A DNA stretch of 64,000 nucleotides, from NCBI GenBank assembly GCA_009760855.2, contig WPIO01000114.1:559001-623000 (forward strand). The letters are read 5' to 3'. The notes under the pieces are model-generated. The model was not told where the DNA came from and searched no databases. It saw nothing but the letters and a program-made list of their open reading frames with translations. Source of the stretch: Cristatella mucedo. Taxonomy: Eukaryota > Bryozoa > Phylactolaemata > Cristatellidae. Position numbers and translations under genes: made by a program. This document shows positions 1-64,000 of the stretch, in pieces; the stretch's first letter is position 1, and each line of letters opens with the position of its first letter.

Positions 1-130
1 CAGAATATCCTAAACGGCTATCAACACAGCTTGAAGTTGGCGTTGAAAAATCGCCTGAAGCATGATTCGAACTCCTGACCTCGGTCATGAAGAGCGAGCA
101 CCGTACCTCCTGGGCTATCACTGCTACTCC
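1..130 (-). repeat. SINE B remnant (tRNA-derived), cut by window edge
   Basis: Read on the minus strand this carries the SINE B head, with a B-box-like motif (gattcgaactcc on the plus strand), the paired 'gacctcggtc' arm and the start of the body. It matches the better copies at 13998-14162 and 52332-52490. The 3' body runs off the window edge. It is old and diverged. Confidence 0.65.
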
Positions 131-139
131 ACGATTCCT

Positions 140-215
140 TCGCAGCGCTTGTAAAGTGCCTAGATAGAGTTTAAGTACATTACATGAATTATGAAAATTT
201 ATTACTATTATATCA
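140..215 (+). repeat. Degenerate L2/SINE A-type 3' tail
   Basis: A decayed 'gtaaagtgcctagatagag...' segment followed by an ATT-rich stretch resembles the hairpin tail shared by L2-1 and SINE A. It is too diverged to assign to one of them. The following ~145 bp (to 360) hold nothing I recognise. Confidence 0.4.
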
Positions 216-359
216 GAAGACAGAATTATTCCGTGAAATAGTCGAGAATGACATGCATCGCGCTCGCATTAATCACAGATATCACAATATGATATCCATT
301 GCTAAGCTAATCGTTAAAACACGAGCTTTGAAGGCTACGAAAGGCTTGCTTATATAGTG

Positions 360-1038
360 CCATATAATCTGAATATTAATAATAATGCACTTGATAAAGC
401 GTCCTCAGAGAACTCAATCTCTTTCAAGGCGCTTTACATTTGCTGCAAAGGAAAATGCAATTAAACGGTGAGTAATATCATGCTTGATAAGTAACATGAA
501 TAACGTGGTTAGGGGGGACATGCACAGAGTCAGCATGAAAATGTGGTGAGTGGCAGCATGCACAGTGTCAGCACGCATAAGCACATGAAGGATGAATCGC
601 AGGGACCCACTAAATGCTGTCCTAAATAGGTGTTTTTAAGTTCTTTTTAAATGTGGTCAAGTCAGGCGATTTTCTGACGCAAGTCAGGAGTGAGTTCAAG
701 GTTTTGGGAGTATGCGTCTAAATGCACGGTCTCCAAAAGATTTAAGATTTGCACGAAGTGTTAGATTCCTAAAAGAAGGTTGGTACGATGCTTGGCCTAG
801 TGGGGGAGTAAATGTAAATTGAAGTATATATATGTAATATATTATATAAATGTGTAATACGTAATATATTATATAAATGTGAATTATATATATATATATA
901 TATATATGTAAGAGATAGGCTGGAGCATAAGAATGGAGTGACCTAAAAATGAGCCACAATACCTTGAAGTCAATCCGTTGCTTGACTGGTAGCCAATGCA
1001 GGTCGGCGAGAAGTGGTGTGATATGGCAACTGCGACTG
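360..1038 (-). mobile_element. L2-1 LINE, 3' part, 5'-truncated
   Basis: On the minus strand this runs from the end of the RT-polyprotein C-terminus (the block coding PVKQRIDFKV) through the 3' UTR to the terminal hairpin and the ATT-type tail at about 366-380. The coding part is broken by stops and shifts, and a TA-rich microsatellite has expanded inside it at 824-909. The 3' UTR shows the family's repeated 'catgctgaccctgtgcatg' style motifs. It is dead by truncation. Confidence 0.85.
824..909. repeat. TA-rich microsatellite inside L2-1
   Basis: Imperfect (TA)n with interspersed 'aatatattatataaatgtg' units. It interrupts the L2-1 coding remnant between the blocks coding LPHQAK and APAYLS, so it arose after insertion. 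Confidence 0.9.
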
Positions 1039-1458
1039 TAGTTTAGTACTCCTGTGCGAGAGAATAGGTGAAGATTGTGCGGAAATATTACAATGTAAGG
1101 TCATCTCCATCTGTAACTTCGTGGGGCCAGAAAGACAGCACTGCTGTTGCACAGGAGAGTTTTCGGTGGCGCACTCAAAGTCTAAGCATCTTTTGCTATG
1201 CATTTAGTAGCCAACGGACGTAATTGGCTCGAGAAAGAAAAAGTTGGAAGCTTCTCTCCGTCATTAGGGCAATTAATGAATTGAGTAGCATGAAAGCAGC
1301 GGCTCTTGATAATGAGAAAGGATTTTCGAAAGAAGGCAGCGGGATAATATATTTCGTTGAATAAGAATTGCTGCAGTGATTTCTACAGATTATCGCCCAC
1401 AGAGGGAAAGCTTCTCTCGGTCCAGCCAGCGGTCTCTAAGTAGAGGAACGGAGTCGTA
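1039..1458 (-). mobile_element. LINE2 3' end, degenerate
   Basis: The interval from about 1085 ('atgtaaggtcatctccatctgtaact') to 1458 is the minus-strand 3' terminus and C-terminal coding end of LINE2. It matches 18838-19210 and 32105-32470. It is heavily decayed. Confidence 0.65.
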
Positions 1459-1545
1459 GCAAATGTAAAGCAATCGCTAGAAAGATATTGAGTTCTCTGA
1501 GAGCGTGTTTTTAAATGTATTTTTATTGTTATCATTACTGTTAGC
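1459..1545 (+). mobile_element. L2-1 3' hairpin fragment
   Basis: 'gcaaatgtaaagc...ctagaaagatattgagttctctgag' followed by a T/A-rich tail is the terminal hairpin of L2-1 in plus orientation, with little or no upstream UTR. It resembles the hairpin-only insertions at 47664-47747 and 48347-48426. Confidence 0.7.
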
Positions 1546-1599
1546 CAATATTTTGTTCAAAGAGAACCGGTTGGAATGAGGAGGCTAAAACTCGAGCGG

Positions 1600-1765
1600 C
1601 ACTTTATTGAGGCATAAAGGAGCTCATACATCGCGGGCTTAAACGTTCAGCGTAAGGACTTTAATCTGTAGCCTTGGCAGCAAATGTAAAGCGATTAGAA
1701 AGTGATTGAGTTCGCTGGCTATTATTGTTATTAATTATTATTATATTATTCTTGAAGTAACGAGA
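1600..1765 (+). mobile_element. L2-1 3' hairpin fragment, second copy
   Basis: At 1678 'gcagcaaatgtaaagcg' starts a further diverged hairpin that ends in an attattattatt tail near 1760. The flanking 1546-1677 bases are unassigned. Confidence 0.65.
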
Positions 1766-1864
1766 AGCCAGAGAAGCTTGAGAAATGGAGACTTATGGTC
1801 GAGCATAGTTTCTTTCCTGGGCTATAGATACTAGAATAAAGTTCATGTGTGATTTTTCTTGATA

Positions 1865-2462
1865 TGTAGGTATCTCCGTCTGTAACTTAAAAAAGCCACA
1901 AATACTACGTGGGTGATACGCAGGAGAGTTTTGTATAGAGCTCTCACAGCTTAGGCGGTTTTCGGTACGCATTCGGTTGCCAACGGACTTCGTCTCACGC
2001 AAAAAAGAGAAAGTGGAAAGAATAGTTGAGTCAGGAGAGCAGTTGAGGTAGTGAGTAGCGTGGAGGTAGCAGCTCAGGACCGCTGAAAAGATGAGGCATA
2101 GTCTGGAGCAATAGAGTAATTGGGATTGCGTAAGAATTGTGGAAGCGAGTTTCACAGTCTAGGTAATGCAGAGCTAAAGCTTCTGTCGCCAACGATCTTC
2201 AAGCTGAGAAATGGAACAGCTAATTTATTGTCCACACAGGACCTGAGGTCACGAGGTGGCTTACACTGGTGCAGCAGTTCAGCTAGATAGGGAGGAGCCA
2301 AGCCATGGCGTTCTTTGTGGGTCAGCGTACGAACTTTTCTCTGTATCCGTAAATCATCTGTTAGTCATCCTAGCTCATTTAGCAATGGAGCTACATGGTC
2401 AAACGTCATAGATTTGAAACCTCGGTTTGCAGCCATAGTTTAAGCCATTTGTAGTGGTACCG
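1865..2462 (-). mobile_element. LINE2 3' end, 5'-truncated
   Basis: On the minus strand this encodes decayed blocks equivalent to LHQF, DRTFS and LNCSPDS, then the LINE2 3' UTR. It aligns with 18838-19410. The 5' end abuts the CA microsatellite at 2466. A nearly intact minus-strand frame covers 1793-2155 but only its distal part is family sequence. Confidence 0.8.
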
Positions 2463-2465
2463 GGG

Positions 2466-2524
<59 letters not shown>
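2466..2524. repeat. (CA)n microsatellite
   Basis: About 29 units of CA with a single interruption near 2490. The poly-Val/Cys reading frame across it is an artefact of the repeat. The ~380 bases from 2525 to 2905 contain no gene or repeat that I recognise. Confidence 0.97.
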
Positions 2525-2527
<3 letters not shown>

Positions 2528-2906
2528 TATACATATATAATCAATTTCAAAGTGCAATGAAACAGAAAACGTCCGAACGAGCCAAAAGCGCCCGATGTAA
2601 CACATCAGAATTAGCTAACTCCCACTTTTAGCTTTAAGCGAGAAAAATAAAAGAGCAATGTATGGCAACGCAACGTTGCACGAGAGTGTCGCTACTTAAT
2701 TTACTTGACTTAAAGTGCGGGATTTCAGGCATGCTCCATTCCTTAAGTCCTACGATAGAAATGATTCCTGGCCTTAGCCGAGAATAACACACGTCGCTCA
2801 CACATTCACCTCAGACATCGAGATATGTTAGCTATACATTACCTAATCCTTGAAATTGCACGCGTTAAGGATTACGTAAGGCTTGCTTATAAAGGTGTGC
2901 ATTTCT

Positions 2907-2907
2907 A

Positions 2908-2986
<79 letters not shown>

Positions 2987-2998
2987 GGAGAGAGAGAA
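2907..2998. repeat. (GA)n microsatellite
   Basis: A long, nearly pure GA tract with a few GG and AA interruptions near the end. Purine/pyrimidine strand asymmetry is complete over about 90 bp. 2999-3124 is unassigned. Confidence 0.97.
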
Positions 2999-3124
2999 AT
3001 AGCTCAAGATAATGTGAATTATTCTACTGTAATGTCATTTCAATCTGGAACTAGAGGCATGGTGTGTGGAACAGTTTTGAGGTTCTTACGAGTCGACTGA
3101 ACGTTTCTCGTCAGAATAGCGGGT

Positions 3125-3275
3125 TGAATGATTTTTTGCCTATTGGGGGAGTATTTTCAATTGGTAGGCTGGAGCGAGAGAATGCAGGGACCTAAAAGCA
3201 AGTCATTGAACCTTGAAGTCGATATGCTGCTTGATTGGGACCCAGTACAGGTCGGCAAGAAGGGGTCTCGGCCTA
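3125..3275 (-). mobile_element. L2-1 internal fragment
   Basis: This matches the block between the end of the RT C-terminal domain and the 3' UTR ('taggctggagc...gaatgcagggacctaaaag...aaccttgaagtcgat'). It lacks the terminal hairpin, so it is either truncated on both sides or a deletion remnant. Confidence 0.7.
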
Positions 3276-4004
3276 GAACGTACCTTCAAACGCCCAAGTC
3301 TGTACACAGTTCTTACAGAGTTAAAGGCTGAGCTATGAGCAGATTTGTTGGCCCAGTATCTATCGGGTCGGCCAGAGTTGTGCGTCTGAATAAGATCAAG
3401 ACGATGGGCTTCCAAAGTTTAAATCACAATTGCCAAATACCTCCAAATCAGGATGACAGTCGACATCACCAGGGTCTGGCGTGTGCTGCAGAAACAACTG
3501 GATGAGGTTGGAACGCCTCCATATGCAATCCGAGAAAACATCTTTGGCAAGGACTAATCGATCTGGTTCAAGTTATCCAAAGTCCGGTATGATACAAGGA
3601 AGGAGAAATTTTCCACCTCCAATTCTTACAAGCCTGTCTACAGCATCAAGGCCAACATTGGCATGTCCATGAATGGAAACCACGTGTCTCTACAGTCACC
3701 AGCAAAAAATAGTGGTGCGGCGAACATGTCTGCCAAGCAGGGTGAGGTCAATACGTTCAAAAAGAAAATTATGGTGGCAATGGTCAATTTCTGTGGGATG
3801 TACACTCATCTATTCGAAGCCCTCATGGGAAAAATGTTCAAGGCACTGATCTCTTAACTCATGCTTCGCCAGCATCGGGAGGCTGTCGGTCAACGAGCTG
3901 CAAGCGTTGCCCCAGATTATTCATGCCAACGTACAGGGAGCTGCGAAAATCGGCTGAGTAGGACTGCAAGCTATCATCGAGTGTACCACTGTAACATAGA
4001 ATAA
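3276..4004. other. Unassigned segment, possible coding relic
   Basis: Plus-strand frames of 63 aa (3481-3672) and 64 aa (3663-3857) overlap in different frames, and the region is less AT-rich than its surroundings. I recognise no domain. It could be a decayed transposase-like or host coding fragment, or chance. Confidence 0.3.
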
Positions 4005-4197
4005 TTTGGTGTTTTTGTGTGATTTGTCCTTCTCGTGCATAAACCTCTTTACACTGTGCCTGCTACTTGCGGACGTTCCCACCGATCATTTGCTAATGCT
4101 TTCGATAATGCATCTGTAACGTGTCTAGAAAGATTTGAAGGTCTCTGAAAGGATTCTACTTCTGTATTCTTAATGTTACTATTATTATTACTATTAC
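4005..4197 (+). mobile_element. L2-1 3' UTR and tail
   Basis: The 'gtgtgatttgtccttctcgtgc' block, the tandem UTR motifs and a diverged terminal hairpin (gtgtctagaaagatttgaaggtctctg) end in an ATT-rich tail at about 4180-4197. It is 5'-truncated within the UTR. Confidence 0.7.
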
Positions 4198-4289
4198 AAG
4201 TCAAATCAAGGAATACGGGGCTATTTATTATCATCCGTAAAATCATCTAGGTTACAATTTACAATAATTATAGTAATGTTGTAGACACA

Positions 4290-5895
4290 GTGACCTCAGA
4301 CAACTCAATCTTTCTCTAGGCAACTACCACTCAGTCTCCATTCTACCACTCCTATCGAAGACACTGGAAAGAGTCGTCGCAGACAAGCTGAACTCATATA
4401 TTGAAACTTCAAAACTTGCTAGTAAGTTCCAGTCAGGCTTTAGAGCTAGTCACTAAGCAGAGTCAGAAGTCATTCATGTGTACATCAAAATAATTAAGAC
4501 TGCAGACATGGGTAGAGTATTTCTGCTGGTTTCGCTCGATCTTTCGGCAGCTTTAGATATTATAGATCACCAAGTCATTCTTGAGCACCTCTCATCTCGC
4601 CTCACCAGCACTGATCTGCAATGATTATGTGATATCTAAGTCGGAGACTCCTGAGGATTGACCTATATGGTGAAAGATCATCTGAGGCACCTCTGAAATA
4701 TGGGCTACATCAGGAATCCGTGCTCTTTCAGGTTTATTTATGGTTTATGCTCTCACTCTGGCCAATGTGATTGCCACGCACAACCTAGGCATACACTTCT
4801 ATGCAAATGACAATCAGTTATACCTTTGTTTTGATCCCTCCAAGCCTTCGAGCAGATCGAATTCTTCCAACTCACTTGCTGCTTGTATTGATGACAATCG
4901 CATAGGGATGGCAGCAAATTTTCTAAAACTAAAACGATGATACCACTAACTGACTAGTTATGGGCCAAACCAGTGTGATTCACAAATTGAAAAGGCTGAT
5001 GCCCAAAATTGGCTCTGCCAGCATATCTCCTGCTGAATCAGCTCGATATCTAGGTGTTATTTTCCAAAGTGACCTCTGGTTAGACGACCACATCAGCTCC
5101 ACAGTCAAATCCGCCTACTTTCAGCTACAAAACCTTGCTAAAATTTGGGCTTGTTTAGATAAGTATACCACGTCCAAGTTGGTCTATGCATTCGTGACAT
5201 CCCGTCTCGACTTCTGCAACTCACGGCTTACTGGCCTACCGGCATGTGCCATCAGGCGATTGCAGCTGGTGCAAAACTCTGCAGCTAGGCTTGTGTGTAG
5301 TGAGCGTCGCAGTTGCCACATTACTCCACTTCTCGCCGACCTGCACTGGCTACCTGTCAAGCAACGGATTGACTTCAAGGTTTTGTCGCTCACTTTTAGG
5401 TCACTTCATTCTTTGGCTCCAGCCTATCTCTCACATCTACTCCCTAAACAGGCCAAGCATCATACAACCCGCTTTTAGGAATCCAACAGTTTACCAATAC
5501 CTCGTACAAACATAAAATCCTTTGGAGACCGTGCATTTAGTTCGTATGCTCTCAAAGCCTGGAGCTCCTCCCGACTTTCGTCAGAACATCCCCTGACCTG
5601 ACTGCATTTAAAAATAACTTAAAACACACCTAATTAAGATCGCATTTAGTGGGTCCCTTTGATTCGTCCTTCACGTGCCTTTGAGTGCTGACACTGTGCA
5701 TGCTGCCACTAACCGCATTTGCATGATGACCCTGTGCATGTCACCCGTAACCATGTTGTTCATAATGTCTGTTTATCAAGCATGATATTACTTACCATTT
5801 AATTGCATTTCCCCTAGCTGCAAACTCGAAGTGCCTAGAAAGAGATTGAATTCGCTGAGGGGGCTTTATCAAGTGCATTATTATTATAAATATTA
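4290..5895 (+). mobile_element. L2-1 LINE, RT region to 3' end
   Basis: This is one of the longest L2-1 copies. It starts in the reverse transcriptase fingers (YRPV/LLSKTLE-like block, then SKFQSGF), and continues through the LDLSAAFD-like motif, the FYANDNQLYLCFDPS block (FYADD motif with the second D altered to N-D-N), LSLDDHISS-like, LDFCNS and the C-terminal WLPVKQRIDFKV and GDRAFSSYA blocks. The 3' UTR and hairpin end at about 5895. The reading frame is broken several times, and the longest intact piece is 172 aa (4960-5478). Part of it (from about 4620) has a counterpart at 45055-46325 with the same 3' flank, so it predates the duplication. It is immobile. Confidence 0.92.
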
Positions 5896-6036
5896 TTTCT
5901 ATACGATGGCTCCGTGGTCGTAAAAGGAAGATTCCAGGATCCACCTATCTAGCATTAAATAAGCATGTTACGGTTTGAAAAAGTCTCAGGCGGGTATCTC
6001 TATCTGATTCTCAGAAGAGTGATAACGGCTGAGTGG

Positions 6037-6254
6037 AGCCCCGAGGCATATGTGAAGCGCCTGAATTGAGATCAAGTTCTCTTGGGGCGCTATACAAATG
6101 AATTATGTTTTTTGCCAAGCTGGTTTGGTCCAGCGGTTAAGGTGCTCGCCCCGACCAAGGTCTCGCTGAGGTCGTGGGCTCGAGCCCCGAGGCACATGTG
6201 AAGCGCCTGAATAGTGATTAAGTTCTCTTAGGGCGCTATACAAATGAACTATAT
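6037..6254 (+). mobile_element. SINE A, tandem tail plus full copy, private to copy A
   Basis: A 3' half (6037-6105) is followed by a complete SINE A (about 6113-6254). The complete unit has a tRNA-like head with A box (tggtccagcgg) and B-box-like gggctcgagcccc, then the L2-like tail (gaagcgcctgaat...gggcgctatac). Imperfect 6-bp flanks gagtgg (6031-6036) and gagcgg (6255-6260) look like a target-site duplication. The matching place in copy B (around 46477) lacks it. Confidence 0.85.
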
Positions 6255-6262
6255 GAGCGGGT

Positions 6263-8040
6263 CTAACTTTCGTCAGCTTTGTAAACAGCATTCAACGTCT
6301 GTGCGACTTTCTGAGAGCATTCAGTGGAAAACTGATTGCAACCTATGTTGTGCAACGATGGAAGTGTAGTTTTATGGTTCATGGCGGGCTTATAATTTTA
6401 TCGGTTTATATTTTCTATGGAGTTATGGTTGAATGAGTTACTGCTTTACAGGGGCGAGTCACTGCCTTAACAGGCGCAGACAGTGGGAAACAGTACGGAG
6501 GGGAGGACGGCTGTGTGGTGTTATGCTGCGAATATTGAATAAATGCACCTTCATTGAATACCCTGGTGGTGTCTTGATTTCGTCATTCGTGTACCAGAGC
6601 ATGCATGATCGGTGTCAGCTTGCAGGTATGAATCCAAAGGGTATGGGTAGAGGATGCCAAATGCATGCAGAAGCAAATAGATGCAGAACTAGAATGAGTT
6701 AATTCTAGTCAGAGTTAGCAGCATTAGGAAATACTGCATTGCATTAGAGTTGTTGAAAGGGAAGTCCGCATACTCAAAAAGGGCTAAAGCGAAAGTTTAT
6801 TGCCTTTATCCAGATAATAAAAGCTCTGATTGATGACACATTGGCAACCTAAACTATGGGACAACAAAAGGTTAAGGAAAACAAACTGGGGAGCATGATC
6901 GTTACGCGACAACTGCCGATCACGAGGGATAGAGCACAGGGATAAAGAATACCACAAGTTACCACAAAAGCTACCACAAGAAAACTGATTAAAAATGTTG
7001 GTAAATTATGCGCAGCGACAAGCTTCTCACTAAGCCTGTTGAATAATTTAAAAATAAAGAAATACTGAAACTAAAAACTAGTCATTGCTTACTTCTAAGC
7101 CTGCAATTGTAGTACTGGTCTACTTAACCTGTACTCTCACTAGTCCTCCTATCTGATCGTCTCGTTCACACAGTGTGATATCTTCCAACCAGCATTTTGG
7201 CTAACAGTCTTATAGCAGTTTCTCGGGCTACTGTGAAATCTCTCTGTAAGCGGAAATTCTGTTCGAATGCACTGAAAGCCCGAAAATCATATCGGGCTAC
7301 TTTCACAACCTGCAATTACTTTGCATCATTTAGGTGGCAACCTGAGGTGACTGCCAAGGCCTCAGCTGTTTTCGTTAGATTTCTGTGCACCTCAGTTAAC
7401 ATCTTCTACTCTATTCTTGACTGCTTTGCCTGCTGTCTTTGTACGCCTTAATCTGCTACTTTTACTAATCAGTGGTTCTAATTACCAGCAGCACTTGGAG
7501 TATTGTGACATACTTTGACAGGTTGCTTTCAAAAGCCACTCCTTTGCTTTTGGCAGCTCGTCTCAGCTATGATCCTGTCAGCAGTAAATGCGGCCAAATT
7601 GCTATTTATTGGTGTGATAACGCTCATAGATAGACAGCTCTTCTAGGGAGCCACTAAAAGGATATATTAATATTGCTACTGCTAAAATGAGAGCCGGATC
7701 AGTGTATAGGAATACGCAAGTCAAACCCATCGTATGGGTACTTGACATTATTCTAAATATGCAGAGAAGGAAGGAGCAGTTGAAGCAGCTCTAACGACTC
7801 AATATAATTGTCTAGCTTCATGAACATTTGTGTTTACATCTAGCCTTACATTGAGTGACTCATAGTAGCAACGTTACCTACAGTTTGCACCACCATTCGT
7901 GATTATTTGAATGCTGCTAGCTCCGCAGAGTGAGTGCTATCAGCATATTGTATGCGTTATTAACTAAGTAATATTAAACATTATTTAAAAGAAGGCAGAA
8001 CCACTCCAAATTATTTTAAATGATCCTATGAGCTTAGAAG
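6263..8040. other. Duplicated non-repeat sequence, no gene recognised
   Basis: Single-copy-like sequence matching 46480-48340. It has AT-rich composition and short frames only (62-89 aa) that are not shared as conserved frames in the other copy. I see no exon, promoter or RNA gene that I can defend. Confidence 0.6.
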
Positions 8041-8052
8041 TTGGTAAGACAT

Positions 8053-8215
8053 GATGGCACACCAGGTAAGGCGGCTGCTTTTCACTACCTTGGTCTCAAG
8101 GTCGTGGGTTCGAACCCTGTGGCTGGCAATCCTTCATTGCCGTTACAAGCAGTGGTGATAGCTGTAAAGTATCTTCTGCCGCTATATAAAGAGGATGTTG
8201 ATTCAGATTTTAAAA
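8053..8215 (+). mobile_element. SINE B, shared by both duplication copies
   Basis: The head 'tgatggcacaccagg' is followed by 'ggtcgtgggttcgaaccc', a B box close to consensus. The body contains the hairpin-forming segments typical of SINE B. The counterpart at 48427-48590 sits at the same place, so this insertion is older than the duplication. Confidence 0.85.
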
Positions 8216-8314
8216 TAACTGATGGGAATCAACTTATCAAGAGCCTGTAGTATGATCTCTGCTCTAATGCGTATGAATGGTTCTTCGGATGCGTAAATGC
8301 ATGAAGCTTACAGA

Positions 8315-8445
8315 AAAATAATAATAACAATAGCAATAATAATGGGCTTGATATAGCGCCCTCAGAGAACTGAATCTCTTTCTATCTGCTTTACATTTGC
8401 TGCAAAAGGAAATGAGATTGAATGTTGAGTAATATCATAAAAGTC
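8315..8445 (-). mobile_element. L2-1 3' end fragment
   Basis: Minus-strand ATT tail (aataataacaatagcaataat), terminal hairpin and about 50 bp of UTR. The same fragment is at 48695-48825, so it is pre-duplication. Confidence 0.8.
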
Positions 8446-8899
8446 ATTAGATTTTTGTGAAACCCGTGAAAGATAACCGGAAAGTCAATTGTAATGACTT
8501 TTCAATTTCCACCGGATTTTTTGGCCATTGTTGAAGCATAGGAACTTCTCTGCATTAAGATACCATTTGCAACCTGGTTCAGGGCGAAGAATGATGGCGA
8601 AATATCCGAGTACTGGACATACAGAGCTGGAGCTTGATACACTTTTTGTGGTGATTATACTATGCAGATGTTGATTAGTAATAACGTGTTACGTTATAAT
8701 GGTTCATAGACAGGAGTTCCGATGAACACTTGCTATGGTGGTCGCATTCATAAGAGCTTGGCTTCTGAAGCTGCAGATGAAGATTTCGCAAATCATTTTT
8801 GAGGTATTTATTCATATAATTATGCAACTTTCTCAGCATAAACTCACGTTTGCAATGATCATCAAGTAGAATTTGCATACGCATAAGAACATTCCACTA
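8446..8899 (-). other. Sequence 3' of the tectonin pseudogene; shared short frame
   Basis: A 69-codon minus-strand frame (8675-8884) with a KLHNYMNKYLKND core is also open in copy B (49090-49371), with conservative changes. It has no counterpart in the intact tectonin genes. It might be a relic of another exon, or chance persistence in a young duplicate. No domain is recognised. Confidence 0.35.
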
Positions 8900-9515
8900 T
8901 CGATGTGTATGCAGATGGAAATACAGCTGTGATCGCAGAGAGATACATAATAAAACCATTGATTTTGCACAGCTGACCGCTGCCTGAAGCCATCGTAGTA
9001 AAGCCCATTCTAACTAATTCCCATTTTTGTTTGCAGTAATAGCTTCATCGTAGCTCGAACGTATCGCCCCGAGTCCTGCAGAGTCGGCTTCTGTATATTT
9101 CAAGTTGAGCTCTTATATGACCTGATCGCCCCACAGGAAGTTGATGAAACGATGCTTTCTCTGTGATAGATCTGCTCATATTTGTTCACAAAGCAAACAG
9201 TATTATTAAGGTCATTTACGTTTTATTCGTATGCCTATCTGTCTGTTCATGTCCAGCCTCTCCCAAAGTTCATTCAGCTGTGATATCAGCTTTATGCTAC
9301 ATGCCTCCACAGAATTCGTGCCCCAAAAGTATGTTTTCCCTGCGTCCAGTTTAGTGAGACAAACCTGTGCAGCCATTATCATCTTCGACTTTCGCAGTTT
9401 AGAAGATTCTAACAAATTTCATTCGCAAAAATTAACGAGCAATCGGTGAGAATGCCAAATGCTCACGTCAAAGCTGCAAATAGCCACAGCAGCTGTTGTG
9501 CGGTGTGATCCTCAT
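8900..9515 (-). pseudogene. Tectonin-lectin pseudogene (copy A)
   Basis: A decayed relative of the intact gene at 17181-17926. The minus strand preserves the acceptor-like ATTCTTTTAG at its 5' edge (exon from 9515), then blocks matching residues 40-50 of the intact protein (TKLDAGKTYFWGTN against NNLDVGKTSVWGTN), the blade around ADSAGLG and the MASGSGQLC blade. The blocks fall in different frames with stops between them, so no lectin could be made. It lies about 7.7 kb from the functional paralogue in the same orientation. Its sister is at 49310-49893, so the gene was already broken, or broke in parallel, around the time of duplication. Confidence 0.8.
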
Positions 9516-10110
9516 CTAAAAGAATGTTCACTGCTATACATCTTGATAAATTAAAACATAGGAGAAAATATATAATTTTTAGGCCGTTAAAATATAATTT
9601 AAGATAAGCACCTCCATAGGTTGTGATAGCATGTGCAGTGCAAGCTAGTGATTATGGGAGCTGATTGAGCAGACCTGCATTGCTAGAGCATTTAAGAAAT
9701 TTGTTACCATCGTATAATCTAAGTTTATTCGTATCGTGAATACTACTCGTAAGAAATATATCATTCTTCCGGTACAGGTAATTTAAAATAAATAGAGAGA
9801 GATTTACTGCACTGAATTATTACTAAAATGTTATTGATAAGGTATAGCATATAGTTATATGACTAGGTAAACAAGAAGCGCTAAAACAGCATAAGCTACC
9901 ATCACTAAATGTTGACAGACCTTCAATTACGATTGAGAGCGCTAGCCTCACACAACTATGACTTCACCAACTCTTACTTCTGAGATCGCTGCGTACGAGT
10001 GATTGATACTGACTAAGAGAAAAGCGAAAAATTATTAGTCTTTGGTAGCGTCTGCCTAGATTTGGAAGGTCTACTAAGGATACTTTAGCACAAAACTGAG
10101 CAACCAATAG
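9516..10110. other. Duplicated flank upstream of the tectonin pseudogene
   Basis: AT-rich, matches 49894-50497. It probably covers intron or upstream sequence of the dead lectin gene. I see no other exon with convincing splice sites. Confidence 0.5.
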
Positions 10111-10114
10111 AGTA

Positions 10115-11830
10115 ACAATAATAGTTATGAAATTGCTCAGCATTTTCAGAGAAACTAATCTCTTTCAAGGAACTTTACATTTGCACTGCAAAGGAAGCAT
10201 ATCTGATCGGTTAGCTGTAGCAGGCTCAACACCAACACACATAAAAAGGTTAAAGGTGACATGGTCAGCATGCAAATATGTCTAATGGCACCATGCATGG
10301 CATCAGCCCCCCACAAGCACACAAAAGAAGAATCCCGTGGACCCACTCAATGCTGTGATATATATAACCCACTCAATGCTGTGATATATATATGCGTTTT
10401 AGCTTCTTCTTAAATGTGGTAGTAAGATGTATTGGTGCTAGTAGGAAGAAAGTTTCAGGCTTAGGAGCGTACGAGCAAAAGGCAAGGTCTCTAAAGTATT
10501 TGAGATTCATACGAGGTGTAGCTAAGCTAACATATTCAGAAAAACGAGTAATATGATGCTTAGCCTGGTGGGGGTGAGTCTAACAGGTAGGCTGGAGCCA
10601 TACAATAAAGTGACCGAAGGTTGAGTAACAGAACCTTGAATTCACACACAGCTTGACTGAGAGCCAGTTTCAAAAAGTGTTGCCGCAACTGTGACGCTTA
10701 TTATAGGCAAACCTAGCTGTAGAATTTTTCACTAACTTTGAGCGCCTGATTTAACAGGGTGGTGGAACAGAAAGCAGGGAATTACAGAAGTCAGGATGGG
10801 AAGTCACAAGTACACAGACCAATTTAGATGAAGTGTCACTGTCTTCGCAAGCCTTAACTAAAGCTCTTTTATGTTCGTAAAAGTAGCCAGAATTGACTGT
10901 AGTGTTGATGCGGTCGTCTAATTATAGCTCACATTAGAACAGGACCCTATATTTCGAGCAGATTCAAGAGGATATCTATGCCGGAACAAATCCAATTTTG
11001 AGCTTGTAATTTATTAATTTTTTATTCACGTCGGGAAAAAGTAGTAGGTCGGTGTTATCACGACTTGAGTTAAGAAAGTTTGCAACTTTCCATGTGTGCA
11101 TGCCATCGATACATTTAGCGGAAGAGTTGACGGAATTCAACGTGCTTGAGGTCCAAGAGCGATCAAATGAAAGGTGCAGCCGAGTGTCATCTGCATTGAA
11201 GTGGAAGCCTAGGCTGTGTTCCTCAATAACACAGGCATGAGGGAGAGTGCACAACGTGATAAAAATTAGACCGAACACATAGCCCTAAGATACCTCATAC
11301 TTAAGTGGGTCCACGGATGATGTTTCTCCGTTCAAATCTCTAATACTCTTAAGTCACCCATTGAGATAGGATCGGATCCATTGCCCAGAAGTGAAAGGCT
11401 ATATTATACTTGGCGCTCACACCGGCTAGAGGAAGAGTATAAACCGTGAAAAGAACTGGACCAAGCACGGATCCCTGAGGTACACCAAAGTTCTAAGTTT
11501 CCTCGGATGATCTTTGTTCATTCATATCAACACTATGGAGCCTCCTACTGAGGTAAGACCTGAACCATTATAATGCAATGCCAGTAACGCCCATTCGAGA
11601 TGACAGGCGCTAGAGATAAACTTGTTTATCGATAGTATTAAAAGCTGCCAAAAGAGCGAGTAAAAAAACCAAGAGAGCCCTTACTAAGACTTCAGTTCTA
11701 AGAAGGTCGTTATACACCCGAAGTAATGTTGTCTCTGTGGAGTGATTAGCCCTAAACAAAGACTGGAAGCTACTAGTGAAGTTTGAAGATGAGTCACTGG
11801 CACCTCATTTCGCATGCGAAATGCAAGAGA
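10115..11830 (-). mobile_element. L2-1 LINE, diverged subfamily, RT to 3' end
   Basis: On the minus strand this runs from RT blocks (HSTETTLLR-like, VPQGSVLGP-like, FHFNADDTRLHLSFDRS with the ADD catalytic pair) to the C-terminal domain, 3' UTR and hairpin. Relative to other L2-1 copies it has 'NADDTRLHLSFD' rather than YADDTQLYLCFD, so it is an older or separate subfamily. A short local duplication of about 22 bp occurs at 10347-10391 ('acccactcaatgctgtgata' twice). Frames are broken. The same copy is at 50498-52560. Confidence 0.85.
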
Positions 11831-11919
11831 ACTCTTGAAGGCAAGGTATCAAAACATATATGCTAGCTATGAGGGACTTCTCGAACACTATTGGGTAAAT
11901 TCTGAAATACAGTTTTTTA

Positions 11920-12530
11920 ATTTGTATACATTATTAATAATAATCATCATAACACGTTTGTATAGTGCCTTCAGAGAACTAAATTTCAGTCAAGGCACTT
12001 TGTTGCAGAGGCATTACAAAAAGCATGACGGAATGATAAGTCGTAACTGCCACCACATGCAGGTACACTGTTAAAAGGAACATGCATAGTAAGACCGAAT
12101 GTGAAAGAACTATCAGATGCTATAACAAAAAATTGTTTTTTAAGTGTCCTTTCAAATTTCATCAGGTCAGGGGACGTAGTGACTTGGGTTGGTTGGAGTT
12201 CCGGGCTTTGGGATCATATGAACTAAAGCTTTTGCCTCCAAAGGTTTGAGTTTCTTAAGTGGTTTAGCTAAAGTGGTTTAGCTTTAGGTTTAGGTTTAGG
12301 TTTAGGCTAAATTACTTGAGAAAGAAGAGCGGTTTGTACTATTCTTCGCCTAGTGAGGGAGTCGTTATGATTAGTAGGCTGGGGTAAAAAAATGAAGGGA
12401 CAGAACCTTAAAGTCGAAGAGGATGTCGCTTGATTAGGAGCCAACGCAGGTCGACGAGAAGTAGTGTGATGTGTTTATTGCGACACTCCCGATAGCCGAG
12501 ATGAGCCTAGATGCAGGGTTTTGGGTCGAA
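11920..12530 (-). mobile_element. L2-1 LINE 3' part, diverged, cut at 12530
   Basis: Minus-strand hairpin and UTR start at 11925, continuing into the C-terminal coding domain as far as the block before 'gttttgggtc'. In copy B the same element continues to 53765, but here it is replaced at about 12531 by an L2-1 piece in the opposite orientation. Confidence 0.8.
12282..12306. repeat. Short TTTAGG tandem repeat
   Basis: About four hexamers (tttaggtttaggtttagg) absent at the homologous place in copy B (near 52990). The unit is not a recognised canonical telomere repeat for animals and the tract is too short to matter. Local slippage is the likely origin. Confidence 0.8.
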
Positions 12531-13365
12531 TTCGGGCTTGTCTAGATAAGGATACCACATCTAAGTTAGTCAATGCATTCGTGACATCTCGTCACGACTT
12601 CTGAAAATCACTGCTTACTGACCTACCAACATGTGCGATCAGGCGATTGCAGCTGGTGCAAACTCTGCAGCTACGCTTGTCTGTCGTGAGCGTAGCAGTT
12701 GCCACGTTACTCTACTTCTCGCCGATCTGCATTCGCTACCAGTCAAGCGAGCGACTGACTTCAAGGTTGTTTCGCTTACTTTTAGGTCCCTTCATTCTAT
12801 GGCTTCAGCCTATCTCTCAGATATACTACCCCATCAGGCCAAGCCTCGTACCACCTGCTTTTCGGAATCCAACAGTCTACAACTAACTCGTACAAACCTT
12901 AAATCCTTTGGAGACCGTGCATTTAGTTCGTATAATCCCAAAGCCTGGAAATTCTTCCCGAACCTGAGTCAGAACATCCCCTGACCTGACCACATTTAAA
13001 AGGAACTTAAAAACACACCTATTTAGGACAACATTTAGTGGGTCTATGTGATTTGTCCTTGATGTGCTTATGCGTGCTGACACTGTGCATGCTGCCACTA
13101 ACCACATTTGCACGCTGACCCTGTGCATGTCACCCCTAACCATATTGTGTGTGCAGACTCTGTGCATGCTCCCACTAACCACATTCGCATGCTGACCCTG
13201 TGCATGTCACCCATAACCATATTATTCATTTTGTTTGCTTTTCAAGAATGATTTTACTTACCATTCAATTGCATTTCACTTTGCAGCAAATGTAAAGCGC
13301 CTAGAGAGAGATTAAGTTCTCTCAGGGTGCTTTATCAAGTGAATTAATATTATTATTATTAGTTT
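12531..13365 (+). mobile_element. L2-1 LINE 3' part, private to copy A
   Basis: Starts at the LDKDTTSKLV-like block and continues through the WLPV-like, GDRAFSSYNPKAW and 3' UTR blocks to the hairpin and ATT tail at 13290-13365. The UTR contains a 60-70 bp tandem duplication ('ctgtgcatgctgccactaaccacat' twice). The reading frame is partly open (117 aa, 12631-12984) but lacks the 5' two thirds of the element. Confidence 0.85.
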
Positions 13366-13498
13366 TGTTTGTTTCTAAGGCATGATTTTACTTACCATTC
13401 AATTGCATTTCACTTTGCAGCAAATGTAAAGCGCCTAGAAAGAGATTGAGTTGGCTGAGGGCGCTTTATGAAGTGCATTATTATTAATTTTATTATTA
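13366..13498 (+). mobile_element. Second L2-1 3' end in tandem
   Basis: A further copy of the last ~110 bp of L2-1 (tgtttctaaggcatgatttta... to hairpin and tail), immediately downstream of the first. Homology with copy B resumes right after it at 13499/58795. Confidence 0.85.
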
Positions 13499-13988
13499 AA
13501 TGTGAGACGTGGAGTGTTTGAAACTGCTCGATGTCCCCTAAACGTGGAATCTGAGCGATTGGTAGTGCAAGACCCATAGACACAGTGACACTGTGCATGT
13601 GTTTAGATTAGGTAAACCATGGAACGTCGGTCATGTAATTTTAGATATATACTGAATATTCTTTGCATTCATGAAGATTTTTGTTGACCGAAGATCGGAA
13701 AGACATCGGGCAATTAGTAAGATCTTACTTTTTTCGACGTTTACCAATGACATATTAGAGTATTTTCAGAGTAGCTCTATTACCATTGGACTATTCCAAA
13801 TATCGGAATGTAGCTGGGAATGTAACGCCCGAGAAACACATGTAGTGTTGTAGAATGGATTACAATGTAATGTAGTGTCTTACTTTAAATTCTATTTTCA
13901 ATAGTATCTAACTGCACATTAGCTAGAAATGAAATGATTATAACAATGATGACGACGATGACTATTATGAGTGACAATTAAAGTTAAT
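13499..13988. other. Duplicated non-repeat sequence
   Basis: Matches 58796-59273. It contains nothing I recognise as an exon. An open 60-codon plus frame (13671-13853) is not conserved in copy B. Confidence 0.55.
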
Positions 13989-13997
13989 GGTGCATAA

Positions 13998-14162
13998 AAT
14001 CCTAGCTGATTAAACAGCCTCTTTTTGTATAGCGACAGAAGAGCCTTTACGGCTATCACCACCGCTTGCAGTGGCGAAATGGAATAACCCACCGCAGGAA
14101 TCGAACCCACGACCTCTGGACCGAGGTCGTGAAGGCAACCACCTTTCCTAGTGTGCCATCAC
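13998..14162 (-). mobile_element. SINE B, private to copy A, with target-site duplication
   Basis: A good SINE B in minus orientation: head complement at 14150-14161, B-box (ggttcgattcc read on minus), three small hairpins and the 'cagctaggatt' end. Flanks ggtgcataa (13989-13997) and ggtacataa (14163-14171) differ at one base and act as a target-site duplication. Copy B has the empty site at 59274-59282. Confidence 0.93.
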
Positions 14163-14171
14163 GGTACATAA

Positions 14172-16140
14172 TGGTTAGCTCCACTTTTGTTTTTACTTGA
14201 GTTAGGTATGTTCTGTTTTTGAGATATTTTGAGGCTGGTATCTCTATCTGGAATTCAGAAAAGCCACAATGATTAAGTAGGTCTTACTTCCGTAAGTTTC
14301 CTATAGAGCTAGCAAGTTATGTGCGACATTTGGCGATTATTTGGTTGCTAAAAGATGACGTGATTTAAGAAATATCCAGCCAAACTGGTGTCGGAAAGGT
14401 GGTAGAGGTTATGGGTGGTGGAGGGTATGGGTTAGAGGTTATGGGTATCATGCAAGTAGCCCGACGAAAGAGGTTCATCAAATTTACATTGTTAGAAGAT
14501 ATAATGACGTTTCATAGGAGTTGTAAAAGTGAAGTCTCTGCCGATTGGTACGTTGACCTTTAAGGTGGGACAAAAAATCAAAGGGTTTCAGAAAACGCAC
14601 TACAGCCCATGATCAATACTGCGAAGGCTTTCAATGATAAGGGTAAGAGTACAGCGAAAGAAATCCAGTAAGCTACCCGTAGCGGAACTGATCACGGGAG
14701 TCGGTATGATTATGGATCTGGTTCATACACGTCTAATGCTTTGGGTTGGCCTTGTGACTAAATGCATATTCTCTTGGTTTATACGCATTTATTTTATCTT
14801 ATTTATTTTTAATCATGTGTGCAGTTGTTCTTTTTCCGCTTGCATATTTATTTGTGTGACCATAGACATAGCTATGGATAATTTTACGTCATAACAAGTA
14901 TAATGCATTCTCGCAAAATAAAGCTTTGTATGAAATATGACTGGGATATTATTTATGGTCAACGAATTAAAACCAGTCTAATAAAGTATTATCCTTATCC
15001 CTTGCAAATCTCAGCCAAAATATAGGAATGAAGACTCTGTTGTCTTTTTGGCGTATGTTATGTGAAAATTCTAGCATCATCGTAATGTTTTTATAACGAT
15101 ATCATGGAACCAAAGCAGCAGACAATTCCTAACTGCGAATATTCATTGGTAAGCCGAGTGTGAACCTCAAGTTGGAAGTGGTCATCCCTAGATTTTTTCC
15201 GCAAGCGTATAACCGGAAACCTCTTCTCATTATGTGAGCGAAGACATGGCTGCAAAGTCACGACAAGGTTTTGTTTGGGCTTCACTGGCTTCACTGTCTC
15301 AAGCGTTAAGCCACCTTTAAGAGCCTCTCTCTGGCTTGCAGATCATTTTACTGGCTTCGTGCTAGCCTCAAAGCTCATCCAGTGACTATCGCACCACCGG
15401 CACCTCGGTTATCAGTCACATGGCTTTATCCGGTGCTAAATTAAAATCTCTCTGTAGTCAGAAATTAAGTTTAAATGCACTGAAAACCCCGAATTAAGCC
15501 GAAATTCTTTCATAGCTTGCAATTATTTTGCAACTGTTTCACCGACCTTCTGCCAACACAGCTGCTAACTTACATTTTGTCATCGCCTGCTTTGGTGTGC
15601 ACCTATGTACTAACCTGTGGATATTGCTAATTAGCCGTCTTAACAAACTTTGGCCTCGAGTATATTTCTGTGTGGTTCGAAACGGTTTTCATTGCAGTGA
15701 ACATTTGGCGTTTGCATACTTTTTTCATCTGTAATACCACGATAACACTTAAAAAAATTGGTTTGCTTTTTTGCAGAGAACTATACAGTGCCTGCATAGA
15801 AGATCTTGTTTTCCAGTGGCGTCATAAAAAGGAGCAATTAGTATTTTTATTATGAAAACGAGAGCAGGATCAGTGTATACGCATACCAAGGTAAAGAAAA
15901 TGCATGAGTACTTCCCATTCTTTAACGCAGGCTGAAAGAAAACGCTTCATTGAATTAATTGCTGTCAAGACAAAATAGAATTTCTTCCCTTCACGGACAT
16001 TTGCGTTTTCATCTAGCTTAGGTTGAAAGAGGTTTTGATACGAATTAGCACAATACCCTACTACATGAACCTCTATAAGGATTATTTAAATGCTGGTAGC
16101 TCCAGTCGGTTAGGTAGCTAAGTATAATTCACTGGGGTTA
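14172..16140. other. Duplicated non-repeat sequence, no gene recognised
   Basis: Matches 59283-62090. In copy B part of it (14640-15200 here) is present twice in tandem. AT-rich. Short frames on both strands (60-86 codons) do not match any family I know. A minus-strand frame around 15091-15294 is partly shared with 61132-61323, but I cannot call it a gene. Confidence 0.5.
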
Positions 16141-16144
16141 AAAA

Positions 16145-16360
16145 TTAATGCCCTTGTTTGGCAGAGTGGTTAAGGTGCTTGGCCCGACCAAGGTCTAGCC
16201 GAGGTCGGGGTTCAAGCCAGCGGCCTAAACAATCAAACCAATACCAGCTGATCTAACAGCCTCTTTCGTAGAGCGACAGTAGATCCCTTGCGGCTAAACG
16301 TGAAGTGCCTAAATAGAGATTAAGTTTTCTTAGGGCGCTATACCAAAAATTATAATGAAA
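16145..16360 (+). mobile_element. Composite SINE (A head, inverted B tail, L2-type tail)
   Basis: Order: tRNA-like head (ttggcagagtggttaagg ... gggttcaagcc), spacer, then the 'cagctgatctaacagcctc...gagcgacag' block that is the reverse complement of the SINE B 3' end, then 'gtgaagtgcctaaatagag...agggcgctatac', the L2-type hairpin tail. The counterpart at 62095-62312 shows that it predates the duplication. Confidence 0.85.
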
Positions 16361-16720
16361 TAGCTTTTTTAATCATCTTAAAAAACTGAAGAAAAAACTC
16401 CGAAGTCTCTCCATAAGTTCTTGCGCGTTTAAATGCTGTTGAATGACTGATTTCCACTGGATATACCTGAAAGTTCTGCTGTAATATGAATTAACGTTGC
16501 TAAAGTTGCCTCAATATAGACGCCTCACAGACAAAATCAGACGATTTAATTAAACCACCGGTGTACAGAATTGCAAAAATTCCGTTTTTTAATCAGTAGC
16601 CCTAAGCAGATGTGGATCCATAGGAACGCATTTTCGTGCTTCAAGGACTTTTCCCAGCTCGTTTAGGTCTAAGGTTGTTGATACTGTATGTATCCGGTCT
16701 CGGATAACACTTGAGCTGAA
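16361..16720. other. Duplicated sequence between SINE and L2-1 end
   Basis: Matches 62313-62670. AT-rich, no gene or repeat recognised. Confidence 0.5.
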
Positions 16721-16724
16721 GTTT

Positions 16725-16985
16725 TAGCAGGTCCCTGCGATTCATCCTTCATGTGTTTATGCGTGCTGACACTATATATGCTGCCACTTGCCACACTTGC
16801 ATACTGACCCTGTGCATGTCACCCATAACCATGTTATTCATGTTGTTTTATCAATCATGATATTACTCACCATTCTATCTAGTTTTCCTTTGCAGAAAAT
16901 TTAAAGCACCTAGGAAGAGATTTAGTTCCCTGATGGTCCTTTATCAAGTGCCTTATTATTATTAGTATAATTAGTGACTCATATT
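16725..16985 (+). mobile_element. L2-1 3' UTR and hairpin
   Basis: Starts in 'agcaggtccctgcgattcatcc', carries the UTR's repeated 'ccctgtgcatgtcaccc' motif, a decayed hairpin (cacctaggaagagatttagttccctgatgg) and an ATT tail. Its counterpart is at 62675-62935. It lies just downstream of the tectonin gene's stop codon, about 200 bp away. Confidence 0.85.
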
Positions 16986-17010
16986 ACGAGAAGATGCCTC
17001 GTTAAAAAGA

Positions 17011-17016
17011 TTTATT
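17011..17016 (-). promoter_or_regulatory. Candidate poly(A) signal of tectonin gene A
   Basis: AATAAA on the minus strand about 165 nt past the stop codon. In copy B the matching bases (around 62961-62970) no longer read AATAAA, so either another signal is used or this one is not the real site. Confidence 0.35.
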
Positions 17017-17180
17017 AGTAGTAGTGCATTACGGAAAACTGGCCCACAGTTGTGAGCTACGACCAAAAGGCACTATATTTGTCTCAGTCTCAAGTTTCGG
17101 GATGCCGGACCTGCTCTAACAGAGGCTTCTCTTCAGAACTCATTATTGAAAATACTTAGTCGTGTGTTTGTGCTACAATC

Positions 17181-17926
17181 TTACAACAAGCAAACGTTTA
17201 CAATGGCCATCATGTTGGAAGCGTTTACGCCAAATAATTGGCACGTCATCGAGAGAGTGAACTGCCTTAACGAAGTTGTCACTGGTGACTCAATCCACGT
17301 TTGACCTGTTGGCGATGAAGCTGTAATTGCAGAGCGGCACAGAATACATCCAGAGGTGTTGGTTGCGCACACCTTGCTGTTGCCTGAAGCTATCATGGTG
17401 AAGCCATTCCCAACTAGTTGCCACGTCCCACCATTGTCCGCCGTGAAGGCAGCGTTGTAGGTTGAAAGTATGGCCCAGAGTCCAGAAGGACCAGCATCTG
17501 CGTATTTTACGTTAGGGCTCTTGTAGGACCAAGACGTTCCACAGGGAGTTGACGAACTAATACCTTCTCTGTGGAAGAGTTGGTCGTATCCGTTCACAAC
17601 CCAGACGGTGCCGTCAAGGTCACTTACAGTCGATTGGCTAGCCCATCCGTCTGTTTGTTTCCAAGCATTGCCCGACGGCTGTTCAGCTTTGATATTAGCT
17701 TTACACCAGATATCTCCGACGAAATTCGTACCCCAAACAGACGTTTTACCTACATCCAGGTTATTGAGAGAGACGTGCTCAGTCAGTATCACCCATCGGC
17801 TTTCGTAGTACAGAGGATTGCCAAAACTTCCCTGCATAAAAGCCAATGAGCCATTGATGAATATGCAGAAAATACCAGCCATCCCTGCAGCTAGCCAATG
17901 AAGCTGGTGTGTTGTGTCTTCGGCAT
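17181..17926 (-). CDS. Tectonin-domain lectin (tachylectin-1 / fish-egg-lectin-like), terminal exon A
   Basis: A 233-residue open frame from ATG at 17882 to TAA at 17181. The exon appears to begin at 17926 behind TTTCTTTTAG on the minus strand, so at least one 5' exon should exist upstream. The frame stays open through to that acceptor, so the ATG could be internal. Residues 1-20 are hydrophobic (GIFCIFI) and could be a signal peptide. Tectonin-like blades follow around residues 43-60 (DVGKTSVWG), 86-103 (DGTVWVVNGYDQLF), 128-146 (PSGLWAIL), 164-182 and 208-228. The pattern of about five repeated strand motifs and the length suit the tachylectin-1/egg-lectin class, which bind bacterial surface glycans in innate immunity. 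Cysteines at 60, 114, 172, 179, 182, 214 and 231 suit a secreted protein. Binding of any ligand is inference. Confidence 0.85.
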
Positions 17927-18035
17927 CTAAAAGAAATTCTACGTGATTAACTTAGCTAAAAATCGAAACAACAGCACGACTTCTTGCGTTTGGACTGCAA
18001 GTGTTTAGGCTCTGTATGATTCCCTCGGGTTAAAT
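17927..18035 (-). other. Intron or upstream flank of tectonin gene A
   Basis: Starts with the minus-strand acceptor and polypyrimidine run TTTCTTTTAG at 17927-17936. Conserved at 63878-63983. No upstream exon is visible before the SINE at 18040. Confidence 0.5.
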
Positions 18036-18037
18036 AT

Positions 18038-18262
18038 TAATGCCCCGGTTTGGCCGAGTGGTTAAGGTGCTCGCCCCAACCAAGGTCTGGATAAAGCCGT
18101 GGGCTCAAGTCCCGTGGCCTAAACCATCCAACAAATACCTGTTGATTTAACAGCCTCTTTCGTAGAGCGACAGAAGAGCATTTACGGATAAATGTGAATT
18201 TCCTAAATAGAGATTAGGTTCTCTTAGGCGTTATGCAAATGAATTATAACAATTTCTGACAG
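18038..18262 (+). mobile_element. Composite SINE, second locus
   Basis: Head 'tttggccgagtggttaaggtgctcgcccc' region, B-box-like 'gggctcaagtcccg', then the inverted SINE B tail ('aacagcctctttcgtagagc') and the L2-type tail. It has the same three-part architecture as 16145-16360 at an independent site, so the composite itself was mobilised. Its sister begins at 63984 and is cut by the window end. Confidence 0.87.
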
Positions 18263-18299
18263 TTTTATCTATTTGTCTTGTAAAAGTGAAACCTATTTC

Positions 18300-18450
18300 A
18301 AAATAAGGTAATAATTATGATAATAATGTCAATAACATAAACACACTTGATAAAGCATCCTCAAAAAACCTAATCTCTTTATATGTGCTTTATATAAGCT
18401 GCAAAGGAAGCATGATTGAATGGTTAGTAGTATCGCGCTCAAAAGTTGTA
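18300..18450 (-). mobile_element. L2-1 3' end fragment
   Basis: ATT-type tail complement (aataatgtcaataac), a decayed hairpin (catcctcaaaaaacctaatctc) and ~50 bp of UTR on the minus strand. Confidence 0.75.
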
Positions 18451-18837
18451 ACAGTAACGATAGCAGCGATAGCAGGATTAAAGGCAGGCGCTTTCGAGTT
18501 TAGAATAAGTTTTAACAGGATAGGAAGTAGCAGAAGCAGTGGAATCAGCACTAGCAGCAACAATGGTACTAGCATTGGCAAAAGTATGACTGCAGACTGT
18601 GCTTTTGCTAATGTTATCACACCCGCATTGAATCAGGGTAGAGTCAAAAGAGTTTATGCTTTAAATTAAATTTTCAAAGAACTTTAAGAGCTTTTTATGT
18701 CTGCTTTTTATTCGAGTGCCGGTAGGTATAACTGAGAAGATACTACAATGCTCGTGTGCAAAATCATTTAGATTAAGACAATGAGGCAGGTTAAGTGGGG
18801 AACCAGCCTTCTAGCACCTCGAATACTCTCAACTCAC
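18451..18837. other. Low-complexity-tinged unassigned sequence
   Basis: 18450-18600 is rich in imperfect AGC/AGT triplets (agcagcgatagcagg, agcagaagcagtgg). The 94-codon plus frame and the leucine-rich minus frame across it are most likely consequences of that composition. The rest is unrecognised. Confidence 0.45.
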
Positions 18838-21800
18838 TTGTAATGCATCTCCGTCTCTAACTCTACAAAGTCATAAAGACCATGTTGGTGTTGCAGAGGA
18901 AAGTTTTGTATAGCGCTCTCACAGCCTAAGCGGCTTTTGGTGCGCATTCGATACCCAACAGACTTCGTCTCACGCAGCAAAGAGAAAGGGGGAAGCATAG
19001 CATAGTCAGGAGAGCAGTTGAGCTAGTGAGTAGCATAGAAGTAGCTGCTCAGGACCGCTGAAAAGGATGTGCCATAGTCGACAGTGGGAGAGTATTTGTC
19101 GTTGCGTAAGAATTGTGGAAGCGAGTTCCACAGTCTAGGACCTGCAGAGCTAAAGGTTCTGTCGCCAGCGGTCTTTAAGCGGAGGAATGGGGCAACTAAT
19201 TTATTGTCCACACAGGACCTGAGGGCACGAAGAGGCTGAAACTGATGCAGCGGTTCAGCTGGGTACGAAGGAGCGAAGCCGTGGCAGACCTTGTGGGTCA
19301 GCATAAGAAATTAGCTCTGTATCCTTGCTCAACCGGAAACCATCCTAGCTCTTTTAGCAAAGGAGACACGTGCTCAAACCGCTGGGACTTGAAGACTAGA
19401 CTTGCAGCCATATTGGGAGTCCGCTGCAGTGGCCTAATGGCTTTCTTTGGCATCCCAGCCAAAAGGGAATTACAATAATCAAGCAGAGACAGAACTAAAG
19501 AGCTAGTTAAATTTTTTTTTACAAGCAACTGGGGGAGACACCTCCCAACCTTTGATAGGGATCGGATGTGATGACTAGCAGTAGAGGTGCACTTCTGAAT
19601 GAAGCTTTTGAAATTAAGACAGCTGTCAAAACTACACCTAAATTTCGAGCACATGGTGACGGTCGCACGGCACCATCAGTTATTAGAAGAGCAAAGCGTT
19701 TTAATCCAGCCACACTCTTAGGGTGTCCTATGAGCAGCTGCTCTGTTTTATCATCATTAAATTTCAGGAAGTTTTCCGACATCCAGGATCGAATTTTGGC
19801 AAGGCAAGCATTCAGTTTCTCAGTTGCTGCAGTTGATTCTGACGGTTTGAATTATAAATACAACTGAGTATCGTCAGCATAGAAGAGATATCCTATTCCA
19901 CGGGCCTTTCACTTTACCCAGAGGTTGTGTATGAATGGAGAACAGCAAGGGACCGAGTACAGACCTTTTAGGGACTCCACAGGTGACTCTTCTCGCATGT
20001 GAGACCTGACCCCCACACGACATGGATTGAACGTGATCAGACAAGTATAATTTAAACCACGCCATTGCTTCGTCTGCCAGACCGATCGTTGTTCTCAATC
20101 GTTCAAGCAGAACTTCGTGATCAATGGTGTCGAAGGCAGGAGACAGATCTAGCAGAGCTGGGGCAGTGACATTCCCGTCGTCGTTGCCACATGGAATGTC
20201 ATTGTTAGCTCGGAGGAGAGCAGTTTCAGTGGAGTGCTGCCTCTGGAATCCTGATTGAAATTTTTCTAACATTCCATTATTTTCAATATGTTCAACCAGC
20301 TGCTTAGCTACACATTTTTCAAGAATCTTTGATAAGAAAGGAAGAAGGGAAACTGGTCGATAGTTGGCAAGGACCTCTGTGTCTAATCCAGGCTTTTTAA
20401 GAATGGGTCCAACGATTGCCGATTCGAAGGACTTGGGGCTGACCTCTTTTCCCCAAGAAGCATTAAAAATCTTGGTTATGGCAGAGCTAAGTTGGTCTGC
20501 AAGTGAAGACCACAGAGATAAAGGTATAGGGTCTTCAGGAGACGAGCTCTTTTTGCTAGACAATATTGAGGCAGCCACATCGCTGGAGAAACATTGGAGA
20601 ACCTTTTAAGGATGGTCTCTGGTTGAGGAACAGCGATTGCTTTAGTCGGAGGGGGCTCAATGGAGGCACGAATGTTCACAATTTTTTCAGTAAAGAAGGT
20701 GGAAATCTTTTTTGCAGAGCCATTAATATCTGGGGAGTCAGACGTCACAACATTGGCCAGTAAATGGTTTACTGACTTGTAAATCTGTTTAGTGTCCGAC
20801 TGGCAGGAATTCAGCTTTCTAATGAAAAAAGCCCTTTTTTTAAGCTTTCGGGTGTAAACTCAAAGGAAGTCTTTGAAATATACTAGATCTGCATCCGATC
20901 CCGATTTCTTGAAACGACGTTCAAGCCTGCTATTAACCCGGTGCATCATTAGGAGTTTTTTAAATTGAAAGGAATCTGTACGACTTTAAACACGGATAGA
21001 GCGAACGGGAGCATGCTTGTCGAGAGCACTCTGGAGTGTTTTGTTCATAGCATCAGTGAGGGTATCAAGGCTGCAGGTCGAGTCTGAATGTAAATCAAGA
21101 AGACCTGCATCACAAATAGATTTCAAAAACTTGTCCATGTCAATGCTATGTAAGTTACGTCGTTTGAAAATTTCGACATTGCCCTGTACGTACGAGGGAG
21201 CAGGAACTGTAAATGAGACCTAAAAATGGTCTGAGAGGGTCATTGGGCGCACTACAAGGTCCGTGGCGAGGACATCTCTACTGATCACGAGATCTAGAAT
21301 GTGGAAACCGACGTGGGTGCTATGATTGACGTATTGGGCCAAATCAAAATTCTCCAGACAGTCAAAAATGAGCGGACCTGGCTGTTGCTAGGGTTGTTAA
21401 CTTGAATATGGAAGCCTCCTACAATTAATATTGGCCTCTCACTCAAAATATTTTAGCAAGGAACTCTGAAAACTTCTCAATAAAAAAGTTTTGACATCCA
21501 GAAGGAGGCCGGTATATCACAACAGTGATAGACATTTTCTTTGATGAATACCTGATTGCAACCGCTTCAAACGATGGTCCATGCCAAAAACTGTACATTT
21601 AATAGCCAAATGATTTGACAACAACAATTGCAGCCCGCCGCCAACCTTGTCAGAACGCATGGACTGATAGAATGAGAACCCGAGTGGAGTGGTCTCAGAA
21701 ATACAGCTACGGGAACAAGGCGCCACCCAAGTTTCGGTAAGCAGAAATGCATCTAGCTTCTCCTGGACCACATGATCGCGGATAAGTAACCCCTTGGTTT

Positions 21801-22325
21801 TTAGCGAGCCGAAATTTATTAGGCGGAATTAAAGTGGCTGTCCAACAAGTGGGTGACGAAGATGAAGTGGCTTGTATTCTTCTCCGTTTGCGTCCGGCCC
21901 GGCGGACGCCGGCTCTTCGAATTGGAATTGGACCTTGGTAACGGCCATCGGACGACGTTTCACAACGTGCTGGGCTACGGCGGTTGGGCTACTACCGCAA
22001 AAGTTCTACTCAGCAGTTTAAACCTACGATTCGTATGTTTGATAGCCGAGCTGTTGATAGGGCGAACGCAGGATGCAGGAAGGTTCTCACTGACCCGCCC
22101 GAGAAGGCCCAACGGTAGGTATCGACTAATGGCGACATCTCACCATAGGCTAAGCAAGTCCTGTTTTGTGTAGCATATCCGAGGACAGATCATAAATAGT
22201 CACAGTGAAGATAGCAGCGGAATACGCGAAGGTATTACGGAGAAATAAAGTAAAGGTCCAAGCTACGCTAGGAGTTACCAGAGGCAGTTCTATATCGCCG
22301 GGAGGAATGCAACACTGGCTCCACG
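18838..22325 (-). mobile_element. LINE2, nearly full-length L2-like non-LTR retrotransposon
   Basis: On the minus strand, a probable 5' UTR (22325-21830, GC-richer) precedes an APE-type endonuclease: LDAFLLTETW near 21750, a GGGLQLLLSN block, an IVGGFHIQVNN-like block near 21430 and the SDHF-like C-terminal motif near 21230. A linker follows, then the reverse transcriptase with ANYRPVSLLPFLSK (near 20360), KFQSGFQRQHSTETALL, LLDLSPAFDTIDHE, TCGVPKRSVLGPLLF and FYADDTQLYL (near 19880). The C-terminal domain ends with GDRTFSSAGPRLWNSLPQFLR near 19100, and then the 3' UTR. At least one frameshift lies just before the YADD block, with in-frame stops near 20870 and 19850, so it is inactive but recent by comparison with its neighbours. 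No ORF1 is visible. Confidence 0.92.
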
Positions 22326-23330
22326 TATTAATGAAATATGCACATGGATGGCAGCAAATTTTCTAAAACTAAACGATGATAAAAGTAACTTACTGCCTAT
22401 GGGTACAAACCCAGTGTGATTCAAAAATTGGAAAGGCTAACCCTAGAATTGGCTCTGCCAGCATATCTCCAGTTGAATCAGCTCGAAATCTAGGATTCAT
22501 GTTCTAAGGTGACCTCTCGTTAGACGACTGCATCAGCTCCACAGTAAAATCTGCCTACTTTCATCGAATAACAGTGCTAAAATTCGGGCTTGTTTTGAAA
22601 AGGATATCACGTCTAAGTTGGTAAACGCATTTGTAGAATCCCATCTTGATTTCCGTAACTCACTGCTTGCTGGCCTACCAGCATGTGCAATCAGGTGATT
22701 ACAGCAGGTGCAAAACTCCACAGCTAGGCTTGTCTGACGTGAACTTTGCAGTTGACACATCACAACACTTCACTCCGACACGCACTGGCTACGAGTAAAG
22801 CAACGGATCGACTTCAAGATTCTGTCGCTCACTTTTAGGTCCCTTCATTCTTTGGCTCCAGCCTATCTCTCAGATCTACTCCCCCACCAGGCCAAGCATC
22901 GTACCACCTGCTTTTCGGAATCCAAAATTATACCAATACCTCGTACAAACCTCAAATCCTTTGGAGACCGTGCACTTAGATGTAGACTACCAAAATCTGG
23001 AACTCACTCCCAATCTGCATTAGAACATTCCCTGACTTGACCTCATTTAAAAAGAACTTTAAACGCCCCTATTTAGCACAGCATTTAGTGGATCTCTGTT
23101 ATTCGCCCTTCGTGTGCTTATGCGTGCTGACTCTGCATCCTGCCAGTAACCACACTTGCATGCTGACCCTGTGCATGTCACCCCAAACCCTGTTATTCAT
23201 TTTTTTTGTCAAGCATGATATTACTAACCATTCAATTGCGTCTCCATTTGCAGCAAATTTAAAATGCTTAGAAAGAGATTGAGTTCTCTGAAGGTGCTGT
23301 ATCAAGTGTATTAATTATACAATTAAAAGG
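22326..23330 (+). mobile_element. L2-1 LINE, C-terminal half to 3' end
   Basis: Begins in the block coding WMAANFLKLNDD, passes through RTNLKSFGDRA-like and the complete 3' UTR, and ends with a hairpin and short ATT tail at about 23326. Frames are broken. It abuts the 5' end of LINE2 directly, with no unique DNA between them. Confidence 0.87.
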
Positions 23331-24309
23331 CTTTTGAGTGATTCATAAGTGTGTTTTATCGTCATGAAACTTGTGACAAAGCTTGGTGCCATCTGAAAGT
23401 GAATGTCAAAAATCTATGAAGTAATGGCAATTAGTTTGTGCAGACTTTACTGCAAACCGATATAAAATGGTTGGCTATATTATTAAAAATTGATTGAATA
23501 CCGTTTAATTTGCCGACAGGCTAAAGAAGATGCTTCAAAAATTTAAATTTGCTTCTATAGTTTTGATAGACTTCCCCATATGGAGCGACTCTGCATACGT
23601 CGCAGGCAAGACTGTGATTGCTGGAGCTCTGACTTCTGAGCTAAAATGTGCTCTTTTGAAAGCGTCTCTGCTAAGATTTGGGACGCCTATAATACATACT
23701 TCAGCTCACCGTTTGGTTATCAGGAGTAGCCATAAGCACGTGATTAAAAATGGGCGCACTGTAAGAAAAATCTTGAAGCTGGGGCAAACTATATCTGCTC
23801 ACCAGTTGGAATTTCTTGAAAATTATGTAGTAATTTGAGAATATTCATTTTTTTTAAGCTGTATATCTAAGTCCATCATGCTTAAGACTAATATAGGGGA
23901 AAGAAGAGGGCCTCAGAGTCGGTTTAATCAAGAATTTGGCAGGAGCCGACACTGGCGGTTCATGTAACTGCAAAGTCTGGGCAGAAGATACTTCCAAATG
24001 ACGAAATCGCTAAAGCGCTTCTCCAATGTAAATCTGAATCCAAATGTAGCCACACATTCTGTCATCCACCGCCCCAGTATTACCAAATTTGCTCTGAGCT
24101 TCCTGTCTCCACCCTCCCGACGCATCCGAATGGATCTGCCGGCATCGTCGGCCATATGCAGGACAGGGCGGCAAGATGTGCTGGACTCACTACAAGTGGT
24201 CGAGTTCATTGCCTTGCTTACGCAAGGCAGCATAGGTCGTTCCGTTTGTGAGCGTTTGACTCTATATTTGCCTGACACCGGAGGCTGCTTCCATGCACAC
24301 AGCAAATCG
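23331..24309. other. Unassigned sequence
   Basis: Contains a 102-codon plus frame (23530-23838) with no recognised motif and, at 23928-24300, a GC-richer stretch open on both strands. No splice-site pair convinces me. It could hide a diverged exon, but no domain supports this. Confidence 0.35.
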
Positions 24310-24311
24310 TT

Positions 24312-24477
24312 GGACCGATATAATTTCATTTATTATTTATTTGTATTGCGCCCAAGAGAACTTAATCTCTATTCAGGCGCTTTACATATGCCTCGGGGCT
24401 TGAGCCAGCGACCTCAGCAAGACCTTGGTCGAGGCGAGCACCTTAACCGCTGGATTAAACAAGCTCGATGATGGCCC
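24312..24477 (-). mobile_element. SINE A
   Basis: Minus-strand SINE A: L2-like tail (gcgcccaagagaacttaatctc on plus), 'gcctcggggcttgagcc' around the B box and the A-box arm ending near 24470 (ccttaaccgctgg). It sits inside the GC-richer segment at 23.9-24.9 kb. Confidence 0.88.
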
Positions 24478-25534
24478 TTGGGGGCAGAAAACTACCTCTG
24501 ACAAAGGAAGACGAACGGCAAGTAGCTGTATCAAAGGGTGTGGGAAAACGGTTTCAGCACGGCCTCACCGCAAAGCCGTGTTGCTCTCTGCAACCGGTTT
24601 TGTAGCCCCAATTAGGACTTCCACAAATACGGCTGAGGAGAGGAAGCCATTATGACCCAAAATGAAAAACCTCCACGATCGGATCAGAGACTTTGATGTA
24701 AGCAAATACAATGCCGAGCTCTTGACATTGAAGTTAAAATATTTAAAATTGTTGGGAAAAATGGGACATGATTGCGTTTGTATAAAGTTTGCACCATCAA
24801 TTCCGGTCAGTCTTAGCCAAATGGCACAGTGCAGGCAGTTCTTAACCAGGCCGTTTGCCAATGTGCCACAAAAACCATTTTCATTGGCCGCTTTATGCTT
24901 CGTGGTAACAGCTAGTGATCTCCTGGCATGATAAAAACGTAGCTGTTAAATAGCTTGAAAACTTTATTGTAATTTTAATTTACATTTATTACTAATTCGA
25001 GTGCTCTTGTTACCTGGATGACTGAGCAATTCCTTGTTTCCAGAGTCAATATCTGGAACCTGAATTAGCATTCAAAAATAAAAAATTTCCGTCGAAAACA
25101 TGCGACGAATAGAACTATGGAACTGCAGTACAACCTAACAATAACTCATACAATTTCCTTGGTTGAAAAAATTAGACCTATAGAGATAAAAGCAAAGGAT
25201 CGGTTCCTTAGCTTCTAAGTAAAATTGAGGGTTAATATAATTCCGAAACGGTAGTCTATATATTTTTAATGCTGGCGGGAAGCAGCCATTGCTTTAGATT
25301 ATAATAATTATGAACACGTCAGTACTAAGTAGATTCACATTCTTTTAATATCAATAATAGAAAGCCATACCGCTCATATTGTATTTTTATTTGTAATTGC
25401 AAGTCTTATATTTAAGACCAGCACAGAGGCCTTATGGCGGATCAGACACGTGGCTCAACTAGAGTATGCCGATCGTGGCAGCTCAGTAACCGCAAAAAGT
25501 TCACCAATAAATAAAAGTAAATTTAATTAATTCA
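24478..25534. other. Unassigned sequence
   Basis: 24480-24930 is open for 98 codons on the minus strand and 89 on the plus strand. Neither shows a domain I recognise. 24930-25534 is AT-rich with nothing visible. Confidence 0.35.
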
Positions 25535-25655
25535 TATAGCATCCTAACAGAACCTAATCTCTGTTCAGGCGCTTCACGTTTGCCACGGGGCTCGAGCCCA
25601 CGACCTCAGCCAGACCTTGGTCGAGGCGAGCACATTAACCACTGGACCGAGCACT
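25535..25655 (-). mobile_element. SINE A
   Basis: Minus-strand copy: decayed tail (gcatcctaacagaacctaatctc), 'gccacggggctcgagccc' and the head 'cacattaaccactgg'. Full-length but diverged. Confidence 0.85.
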
Positions 25656-26278
25656 CAGGAGAATCATGCCTAGCTATTGAAGCTAATTGTGGTTAGCAGC
25701 AACAGGGAGTAGCTCAAGCAGACTCTACCTCTCGATGGAGCTGCTGGGCTGGCACCCATGGCATCACCAGGGTTTTGTGTCATTCATCAAAGTTTCTTAG
25801 TGGGCTTTTCCCCGAAAAAGCAGCTCATAGATCTCGCGGTATCTCCATTAGCTTATAAGTCCTTCGCTACCGTGCACAGCCATAACTAGCTCTACTTATT
25901 CTACGTGCTTCTAAACTTGCCTCTAGCTCCCCCACTCGTGCAGTTTAGCCACTTCAAGGCAGGATGCCCAAGGGATGGAAAAATATACTCCAAAAACTAC
26001 AGGCGTGATTGCAAAAGTTTATATTTAAAAGTGGAATTTGAAACGCTCAAGGAATGTTAGCTTAGCTAGCTATGTCAAACAACTGCTTGAGGCTGTATGA
26101 AAAGTCAGAACAAATTGAAAGTGCGTTCAAATATACGTATACAAAAATGCTACAAATGCAGCTACCAGCTCGGCCACGGTATCTTTTTCAAAATTGTCAC
26201 ACGTTTTGCTACATTACGATGCTACGACACGGAAAAGGTTATCGTAAAAAAATGGGGACATCAAAGAATATATTTCAC
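25656..26278. other. Unassigned sequence
   Basis: Nothing recognised. Two overlapping plus frames of 61-73 codons around 26072-26293 look like chance. Confidence 0.4.
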
Positions 26279-26279
26279 C

Positions 26280-26605
26280 TAAGAACCAATTAGCCAGATA
26301 GCATGCGAAGGAGACAGGGGACACTTAGGCAAGCCAAAGCCCATTGTGCCACAGGCAGAACGACTTGCATGCAGTGAACCACACAAGTATAGTCTAGGTG
26401 TCAAAAATACGTGCACAAGTTCTGCTCCTGCAGTCTTATCTAAAGCAAGCCGAATTAAAGCAATCCTGCTAAGCAGACAGTTAGCAGCCTTGATTGAGGA
26501 GCTGTGATGCTCCTCCAGCGAAACATCATCTCTTACCTCGGCACGCGAAGTCAGTGCGTATACTACTGTAAGCATCTTAGCCCCCCTTATGAATGCTATC
26601 ATTTT
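26280..26605 (-). mobile_element. Third L2-like LINE fragment (RT C-terminal domain)
   Basis: A 107-codon minus frame carries VSLEEHHSSSIKAA and ALDKTAGAELVHVFLTPRLYLC, matching the LSLDDHISSTVKSA and LDKDTTSKLVHAFVTSRLDFC blocks of L2-1. Protein similarity is clear, but the DNA differs from both L2-1 and LINE2, so this is an older or separate L2 lineage. Confidence 0.7.
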
Positions 26606-27584
26606 CTATTTTAAATAGCAGCTAATATCTATTAAACTGGTTTCCGACATTTAATTTGAGAAACTTTGATTAGGTGTGAATGTTAGAAATAAATTGGTAA
26701 AGGGCTTGTGATATCTTGTACTGCTGAAAGGCATTGAAACATAGAACCACTGTTATAGCTGTATGCCATCTAAATCGAAATCGTGGACGAGATCGGATGG
26801 GGCAAAGAAAATTGAAAACTTGGATATGTGAATTATGAATAGCGTTGGCATATAATATATTTACCCATTACTCCATCTGCATCCATTTATGGTCAGTCGC
26901 AAGAATCAGCAATTCACTTGATCGCTCCTCGAGACTCGTTACCAGCTCACCAGCACGTAATCTGTGGGCTATGTATGCTCAAAATACAAACGAAATGCAA
27001 ACAAACAACTAATAACAAAACAAGCTAAGAAAATGGTCGCTGATATCCTTTAAGTTTTTCAGATTGCAAATGTGTAAACCTGTATACAGAGAGCCAGGAA
27101 GTTTAAATGCACCAGCTCAAGTGCCGCCTGAAAACACTGTGCTTTGGAGATGAGCTAGTGTACTTTTTAAATGCATGAACAATTGAGTTTGACATATTTC
27201 TGATTATCTCAGGGAATTCCTATTTAAAAGACTCATTACTTAGTCATTACTTTATCAATCCTTGAGCACTTTCTACCCACAAAGACTCATCTCTACTTCC
27301 ATTACGATCTCACGAAGATCTCCTAAATGATGTTGGAGCTCCACTGAATTAGTAGATGGATGAACAAGTCGTTTCTAGTAATTACAACACATTTGTGTAG
27401 TGACACCAACGAACTTAATATCTTTATAGCAACATTTGAGTTTTATATTACGCCCACAAATAAGCTAGCTCTCTATCTATCTGTACATTGCATTTGATCC
27501 ACCAATTTCTATAAGCGATGTGGTATTCTTAAATATTTTTCTCCGGATTAGGAAATCCAGAGATGAACCTGCCAGTAGTCTTAC
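26606..27584. other. Unassigned sequence 3' of the PAN-like exon
   Basis: AT-rich. It would hold downstream intron or exons of the minus-strand gene at 27585-27824, but I could not identify another exon. Confidence 0.4.
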
Positions 27585-27824
27585 CTGATAGCACGAATAA
27601 TTCTGGGCTGCCTGAATCTGACGGAATTTCTGAATATACTGTGCAGCTCCGTTTCTTGGTGTCGGTTTCAAAGGCGATGCAATCAGAGTTCTCTGTGCAC
27701 GATACTCCACACAAGCCAATGAGCGCTTGATTCCTGTCCCTGCCTGCAGATGACACCGAGGTGGCCAAGTTTGATGCTCCTCTCGCAGAATTGTAGGCAC
27801 TATAATACTTGCTTCGAATCTGCC
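27585..27824 (-). CDS. PAN/apple-like domain exon (240 bp, phase 1-1)
   Basis: On the minus strand the acceptor CTAACATTTCAG precedes the exon and the donor CAG/GTAAGACT follows it. The frame is open throughout and both junctions split a codon after its first base, so the exon is a symmetric 80-codon module. It reads SARGASNLATSVSS..., then a cysteine cluster LCGVSCTENSDCIAFE with a later RSCTVYSE. The C-x3-C-x5-C-x-A-F ... C-x-V/L-Y spacing is typical of PAN/apple-type modules in secreted and membrane proteins of invertebrates, used for protein or glycan binding. The rest of the gene is not visible. Exon structure is strongly supported; the domain assignment is by pattern only. Confidence 0.72.
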
Positions 27825-27904
27825 CTGAAATGTTAGACAGGTTACTTAGTAACATATGGGGTCATCAATGTCAAAATGTATGCCTGGATCTAATCAATTT
27901 AGTA
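27825..27904 (-). other. Intron upstream of the PAN-like exon
   Basis: Immediately upstream on the minus strand, ending in a short pyrimidine run and CAG. The neighbouring L2-1 copy at 27905 would lie within the same intron. Confidence 0.5.
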
Positions 27905-28500
27905 ATAGTAATAATGATGAGGCAAATACATTTGCATAGGGCCACCAGAGAGCTGAATACCTTTCTAGGCCCTTTATTGATACCGTACAGATAGCATTAC
28001 CAAGTGGTTGGTGGTTACATCTGCAGTGGTTTGCCAAGTGTAAGAAGGTAAATGCTCGCGGAAAGCTTATCACACAAACCCACCAAATGCTGTAATAAAC
28101 AGGTGCGTTTTAAGCTCCATTTTAAATGTCATCATGTCAGGGGACATTGTGACGTGCATCGGTAGTGACTTGCAGGTTTAGGAGCATGCTAAATAAGGGA
28201 AAGGTCTCCTACGGTTTCGAGGCACACACAAGGCATTACTAAAAGGTTCTAGTCAGAACAATGAGCTGGACGATTTTTGCCTGACTAGTGAGTGTTCGTG
28301 ATAGGTAGGCTGAAGCCAGACAATGAAGGATCCTAAAAGTAAGTGACACAACCTTGAAGTCAATACTGTATTTGATTTGTAGGTTGGGAAGAAGAGTTGT
28401 AATGTGGGCTGCGACGCTCAAGACGGACGCCACTTGCTGCAGAGGTTCGCACGAGCGGTAAGTGCCGGATATACACGGCAAAAGGCCATCAAGCTGGGAG
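27905..28500 (-). mobile_element. L2-1 LINE 3' part, old
   Basis: Minus-strand tail (aataatgatgaggcaaatac), diverged hairpin, UTR and C-terminal coding remnant (VVSLTFRILHCLASAYLS in an 80-codon frame at 28239-28481). Confidence 0.8.
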
Positions 28501-28684
28501 TTACAGACGTCTAGACGAGATATAGCAAATACATGTACCAGAAGGCAAGATTTACTTTAAAAACCTATCCAGCATGGTACAGAGCCATGGCAAAGATTAT
28601 ATTCTCCTATTATGCTAACCTTAGTTCTTCTTAGTTTTTTGTTAGCCTCGTGATCATTTGTGATATTGCATTAGAATTTTTTCG
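28501..28684. other. Spacer between two L2-1 copies
   Basis: No recognisable feature. Confidence 0.4.
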
Positions 28685-30290
28685 CTTTACTACTAATACT
28701 ACGACTACTACTAACAATACACTTGATAAAGCGAACTCGGGAGAACTTAATCTCTTTCTAGGCGCTTTACAATTGCTGCAAAGGAAGCACGATCGAATCG
28801 GTGGTCGCCTGCTCACTAAGCATCAAGAATAATAACGTTAGGGGTGAAATCCGCAGGGTTAACATGCAAGCATGGTTAGTGGCAGCATGAACCGTGTCAG
28901 TTGCATGAGCACACCAAGATCGAATCACAGGGACCCGCTAAATACTGTGATGAGTAGGTGCGTTTTTAGATTCTTTTTAGATGTGGTTAAGTCGAGGAAT
29001 GTCGTGATGCAAGTCAGGAGTGAGTTCTACGCTTAGGGAGCTCACGAAGTACAGGCACGGTCATCTAAGGATTTAAGATTTGTATAAGGTATAGGTAACA
29101 AATAATATTTATAAAACCAAATGTTAATATGCTTAGCCTGGTGGGAAATTAGATTTGATAGGTAGGCAGGAGCCAAACAATAATGGAACCTAAAATTGAG
29201 TTACAAAACCTTGAAGTCGATCAGTTGCTTGACTGGTAGTAAGCACAGGGCTGTGATAAATGCTGTGATGTGGCAACGGCAATACTAACGACAAACAAGC
29301 CGACCTGCAAAGTGTTGCACCAGCTGTAATCGCCTGATTGCACTTGCCGATAGACCAGCAAGCAGTGAGTTACAGAAGCAAAGACGGGATGTCGCAAATG
29401 AATGGACCAAATTAGACGGGGTATCCCTGTCTAAACAAGCCCAAACTTCAGCAATGTTATGTAACTGAAAGCCGGTAGATTTTATTGTAGTGCAGATGTG
29501 GTCTTCTAACGAAAGGTCACTTTGGAGCATGACACGTAGATTTCGTACAGATTCGACAGGATATAGGATGGCGGAGCCGTTGTTGAGCGTTAACGTTTCA
29601 AATTTCCGAATCACACTTGGTTTTTATCATTACTAGCTAGTTGATTATATCATCATTAAATTTAAAAAAGAATGTGCTGCCATCCATGTGCGGATATCAT
29701 CAATGCATGCTGCAAACAATTTGAGAGAATTCGACATGCTGGAGGGCTGGGAGGGATCAAAGCAAAGGTGCAACTGTGCTTTATCCGCATAGAAGTGAAA
29801 GCCTAGATTGTGCTTGGCAATTACATCTGCAGGAGGGATAGTATAAACCGCGAAAGAACGGAACTAACCACCGAGCCCTGTGGTACTACATCTTTTACAG
29901 GTTCCTCGAATCACCTTTGTCAATTCACATCAAAACTCTGGAGTCGCCTACTGAGATAGGACCTGCACCGTTGCATTGCTGACACTGTGCATGCTGCCAC
30001 TAACCACATTTGCATGCTGACCCTGTGCATGTCACCCCTAAGCATATTATTCATCTCGTTTGTTTTTCAAGCATGATTTACTTACCATTCAATTGCATTT
30101 CACTTTACAGCAATTGTAAAGCGCCTAGAGAGAGATTGATTTCTCTGAGGGCGCTTTATCAAGTGAATTATTTTTATTATTATTGCTGTGCCAGTAAAGC
30201 CCTGGCGAGATGAGAGATATGCAAAAAGGATTTGGTGATCGACAATATCAAAAGCTTCTGAAAGATTGAGCAAAAAAGCATAGATACTCT
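28685..30290 (-). mobile_element. L2-1 LINE, RT to 3' end, with nested insertion
   Basis: From the ACT/ATT tail and hairpin at 28690-28770, through the UTR and C-terminal domain (a 109-codon frame at 29285-29614 with VMLQSDLSLEDHI and FATSRLCFCNSLLAGL), to RT blocks before 29975. It resumes at 30189-30290 with the AAFDTIDH-equivalent block. A 200-bp L2-1 3' end of the opposite orientation is nested at 29982-30181. Confidence 0.88.
29982..30181 (+). mobile_element. Nested L2-1 3' UTR insertion with 7-bp target-site duplication
   Basis: A 5'-truncated L2-1 end (acactgtgcatgctgccac ... hairpin gcgcctagagagagattg ... tttatcaag, ATT tail) inserted into an older minus-strand L2-1. The flank attgctg occurs at 29975-29981 and again at 30182-30188. 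The hairpin is near consensus, so the insertion is fairly young. Confidence 0.93.
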
Positions 30291-32104
30291 ACCCATGTCT
30301 GGATAACTATTCTCATTATTATTATTACGTTATACTTAAATGGTTGGCACTGAGTATGGCCAATTAACATGAATGTTGTAATAAATTCCGCTAAGATATT
30401 ACAAGCGATTATAAAAATAACTATGTAGTGCACTTTCAGATAAATAAATGTAGATTAAATTATGTTCAGCTGTATGCAATCGAATAAGCAGCCAACGTTT
30501 TAATAATGGGCATGTGTCATGCTTAGATGAGGATAGAAAAGCATACAAGTATCTAACTTACGCTAGCATGACAAAGATCCATGAGGAAAGTCATGATCAC
30601 TTGATCACGGAACCCTAGCTTAGTACCTTGCACCAAATCAGTCACCTGTAAGCATGCAAGCACTCGGGATATAAAAAGTCGAGTTTTTGGGAATTGAAGA
30701 ATGATTGATGGAATATATGAGAAAACTCATGTGTCGATAACATACAATAAGGTGAAAGCGAACCTTTTGACAGAACCCAATCCAGCAAAGTCGGCTTGCT
30801 TTAATCTAGTCACAGAGATAATTTTGTAAAGCCCCTCCATTTCTTTGGTAGGGTGGATTTTAGTTCACTAAGCATGGCACTGTGATAAGCGCTCAGTCGT
30901 CTGACAAGGCCAGTAGCCTTGATATTTAGTGCCCAGTTATTGGGGGCATGCTTCATCCGTTAAAAATGCTGCTCTGCAATTAAATGATGTCGATAATTAG
31001 AAATCTTGAAACAAAAATGAGGGGGCGTAGATGCTAAAAAGCCTGATGCAGAATATAGGAGGCAGGCCGGGCTGTTTAGGACTAATGGGAATCTGGGGAG
31101 TGTGGTAGCAACTAACCTCTGAAGTAAAATATAAATAAATAATGCTGAGAAGGCATAGAGTTTTTAACCAAAAGCTAGAAAGTGCAGAGATTTTATTGGA
31201 AGATCATGGGCACAGAATGAATCTATCGGCCATCGGCAACTGGTCAACAAACCTCAGACAAGAAAATTAAAGTAATTTACACACCTGGGCTTTATTTTCG
31301 GAGGTAACATCGTGCTTTCACTGACAACTTAGTAGGAGCGATTGAAGTTGTAGCTTCTTACGTTGTAACGGCCTTGCTACCAGCCTATGGACTACCTCAG
31401 CTCCACAGTTGGCCTCTAAATAAGTGCCTAAACGTTTAGAATAACTTAAACTTATTCCATGTCTTTCCCCTTCAAATTTCTATGCTCATGCGAAATATTG
31501 GGACATAACTGACTGCAATAGTATATTAAACTGACACTTACATGCATAGAGTTTGTAATTGCAGCAGATATGGCTAAATTCTATGAGCACCTATTTGAAT
31601 ACTTAAAACCAGGGACTAAACGGGCTTATAGTGATGTAGAGGTTTGCATTCCTATTCAAAATAGTGGCTAAAGATGAGGTTATAAAATTGGGAATCAAAT
31701 GTACAGAAGGTTACTTTGCGTTGACCTTGTTCGCGAGTATCAACAGGACAATCATGAAATTTTTCTTTGAGCGATACAGTAATCCTGTGGACTCAAACCT
31801 ATACAGTTGTAACTCTTCTCTGAATTGTTTACAATTATCATCATTAATCGCTAATTGATAAGATCTTGCTTAGCTGAAACAGAGATGCAGTATATTCTTT
31901 ATAAAGCCTATTCGACACCACTAATTTGTATTAGTCAAATTGTGCGTGGCGCCGCCATTTATGTTTTGATTCTTGGACAGGTATATGTACTCATACAACT
32001 AACATGTTCGTACCTCAATGCAGAGATAAATTGATTGCAAACTAAACCAGACGGCTTGATTAGGTCAGTAAGTCAGAGAGCTGATGCAGTGATTTGATAA
32101 GGTT
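30291..32104. other. Unassigned sequence, about 1.8 kb
   Basis: No repeat, exon or RNA gene recognised. Frames do not exceed 64 codons. It could be intronic or intergenic. Confidence 0.5.
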
Positions 32105-32560
32105 AATTATAATTTAATGTATCGCCGTCTGTAACTCCAAAAAGCCATATAGACTTTGTGGGTGTTAGGCATGAGAGTTTTATATAACACACTTGCAGCC
32201 TACGAGGCTTTCGGTACGCATTCGGTTAGCCAACAGACTTCGTCTCACACAACAAAGAGAAAGTGAGAAACATAGCAGTGTCAGGAGAGCATTTGATGCA
32301 GAGAGTAGCATGGAAGTAGCATTTCAGGACCTCTGAAAAGGATGAACCATAGTCTGCAGCAGGAGAGTAGTTGCCTTTGCATAAGAATTTTGGAAGTGAC
32401 TTCCACAGTGTAGGACCTTCTGAGCAAAAGCTTCTGTCGCCAATGGCCTTTAAGCGGAGGAATGGAGCATCTAATTTATTGTCCCAACAGGACCTGATGA
32501 GCGAAAAGGCTGAAACTGGTGCAGCAGTTTAGCTAGGTACAAAGGAGCCAAGACGTGCTT
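32105..32560 (-). mobile_element. LINE2 3' end, 5'-truncated
   Basis: Starts at 'ttaatgtatcgccgtctgtaact' and carries the UTR and C-terminal coding end (complement of GDRSF and LPQFL blocks near 32360-32440) up to the block before 'aggtacaaaggagcc'. Same layout as 18838-19290. Confidence 0.85.
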
Positions 32561-32670
32561 CTTTAGTTAGAATAAGAATACATTCGTTATAGTGTCCTCA
32601 GGGAATTTCTTTCGAGGCCCCCTTTAAATATGCTACAAAAGGAAGCATGATAGAAAGATTGAGTCGAATT
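32561..32670 (-). mobile_element. L2-1 3' hairpin fragment, decayed
   Basis: 'tatagtgtcctcagggaatt...tttcgaggcccc' is a diverged minus-strand L2-1 hairpin with a little UTR (aaaggaagcatgatag). It abuts or interrupts LINE2. Confidence 0.65.
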
Positions 32671-33320
32671 TGTGTTATAGTCAGACCTTTCGGAACTGAT
32701 ATGCTATCTTGATCTTTTTTATTATATCGGTATTTAAACTTAGCGCCATGAAACGGTAGTCAACTAACCAAAAAATGTTTTACTAATGTTTATTAGCCCT
32801 CGCGCCACGATTAACCATACCTTTTGTCACAATGGCGTAGAATCTTAAATTGATTCAGTGCCTCACAAAATTAAAAACTTTTAGGGTTCTCTTTTCCAGC
32901 AAAACTGGACATTTTTGAGACAAAAAACGTCTCTGAATAGCATCTGCATTATCACAAATAGGTTACCTAATCAAATGGTATGACTGAACTTTTTATATAT
33001 CCAGCATATTTGTAGGCCACAATTTATTAAGTTTGAGAAACCTGCAATTTTTCAAACAGATAAAGTTTAAGTCATGCGAGTTGAAAAAGTTATACTATCT
33101 CATTTGGCTAGAAAAATGTTTGCTGATGAATCGATTTGGAATATTCCGTCATATGCTATTTCACATGCTCTCACTTCCCCTGTTATAGTGTTACTGAAGT
33201 AGATAGAGTTGGCTGTAGCCACGCTAGCTGTAAGCAGGTATTAATTTCGGAGAAAAGCATCGTAATGACAAGATTAGACCAGCAAACGCAAATTTTGTTA
33301 TATTTTGGGCATTTTCTATG
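32671..33320. other. Unassigned AT-rich sequence
   Basis: Nothing recognised. The 5' end of a 211-codon plus frame (33136-33771) falls here, but only its 3' half resembles anything else in the window. Confidence 0.4.
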
Positions 33321-33800
33321 GTGCAATACGTCACTGACCCAGTTAAATGCAGCAGATTTTGATGCGAGTCGTGATTTTAAACTAAGACAGTTTTTGGAAC
33401 ATTTACACAAACAGTGCTGCCACCGGATATCTTTGGGAACAGTGCATCGGCCGCATGACTTAGATGTTCCAGAAATACAGTTAAAGGTAGTACTGCCATT
33501 GAACTTGATTGATACGTTTAGTGTACCGTCGCAGCTGAGGGATGTCGGGACTGACGGTCATTCAAGGGCTCACTTTCAAGACTATACCGTGAAGCTGAAA
33601 GGTTTGCTAATCTTCCCAGTTCAAACCTTTCTTGCTTCTCTTCTCTGCTTTAAATTTCTTATCTTCGCAATATTTAAGTGTATTTTTCGAGAAGCTGTTC
33701 TATTTACAATCGCCCTGGATATTTACAGTTTTTTTTCTTCTGTACAACTAAGGCATGTTGCTTGTTATTAATAGCTGGTTATTGATTCTCACGCCTCAAA
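33321..33800 (+). repeat. Dispersed repeat family 3, copy 1
   Basis: The last ~250 bp match 40960-41235, including the shared end 'tggttattgattctc'. A 211-codon plus frame spans 33136-33771. In its second half it keeps phase with the 141-codon frame of the other copy (FSVPSQLRDVGTDGHSR against FSAPQSPLMGIEATDQSR), followed by a hydrophobic segment (FLASLLCFKFLIFAIF). The family is unclassified. It may be a mobile element with a short coding region, or a host gene duplicate. Confidence 0.55.
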
Positions 33801-33984
33801 TGCTACGCCCGGATACAGCTGTTGTTCTTTTAGGCCCAGGGATTAAGAAACTATACATATACCCGATATAAGCAAGTGCCAAACAAATTCTGCGTGACAA
33901 AAAGCAAGGTAATAGCAAATGCTTCTAACAATAACCATAAGCACATTAGTTTACCTTTGGCAGATTCGAAAGTTACACCCAGGA

Positions 33985-34075
33985 CTAGTAATAATAATAA
34001 GCATTATCGCAACCATAATAATATAAATAAATGTATATAGCGCCCTCAGAGAACATAATATCTTTCAAAATAAAG
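33985..34075 (-). mobile_element. L2-1 3' hairpin fragment
   Basis: 'tatatagcgccctcagagaac' with an AT-rich tail on its left is the minus-strand hairpin, cut after about 70 bp. Confidence 0.65.
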
Positions 34076-34104
34076 AAAATATATATAATAATATAACAGA
34101 TATA

Positions 34105-34208
34105 TGTATAAGAAATATGATGAAGTTTAGTGCTCTAAGAAACCTTAATCTCTATTCAGGTGCTTCAGACACGCCTTGGGTTCGAAACCACGACTTTGGC
34201 CATCGAAT
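34105..34208 (-). mobile_element. SINE A remnant
   Basis: Decayed tail (gtgctctaagaaaccttaatctc) and 'cttgggttcgaaaccacgac' B-box area. The head is missing or unrecognisable. Confidence 0.65.
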
Positions 34209-34494
34209 TCGAATCGATAGCTTACAGGTTTTTATTCTATTTGAGAAGGAGAATGACTACTGATAAGATGAAACCCTCCAGGATCCTAACGTTACTAAGC
34301 TGCTTGACGCCCCTACGTGATCGAGGAGACAGAGATAAATAACGTATAGGTCTAGCTAGATATCCTTGGAAACATACACACGACATTTCCGGTAAAAGAA
34401 AATACCTGTAGTTTAAAAGATATTCGGGTAAAACTGCAAAAACTAATCACAAAAATATTTCAAAAAGGTTGCCAATAACGAAAGGATGAAGACT

Positions 34495-34605
34495 TAATTA
34501 TATCAATAATTCTGAACGTTTATAGTGCCCGAGAAAACAGAATCTCTTTCTAGGCAGGTCTTTACAGACGTTATAAGGAAAGCATAACCAAATAGTTGAC
34601 GTTAA
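34495..34605 (-). mobile_element. L2-1 3' hairpin fragment
   Basis: 'tatagtgcccgagaaaacagaatctctttctaggc' and following UTR bases on the minus strand. Diverged. 34209-34494 is unassigned. Confidence 0.65.
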
Positions 34606-34639
34606 ATTCGCAATTTTATTAAGCATAATATTGTAACCC

Positions 34640-34835
34640 TACTCTTTAGGTTCACTTCCTCCTCCTTCTCGCCCGATCTTTGTTCTCCTCCTTGACGCCG
34701 TCCTTGCCCTGAGCCTCATGGCCTCATCCCGATCTCTGCCCCGCAGCCTCCTCTCCATGCTCACCTCTCGCCCCCTCCACAACCTGCTGCCACCGCCACC
34801 ATTCTCCTTGCTGCCTAACACTTGAATCGCCACAA
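34640..34835. repeat. Strand-biased CT-rich, GC-rich segment
   Basis: About 190 bp dominated by C and T (cctcctccttctcgcc, cctcctctccatgctc), far more GC-rich than its surroundings. The minus frame across it (65 codons, Arg/Gly/Glu-rich) follows from the bias. There is no sign of a gene. Confidence 0.75.
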
Positions 34836-35390
34836 AGAAATCCTATGGGTGGGTGGCTGTAATTACGGCCAATCTGGCACCTATTAGGACGCTCTTGTTC
34901 TTAAACGCACTTGTGAGCACCTACTAGAACGTTCGTCGCAAGCGCAAGCTACAGCTCACCCCAAGTTTATAGCCGCGCCCAAACGGAGCCACGCGGCAAC
35001 ACTTGGAGTTATTAGTTATCGAGCATTTACTCCAGTGGGAAGTCTAAGATCTCAAATTAAGCATGCGAGTCGCAGTTTGCTTCCTTTAAATATCTTGAAG
35101 CTTTCAATCGTCAAGAAAGCGACGCCAAAGCAGCGGAAGAATGATGAGCATTTTGAATAAAGCCACGACTAGGTGGTCAACAATGAGCGCTCAGGAAAAC
35201 CAGCAGCGAGCGCTCTCCTCCGGCAGAGGAGCGGGGCGGCGCAGCAAAGCAGCCTGAAAATTCAGGCTGTGCATCCTGCCTGAAAAAAGGTCCCGAACGT
35301 TCCTATTAGATTTCCTGTTAGATGATTAACTTTCGTATTAGATTAATTGTTTCTTCAGTAGTTGAGCTAAGACCTAGCTGGTAACTCAGG
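34836..35390. other. Unassigned, GC-richer than average
   Basis: Contains CG-rich patches (agccgcgcccaaacggagcc; gcggggcggcgcagc). It could be the 5' part of repeat family 4, but I see no matching second copy. Confidence 0.35.
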
Positions 35391-36600
35391 TGTGCTTAGG
35401 ACCTGCTACAACGATGACTTGTAAGAGCCGACAATGCGGCCTCAGAAAAGTAGCATAGCTCACTCTGAAAATATGTGCTGCGGTCTTCTCTTACCAATGC
35501 AGATTGCAAATGCACTCCACAGCAGCAGGAGCGTTGGGAGCTTACAAAGCGCAGAGACCGACTGGATGTGTCTCATCTTCAGCTTCAGGTTCAGTGTGTG
35601 ACTGAAATGTCGATGGTCATGTTGGAATTATCCCGATCAATGAGCGCTGTGCTGTACTGATAATTGACCGGTTTGAAAGGTGAATACATGTGATAGTTTC
35701 AGCTGTGAAGAAGATTGGGAAATCAATCGATACGACCGCCTGATATTTACACAGCCTCATCCTGGTAAAGCACCTGCTATCCGCAAGGCCGCATTGACTA
35801 ACTTATTTATAGCTATACAATAGCATCAGCTAAACTGTCTTTTATTCAACTCCGGACTATTCCTAATGGGCCGGGATACATGCTAATGGCATATTGATGA
35901 GCCCGAGTTCCGGTAGGCTGCTTGCAAGCAGCTGGCCTTCAGTTGCGCAATGACTCGCAGGGCACTTGCAGCTCATACGAGTTTGGTTTGCTAATGGATC
36001 CCAAATGACGACGTCGGCGCCCTCAAGATTAAGCTGTAGATATTCCGGTAAGAGTCAAAATATACTGATAACCTAATATCCCAAGCTACTCTTGGTTGCC
36101 TACTTTAAGGTTATGACGTTAACTTGAATCCTTCCATGTTCGGAACTCCATCTCAATGCGAAGACTAGTAGGGGAACTGTCATGAAGGGTTTTTACAGAG
36201 CTCTCAAAGCCTGAACGGCTTCAATTGCTGTCCTGATAATCAAGATACCTAATCTAGATCCATAGAAACCTAAATAAGCTGAGTCACTGCTAGATAAATA
36301 ATTAAGTTGTGCTTTGGCTTCGGGCTGATTATTAAAATTATTTTCAGATTATAATTGTGTATTTTTTGTTTTCAGCGTTTAAAGGCATGGGAAATTATGC
36401 TGTAAACAAATTTCAAAAAGGCATCCTCCACAGACTACAACCTGCTGATCAAAATAGAAGCAGTTGAAAAAAATATTCCATCAATAAGTTAAGTACGCTG
36501 AGCGGCAGGTCAGGTTTAACAACTTTCAGCTTATTTAAAAGTCTTCAACTTGCTACTGGAAACCTGGTAGTGGGCGGTCTACACTCACCGTTTGTCGCTC
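35391..36600 (+). repeat. Dispersed repeat family 4, copy 1
   Basis: Aligns collinearly with 43221-44436 and in part with 38150-38760 and 55150-56065. Shared blocks include 'accaatgcag', 'atgtgcctcatcttcagct'-like, 'gacttgca' and 'aagttgtgctttgg'. All copies are in the same orientation. No open frame is conserved, no terminal repeats are visible and no RT or transposase motif is seen. Unclassified. Confidence 0.6.
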
Positions 36601-36840
36601 GGCGACGGTAAACTTGCGGATTGGTTCAGCTACACATGCTACGTAAACCAAGTGGCGACGAGCATTGCGGAGAATGGATAATTTATTTTTAAGTCATTGG
36701 AAGGCTAAATTATGACCCCCTTTAGACCGTGGAGCCTTATTAAAGCGCAACCACGAAACTCACCAGACCCGATGAATGAACTTACACAGCACGGACAGCT
36801 CGAATCTACAGCTTCTTTGAACGACAAAGATTGCAACATT

Positions 36841-36999
36841 GAACTTTGGGATTAAAAACTAAGCGAGCAAGTCGCATGTTCTTGATGATTGCAACATTGA
36901 GAAATTAGTATAAGACGGCATCTAAGTAAGCAGGTATCAACAGCGTTTGAACTTTGGGATTACAAATTAGGCGAGCAAGTCGCATATTCTTGAGGATTA
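36841..36999 (+). repeat. Pair of 50-bp direct repeats
   Basis: 'gaactttgggattaaaaact' plus 'gcgagcaagtcgcatgttc' at 36841-36890 recurs at 36950-36999 with few differences, spaced by about 109 bp. A third partial unit ('gattgcaacattga') is duplicated in the interval. Confidence 0.85.
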
Positions 37000-37211
37000 A
37001 CTGTGAGCGTGAGCCGCACCTAGTCATCGTAGTAGTTTAGAAAATACTCTCATGGCTTTAATCAAGGAACTGCGAGTCAAGTCCGTGGTTTATCAGTAGC
37101 TCTACTTAACGCATTTTTGCACATTTGTTTTGCAAGTTGCTGGCATATTATTTATGCCCCAGAACTACAGAAAATGGCCGTAGGACATGGTGTGTTGTGG
37201 CCGTGTTGGAA
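37000..37211. other. Unassigned flank of the L2-1 copy
   Basis: The open frame beginning at 37117 starts here, but its first ~30 codons are flank sequence, not LINE. Confidence 0.5.
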
Positions 37212-38068
37212 AGCCTCAACATTGACCTTCCAAAGTGACCTCTCGTTAGACGACCACATCAGCTCAATACTCAAATCCGCCTACTTTCAGCTACACAACA
37301 TTGCTAAAATTCGGGCTTGTTTAGATAAGGATACCGCGTCTAAGTTGGTCCATGCATTTGTAACATCCCGTCTTGATTTCTGTACCTCACTGCTCCCTGA
37401 CCTACCGGCATGTGCAATCAGGCGATTACAGCTGGTGCAAAACTCTGCAGCTAGACTTGTCTGTCGTGAGCATCGCAGTTGCCACATCACACCGCTTCTC
37501 GCCGACCTGCACTGGCTATCAGTCAAGCAATGGAGTGACTTCAAGGTTTTGACGCTCACTTTTAGGTCACTTAATTCTTTGGCTAAAGCTTATCTCTCAG
37601 ATCTACTTCCCCACCAGGCCAAGCGTAGTACCACCCGCTTTTCGGAATCCAAAAGTCTACCAATACCCCGTACAAACCTCAAATCTTTTGGAGACCGTGC
37701 ATTTAGTTCGAATACTCCCAAAGCCTGGAAGAGCCTCCCGAACTGCATCAGAACATTATCGACCACATTTAAAAAGAATTTAAAAACACACCTATTCAGG
37801 ACAGCATTTAGTGGGTCCCTGTGATTCTTCCTTCACGTGCTTATGCGTGCTGACACTGTGCATGCTGCCACTAACCACATTTGCATGCTTCCCTGTGCAT
37901 GTCACCCCTAACCGTGTTATTTATTTTGCTTGTTTATCGAGCATGATTTCACTTACCATTCAATTGAATTTCTCTTTGCAGCAAATGTAAAGCGCCTTAG
38001 AGAGAAATCGAGTTCTCTGAGGGCGCTCTTTTAAGTGTATTTTTAATAATATTATTATTATTAACACT
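37212..38068 (+). mobile_element. L2-1 LINE, least-decayed C-terminal domain
   Basis: From LTFQSDLSLDDHISS through LDKDTASKLVHAF, HITPLLADLHWL, GDRAFSS and FKKNLKTHLFRTAFSGSL the frame is uninterrupted (37117-37824). The 3' UTR follows, with a near-consensus hairpin (gcgccttagagagaaatcg) and ATT tail at 38040-38062. It is probably the youngest L2-1 insertion seen. It lacks EN and most of RT, so it is immobile by 5' truncation. The C-terminal domain of L2-type LINEs binds the element's own 3' hairpin (family knowledge). Confidence 0.92.
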
Positions 38069-38149
38069 GTCACAGCAGCAAAGCAGGTGTTAAACAGCTG
38101 TAACTGCATTGACTTACACGTTTTAGACCAAGCGGAAAACACACAAGCA

Positions 38150-38760
38150 TAGAAAACGTGAACCCGTTGGAGTTATGTCTGTTAAGAGACAATTGTGGGC
38201 TTCCACGATGAGCTGCTGAGCTCACCAATTACAGTTTTACCGAGGTCGTTCTTTACCATTGCATATTGAAATAGCAATCCACAGCAGTAGTACTCAGGGA
38301 AGCTTTAATTAAGCAGAGAATTACTAAAAGCGCCTCGTCGTTGTGACATACTGACGATCATAAAGCTCCCACTGTCCTTCTATTTGACGTGGTTTTGACT
38401 GCAAATACAGATAATGGTATCTGTTAAGAGACACGTTCATTAATCAATCAAGCCAGGGTGCAATGTTTACATAATTGCATCATCATTCTTGAGACCATGT
38501 TGACCGAAGTTATTTATACCAGTAGATCAACATCGGCCGGGCTTTCTTTTATCTCACATTTGTATGGTCTATAATGAGCCGTCATGTAAGTTATGCAATT
38601 TTTTAAGCCCAAAAGGGTTCTAGGAGACGGTTGGATTGCAGTCTGGCTTTCACCTACAGATACATTAGACCGTCTATCTTGCAGGAACACGGTGCTCGGC
38701 TCCGACTTATAGATCGAGAGGTGACATTAAAAATACAGCCTCAAGCCGAAAGGTAAAATG
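38150..38760 (+). repeat. Dispersed repeat family 4, copy 2 (partial)
   Basis: Blocks such as 'ccattgcatattgaaatagcaatccacagcagtag' and 'ctggctttcacctacag' match copies 1 and 3. Shorter and more decayed. Confidence 0.5.
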
Positions 38761-38869
38761 TAAGAAAATATTTGCAGCAGATATCGCAAAACCATAGCCA
38801 TTCATCAAATAACCTTCAACTCCTTGATATCTCATGGTTGAGTAAGGTTGTAGGGGTTTTCCATTCCTG

Positions 38870-39030
38870 TGAAGGAAAATTGTTTCTAAAGACGAAGTCT
38901 GTTGGCTACCGAATGCATACTGGAAGCAGCTTAGGCTGTGAGTTGGATATACAAAACTCTCCTGCGAACACCCACATGGTCTTTATGACTTTGTGGAGTT
39001 ACAGACGAAGACACATTACATTACATTACC
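38870..39030 (+). mobile_element. LINE2 3' terminus with (ACATT)n tail
   Basis: Plus-oriented LINE2 UTR ends in 'acacattacattacattac', which shows that the LINE2 tail is a pentanucleotide repeat. Confidence 0.8.
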
Positions 39031-40200
39031 GAACATATGAGTTAGGGTCTAATGATGATTTAGCCGGTTTCAATGACTACCTCAGAGTCTACACCCACCA
39101 TACCAGTAACCTGTGAAGTCTCACAAGTATCTATCCTCGGTCCTAGGCTGTTCTCCTCTTAGCTGGATCTCTGGAATGATTCGGGCAAATGGAACCCGCC
39201 ATCATCTATATGCTGACAATGCACCGCTTTATTGTCATTTAAGCAGTCTGAATCTGATGCAGTGACTTGTAAACTGAGTGCTGACCTTGCAGAAATTTGA
39301 TCATGAATGTATGAAAATATACTTAAGCTTAGTTAGAATGAAAAGGAACTTCTGCTAATGGGACATCGGAGCATGTGACTGGTCCAGAAGAATTTTGTCT
39401 TCTAGTATGATATTGTTCTACAATCACTATCGTGGGCCGGTAATTCGAGTATCATCTTTAAAAGTTGCCAACGTTTGGAAGTTTTCTTAAAAAGACTGCC
39501 TCAACAACGAGCGATCACGCTCGATCGCGGCTTAAGATTATGGACTGCCTACCAGAGTTACTTGAAAACAGTTAACTAGCCGCCTCGCTCTGTCTGGGCT
39601 AGATTTTATTAATTCAACTTTTGCTAGTGTACCGAAAGAATGGTACTACAATACTACACCTGGTTACGGATGTGGCTGCAAGGTGAAGTAAACAATTCCT
39701 GTGGTGTTACCATGGGCCTCCTTTGCTAAAGGAGGCATGACAGCTAATGGTTGCTCAAATATTACAGAATAAATTTTTTACACCTTCAAAGATTTCAAGC
39801 CATGGCTTGGCTCTATCATAACTAGCTAAACTGATTCACTAGTTTCAGCCTTACTGAGCACTCATTTAATCTATGGACAATAATTTAGCTGATTTATTTT
39901 ACTCTACACAGACGATTTTCAACAGAAGCTTTTGCTCTGGAGATCCTAAGACTTTGTTACTTAATCCTAAAACTCTTTGCAAGATATCACAATTTTTGGG
40001 CAATGGCATTTACTTGGCTACTGCAAACTGGGGAAATTTCTCACAGCCGTCCTGAGCTTTTACTGCAATGCTACTTCAGTGGTACTTACTTGCTCAACTG
40101 CTTTCCGACTCAAGCATGCTTATCATATATCTCTGTTGCGTGAGATGAGGTTTTAGGCTATTAAATGCTTTGTTAAAGCTACTTGGGCTGAGACTGAGCC
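39031..40200 (+). mobile_element. LINE2, RT to C-terminal part, decayed
   Basis: Blocks in order: a VLGPRLF-like stretch near 39140, the YADD region near 39210, FLKLV/RMKRN remnants, LLDYC-like near 39600, LAPSYLAKLIHQFQP-like near 39815 and LADLF...FNRSF near 39890-39930. Many stops and shifts. It directly follows another LINE2 3' terminus, giving a head-to-tail arrangement. Confidence 0.75.
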
Positions 40201-40229
40201 TTGGAAAATTCTCCAGCTTAGCACATCAT

Positions 40230-40425
40230 AATCCACTAACCACATTTGCATGCTGACCCAGTGCATTCCACCCCTAACCATGCTATTCAGGTTGTTTGTT
40301 TATCAAGCATGATATTACTCACCATTCAACTGTATTTTCCTTTGCAGCAAATGTAAAGCGATTGGAAGGAGATTAAGTTTTCTGTAGGCGCTTTATCAAG
40401 GGGCATTATTGTAATTATTACTAGT
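40230..40425 (+). mobile_element. L2-1 3' UTR and hairpin
   Basis: 'ccactaaccacatttgcatgctgaccc' to the hairpin (gcgattggaaggagattaag) and ATT-like tail. 5'-truncated in the UTR. Confidence 0.82.
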
Positions 40426-40689
40426 CATTGTGGCTGTATTGGGTTCCCAATGGATATATATATATAACAAATTGAATTTCTTACTCGAAAAATCCAAGCC
40501 ATCTTTTTCGTAGTCATTATCTTGGCATACAAATTCAGTGCCAAGAAATTGAAGTTTAAAAACCGGTGGAAAGCTCAACAGCGATTCATTAATAAGCTCG
40601 AAAAAGGATATTTATGGCGTGGGAAACATTTGGAACGCCGGAAAGCTCCGGTAAAGTTTATTGGTGGACGGACTTAAAGGCTCGTTATT

Positions 40690-41235
40690 AGCATTTTAAG
40701 ATAATAGTGCTACTGTACTTTCTGGTTCACTGGGCGCTGCACAGGCGGCAGTGACCTTTGCTGGCCATGTCCTTTGTCCTGGCTGTGGCCCGAGAAGCAC
40801 TAATTTACTTCACATGGAGGTTTTAGGCCTAGGAGATGATATCCCGAATAAGCCTCATTGCTGGGACCTTTTCAGTCACCATCAGAGCTTGATCCAAGTT
40901 CTGATTAAGCTAAATAACTTAACAAATTTTAGTGCCCCACAATCACCACTGATGGGAATCGAGGCAACAGATCAGTCAAGGACTCACACTTGCGACCATG
41001 CCATACAGCTAATAGATTCTTTTTGGACCACTGAACGTTTCTTTCTGTTCTTTTCTCTTCGGCTTCCTCTTGTCCCTTGTCTTCCGGCTTTCTTAACCAC
41101 GAGCGAGTTTCAGTATATTAACTTAGTAGTGGTTCCTTTTACGATTGGCCCTGAATATTTTTTTAGGTGCTTTTGATAATTATATAATCAGGCACGTTGC
41201 TATCTATTAATCTTTGGTTATTGATTCTCCGACAA
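40690..41235 (+). repeat. Dispersed repeat family 3, copy 2
   Basis: A 141-codon plus frame (40751-41176) with CPGCGPRSTNLL near the start and a hydrophobic run (FFLFFSLRLPLVPCLPAF). Its 3' half resembles copy 1 at the DNA and protein level and ends with the same 'tggttattgattctcc'. Because both copies stay open over the shared part, the frame may once have been coding. Unclassified. Confidence 0.55.
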
Positions 41236-41389
41236 AAAGCTGTAAAGGGCCTCGACAATGATTTATTTCTCTTAGGTTACAATGCAGTAGAATTATTATC
41301 ATTAAAATTTTAATCTTTCTCTGAGAACACCTAAAGCAAGCGACTGCACTAAAATAGCACACCGGAAAAATTTAACGAGCTGTATAATG
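41236..41389. other. Unassigned, with possible SINE tail
   Basis: 'gctgtaaagggcctcgaca...atttctcttaggttacaatg' looks like a decayed L2/SINE A tail at 41238-41292. The rest is unrecognised. Confidence 0.35.
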
Positions 41390-42610
41390 TAATGTATTGT
41401 AATTTAATGTGCCTCCATCTGTAACTATTAAAAGCTACTAACACTATGCCGGTGTTAGGGGGGAGTTTTTTATACCGAACTCCCAGCCTAAACGGCTTTC
41501 GGTCGCATTTGGTAGCCAAAATACTTCATCCCACGCATCAAAGAGAAAGTAGGAATCAAAGCAAAGTGAGGAGACACGTAATCGAACCTCTGGGATTGAA
41601 GACTAGCCTTGCAGCCATATATAGCCAGTCGCAATGGCCTCGTTACTTTGTTTGGTGGCTAAGCTAAAAGGGAAGTACACTAATCAATTAATTAATTTAA
41701 TAATACTAGCTGACTAAACCGGCTTCTTTTGTATAGCGACAGAAGAGCCTTCAGGGCTATCACCACAGCTTGCAGTGGCGTTAAAGGATCACCCACCGCA
41801 GGAATCGAACCCATGACCTCGGGACCGAGGTCGTGAAAGCAATCCGAAACAGAACTAATAACCTAGTTAAGTTTTGCTAGCCTCTGTGGAAGGCAGCTCC
41901 TAATCTTAGATAAGGATCAGACGCAATGGCTAGCTGTAGAAGCAGTCTATTGAATGAAGCTTTCAAAATATAGGCAGCTATCGAAAACGACACCTAAGTT
42001 TCGAGTTCGATGATGGTTGCACGACAGATTCACATATTAGATGAGCAAAGCCTTTTAATCCAGCTTAGTGTCTCCTATCTGCAGCAATTCAATTTTATCT
42101 TTCTAGTAGGACATGTGCTGCATCTTGAACCAACCCCAATTGAAATGTTTCCGACACTTCATTCTTTGCAATGTGTTCAACTAGCTGCTTAGTGACAATT
42201 TTTCAAGAATATTTGACAAAAAATGAAGAGAAACTGGGAGATTTCGAGCCAGAAACTCTGTATCTAGTCCAGGCTTTTTAAGTATCGGTCTAAAGCTTAA
42301 CGATTTGAAAGACTCGGGCAAGATTCCTTTTTTCAAAAGACGCATTTAACATCTCGATTAAGGTTGGGCAGAGTTGGTATGCCAGTAATGACAACCGGAA
42401 AGATAATATAGGGTCTTAAGGAGACGGGCTTTTCTTACTAAACCTTGTTAAGACACCCACATCGCATGCAGAACCCTGGAAAACCTTTTGAGGAAGGTCA
42501 AATGCTGTGACTCAGCAGTTGCTTTACTCGGAGAGGGCTTTAGCAAAGCACGAATATGCACATATGCAATACAATTTCATGTAAGCTCACTCATGCAGAT
42601 TAGTCTGAAT
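41390..42610 (-). mobile_element. LINE2, RT to 3' end, interrupted by a SINE B
   Basis: Minus-strand UTR (aatgtaatgtattgtaat tail complement at 41387), C-terminal block near 41590-41690, then after the SINE B the RT and linker blocks to about 42600 (complement of LLEKLSNI, SPDTEFLA-like, KPGLDTEF-like). Internal deletions have removed the 41540-41570 and 42110-42130 equivalents. Heavily broken. Confidence 0.82.
41705..41840 (-). mobile_element. SINE B inserted in LINE2
   Basis: 'agctgactaaacc...cttttgtatagcgacagaag' to 'gaatcgaacccatgacctcgggaccgaggtcgtg' on the plus strand is the complement of SINE B. The first ~20 bp of the head are missing. Confidence 0.88.
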
Positions 42611-43220
42611 TTAAGAAGATTCAAATGTCTTGATTCCAGACTGATATAGGATCGCTCAAAAGCAGTTTATGGGAAGAAGGCTTAACAGCCACGCATGGTT
42701 GCTAAATGTCTTAAATGACTAAAATATTCTTAAAACAAAAAACCTTTGAGACTGTATACAGCTTTGAAGATTTGATTCAAATTGAAGTGATTAGCCATGG
42801 AAAATTTGAAAGTTTCTAATGCCTAAGGTGCAAATTCTGACGTGGAAAATCTTATCGGTACACAGCCACATGCCAATCTTTTATTGCAAGCTTCTCTCGT
42901 CACCTCTGCTCGATCAAGCTTGATGTTAAATTAATTTAGGCTAAGCCAGATAATGTCTGTTTTCTAGATACTGTGTAAAAATGATGTAACATGATCTCAT
43001 GCTATTGAAATACCAGTCAATTAGATTGGCAGGCCAAACTGCACAATTTTTCTAACTATAATAATTGATAAAGGTTGAGATCCATTCATGAATTGAGCCG
43101 AGGAATTCTGGAAGCGACTGAATAAATCATAAAGAACATTAACATTAGGACTCCGAATTAACGTCTCTCCCTACGTCAGACTATTTACACAACTTTTTTT
43201 CCAAGATGGATGAACTAAGG
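42611..43220. other. Unassigned sequence
   Basis: AT-rich; no feature recognised. It may include more decayed LINE2 linker at its left edge. Confidence 0.4.
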
Positions 43221-44436
43221 AATGAGAAAACACACGTTAGCACACACGACCTTGCTACAGCGATGACCGCAAGGAGCCGACTTTGCTTGCACACATTAGA
43301 GCATAGCTCTTCTGTAAAGCTTTGCAGTAAAACGTCGTACCAATGCAGATCGAAAACAGGCTCCAAAGCAGCAGTAGCGTTGAGAGCTTGACCGTCACAG
43401 AGAGCAAACGGATGTGCCTCATCTTCAGCTCGTGCTGTAAAAAAAGAGAGAAGGAGCGTTTGACGGTCGTAGCTAAATGGCCACGACCAGGGAACTCCCG
43501 CTTTCTTGCTGATCGAGCTGGTTTTGATAGGGAATACAGGCATTAGTTACTGCTTTGCAGTGGTGTAAGGATTTAATCAATGCAGAAGCTCGACATTTAC
43601 GTAATCGCACTGGGTAAAGCAATTAGCTATTCGTGAGACCGAAGTTAATTACAACAGTACATAAACGTTGACAAAACTGCCATTTGCACTTCTGCTGATT
43701 GCTTCGTAACGGCCCGGTATACAAGTAATGGAATATTGAGCGGCCTTTTTAAGGACCCTGAGTTCCAGGGTGTTGCAAGCGACTGGCTTTCACCTACGGG
43801 TTGACCTTCACCTACGTGCTAAATTACAGCTCCTGCAAACTCGGACTGATAATGGTGCCAAATTGTGCCGTCGGCTAGCTCAAAATCAACTCATAGAAAT
43901 CTCGATGACCGTAATGATCTTGATAATCAAAATTATTCGTATTGTACGAGATCGAGTGACATCCAAAATCATTTTTGAGTTCCTCAGTTTTAGAACCAGA
44001 GTTTTCCCCAAATTCATTCCTGTAGGAACTTCGCAATAGCCGAATACTAATCGGGGACTATTGTGAAGGTTTCCTGCAGGGCGCTTAAAGCCTAAGCAGA
44101 AGCACTAACGGCTGTTCAGGTAGCCCGGGGGTGTGCAATGCAACTTATTATAGGCAAATGGGCTCTAGGAAATCAGACAAATCAAGTTGTGCTGCGACAG
44201 CAGGATAGGACTGCCTAGAAGGACATTTTTTAATAATCGAAGCCTTGTGAAAGTACGGTAAAAGAGAATTCCAAAAGGGTGGCCCCTCGGACTGCAATCT
44301 ACTGAGCTAATGGCTGCTTTCAGATCAGCTTTTTTAATTCTGCTTTGCATTTTAGAAAATAAGTGACTTCTTTGATCGAATTGGCTTGAGGCAAGTGCTT
44401 GTTATATGAGTAAATAAATAGCACTAGCTTACAGCA
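43221..44436 (+). repeat. Dispersed repeat family 4, copy 3 (longest)
   Basis: Collinear with 35391-36600. The 120-codon minus frame at 43181-43543 overlaps a plus frame and is not kept in copy 1, so I do not call a gene. The end block 'ggactgcaatctactgagctaatggctgc' recurs at 44905-44935 and, diverged, near 55885. Confidence 0.6.
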
Positions 44437-44459
44437 TGTTTGTCCCTTGGTGGAAAGAG

Positions 44460-44545
44460 ATTGCTTCCATTGCAGTGAATTTAAAGTGCATAGAAAGAGA
44501 TTGAAATCTCTGAGGGCGCTTTGGCAAGTGTATTATTATAATTAG
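44460..44545 (+). mobile_element. L2-1 3' hairpin fragment
   Basis: 'attgcagtgaatttaaagtgcatagaaagagattg...gggcgctttgg' with an ATT tail; about 80 bp, hairpin-only. It lies between the two direct repeats of the family 4 end. Confidence 0.8.
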
Positions 44546-44849
44546 GAGCTATTAGTTAATTGCTAAAGACTCGAGTTCATGGAAAGTTGCTTTTGCTCTA
44601 TACTTACTTTGATCGTGGGGGCCAAGACATCTATTAACTTGAAATTCGGCCGATTAGTTCCGATCCAAACAGAGAACAAATTTGCATGCTACACTGAGTA
44701 GAAAAAGTAGTCAGATAGAATACAAAATAAATATAAATTTAGTATTTAAATATCCTGAAAACGTACAAAATGGTCACCCTACAGGTTTCGGTATTGGCTA
44801 GAATTTTCTAGATTTACTGGTATGCTACAAAATGCAATTTCAAATTTCA

Positions 44850-45053
44850 ATATTCGAAGCCTTGTGAAACCACTGTAAAAAGGTATTCCAAAACAGTTGC
44901 CCCCTTGGACTGCAATCCACTGAGCTAATGGCTGCTTTCAGATCTGCTTTTTAATTCGTCATTATAGTTTAGAAAATAAGTGACTGCTTTAATCAAATGG
45001 GCATGGGGATAGTGCTTGTTATATGAATAAATGAGTAGCACTAGCTTACAGCA
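44850..45053 (+). repeat. Family 4 end, local direct repeat
   Basis: Repeats 44217-44436 ('cgaagccttgtgaaa', 'tagcactagcttacagca') about 620 bp downstream. Copy B of the segmental duplication begins exactly where it ends. Confidence 0.8.
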
Positions 45054-45054
45054 A

Positions 45055-46325
45055 TGATTAAAGTAATATCTAAGTGGGAGACTCCAGAGGATTGACTTAA
45101 ATAGAAAACGATCATCTGAGGCACCTCTAAAATATAAACTGCATCAGAAATCCGTGCCAGGTCCAGTTCTTTTTAAGGTTTATACTCACACTCTTGCCGA
45201 TTTGATTGCCGAGAGCAATTTAGGTCTCCACTTCTATGCGGATGACACTCAGTTGTACCTTTGCTTTGATCCCTCCCGGCTATCGAGCACCTCGAATTCT
45301 CTAAACTCGCTTGCTGCATGTGTTGATGACGTCTGCATATGGATGGCAGCAAGTTTTCTAAAACTAAACGATGATGAAAGTAACTTGCTAGCAAACTGGG
45401 CAAACCCAGCGTGGTTCTGACATTGGAAAGGCTGACCATCAAAATTGGCTCTGCCCGCATATCTCCTGATGACTCAACTTGAAATCTAGGTGTCTTGTTC
45501 CAAAGTGACCACTCGTTAGAGATCACATCAGCTCCATGGTCAAGTCTGCCTACTTTCAGCTACATAACATTGCTAAAACTCGGGCTTGTTTAGATAAGGA
45601 TACCACGTCCAAGTTGGTCCATGCATTCGTGGCATTCCGTCTCGACTTCTGCAACTCACTGCTTACTGGCCTACCGGCATGTGCCATCAGGCGATTCCAG
45701 CTGGTGCAAAACTCAACAGCCAGGCTTGTCTGTCACGAGCTTCGCAGTTGCCACATCACACCACTTCTCGCTGACATGCACTGGCTACCAGTCAAGCATG
45801 GGAGTGACTTCAAGGTTTCGGCACTCACTTTTAGGTCACTTTATTCTTTGGCTCCAGCCTATCTAGTAGATCTTCTCCCCCACCAGGCAAAGCATCGCAC
45901 CCCCCACTTTTCGGATTCCAAAAGCTTACCAAAACATCGTACAAGCCTCAAATTCTTTGTAGACAGATCATTTAGTTCGTATCCTCCCAAATCCTGGAAG
46001 TCCCTCCCGACTTGCGTCAGAACATCCCCTAACTTTACCACATATTAAAAGAACTTAAAAACACACCTATTTAGGACGGCATGTAGTGGAATCCTTTGAT
46101 TCATCCTTCACGTGCTTATGTGTGCTGACACTGTGTATGCTGCCACTAACCACTTTGCATGCCGACTCTGTGCATGTCACCCACAGCCATGTTATTCATG
46201 TCGTTCACTTATCAAGCATGCTATTACTTACCATTCAATTGCATTTTCCTTTGCAGCAATTTTAAAGTGCCTAGAAAGAGATTGAGTTCTTTGAGGGTGC
46301 TATATCAAGTGCATTGTCGTTATAA
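45055..46325 (+). mobile_element. L2-1 LINE, RT to 3' end
   Basis: Contains FYADDTQLYLCFDPS with an intact catalytic YADD, SSTSNSLNSLAACVDD, LKLNDDESN, then LDKDTTSKLVHAF and the C-terminal domain in a 170-codon frame (45536-46048). The hairpin and ATT tail end at 46325. Frameshifts separate the two frames. Orthologue of 4620-5895. Confidence 0.9.
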
Positions 46326-47663
46326 TTATTTCTATACGATGATTATTTCTATCCGTGGTCGTAGAAGGAAGATTGCAGGATCCACCTGTCTGACATTAAA
46401 TAAGCATGCAACGATTTGAAAAAAGGTTTAGGTGGGTATCTTTATCTGATTCTCAGAAGAGCAACAACGACTGAGTGGGCCTTAATTTTGTCAGCTTCGT
46501 AAACAGCATTCAAGGTCCGTGCGGCTTTCTGTCAGCATTCAGTAGCAAACTGACTACAACTTATGATTTACAATGATGGAAGTGTTGTTGTATGGTTCAT
46601 TGCGGGTTTATGTATTTATCGGGTTATATTTTCTACAGAGTTATGGTTGAATTAGTTTACGTTCTACTGGGGTGAGTCACTGCACGGACAGGTGCAGACA
46701 GTGGGAAACAGGACGGGGGGGGAGGACGGCTGTGTGGTATTACGCTGCGAAAATTGAACAAATGCACCTCCATTTAAGTCCCCAGTGGTATCTTCCTTTC
46801 GTCATTCGTGTACCAGTGCCTGCATGCTAGGTTTCAGTGAGCAGCTTTCAGGTATGAATCTAAAGGGTATGGGTAGATGATGCGATGTGTCTGCAGAAGC
46901 CACTAGACGCAGAAAGCGACTAGAATGAGTTCATCAGAGGTAACGGCGTTAGGAAATACTAACTTTCATAAGAGTTATTGACGGGAAGTCCGCATACTCA
47001 AAAAGATCTCAAGCGAAAGTTCAATGCCTCTATCCAGTTAACAAAAGCTCTGATCGATGAAACACTGGCAACCTTAACTCTGGGACGAGAAATGTTAAAA
47101 AAAACTGGGGAGCATGATCTTAAAGTGACAACTGCCGAACACGAGTGATAGTGCACAGGGATAAAGACCCATGAAGCAACCAATAGAACACCGATTGAAA
47201 ATGTTGGTAAATTATGCTCAGCTACAAGCTTCACACAAAGCCTGTAGAATAATTTAAAAATCAAGAAATACTGTAACTAGACAACAGTTATTGCTTACTT
47301 CTAAGCCGGCATATGTAGAGCTGTTCTACTTAACCGTACTCGCACTAGTCTTCCTATCTGATCGGCTCGTTCACTCAGTGGGATATCTTCAAACCAGCAT
47401 CTAGGCTAACTGAATTCTAGCTGTTTCTTGGGCTAAAGTGAAATCTCTCTGTAATCGGAAATTCAGTTTGAATGCACTGAAAGCCTGATAATCATATCGG
47501 GCTACTTTCAAAACTTGCAATTACATTGCATCGTTTTGGTGGCAGCCCGAGGTGACTGCCAAGGCCTCAGCCGTTATCGTTAGATTTCTGTGCACCTCAG
47601 TTAACTTTTTCTACTCTTTTCTTGTGTGCTTTGACTGCTGTTTTTGTACGCCTTAATCTGCTT
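46326..47663. other. Duplicated non-repeat sequence
   Basis: Counterpart of 5896-7455 without the SINE A pair. No gene recognised. Confidence 0.55.
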
Positions 47664-47747
47664 ATTATAATAATAAATAAGACACTTGATAAAGCGCCAT
47701 CAGAGAACTTAATCTCTTTCTAGGCGCTTTACATTTGCTGCAAAAAA
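47664..47747 (-). mobile_element. Hairpin-only L2-1 insertion, private to copy B
   Basis: 84 bp: AT tail, hairpin (aagcgccatcagagaacttaa) and gcaaatgt-equivalent start, and nothing upstream. Copy A has an uninterrupted site near 7455. Short gctt flanks (47660-47663, 47748-47751) may be the target-site duplication. Confidence 0.88.
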
Positions 47748-47751
47748 GCTT

Positions 47752-48341
47752 CTTTTACTTCTCAGTGGTCCTAATTACCAGCAGCACTCGGAGTATTGCG
47801 ACATGTTTTGACAGGTTGCGTTTGAAAGGCGCTCCTTTGCTTTTGGCAGTTCGTCTCAGCTATGATCATGACAACAGAAAACACTGCCATATTGCTATTT
47901 TTTGGTGTTATAACGCTCATAGATAATTAACTCTCCTAGGACGTCACAAAAAGGATAACTTATTATTGCTACTGTAAAATGAGAGCCGGATCAGTGTATA
48001 GGAATACGCAAGTCATACCCATTGTATGGTTACGTGACATTATTCCAAATATGCAGAGAAGGAAGGAGCTGTTAAAGCAGCTCTAACGACTCAATATAAT
48101 TGTCTAGCTTCATGAACACTTGTGTTTACATCTAGCTTTACATTGAGTGACTCAAAGTAGCAACGTAACCTACTGTTTGTACCACAGGTCATGGTTATTT
48201 GAATACTGCTAGCTTCACAGAGTAAGGGCTATCAGCGTATTTTATGCGGAATTAACTAAGTAATATTAAAAATTTATTTAAAGGAAGGCAGAAACACTCC
48301 AAATATTTTTAGAAGATCCAATGAGCTTAGAAGTTGGTAAG
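47752..48341. other. Duplicated non-repeat sequence
   Basis: Counterpart of 7456-8048. No gene recognised. Confidence 0.55.
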
Positions 48342-48346
48342 ACATG

Positions 48347-48426
48347 CAAATGTAAAGCGCCTAGAAAGAGATTAAGTTCTCTGAGGGCGCTTTATCAAGT
48401 GCAATATTGTTATTATTATTATTATT
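48347..48426 (+). mobile_element. Hairpin-only L2-1 insertion with target-site duplication, private to copy B
   Basis: 80 bp holding only 'caaatgtaaagcgcctag...gggcgctttatcaagtgc' and an ATT tail. Flanked by acatg at 48342-48346 and 48427-48431. Copy A has a single acatg at 8049-8053. The hairpin sequence is near consensus. Confidence 0.95.
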
Positions 48427-48428
48427 AC

Positions 48429-48590
48429 ATGATGGCACACCAGGAAAGGCGGCTGCCTTTTGCTACCTTTGTCTCGAGGTCGTGGGCTTGAATCCTGTGG
48501 TGGGCAATTCTTAATTGCCGTTGCAAGCTATGGTGATAGCTGAAAAGTGTCTTCTGCAACTATACAAAGAGGTTTTCGATTCAGATTTTA
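48429..48590 (+). mobile_element. SINE B, orthologue of the copy A element at 8053
   Basis: Same insertion as 8053-8215, with head 'tgatggcacaccagg' and B-box area 'gtcgtgggcttgaatcc'. Confidence 0.85.
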
Positions 48591-48694
48591 AAATAACTCA
48601 TGGGCATCAAATAATCAAGAGATTGTACTATGAGTTCTGCTCTATTATATATTAATGGTTCTTCGGATGCGTAAATGCATGACGCTTACAGAAA

Positions 48695-48825
48695 AATAAT
48701 AATGATAGTAATAATAATGCTCTTGATAAAGCGGCGTCAGAGAAATCAATCTCTTTCAAGGCGCTTTACAATCGCTGCAAGCGGAAATGCGATTGAATGT
48801 TGAGTAATATCATAAAAGTCTCGAG
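48695..48825 (-). mobile_element. L2-1 3' end fragment, orthologue of 8315-8445
   Basis: Minus-strand ATT tail, hairpin (aagcggcgtcagagaaatc) and UTR start. Confidence 0.8.
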
Positions 48826-49309
48826 ATTCTTGTGAAACCCATGAAAGATGACCGGAAAGTCAATTGTAAATGACTTTTCAATTTCCACCCGGTTTTTAGG
48901 CTATTGTACATACATAAAATGACTTCTCACCATTACGATGCCGTTTGCAACGTTGTTCAGGGCAAATAATAATGGCGAAATATCCGAGTACCGGACCTTT
49001 AATGCTGGAGCTTGATACAATTGCTTTCTTTTTGTGGTGATTATACCTTTAAGATATTGATTAGTAATTACGTGTTGCGTTATATTGGTTCATAGGCAGG
49101 AGTTCCGTCGAACACCGGCTGTGTGGTCCCATTCATAAGAGTCTGGCTTCTGAAGCTGCAGATGAAGCTTTCGCAAATCATTTTTGAGGTATTTATTCAT
49201 ACAATTATGCAACTTTCTCAGCATAAACTCGCGTGTGCAACGATCATCAAGTAGAATGGGCTTACTCATAAAGAAATTCCCCGATTGATGTATATGCAGA
49301 TGGAAATAC
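48826..49309 (-). other. Sequence 3' of the tectonin pseudogene; shared short frame
   Basis: Holds most of a 93-codon minus frame (49090-49371). Its N-terminal third reads as tectonin remnant, and the remainder is the KLHNCMNKYLKND segment shared with copy A. Confidence 0.4.
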
Positions 49310-49893
49310 AGTTGTAATGGCAAGGCCATACATACTAAAACCGTTGATGCTGGTTTCGCACACCTGACCACTGCCTGAAGCCATCATGGTGAAGCCCATT
49401 CTAACTGATTCCCATTTTTGTCTGCTGTAATAGCTACATTGTAGCTTAAACGTATCGCCCCAAGTCCTGCAGAGTCGGCTTTTGTATATTTCAAGTTGAG
49501 CTCATATATGACCTCATCGCACCACAGATAGGTGCTGAAATGATGTTTTATTTTTCTGTGATAGAGCTGCTCATATTCGTTCATAAAGCAAACAGTATTA
49601 TTAAGGTCATTTATGTTTGATTCCTGAGCCTATATGTCTGTTCATGTCAAGCCTCGCCCGAAGATCATTCAGCTGTGATATTAGCTTTACACTCAATACC
49701 TTCGGCAGAATTCTTGCCCCAAATGGATGTTTTGCCAACGTCCAGGTTGATGAGTGAGACCTGTTTAGCCAGTATGACCCACTGACATTGCTAGTACAGT
49801 GGATTCCCAAAGATTTCATGCACAAAAATTTATGAGCAATCGGTGAGAATGCCACAAATAGCCACAGCAGCTGTTGTGCTGTGTTATCCTCAT
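49310..49893 (-). pseudogene. Tectonin-lectin pseudogene (copy B)
   Basis: Sister of 8900-9515. Minus-strand acceptor-like TTCTTTTAG at 49894, then DEDNTAQQLLWLF (N-terminal), VSLINLDVGKTSIWG (matches residues 38-51 of the intact protein) and a recognisable blade (KADSAGLGAIRLSYN against YADAGPSGLWAILSTYN). The frame breaks between blades, and the GYDQLF region is reduced to YEQLY. It preserves more blades than copy A. Not functional as a lectin. Confidence 0.82.
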
Positions 49894-50497
49894 CTAAAAG
49901 AATTTTTACTGCTATAAATCTCGCTAAAGTGAAACAAAAGAGAAAATATATAATTTGAAGGCCGTTCAAATATAATTTAATATATGCACCTCCATAGGTT
50001 GTGATTACATGTGCAGCGATAACATGTGCAAGCGATTGAAACTGGGAGCCGATTGAGCAGACCTGCTTTGCCAGAGTATTTAAGAAATTCGATACCGTCG
50101 TTTAATCTAAGTTTGTTGGTATTGTGACTACTACCAGTAAGCATTTGATCATTCTTCTTGCATAGATAATTTAAGTTAAATAGAGAGAGATTTAGTGCAC
50201 TGAAATATTAGTAATATGATATTAGTAAAATATAGAACATTATTGTATGACTAGGTAAATAAGAAACGCTAAAAAAGCATAATCTACCATCACTAAATTT
50301 TGACAAACCTTCAATTAGGATTGAGGCTGCTATCCTCGTACGGCTATGACCTCGCCAGGTCTTACTCCTGCGATTGCTGCATACGAGTGATTGATACCAA
50401 CTAAAAGAAAAGCAAAAAATAATAGTCTTCGGTAGCGTCTGCCTAGATTTGGAAGGCCTACTAAAGTTACTTTAGCACAAATGTGAGCTACCAAGAG
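49894..50497. other. Duplicated flank upstream of the tectonin pseudogene
   Basis: Counterpart of 9516-10110. No exon recognised. Confidence 0.5.
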
Positions 50498-50653
50498 AGT
50501 AACAATAATAATTATGTAATTGCTTAGTGCTCTAAGAGAAACTAATCTCTTCTAAGGAACTTTACATTTGCACTGCAAAGGAAGCAGAGCTGATCGGTTA
50601 GCTGTAGCATGCTATACTGCAACACGCCTAACAAGGTTAAACGTGACATGGTC

Positions 50654-50820
50654 TATATTTAGATTTACATTTATACATTTAATTCATTAGTACAGCGCCC
50701 CAAGAGAACTTAATCTCTATCCAGGCGCTTGACATATGCCTCGGGACTCGAGCCCACGACCTCAGCCAGACCTTGGTCGGGGTGAGCACCTTAACCACTC
50801 GACCAAACCAGCTCGTCCAG
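50654..50820 (-). mobile_element. SINE A, private to copy B
   Basis: Complete minus-strand element: AT-rich tail, 'cagcgccccaagagaactt', 'gcctcgggactcgagccc' and 'ccttaaccactcgaccaaacc'. Copy A is uninterrupted at the matching place (about 10270), although the flanks have drifted and no clean target-site duplication is visible. Confidence 0.9.
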
Positions 50821-52331
50821 TATGCAAATATTGTTAACGGCACCATGCAAGACATCAGTCTCACAAGCACACAAAAGACTAATCCCGTGGACCCGCTCAA
50901 TGCTGTAATATTTATAACCCACTCAATACTGTGATATATAGATGCGTTTTAGCTTCTTCTTAAATGTCGTAGAGTAAGATGAATTGGCGCTGGTCGGAAG
51001 AGAGTTTCAGGCTTTGGAGCGTACGAGCAAAAGGCAAGGTCTCTAAAGTATTTGAGATTCATACGAGGTGTAGCTAAGCAATAGTATTCAGAAAACAGGT
51101 AAGACGATGCTTTGCCTTGTGGGGTTGAGTCTAACAGGTAGGTCGGAGCCATACAATGAAGTGACCGAAGGTTGAGTGACAAAACCTTGAATTCGCACAC
51201 TGCTTGACTGATAGCCAGTTTCAAAAAGTGTTATTGTGTTGTGGAAACTGTGACGCTCATGATAATCAAGCCTACCTGTAGAGTTTTGCACTAACTTTGA
51301 GCTCCTGATTTAACAGGGCGGTGGAAGAGAAAGCAGCGGATTACTGAGGTCATGATGGGATGTCACAAATACACAGGCCAATTGAGTACCAATTTAGACT
51401 AATTTAGATGTAGTATCACTGTCTAAGCAAGCCTGAATTGAAGCTCTGTTATGTTCGTAAAAGTAGCCAGAATTGACTGTGATATTGATTTGGTCGTCTA
51501 ATTATGTGTCACTTTGGAACAGGACCCTATATTTCGTGCAGATTCAAGGGGAGGTCTATGCCGGAACAAATCAGATTTTGAGCTTGTAATTTAATAAATT
51601 ATTAATCACATCCGAAAAAATTTGTAGGTTGGTGTTATAATGACTGGAGTTGAGAAAGTTTACAACTGTCCGTGTGGATCCCATCGATACATTTAGCGGG
51701 AGAGTTGACAGTATTCAATGTGCTTGATGTCCGATAGCAATCAAAGGAAAGGAAAGGTGCAGCCGAGTGTCATCTGCATTGAAGTGGAAGCCTAGGCCGT
51801 GCTCCGCAATAACACTAGCATGAGGGAGAGTGCACAACGTGATAAGAATTAGACCGAACACAGAGCCCTGAGATACCTCATACTTAAGCGGGTCCACGGA
51901 TGATCTTTCTCCGTTCAAATCTCTAATACTCTTAAGTCACCCATTGAGATAGGACCTGAACCATTGCATAGAAGTGAAAGCCTATACTATACTTGGCACT
52001 TGCACCGGCCAGAGGAAGAGTATGAACCGTGAAAAGAACTGGACCAAGCACGGAGCCCTGAGGTACACCAAAGTTCTAAGTTTCCTCGAATGATCTTTGT
52101 CCATTCATATCAACACTATGAAGCCTCCCACTGAGGTTAGACCTGAACCATTATAATGCAATGCCAGTAATGCCCAGTCGAGATGACCGACGCTAGATAT
52201 GGACTTAGTGATCGATAGTATTAAAAGCTGCCGAAAGAGCAAGCAAAAAACGAAGAGAGGCCTTCCTATGACTTCAGTTATAAGAAGGTCTGTATGCACC
52301 CGAAGTAATGTTGACTCTGTGGAGTGATTAG

Positions 52332-52490
52332 CCGGCACACTAGGTAAGGTAGTTGGTTTCACGACCTCGATCCCGAGGTCGTGGGTTCGATTCCTGCCGC
52401 GGGTGATCCTTTATCACCACTGCAAGCGATGGTGATAGCCGTAAAGGCTCTTCAGTCGCTATACAAAAAAGGCTGCTTAATCAGCTAGGA
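52332..52490 (+). mobile_element. SINE B, private to copy B
   Basis: 'ggcacactaggtaagg' head, 'gtcgtgggttcgattcctgc' B box, hairpins and 'aatcagctagga' end. Copy A reads straight through near 11752 ('attagccctaaacaaag'). Confidence 0.93.
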
Positions 52491-52664
52491 TAAACAAAGA
52501 CTGGAAGCCACTAGCGAAGTTTGAAGATAAGTCACTGGCACCTCATTTCGCATGCAAAATGCAAGAGAACTCTTGAAGGCAAGGTATCAAAATATTTATG
52601 CTCGCTATATGAAACTTTTTGAACATGATATGGTAAATTCTGAAATACATTTTTAATCTTTATA

Positions 52665-53765
52665 CATAAATAATAATAATCATCATAATACGTTTGTATA
52701 GGGCCTTCAGACAACTAAATTTCTCTATAGGCACGTTGTTCAGAGGCATTACAAAAAGCATAACCGAATGATAGGTCTTACTGCCACCTCAAGCAATCAT
52801 AGTGTTAGCAGGAACGTGCATACCCAGACCGAATGTGAAAGACTTATCAGATGCAACAATAAAAAAGTGTTTTTAAGCTTTCTTTCAAGTTTTGTCAAGT
52901 CAGGGGACGTTGTGACTTGGGTTGGTTTGAGTACCAGGCTTTAGGAGCCAATCAGTTAAAGCTTCAGTTTCCGAGGGTTTGAAGATCTGACGTGGTTTGG
53001 CTAAATTATTTGAGAAAGAAGAGCGGTTTGTACGATTTTTCGCCAAGTGATGGAGTAGTTATGATTGTTAGGATAGAGCCAGAAAATAAAGGGATCGAAA
53101 ATTAAGTGACAGAACCTTAAATTCGATGAGCTGCTTGATTAGGAGCCAATGCAGGTCGGGAGCAGTTGGGTGATGTGTTAATTGCGACATTCCCGAAAGC
53201 CGAGATGAGCCTAGCTGCAGAGTTTTGGGTCAACTGTAACCGCCTAGTTGCACACACAGTTAGACCAGCGGGCAATGAGTTAAACAGTGGAGACGGGATG
53301 TCAAAAATGCATAGAACAGTGTGGATGTAGTATCCATGTGTAAACAAGCTCGAATTTGTGCAGTATTACGTAGCTACAAGTAGGCAGACTTGACCGTGGA
53401 GCTGATGCGGTCGTCTAATAAAAGCAAAATTTTAACGGGACATCTAGATTACGTCCAGATTCAGCAGGAGTTATGCTGGCGGAGCCAATTTTGAGAGTTA
53501 GGTTTTCCAATTTATGTCGTACTTGGTTTGCCCATAACTAGTAAGTTGGTTTCGTCGTCTTCCTATTTTTGAATATTTTCAGACATCCACATGGGGATGT
53601 AATTAGTATATGCAGGAAAGGTGTAGAAAGAATTCGACATGTTCGAGTTGTGGGAAGGATCAAAGCTAAGATACAACCGAGTGTCATCTGCATAAAAGTC
53701 AATTCCTAGACTAAGCTTAGCGATCGTATCCTTTAGAAGGAGAGTATAAACTGTGGAGGATGTCA
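52665..53765 (-). mobile_element. L2-1 LINE, RT to 3' end, diverged
   Basis: Orthologue of 11920-12530 but extending farther 5', to the IDFYADDTRLYLSFDPS block (83-codon frame at 53563-53814). Frames are broken. Confidence 0.85.
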
Positions 53766-55149
53766 GTCGTGTCTCAATTCTGCTACATGGGAGGAAACAA
53801 GGAATCGAATTCAACTATACACAGAGTTTGACGGCCACCTACTGACTTGTCAAGTAACTGCTGCCTCCTTCATTACCAACGGCCTTCTTCAAAAGACAAT
53901 GTGGCTAAGGCCCACCTTTCATTGCATGTAGACGCATAATTTCTATTCACCACCAAATGTAACCAATCGCCCTGAGCTCCCCATTCACCACCAACCTGAG
54001 AAAGACCGGGGCTCTCTCTCTCTCACCCTTTGCGTCGCTGCTATCAGCTGGTCCAAGGGCCCTACTGAAAAAGCAGGCAGCTCTGCATTTATGGCCGCAT
54101 GCTTGTTAATAATCACTCGTTGTCTCTCAGCATCATACGAAAAGTTGCACTTGCATGGCTCTATGTTTAGTTTACTTTTAACTTGCAGCCGTAACTTATT
54201 CGAGAGCTCTTACTAAGAGAGGCTACCTAAAGGTCCTGGTTTCAAAATTCTGTCAATCAAAACCAAAGTAGCATCAACAATTAAATATTTCTTCTGAAGA
54301 AAATTGCGTCCTATTTGACTGCTTTGCTACCTAACGATGACGCATTAAAATACTGCTTGGTTACAAGGCAACAGTACTTAAAGAAAAAAAGGCAAATGAT
54401 CCTGCCCTCAGCGAATAAGTCGTTTAATGGTAATGCTAATATTAGCATAATCCGCTTGCATAGTGCCTTCAGGGAATTTAATCTACATTGGCCTTGGTTT
54501 AAAGCGAATAGCTTAACCAAGATAGCAGTTTCAAGCTTCCAAAAATATATTGTAAAAATGGTAGTTTGCATTTTGGCTCACATGCTTGGCTGACAGCCAA
54601 TGCTGTGTATTTCAATCAGTACGTAGGAGATTAAATTGAGCCGTATGTGCCTGCCATTTTAATCTGGGGATGCCACAGCTATAGCTCTGGTAGCTTTAAT
54701 TGACGTCGAGGCCCCACAAGGACTCAGTATTTCGCTAAAATGCAGTACAATGATGTTAGAAACGCAGCAAGATATAATGGTGATACTAATAATACATTTA
54801 ATATAGCGCCCCATATGATTCAACCTCTCTAGGCAGGCATTATTGCAACAACTGTGTCAAAATCCAGAGCCCTGTCCCGCAGCAGCTGAGATTGCTTACT
54901 GAAGTAACAAATAACGGATGAAGCTAACTGCGGTAAACAGGAGAGGTGAGAGGCCTCAGCAGACGCGGGCACTCCGAAAAGATGCTCCGACGCTATGAAA
55001 TCTTCCGTGCACAGTATAATTTATGTAGAGTTTGTGGTTGCGTCTTTTAAGGGAAAGCGGGCTTTACATCTAAACTTATTGTCACTATCTTTTGAGTTCC
55101 TAGCTATCTTGCACCATAATAACTATCTTTGCCAACCCCCTGGTGAGCG
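53766..55149. other. Copy-B-only stretch, mostly unassigned
   Basis: No counterpart in copy A. It includes two decayed L2-1 hairpin fragments on the minus strand (about 54435-54495 and 54785-54850, the latter 'tatagcgccccatatg'). No gene is recognised. A short CT tract lies near 54010. Confidence 0.5.
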
Positions 55150-56065
55150 AATTGCTTTGGGTTGGACAGTGAATAGAGGTGATAGTTTCTGATAAGAAGC
55201 TGGGTCAGGAATCAATCACCACCATTTCTAGATATTCATACAATAGGATCCAGATAAAGCAACTGGCCAATTGGTAGACCATATAGACCAATTTTGCTAC
55301 TTTTAGCAGTAGTCTAGCATTACCGAAACTGCGATTTATGCTACCGATACAGGCATATTAGTAACCGGGATTTAAGTGGTTGTGTATTTAAAAAATATGA
55401 GTATTAAACCCAGAGTTCCCAAGGCCAGCACGCAGCTTGCATTAAGCTACTGATTAACTAGCGGGTATATAGCAGCTAGCACGAACACGGTTTATTCAGG
55501 GCGCCCAGTAGCGCTCTTGGCCAACTAGTAAAAATTAACAATTCGAAATATCGTTAGCAGCTGAAAGGTTCAAGATGAAGTAACATATCAAGTCACAATC
55601 AAGTTTTCGGCTTTTAAATCCCGACTTTCTTTAATTTTATTCCTGTTAAGAGCATCGGTTAATTAAATATGAAGTATTAGCTACAGGCCTCTCGATGCTT
55701 AAGTAGCTGGTAGTGCCGTTTCGGTAGCTCGATGACATGTTATAACGCCATAGAAGGCAAACTAGGCTAAATGACGTCGGATAAATCAAGTTGTGCTTTG
55801 GAAGCAGATAACGTGGCCTGAAATATTTGCCAATACGTAACGTGAAATGATGGTTCGCCAGAATTTCCAACAGGGTTGCCCCACAGACTACAATCCTTTC
55901 AGAAAAATGGCTGCCGTCAAAGAAGATTTGCTTGGAATTAAGAAGACGACTCTGAGCGGAACTTCGAGGCGAACGACCTCGAGGTTAATCGGACGGATTT
56001 AATTTCCTCCAGGAAACATGGGAGCGGATGGTCTACATTTACCGCCCCTCAATATCAGCGTTGTA
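55150..56065 (+). repeat. Dispersed repeat family 4, copy 4
   Basis: 'gtgatagtttctgataagaagctggg' to 'ataaatcaagttgtgctttggaagc' and 'ggatggtctacatttaccg' align with copies 1 and 3 in order. No conserved frame. Confidence 0.55.
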
Positions 56066-56129
56066 TTAAGCATTTTGGTGGTTCAGTGAAGCTGTAGCTA
56101 AATTTACTTCCAGCAGACGTTCAAGAATC

Positions 56130-56350
56130 CCATTACTTTACCACACTTCAAAAATTTAAGATAACACCCATACTAGTAGAATTTTCTAAATCCTACTGTT
56201 TTGACATTTGTTTACTTATGAGTGCTGAAACGGTCCATGATACGACTAAACATGTGTGTATGCTGGCACTATGCATGTTAAAAAACATACTATGCATGCC
56301 AAATCGAAGCATGTTACCACGAACCATCTGTCCATGCTTTCGTTACAGCA
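56130..56350 (+). mobile_element. Possible very decayed L2-1 3' UTR
   Basis: 'cttatgagtgctgaaac' and repeated 'atgcatg' motifs resemble the UTR block. No hairpin survives. Weak. Confidence 0.35.
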
Positions 56351-57093
56351 TACGAAAAGAGGTTAGATACATGCTAGTCTATGGATGCTCGAATATTCGG
56401 GTTTTTGGGTATTTATATCAAAACTCAAAAATTTAAATTATACCCATGAGGCTTTTCATAAGATAAGGTCTCATAGTGCTGCAAAATAAGAATTGTCCAA
56501 TGAATCGAAGTCGCTGGACGGGCACGTCTGCAGGACCAGCTAAGTCCTAATTTCAAGCTTCGAGCAACAAAAATAATAAAAAGCACTGTCTTGCTATGCA
56601 ATGCTTCACAAGCATTCAAATTAATAAATTTCTCAACCTGATTGGATGCGATAGGAGGGATGATTACTTTCCAAATCCAGGCAGGCAATACAAGAACTTT
56701 AAAGTTCATCAGAAAACCGTCTTCATTCACCAAACCTCCTACATTCTGGCTGTGGACTGGAACCACTTTTAAAGGATCACGTGGCCTCCAGCGTGTCATT
56801 TACTAATTTCGCTTGCTAGATTAAAGGAAATCTATTCCATACGTACCTTAGGCTGAAGGAATATCATAAGGTAAGCTGAAAAGTGAAGCTAAATGATCGC
56901 GGTTCATGGGTCAATTGAATGACCATCGTAGCTAACGACCACCTCGAGTCAGTTACTTTAGAAAACATTTAAGAAAAATAGTCAACTTTTTTTAACGAAT
57001 ATGTCTGTAGCTTCTTCTTAAGTAAAGCAGGCATTCAGGTGGAACGCCTGCTTTTTATCCTTGAAGAAGGTACGGTAGAGGCAAGCTTGTTAA
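56351..57093. other. Unassigned sequence with a perfect inverted repeat
   Basis: No gene recognised. aaagcaggc (57024-57032) and gcctgcttt (57046-57054) could form a 9-bp stem with a 13-nt loop. In animal DNA this has no evident role. The 124-codon minus frame (56425-56799) has no recognised domain. Confidence 0.4.
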
Positions 57094-57116
57094 AAGAGAG
57101 AGTGAGAGAGAGAAAG

Positions 57117-57199
<83 letters not shown>

Positions 57200-57200
57200 G
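57094..57200. repeat. (GA)n microsatellite
   Basis: Almost pure GA from 57121 to 57196, with interrupted units before it. The poly-(Ser-Leu) minus frames across it are artefacts. Confidence 0.97.
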
Positions 57201-57394
57201 GGCACGTTTTGATGAATTGACAAGCACTTCCCGTGTCCATTGACTGATAAGCTTTTGTTTTCTTTCAGGTAAATTCTCCTCGTTTCTTTATTTTATCTTC
57301 TACATTTTAACATTGAAGGAAATAGTTTTCTTGCATCAATTGGATGTTTTCACTGACATATTTAAAGTGGCTGGGAGTGAAACCTCAGACAGAA

Positions 57395-57580
57395 ATAAAA
57401 ATAAATAAATAAATCCTAGCTGAGTAAACAGCCTCTTTTTGTATAGCGATAGAAGAGCCTTTAAGGCTATTACCACCACTTTCGGTGGCGATAAAAGAAT
57501 CGCCCACAGCAGGAGTCGAACCCTCGACCTCAGACCGAGGTCGTGCAAGCAATCGCCTTACCTAGGTGCCAAGCAGATCC
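57395..57580 (-). mobile_element. SINE B with (ATTT)n tail
   Basis: Minus strand: tail complement 'aaataaataaataaat', 'cctagctgagtaaacagcc', hairpin body and 'gagtcgaaccctcgacctc' B-box complement, ending in 'cctaggtgcc'. It gives the clearest view of the SINE B tail repeat. Confidence 0.9.
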
Positions 57581-58795
57581 ATTGCTTATGAATTAGGCTT
57601 TCTTGGCAAGGCTATTACGATTAATAATACGAGCATTATTGGCTGTTCAGCATGTTCCTTGATTAACTCTCGAAGTTATAAAAACAATTTTTGCACTGAA
57701 AGTACTCTATAAGAGTTTTTTTGACAAGTCAAGTTTTAGTTCAAGAAACCTCGAGTCAATATCTGCATTAAAATTGCCAAATTCACGAGCAATAAGCGAA
57801 AAACCCGCAATATCTGCATGCAATAAGCCAAAAGAAGAAACATCTGCATGGAAAGTAGAAAACCTGATATTAACTATTAGCCAAAGAAAGGTCAAATTCT
57901 GAGCGGGACATGTCAGGACATGAAACTTCAAAATTAAGGAAATATAATGATAAAATGTTGCACTGGAAAGCCTAAATCAATTTAAAAAGGGCAAACTCTA
58001 TTTAAACAATTTATTAATATAAGGTAAATTTTTGTTTTATCTCAATACATTCATTAGAAAATAAATTTGTGAATTAAATTAAAAATCTTTAGCTCAGCCT
58101 CGATCTGTCACTTGTAAACGGCACAAACAAGAATTGTGACGCAGTAGCTCGAGGATTTCAAAATCTAATTGGCGACTAGACGGTACTAACCTCTAAGAGC
58201 AAGCCCAAATATTAAAGATGGTCTCTTACAGGGTATAACTGTCAAGTATATCCTTTAAATCAATCAAGTTTCCATTCTGTGTCAAAACGCTTGCTCGTAG
58301 CAAGGACCTTAGTGTGGCGACCTTGGTTGCCAGCCTTGACGTCAGTCTTTACTTACTGGAGTCGGCAGGATCACAGCAGCAGAAATCTGCAGAACGTCCC
58401 CTAGCGGCTGCCAGAAGGTATTCCATGCTCTGACCACGTGTGGTGCTCAATCGGCGGCTGCCATGTTTGTCACCAGATGTGCTCTCAGGTTTCCCTTCGC
58501 ATACTTCTTGATCAGCCGTAGTTCGTGACGCCTCCCCTACCTCGCTGTCTGAATGACCGGCTTAGATTTTGGTCTTACCCGAGTGACCTCGCTTTACAAG
58601 CTAAAAGCCCAAATCGAGAATACCAGCTCGATGCAGTAGTTCTGGAGATTGGCCGAGGCTGGGGGAGATAATTAGTTCACAGCTGTGAAATTAATCGCCG
58701 GCATGGGTTGTCTCATGATAGTCATTGGTCACATTTCGGTCACCTGCCAGTAACGTTGCTCTGCGTTGCATTCGTTGCCCCGAAAAAAAGCTAAG
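57581..58795. other. Copy-B-only unassigned sequence
   Basis: AT-rich to about 58100, then GC-richer around 58300-58650 with no recognised exon. Ends where homology to copy A resumes (58796). Confidence 0.45.
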
Positions 58796-61700
58796 CTGTG
58801 AGACGAGGAGCCTGGGAACTGCTCGATGTGCCCTAAAAGTGGAACTTGAGCGATTGGTAGTGCAAGGCCCATATACAGTGTGACACTGCACATGTGTTTA
58901 GATTAGGCAAACCGCGGAACGTCGGCCACGTAATTTTGTTTCCACGTAGTTTTTGCATTTTTGAAAATTTTTATTAAACGAAGATCGGAAAGACATCGGG
59001 CAATTAGTAAGATCTTAACTTTTTGACGTTTACCAATGACATATTAGAGTATTTGCAGAGTAGCTGTACTACCACTGGACTATTTCAAACGTCGGAGTGT
59101 AGCTGGGTATGTAACGCCGGATAAAACACATGTAGTTTTGTAGAATGGATTACAAAGTCTCACTCTCCATTATATTTTCAAAGTGCAAGTATCTAATTGC
59201 ACATTAGGTAGAAAGGAATGGATTACAATAATGAAGACGACGATGAATTTTATGAGTGACAATCAAAGTCACTGGTGCATAATCGTTAGCTCCACTTTTT
59301 TTGCTTGAGTTAGGCACGTTCTGTTTTTGAGACATTTTTAGGCTGGTATTTCTATCTGTCATTCAGAAAAGCCACAATGACTAAGTAGGTCTTACTTCAT
59401 TAAGGTTCCTACAGAGCTAGCAAGGTCCGCGCGACATTTTGCGATTATTAGGTTGCTAAAAGATAACATCTGATTTAAGAAATACTCAGCTGAACTGGTG
59501 TCGGAAAGGTGGTAGAGGTTATGGGCATCATGCAAGTAGCCCGACGAGAGAGGTTCATCAGATTTCTAAGTAGAAGAGATGATGACGTTTCATAGGAACT
59601 GTAAAAGTGAAGTCTCTGCCGATTGGACCGTTGACCTTTAACGTGGGACAAAAAACCAAAGGGTTTCAGAAAACGCACTACAGCCCATGATCAATACTAC
59701 GAAGGCTTTCAATGATAAGGGTAAGAGTACAGCGAAAGAAATCCAGTAAGCTACCCGTAGCGGAACTGATCACAAGAGTCGGTATGATTTATAGAGAAAA
59801 GTAGCTCCTAGCGAATAGGTTTGAGGAATACATTATCAAAATAACAAACAAATCAACTAATAATTGCTCAAGCTTATTTGAGAGTTATTTCAAGATTAAA
59901 ATGTTTAGGCGAACAGCCTGATTGAACTACTTCAGGAAACTGCTTAGGTGCCCGATTATGAGTTGCCAACTCCTCAGTGTAGCAAATGGTCAAAAAATTA
60001 GTAAGCTGCCGATCTGGTTCATGCAAATCTAACGCTTTGGGCCGGCTTTGTGAATAAAAGCCTATTCTCTTGGTTTATACGCATTTATTTTATCATATTT
60101 ATTCCTAATTCAGTGCGTATTTTATTCTGTTTTACGCTTGCATGTTTCATTCTGTGACCATGCATATAGCTCGGAATAGTTTCACGTTACTACAAGTATA
60201 TAACATTCTCACAAAATTACACTTTGTATAAAACATGACTGGGATATCTTTGATAGATAATGAATTAAAATCAATCTAATGAAGTTTTATCCCTTGCCAA
60301 TCCCAGCCAAAATATAGGAATGAAGACTCTGTTGTCTTTTTGGCGTATTTTATGAGAAAATTCTAGCATTACTGTCATGTTTTTATAACAATATGAATGA
60401 TCTCTTTGGAAAACGTTAGAGGTTTTTTAACGGTCATGCGTAGAACCGAAGCAGAAGACAAATCCTAACAGGGAATATTCATTGGTAAGCCGAGTGTGAA
60501 CCTCCAGTTGGAAGTTATCATTACCGAAACATCTTCTTGGTATGTGAGCGAAGACATGAAATACAAGCGAAATAAGAGTACAGCGAAATAAATCTAGTAA
60601 GCTACCCGTAGCGGAACTGATCACGGGAGTCGGTATGATTATGGATCTGGTTCATGCAAATCTAATGCTTTGGGTTGGCCTTGTGACTAAATGCATATTC
60701 TCTTGGTTTATACGCATTTATTTTATCTTATTTATTTTTAAGTATGTGTGCAGTTGTTCTTTTTTACGATTGCATATTTATTTGTGTGACCATAGACATA
60801 GCTATGGATAATTTCACGTCATAACAAGTATAATGCATTCTCGCAAAATAAAGCTTTGTATGAAATATGACTGAGATATCCTTTATGGTCAATGAATTAA
60901 AACCAATCTAATAAAATATTGTCCCCATCCCTTTCAAATCTCAGCCAAAATATAGGAATGAAGACTCTGTTGTCTTTTTGGCGTACGTTATGTGAAAATT
61001 CTAGCATTATTGTAATGTTTTTATAACGATATCATGGAACCAAAGCAGCAGACAATTACTAACTGCAAATATTCATTGGTAAGCCGAGTGTGAACCTCAA
61101 GTTGGAAGTTGTCATCCCTAGATTTTTTCCGCTAGCGTCTAACCGGAAACCTCTTCTCATTATGTGAGCGAAGACATGGCTGCGAAGCCACGACAAGGTT
61201 CTGTTTGAGCTTCACTGGCTCCACTGTCTCAAGCGTTAGGCCACCTTTAAGAGCCTCTCTCTGTATTGCAGATCGTTTTACTGGCTTCGTGCTAGCCAAC
61301 CTCAGTCTGACCTCAAAGCTCATTCAGCGACTATCGCACCGCCGGCACTTCGGTTATCGGTCACCTAACTTTATCTGGTGCTAAATTAAAATTTCTCTGC
61401 AGTCTGAAATTAAGTTTAAATGCACTGAAAACCCCAAATTCAGCCAGAAATCTTTCAGAGCTTGCAATTATTTTGCAACCGTTTTACCGAGCTTCCCCAG
61501 CACAGCTGCTAACTTGTTTTTTGTCATCGCCTGCTTTGGTGTGCATCTATGTACTAATCTGTGGATATTGCTAATTAGCTGTTTTAATAATCATTGGCCT
61601 CGAGAAAATTTCTATGCGCTTTTAAGCAGTTTTCATTGCAGTGAACTTTTTGGCGTTTGCATGATTTTTTCATCTGTAGTACCAAAATAGCAGTAAACAA

Positions 61701-62090
61701 AATCGGTTTGCTTTTTTGCCGAGAACTATACAGCGCCTGCATAGAGATCCAGTTTTCCAGTGGCGTCATAGCAAGGAGCAATTAGTATTTGTATTATGAA
61801 AACTAGAGCAGGATCAGTGTATACGCATACCGAGGTAAAAGAATGGATGGGTACTTCACATTCTTGAAAGCAGGCAGAAAGAAAACGCTTCGGTGAATAA
61901 ATAGCCGTCAAGACAACATAGAAATTCTTCTCTTCACGGACATTAGGGTTTTCATCTGGCTTAGGTTGCAATAGGTTGTGATACGAATTAACACCATACC
62001 TTACTACATGAACCTCTATGAGAATTATTTAAAGGCTGGTAACTCCAGACGGTTAGCTAACACTGTACAATTCTCTTGGGTTAAATATAA
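58796..62090. other. Duplicated non-repeat sequence with internal tandem duplication
   Basis: Counterpart of 13499-16140 without the SINE B. The stretch equivalent to 14640-15200 occurs twice here (about 60000-60545 and 60575-61135), adding roughly 0.6 kb. No gene recognised. Confidence 0.6.
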
Positions 62091-62094
62091 ACGC

Positions 62095-62312
62095 TCCGGT
62101 TCGGCAGAATGGTAAAGGTGCTTGCCCCGACCGAGGTCTTGCCGAGGTCGTGGGGTCAAGCCCCGCGGCCTAAACAATCAAACCAATACCAGCTGATGAA
62201 ACAGCCTCTATCAAAGGGCGACAGAAGATTATTTGTGGCTAAATAGGAAGTGCCTACATAGAGATTAAGTTCTCTTAGGACGCTATACAATGATTTATAA
62301 CAAAATAATTTT
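62095..62312 (+). mobile_element. Composite SINE, orthologue of 16145-16360
   Basis: tRNA-like head ('cggcagaatggtaaagg...cgtggggtcaagcc'), inverted SINE B tail ('agctgatgaaacagcctc') and L2-type tail ('gtgcctacatagag...aggacgctatac'). Confidence 0.85.
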
Positions 62313-62674
62313 TTAATCATCTTAAAAAAATTGAGAAATACCTCCAACGTCTCTCCATAAATTCTTGCGCGTTTAGGCTGTTGAATGACTGATTTCTACT
62401 GGATATACCTGAACGTTCTGCTGCATTATGAATCAAAGTTTCTGCAGATGCCTCAAAGTAGACGTCTCACAGACAAAATCAGACAATGTAGTAAAACCCG
62501 CGAATGACCACCGGCGTACAGAATTGCAATTAATCAGTAATTTCATCAGTAGCTTTAGAAACTGCTGTGGATGCATAGGAACGCATTTTTTGTGCTTCAA
62601 GGACTTTCCCCAGCTAGTTTAGGTCAAAGCAATGGATATTGATACTGTATTTTTTATCTAATAACACATGAGCT

Positions 62675-62935
62675 GAAGATTTAGTGAGTCCCTGTGATTC
62701 ATCCTTTATGTGCTTATGCGTGCTGACACTGCACATGCTGCCACTTGTCACACTTACATGCCGACCCTGTGCATGTCACTCATAACCATGTTATTCATGT
62801 TGTTTTGATCAAGGATGATATTACTCACAATTCAATTGCATTTCCCTTTGCAGCAAATGTAAAGCGCCTAGAAAGAGATTTAGTTCTCTGAGGGTGCTTT
62901 ATCAAGTGCCTAATTAGTATTATTATTATAGACAC
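62675..62935 (+). mobile_element. L2-1 3' UTR and hairpin, orthologue of 16725-16985
   Basis: 'agtgagtccctgtgattcatcc' through the UTR motifs to 'gcgcctagaaagagatttag' and the ATT tail. The hairpin is better kept than in copy A. Confidence 0.87.
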
Positions 62936-63131
62936 TTGACAAAAAGGTGCCCCGTTAAAATGATTAATTAGCAGTAACGCATTACGGCAAACTGGCCAAC
63001 AGTTGTGAGCTCAGACCACGAAGCACTATATTTGTCTGTCTTAGGTATCGGAATGCCGCACCTGCTCTATCAGAGGTTTCTCTTCAGAACTCATTATTGA
63101 AAATAATTAGACGTGTGTTTGTGCTACAATC

Positions 63132-63877
63132 TCACAACAAGCAAGCATTTACAATGACCATGACGTTGGAAGGGTTTACGCCAAATAATTGGCAAGTCAT
63201 CGAGAGAGTGAACTGCCTTAACGAATTTGTCACTGGTGACTCAATCCACGTTTGACCTGTTGGCGATAAAGCGGTGATTGCAGAGCGGCACAGAAGAGAC
63301 CCAGCGGTGCTGGTTGCGCACACCCGGCCGTTGCCTGAAGCTATCATGATGAAGCCATTCCCAACTAGTTGCCACGTCCCACCATTGTCCGCCGTGAAGG
63401 CAGCGTTGTAGGTTGAAAGTATGGCCCAGAGTCCAGAAGGACCAGCATCTGCATATTTTACGTTAGGGCTCTTGTAGGACCAAGACGTTCCACAGGGAGT
63501 TGACGAACTAATACCTTCTATGTGAAAGAGTTGGTCGTATCCGTTCACAACCCAGACGGAGTCGTCAAGGTCACTTACAGTCGATTGGCTAGCCCATCCG
63601 TCTGTTTGTTTCCACGCATTGCCCGACGGCTGTTCAGCATTGATATTTGCTTTACACCAGATATCTCCGGCGGAATTCGTACCCCAAACAGACGTTTTAC
63701 CTACATCCAGGTTATTGAGAGAGACGTGCTCAGTCAGTATCACCCATCGACTTTCGTAGTACAGAGGATTGCCAAAACTTCCCTGCATAAAAGCCAATGA
63801 GCCATTGATGAACATGCAGAATATACCAGCCATCCCTGCAGCTAGCCAATGAAGCTGGTGTGTCGTTTCTTTGACAT
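63132..63877 (-). CDS. Tectonin-domain lectin, terminal exon B
   Basis: A 233-residue frame from ATG at 63833 to TAA at 63132, with no indel relative to the gene at 17181-17926. Acceptor TTTCTTTTAG is conserved at the exon start (63877), again 44 nt before the ATG. About 20 residues differ between the two proteins by my count, for example HREG/HIEG near residue 104-107, and a cluster in blade 4 (SKVCATNTSGCILC against GRVCATSTAGSLLC, which loses one cysteine at 179). Blade-core tryptophans and the WVVNGYDQLF, GLWAILSTYN and GNGF motifs are identical. Retention of an open frame in both copies suggests both were under constraint. The role (glycan recognition, secretion) is inferred from the family. 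Poly(A) signal not obvious. Confidence 0.85.
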
Positions 63878-63983
63878 CTAAAAGAAATTCTACACGATTA
63901 ACTTAGCTAAAAATCAAAACAACAGCACTAATTCTTGCGTTTGGACTGCAGATGTATAGGCTCTGAATGATTCACTTGGGTTA
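63878..63983 (-). other. Intron or upstream flank of tectonin gene B
   Basis: Counterpart of 17927-18037, with the conserved acceptor. Confidence 0.5.
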
Positions 63984-64000
63984 AATATTAATGCCCCGGT
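63984..64000 (+). mobile_element. Start of composite SINE, cut by window end
   Basis: 'taatgccccggt' matches the first bases of the element at 18038-18262 at the equivalent distance from the tectonin gene. Confidence 0.7.

Follow-up and report, generated by a model that had tools for sequence, protein, structure and literature searches.

A three-part SINE in a 64-kb window whose middle is the reverse complement of a second SINE's 3' end

The stretch of DNA analysed here is 64 kb long and is referred to below as the window; we infer that it is animal-type nuclear DNA, and all copy counts in this report cover this window only. It is rich in LINE-like fragments and in large segmental duplications. 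A reverse transcriptase fragment lies at 19874-20605 (-) (Pfam PF00078, RVT_1, E 6e-17), and the 17.2 kb frame, the one frame that was put to Pfam for this gene family, encodes a tectonin-like lectin (PF19193, E 2.4e-20). The tectonin-like gene family is repeated along the window, at 17181-17951 (-) and 63132-63902 (-), with related stretches at 8.9-9.5 and 49.3-49.9 kb. Two large segmental duplications pair 4618-12527 with 45051-53231 and 13501-18049 with 58797-64000, in pieces that are 76-89% identical, and insertion differences between the duplicated blocks yield pairs of filled and empty sites for the repeats.

The element of interest occurs at 16117-16355 (+) and 18009-18249 (+). It consists of a 5' extension of about 30 bp, a head, a middle of about 76 bp and a hairpin tail of presumed L2 type. 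We call these two composites c16 and c18, and a third one at 62.1 kb c62; copies of the related families SINE A and SINE B are denoted by a or b followed by their position in kb. In c16 the 5' extension (16117-16145) is followed by the head (16146-16222), the middle (16223-16298) and the tail (16297-16355), the last identified by the tail profile and a consensus match. The same parts of c18 lie at 18009-18037, 18038-18118, 18117-18192 and 18191-18249. The two elements are 81.4% identical over 237 columns (extension 79%, head 78.5%, middle 84%, tail 84.5%). A 25-base core, AACAGCCTCTTTCGTAGAGCGACAG, occurs without mismatch at both 16255 and 18149, where 100 shuffles give a mean of 0.00 by chance; c62 has more than three mismatches to it.

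The heads contain putative Pol III promoter boxes. Scored against A and B box consensus sequences, c16 has an A box of 11/11 (TGGCAGAGTGG) and a B box of 10/11 (GGTTCAAGCCA), c18 likewise has 11/11 (TGGCCGAGTGG) and 10/11 (GGCTCAAGTCC), and c62 has 10/11 for both. ARAGORN found no tRNA genes in the window, and Rfam found no tRNA in the composite head at the gathering score, nor in c18 or a50 at E values up to 10. A run of at least four T, which would stop Pol III, occurs once in the tail of c16 and nowhere inside c18 or c62. When RNA folds of whole elements were compared by eye, the middle had no common structure; the tail hairpin was decayed in the fold of c18.

The first-pass annotation had placed the same three-part element at two independent loci, 16.1 and 18.0 kb, and at their duplicates at 62.1 and 64.0 kb. 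The element is indeed complete at the first three positions, and the fourth shows 41 bp only. c62 (62060-62303 (+)), in which all parts are present and the profiles match, is the segmental duplicate of c16, which is contained in the block 14644-18049 / 60573-64000 (88.6% identical). The copy at 63960-64000 (+) ends at the window edge and is a partial duplicate of the 5' end of c18 (38/41 identical to 18009-18049); the 41 bp inside the window comprise the 5' extension and 12 bases of the head. Four independent copies are thus rejected; the evidence comes from two loci, of which one has a complete duplicate and the other a truncated one.

Four shorter elements, which we call SINE A, have the head and tail of the composite without the middle. 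They lie at 6114-6255 (+), 24327-24470 (-), 25517-25652 (-) and 50674-50818 (-; a50). The copy at 25.6 kb has the junction, GTGGCAAACGTGAAG, that by eye is nearest to the predicted 'empty' site. a50 starts 11-13 bases ahead of its A box and has an empty site at about 10266. Just before the 6.1 kb copy there is a 5'-truncated SINE A (about 6037-6106), so that the insert at 6037-6255 reads as a truncated SINE A, a run of six T and a full SINE A. This insert is absent at the paralogous site at about 46.47 kb. Because a 7-bp target-site duplication (TGAGTGG/TGAGCGG, by eye) surrounds both units together, the dimer may have inserted in one event. The composites cluster apart from SINE A with a support of 0.951 (7 sequences, 141 columns).

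The second family, SINE B, has a different head, and its 3' end is the module found in the composite, in direct orientation. Six copies are present: 8052-8206 (+), 13997-14158 (-; b14), 41700-41844 (-), 48434-48571 (+), 52334-52491 (+; b52) and 57411-57576 (-). The copies at 8.1 and 48.4 kb are diverged and form a duplicate pair, of which the latter was missed by the profile of the composite middle. In Rfam, b14 gave weak matches only, to tRNA-Sec (E 6.9) and mascRNA (E 3.3). b14 has an empty site at about 59.28 kb and a 9-bp target-site duplication with one mismatch; b52 has an empty site at about 11.75 kb, and a clear target-site duplication was not found there. In all four pairs examined, the SINE A inserts at 6.1 and 50.7 kb and the SINE B inserts at 14.0 and 52.3 kb, the insert was absent from the paralogous site.

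Within the composite middle, a stretch of about 57 bp corresponds in reverse complement to the end at which SINE B terminates 3'. This confirms the inversion described in the first-pass annotation and corrects the size given there, about 50 bp. The inverted module lies at 16240-16296 in c16, 18133-18190 in c18 and 62185-62241 in c62, with 47, 51 and 43 of 57 bases, respectively, matching b14. The best reverse-strand score, that of c18 with b14, was 69, compared with a null maximum of 26. Across all pairs of a composite and a SINE B copy, the reverse score exceeded the largest of 200 first-order resamples in 12 of 18 (c16, 5/6; c18, 5/6; c62, 2/6). The forward score did so in 5 of 18 pairs (three with c16, two with c62), and for c62 it was at least as high as the reverse score in five of six pairs (with b14, forward 40 and reverse 39). 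All five of these forward matches above the null maximum fall in the head, within 16159-16213 and 62103-62168, and thus have no bearing on the middle; the head profiles of the composite and SINE B families also match each other. The profile of the composite middle found its three source copies and five of the six SINE B copies, each on the strand opposite to SINE B. Conversely, a profile of the SINE B tail found the three composites in reverse (E 2.5e-9, 5.2e-9 and 1.6e-4). One end of the module coincides, to within a few bases, with the SINE B 3' end, which b14 and b52 define independently through their filled and empty sites; from there the module runs to TAGCC, where the tail of the composite begins. 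Its junctions correspond in c16, c18 and c62.

The third part of the element had been described as an L2 hairpin, and its likeness to the tails of LINE-like repeats was confirmed: the composite tail matched the consensus of the LINE-like hairpin tails with a score of 71 (0/10000 shuffles), and in the window the tail profile matched longer LINE-like repeats at their 3' ends, with E values down to 9.7e-13. The clade name L2, for the tail and for the repeats that bear it, is putative. These tails terminate repeats carrying open frames. Of five open frames in or beside two such repeats, one had a weak RVT_1 match in Pfam (E 0.0091, below the curated cut-off). With this one weak match, we tentatively regard the tail-bearing repeats as LINEs.

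Do these copies represent one chimera that moved as a unit? Because the junctions correspond in c16, c18 and c62, it is implausible that the chimera formed twice, and on this point the first-pass annotation stands. Its further claim, that the chimera was itself mobilized, is a reading that we favor. The flanks of c16 and c18 outside the shared stretch, compared over 100 and over 500 bp, were at shuffle level in 4/4 tests, and the homology between the two ends 3' at the SINE 3' end. Together with the corresponding junctions, these results make a single three-part chimera, formed once and then copied as a unit, the best reading and in our judgment a reasonably probable one. Several findings count against it: there are only two independent loci, the reverse match of c62 is weak (2/6 pairs above the null maximum), Rfam places no tRNA in the head, and Pfam gives little support for the tail-bearing repeats being LINEs. 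The target-site duplications sought at the composites were not clear in any of the three (without a chance control); among the filled and empty pairs of the related SINEs, two of four had one and two had none. No empty site for c18 was detected among the tectonin paralogues, where 3/3 tests were at shuffle level.

A mechanism can be proposed from these features. The three-part element would be a non-autonomous retroposon (SINE) family with an internal Pol III promoter in its head. The chimera would have formed once, when the end of a 5'-truncated SINE B landed in antisense between the head and the tail of a SINE A-like element. The landing of such a fragment fits the position of the module at the SINE B 3' end, which is the end kept by a 5'-truncated, LINE-copied insert. 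Alternatively, the parts may have been joined by template switching at the GGC/GGCTA bases common to head and module. The chimera would then have been transcribed by Pol III, which fits the boxes in the head, and copied by a LINE reverse transcriptase recognizing the tail, which fits the LINE-like tail. We consider it a rather speculative extension that one SINE module is usable in either orientation, as the 3' end of one family and as the inverted body of another. If it is true, SINE modules are orientation-free cassettes, and inversion is a further route to SINE bodies.

The description of the element as SINE A plus an inverted piece of SINE B was sound as regards the chimera and the inversion, and it assumed a direction of transfer. 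The module distances do not root the composite relative to two groups of SINE B, and we claim no direction as to which family donated the module. The composite lies at 0.285 from four similar SINE B copies, which lie at 0.281 from the diverged 8.1/48.4 kb pair; the composite lies at 0.391 from that pair. In 1000 bootstraps the smallest distance was between composite and SINE B in 452 and between the two SINE B groups in 548. As for age, both composites were already in place when their block was duplicated: c62 is found in the partner at the position of c16, and the partner also contains the beginning of c18. c16 and c62 are identical at 196/240 positions inside the element, compared with 522/598 and 247/291 in the flanks, so that the divergence inside is somewhat greater than outside and about equal to that of c16 and c18 (198/242). 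b14 is absent from the partner of this block and is therefore younger than the composites. It is the only dated insert that shares the block of the composites, and so the only one that can be called younger.

The module may have had the reverse history, in which it existed first in the three-part element and became the 3' end of SINE B when the latter ran into an antisense copy or switched onto one. The unrooted distances and the absence of b14 from a block partner that both composites predate are what speak for this possibility, to which we give a limited though real chance. Some SINE B copies, however, likewise predate a block duplication, namely the duplicate pair at 8.1 and 48.4 kb, and the module stops at the SINE B 3' end, as expected for a LINE-copied fragment of SINE B.

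SINE A itself could also be the derived form, its middle having been removed by a deletion between the similar GCGGC(C)TAAAC sequences on either side. These imperfect direct repeats are clearest in c16. The SINE A copies at 6.1 and 50.7 kb are absent from their paralogous sites, but they lie in another block than the composites. Such a deletion predicts GGC(C)TAAATG, whereas all five printed SINE A junctions have GGC followed by A. The junction resembles a direct fusion of the head to a LINE tail and slightly favors SINE A as the older plan, a distinction that turns on one base. We think a deletion conceivable, though not the expected course.

The preferred reading, of a chimera copied as a unit, must also be weighed against local duplication at the DNA level, in which a stretch of about 240 bp was copied between 16.1 and 18.0 kb and the chimera never moved by itself. 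c16 and c18 have one orientation and are separated by 1.9 kb, segmental duplications abound in the window, and the two copies share the 29-bp 5' extension, which is outside the expected transcript. This extension matches between the two with a score of 28 (0/2000 shuffles; 23/29 identical), and the A box comes 42 bases after the start of their shared stretch, compared with 11-13 bases from the start in a50. The sharing of about 30 bp upstream of the expected Pol III start thus leaves room for a small local duplication. Yet no homology extends into the 100 or 500 bp past either end, and the 3' boundary is the SINE end, a point at which a duplication of DNA should have no reason to stop. We judge local duplication to be improbable.

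The 5' extension (16117-16145 and 18009-18037), which lies beyond the expected Pol III start, was absent from the earlier description. Any of three causes would suffice to explain it: an element that is longer, transcription by read-through, or a small duplication at the DNA level. We rejected a remnant of an L2-type tail, since comparison with the tail consensus gave p values of 0.60, 0.93, 0.08 and 0.58 for c16, c18, c62 and the 64.0 kb copy. In comparisons with individual tails (13 for each of three copies), the c62 extension reached the 99% level of the shuffles three times in forward orientation and the c16 extension once in reverse. When the c18 extension was compared with the sequence upstream of the four SINE A copies, 17, 62, 440 and 455 of 500 shuffles scored at least as high, giving one nominal match (a25).

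The element resembles tRNA-derived SINEs with a LINE-derived tail (SINE2 class; HaSE, PxSE), which have an A/B-box head, a body and a LINE-matching 3' end, and it differs in that its body repeats, in reverse complement, the 3' end of another SINE. PxSE1 and PxSE2 have a common conserved central domain of 44 bp, and the available part of that report, whose full text uses the word 'inverted' once, makes no mention of an inversion (PMC8010984). HaSE3 has been attributed to template switching, as a chimera with a 5S rRNA head on a HaSE1-like 3' region; as here, the modules of two families are joined in one amplified element, according to the part of the source at hand (PMC3272025). In contrast to our case, the words 'inverted', 'antisense' and 'opposite orientation' are absent from the main text of PMC3272025. 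The SINE superfamilies with a highly conserved domain (V, CORE, Deu, Ceph, Nin, Inv, Pln, Snail, Meta) likewise have a three-part build with a body common to several families, as described in the available portion of PMC6887750. That the module is one of these known domains, carried by both families, is in our judgment improbable: SINEs of distinct origin do share bodies (available parts of PMC6887750 and PMC8010984), but the middle (79-86% identical between copies) is not clearly more conserved than the head (78-81%) or the tail (79-85%), a comparison made without a statistical test.

Among the matches listed for open-licence papers, no title or beginning of an abstract mentions a SINE with an inverted body. 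Relatives of the composite were not found in viral contigs, and c16 had no match in phages and c18 none in plasmids. One match in a prokaryote genome contig was rejected by eye as chance, its 401 surrounding bases having no other part of the SINE. Modular SINEs, and bodies shared between families, are already known. The origin of the body is unknown for the majority of SINEs, according to the accessible text of PMC6887750. The presence in one window of an inverted-3'-end body beside SINE B, the body-less SINE A and the tail donor provides a concrete and cheaply testable case of SINE family assembly.

The tail of SINE B was also compared in forward orientation with the other tails. It did not match the LINE tail used (9155/10000 shuffles), and 13 of 78 single forward comparisons reached the 99% level of the shuffles, none of them with a LINE tail. 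The SINE B tail (SINE B 3' ends, e.g. 13985-14063 (-)) and the SINE A tail share CTCTT..G.CGCTATACAAA in direct orientation, at 17/20 bases (8/10000 shuffles), and from this resemblance a distant common origin of the two tails is possible.
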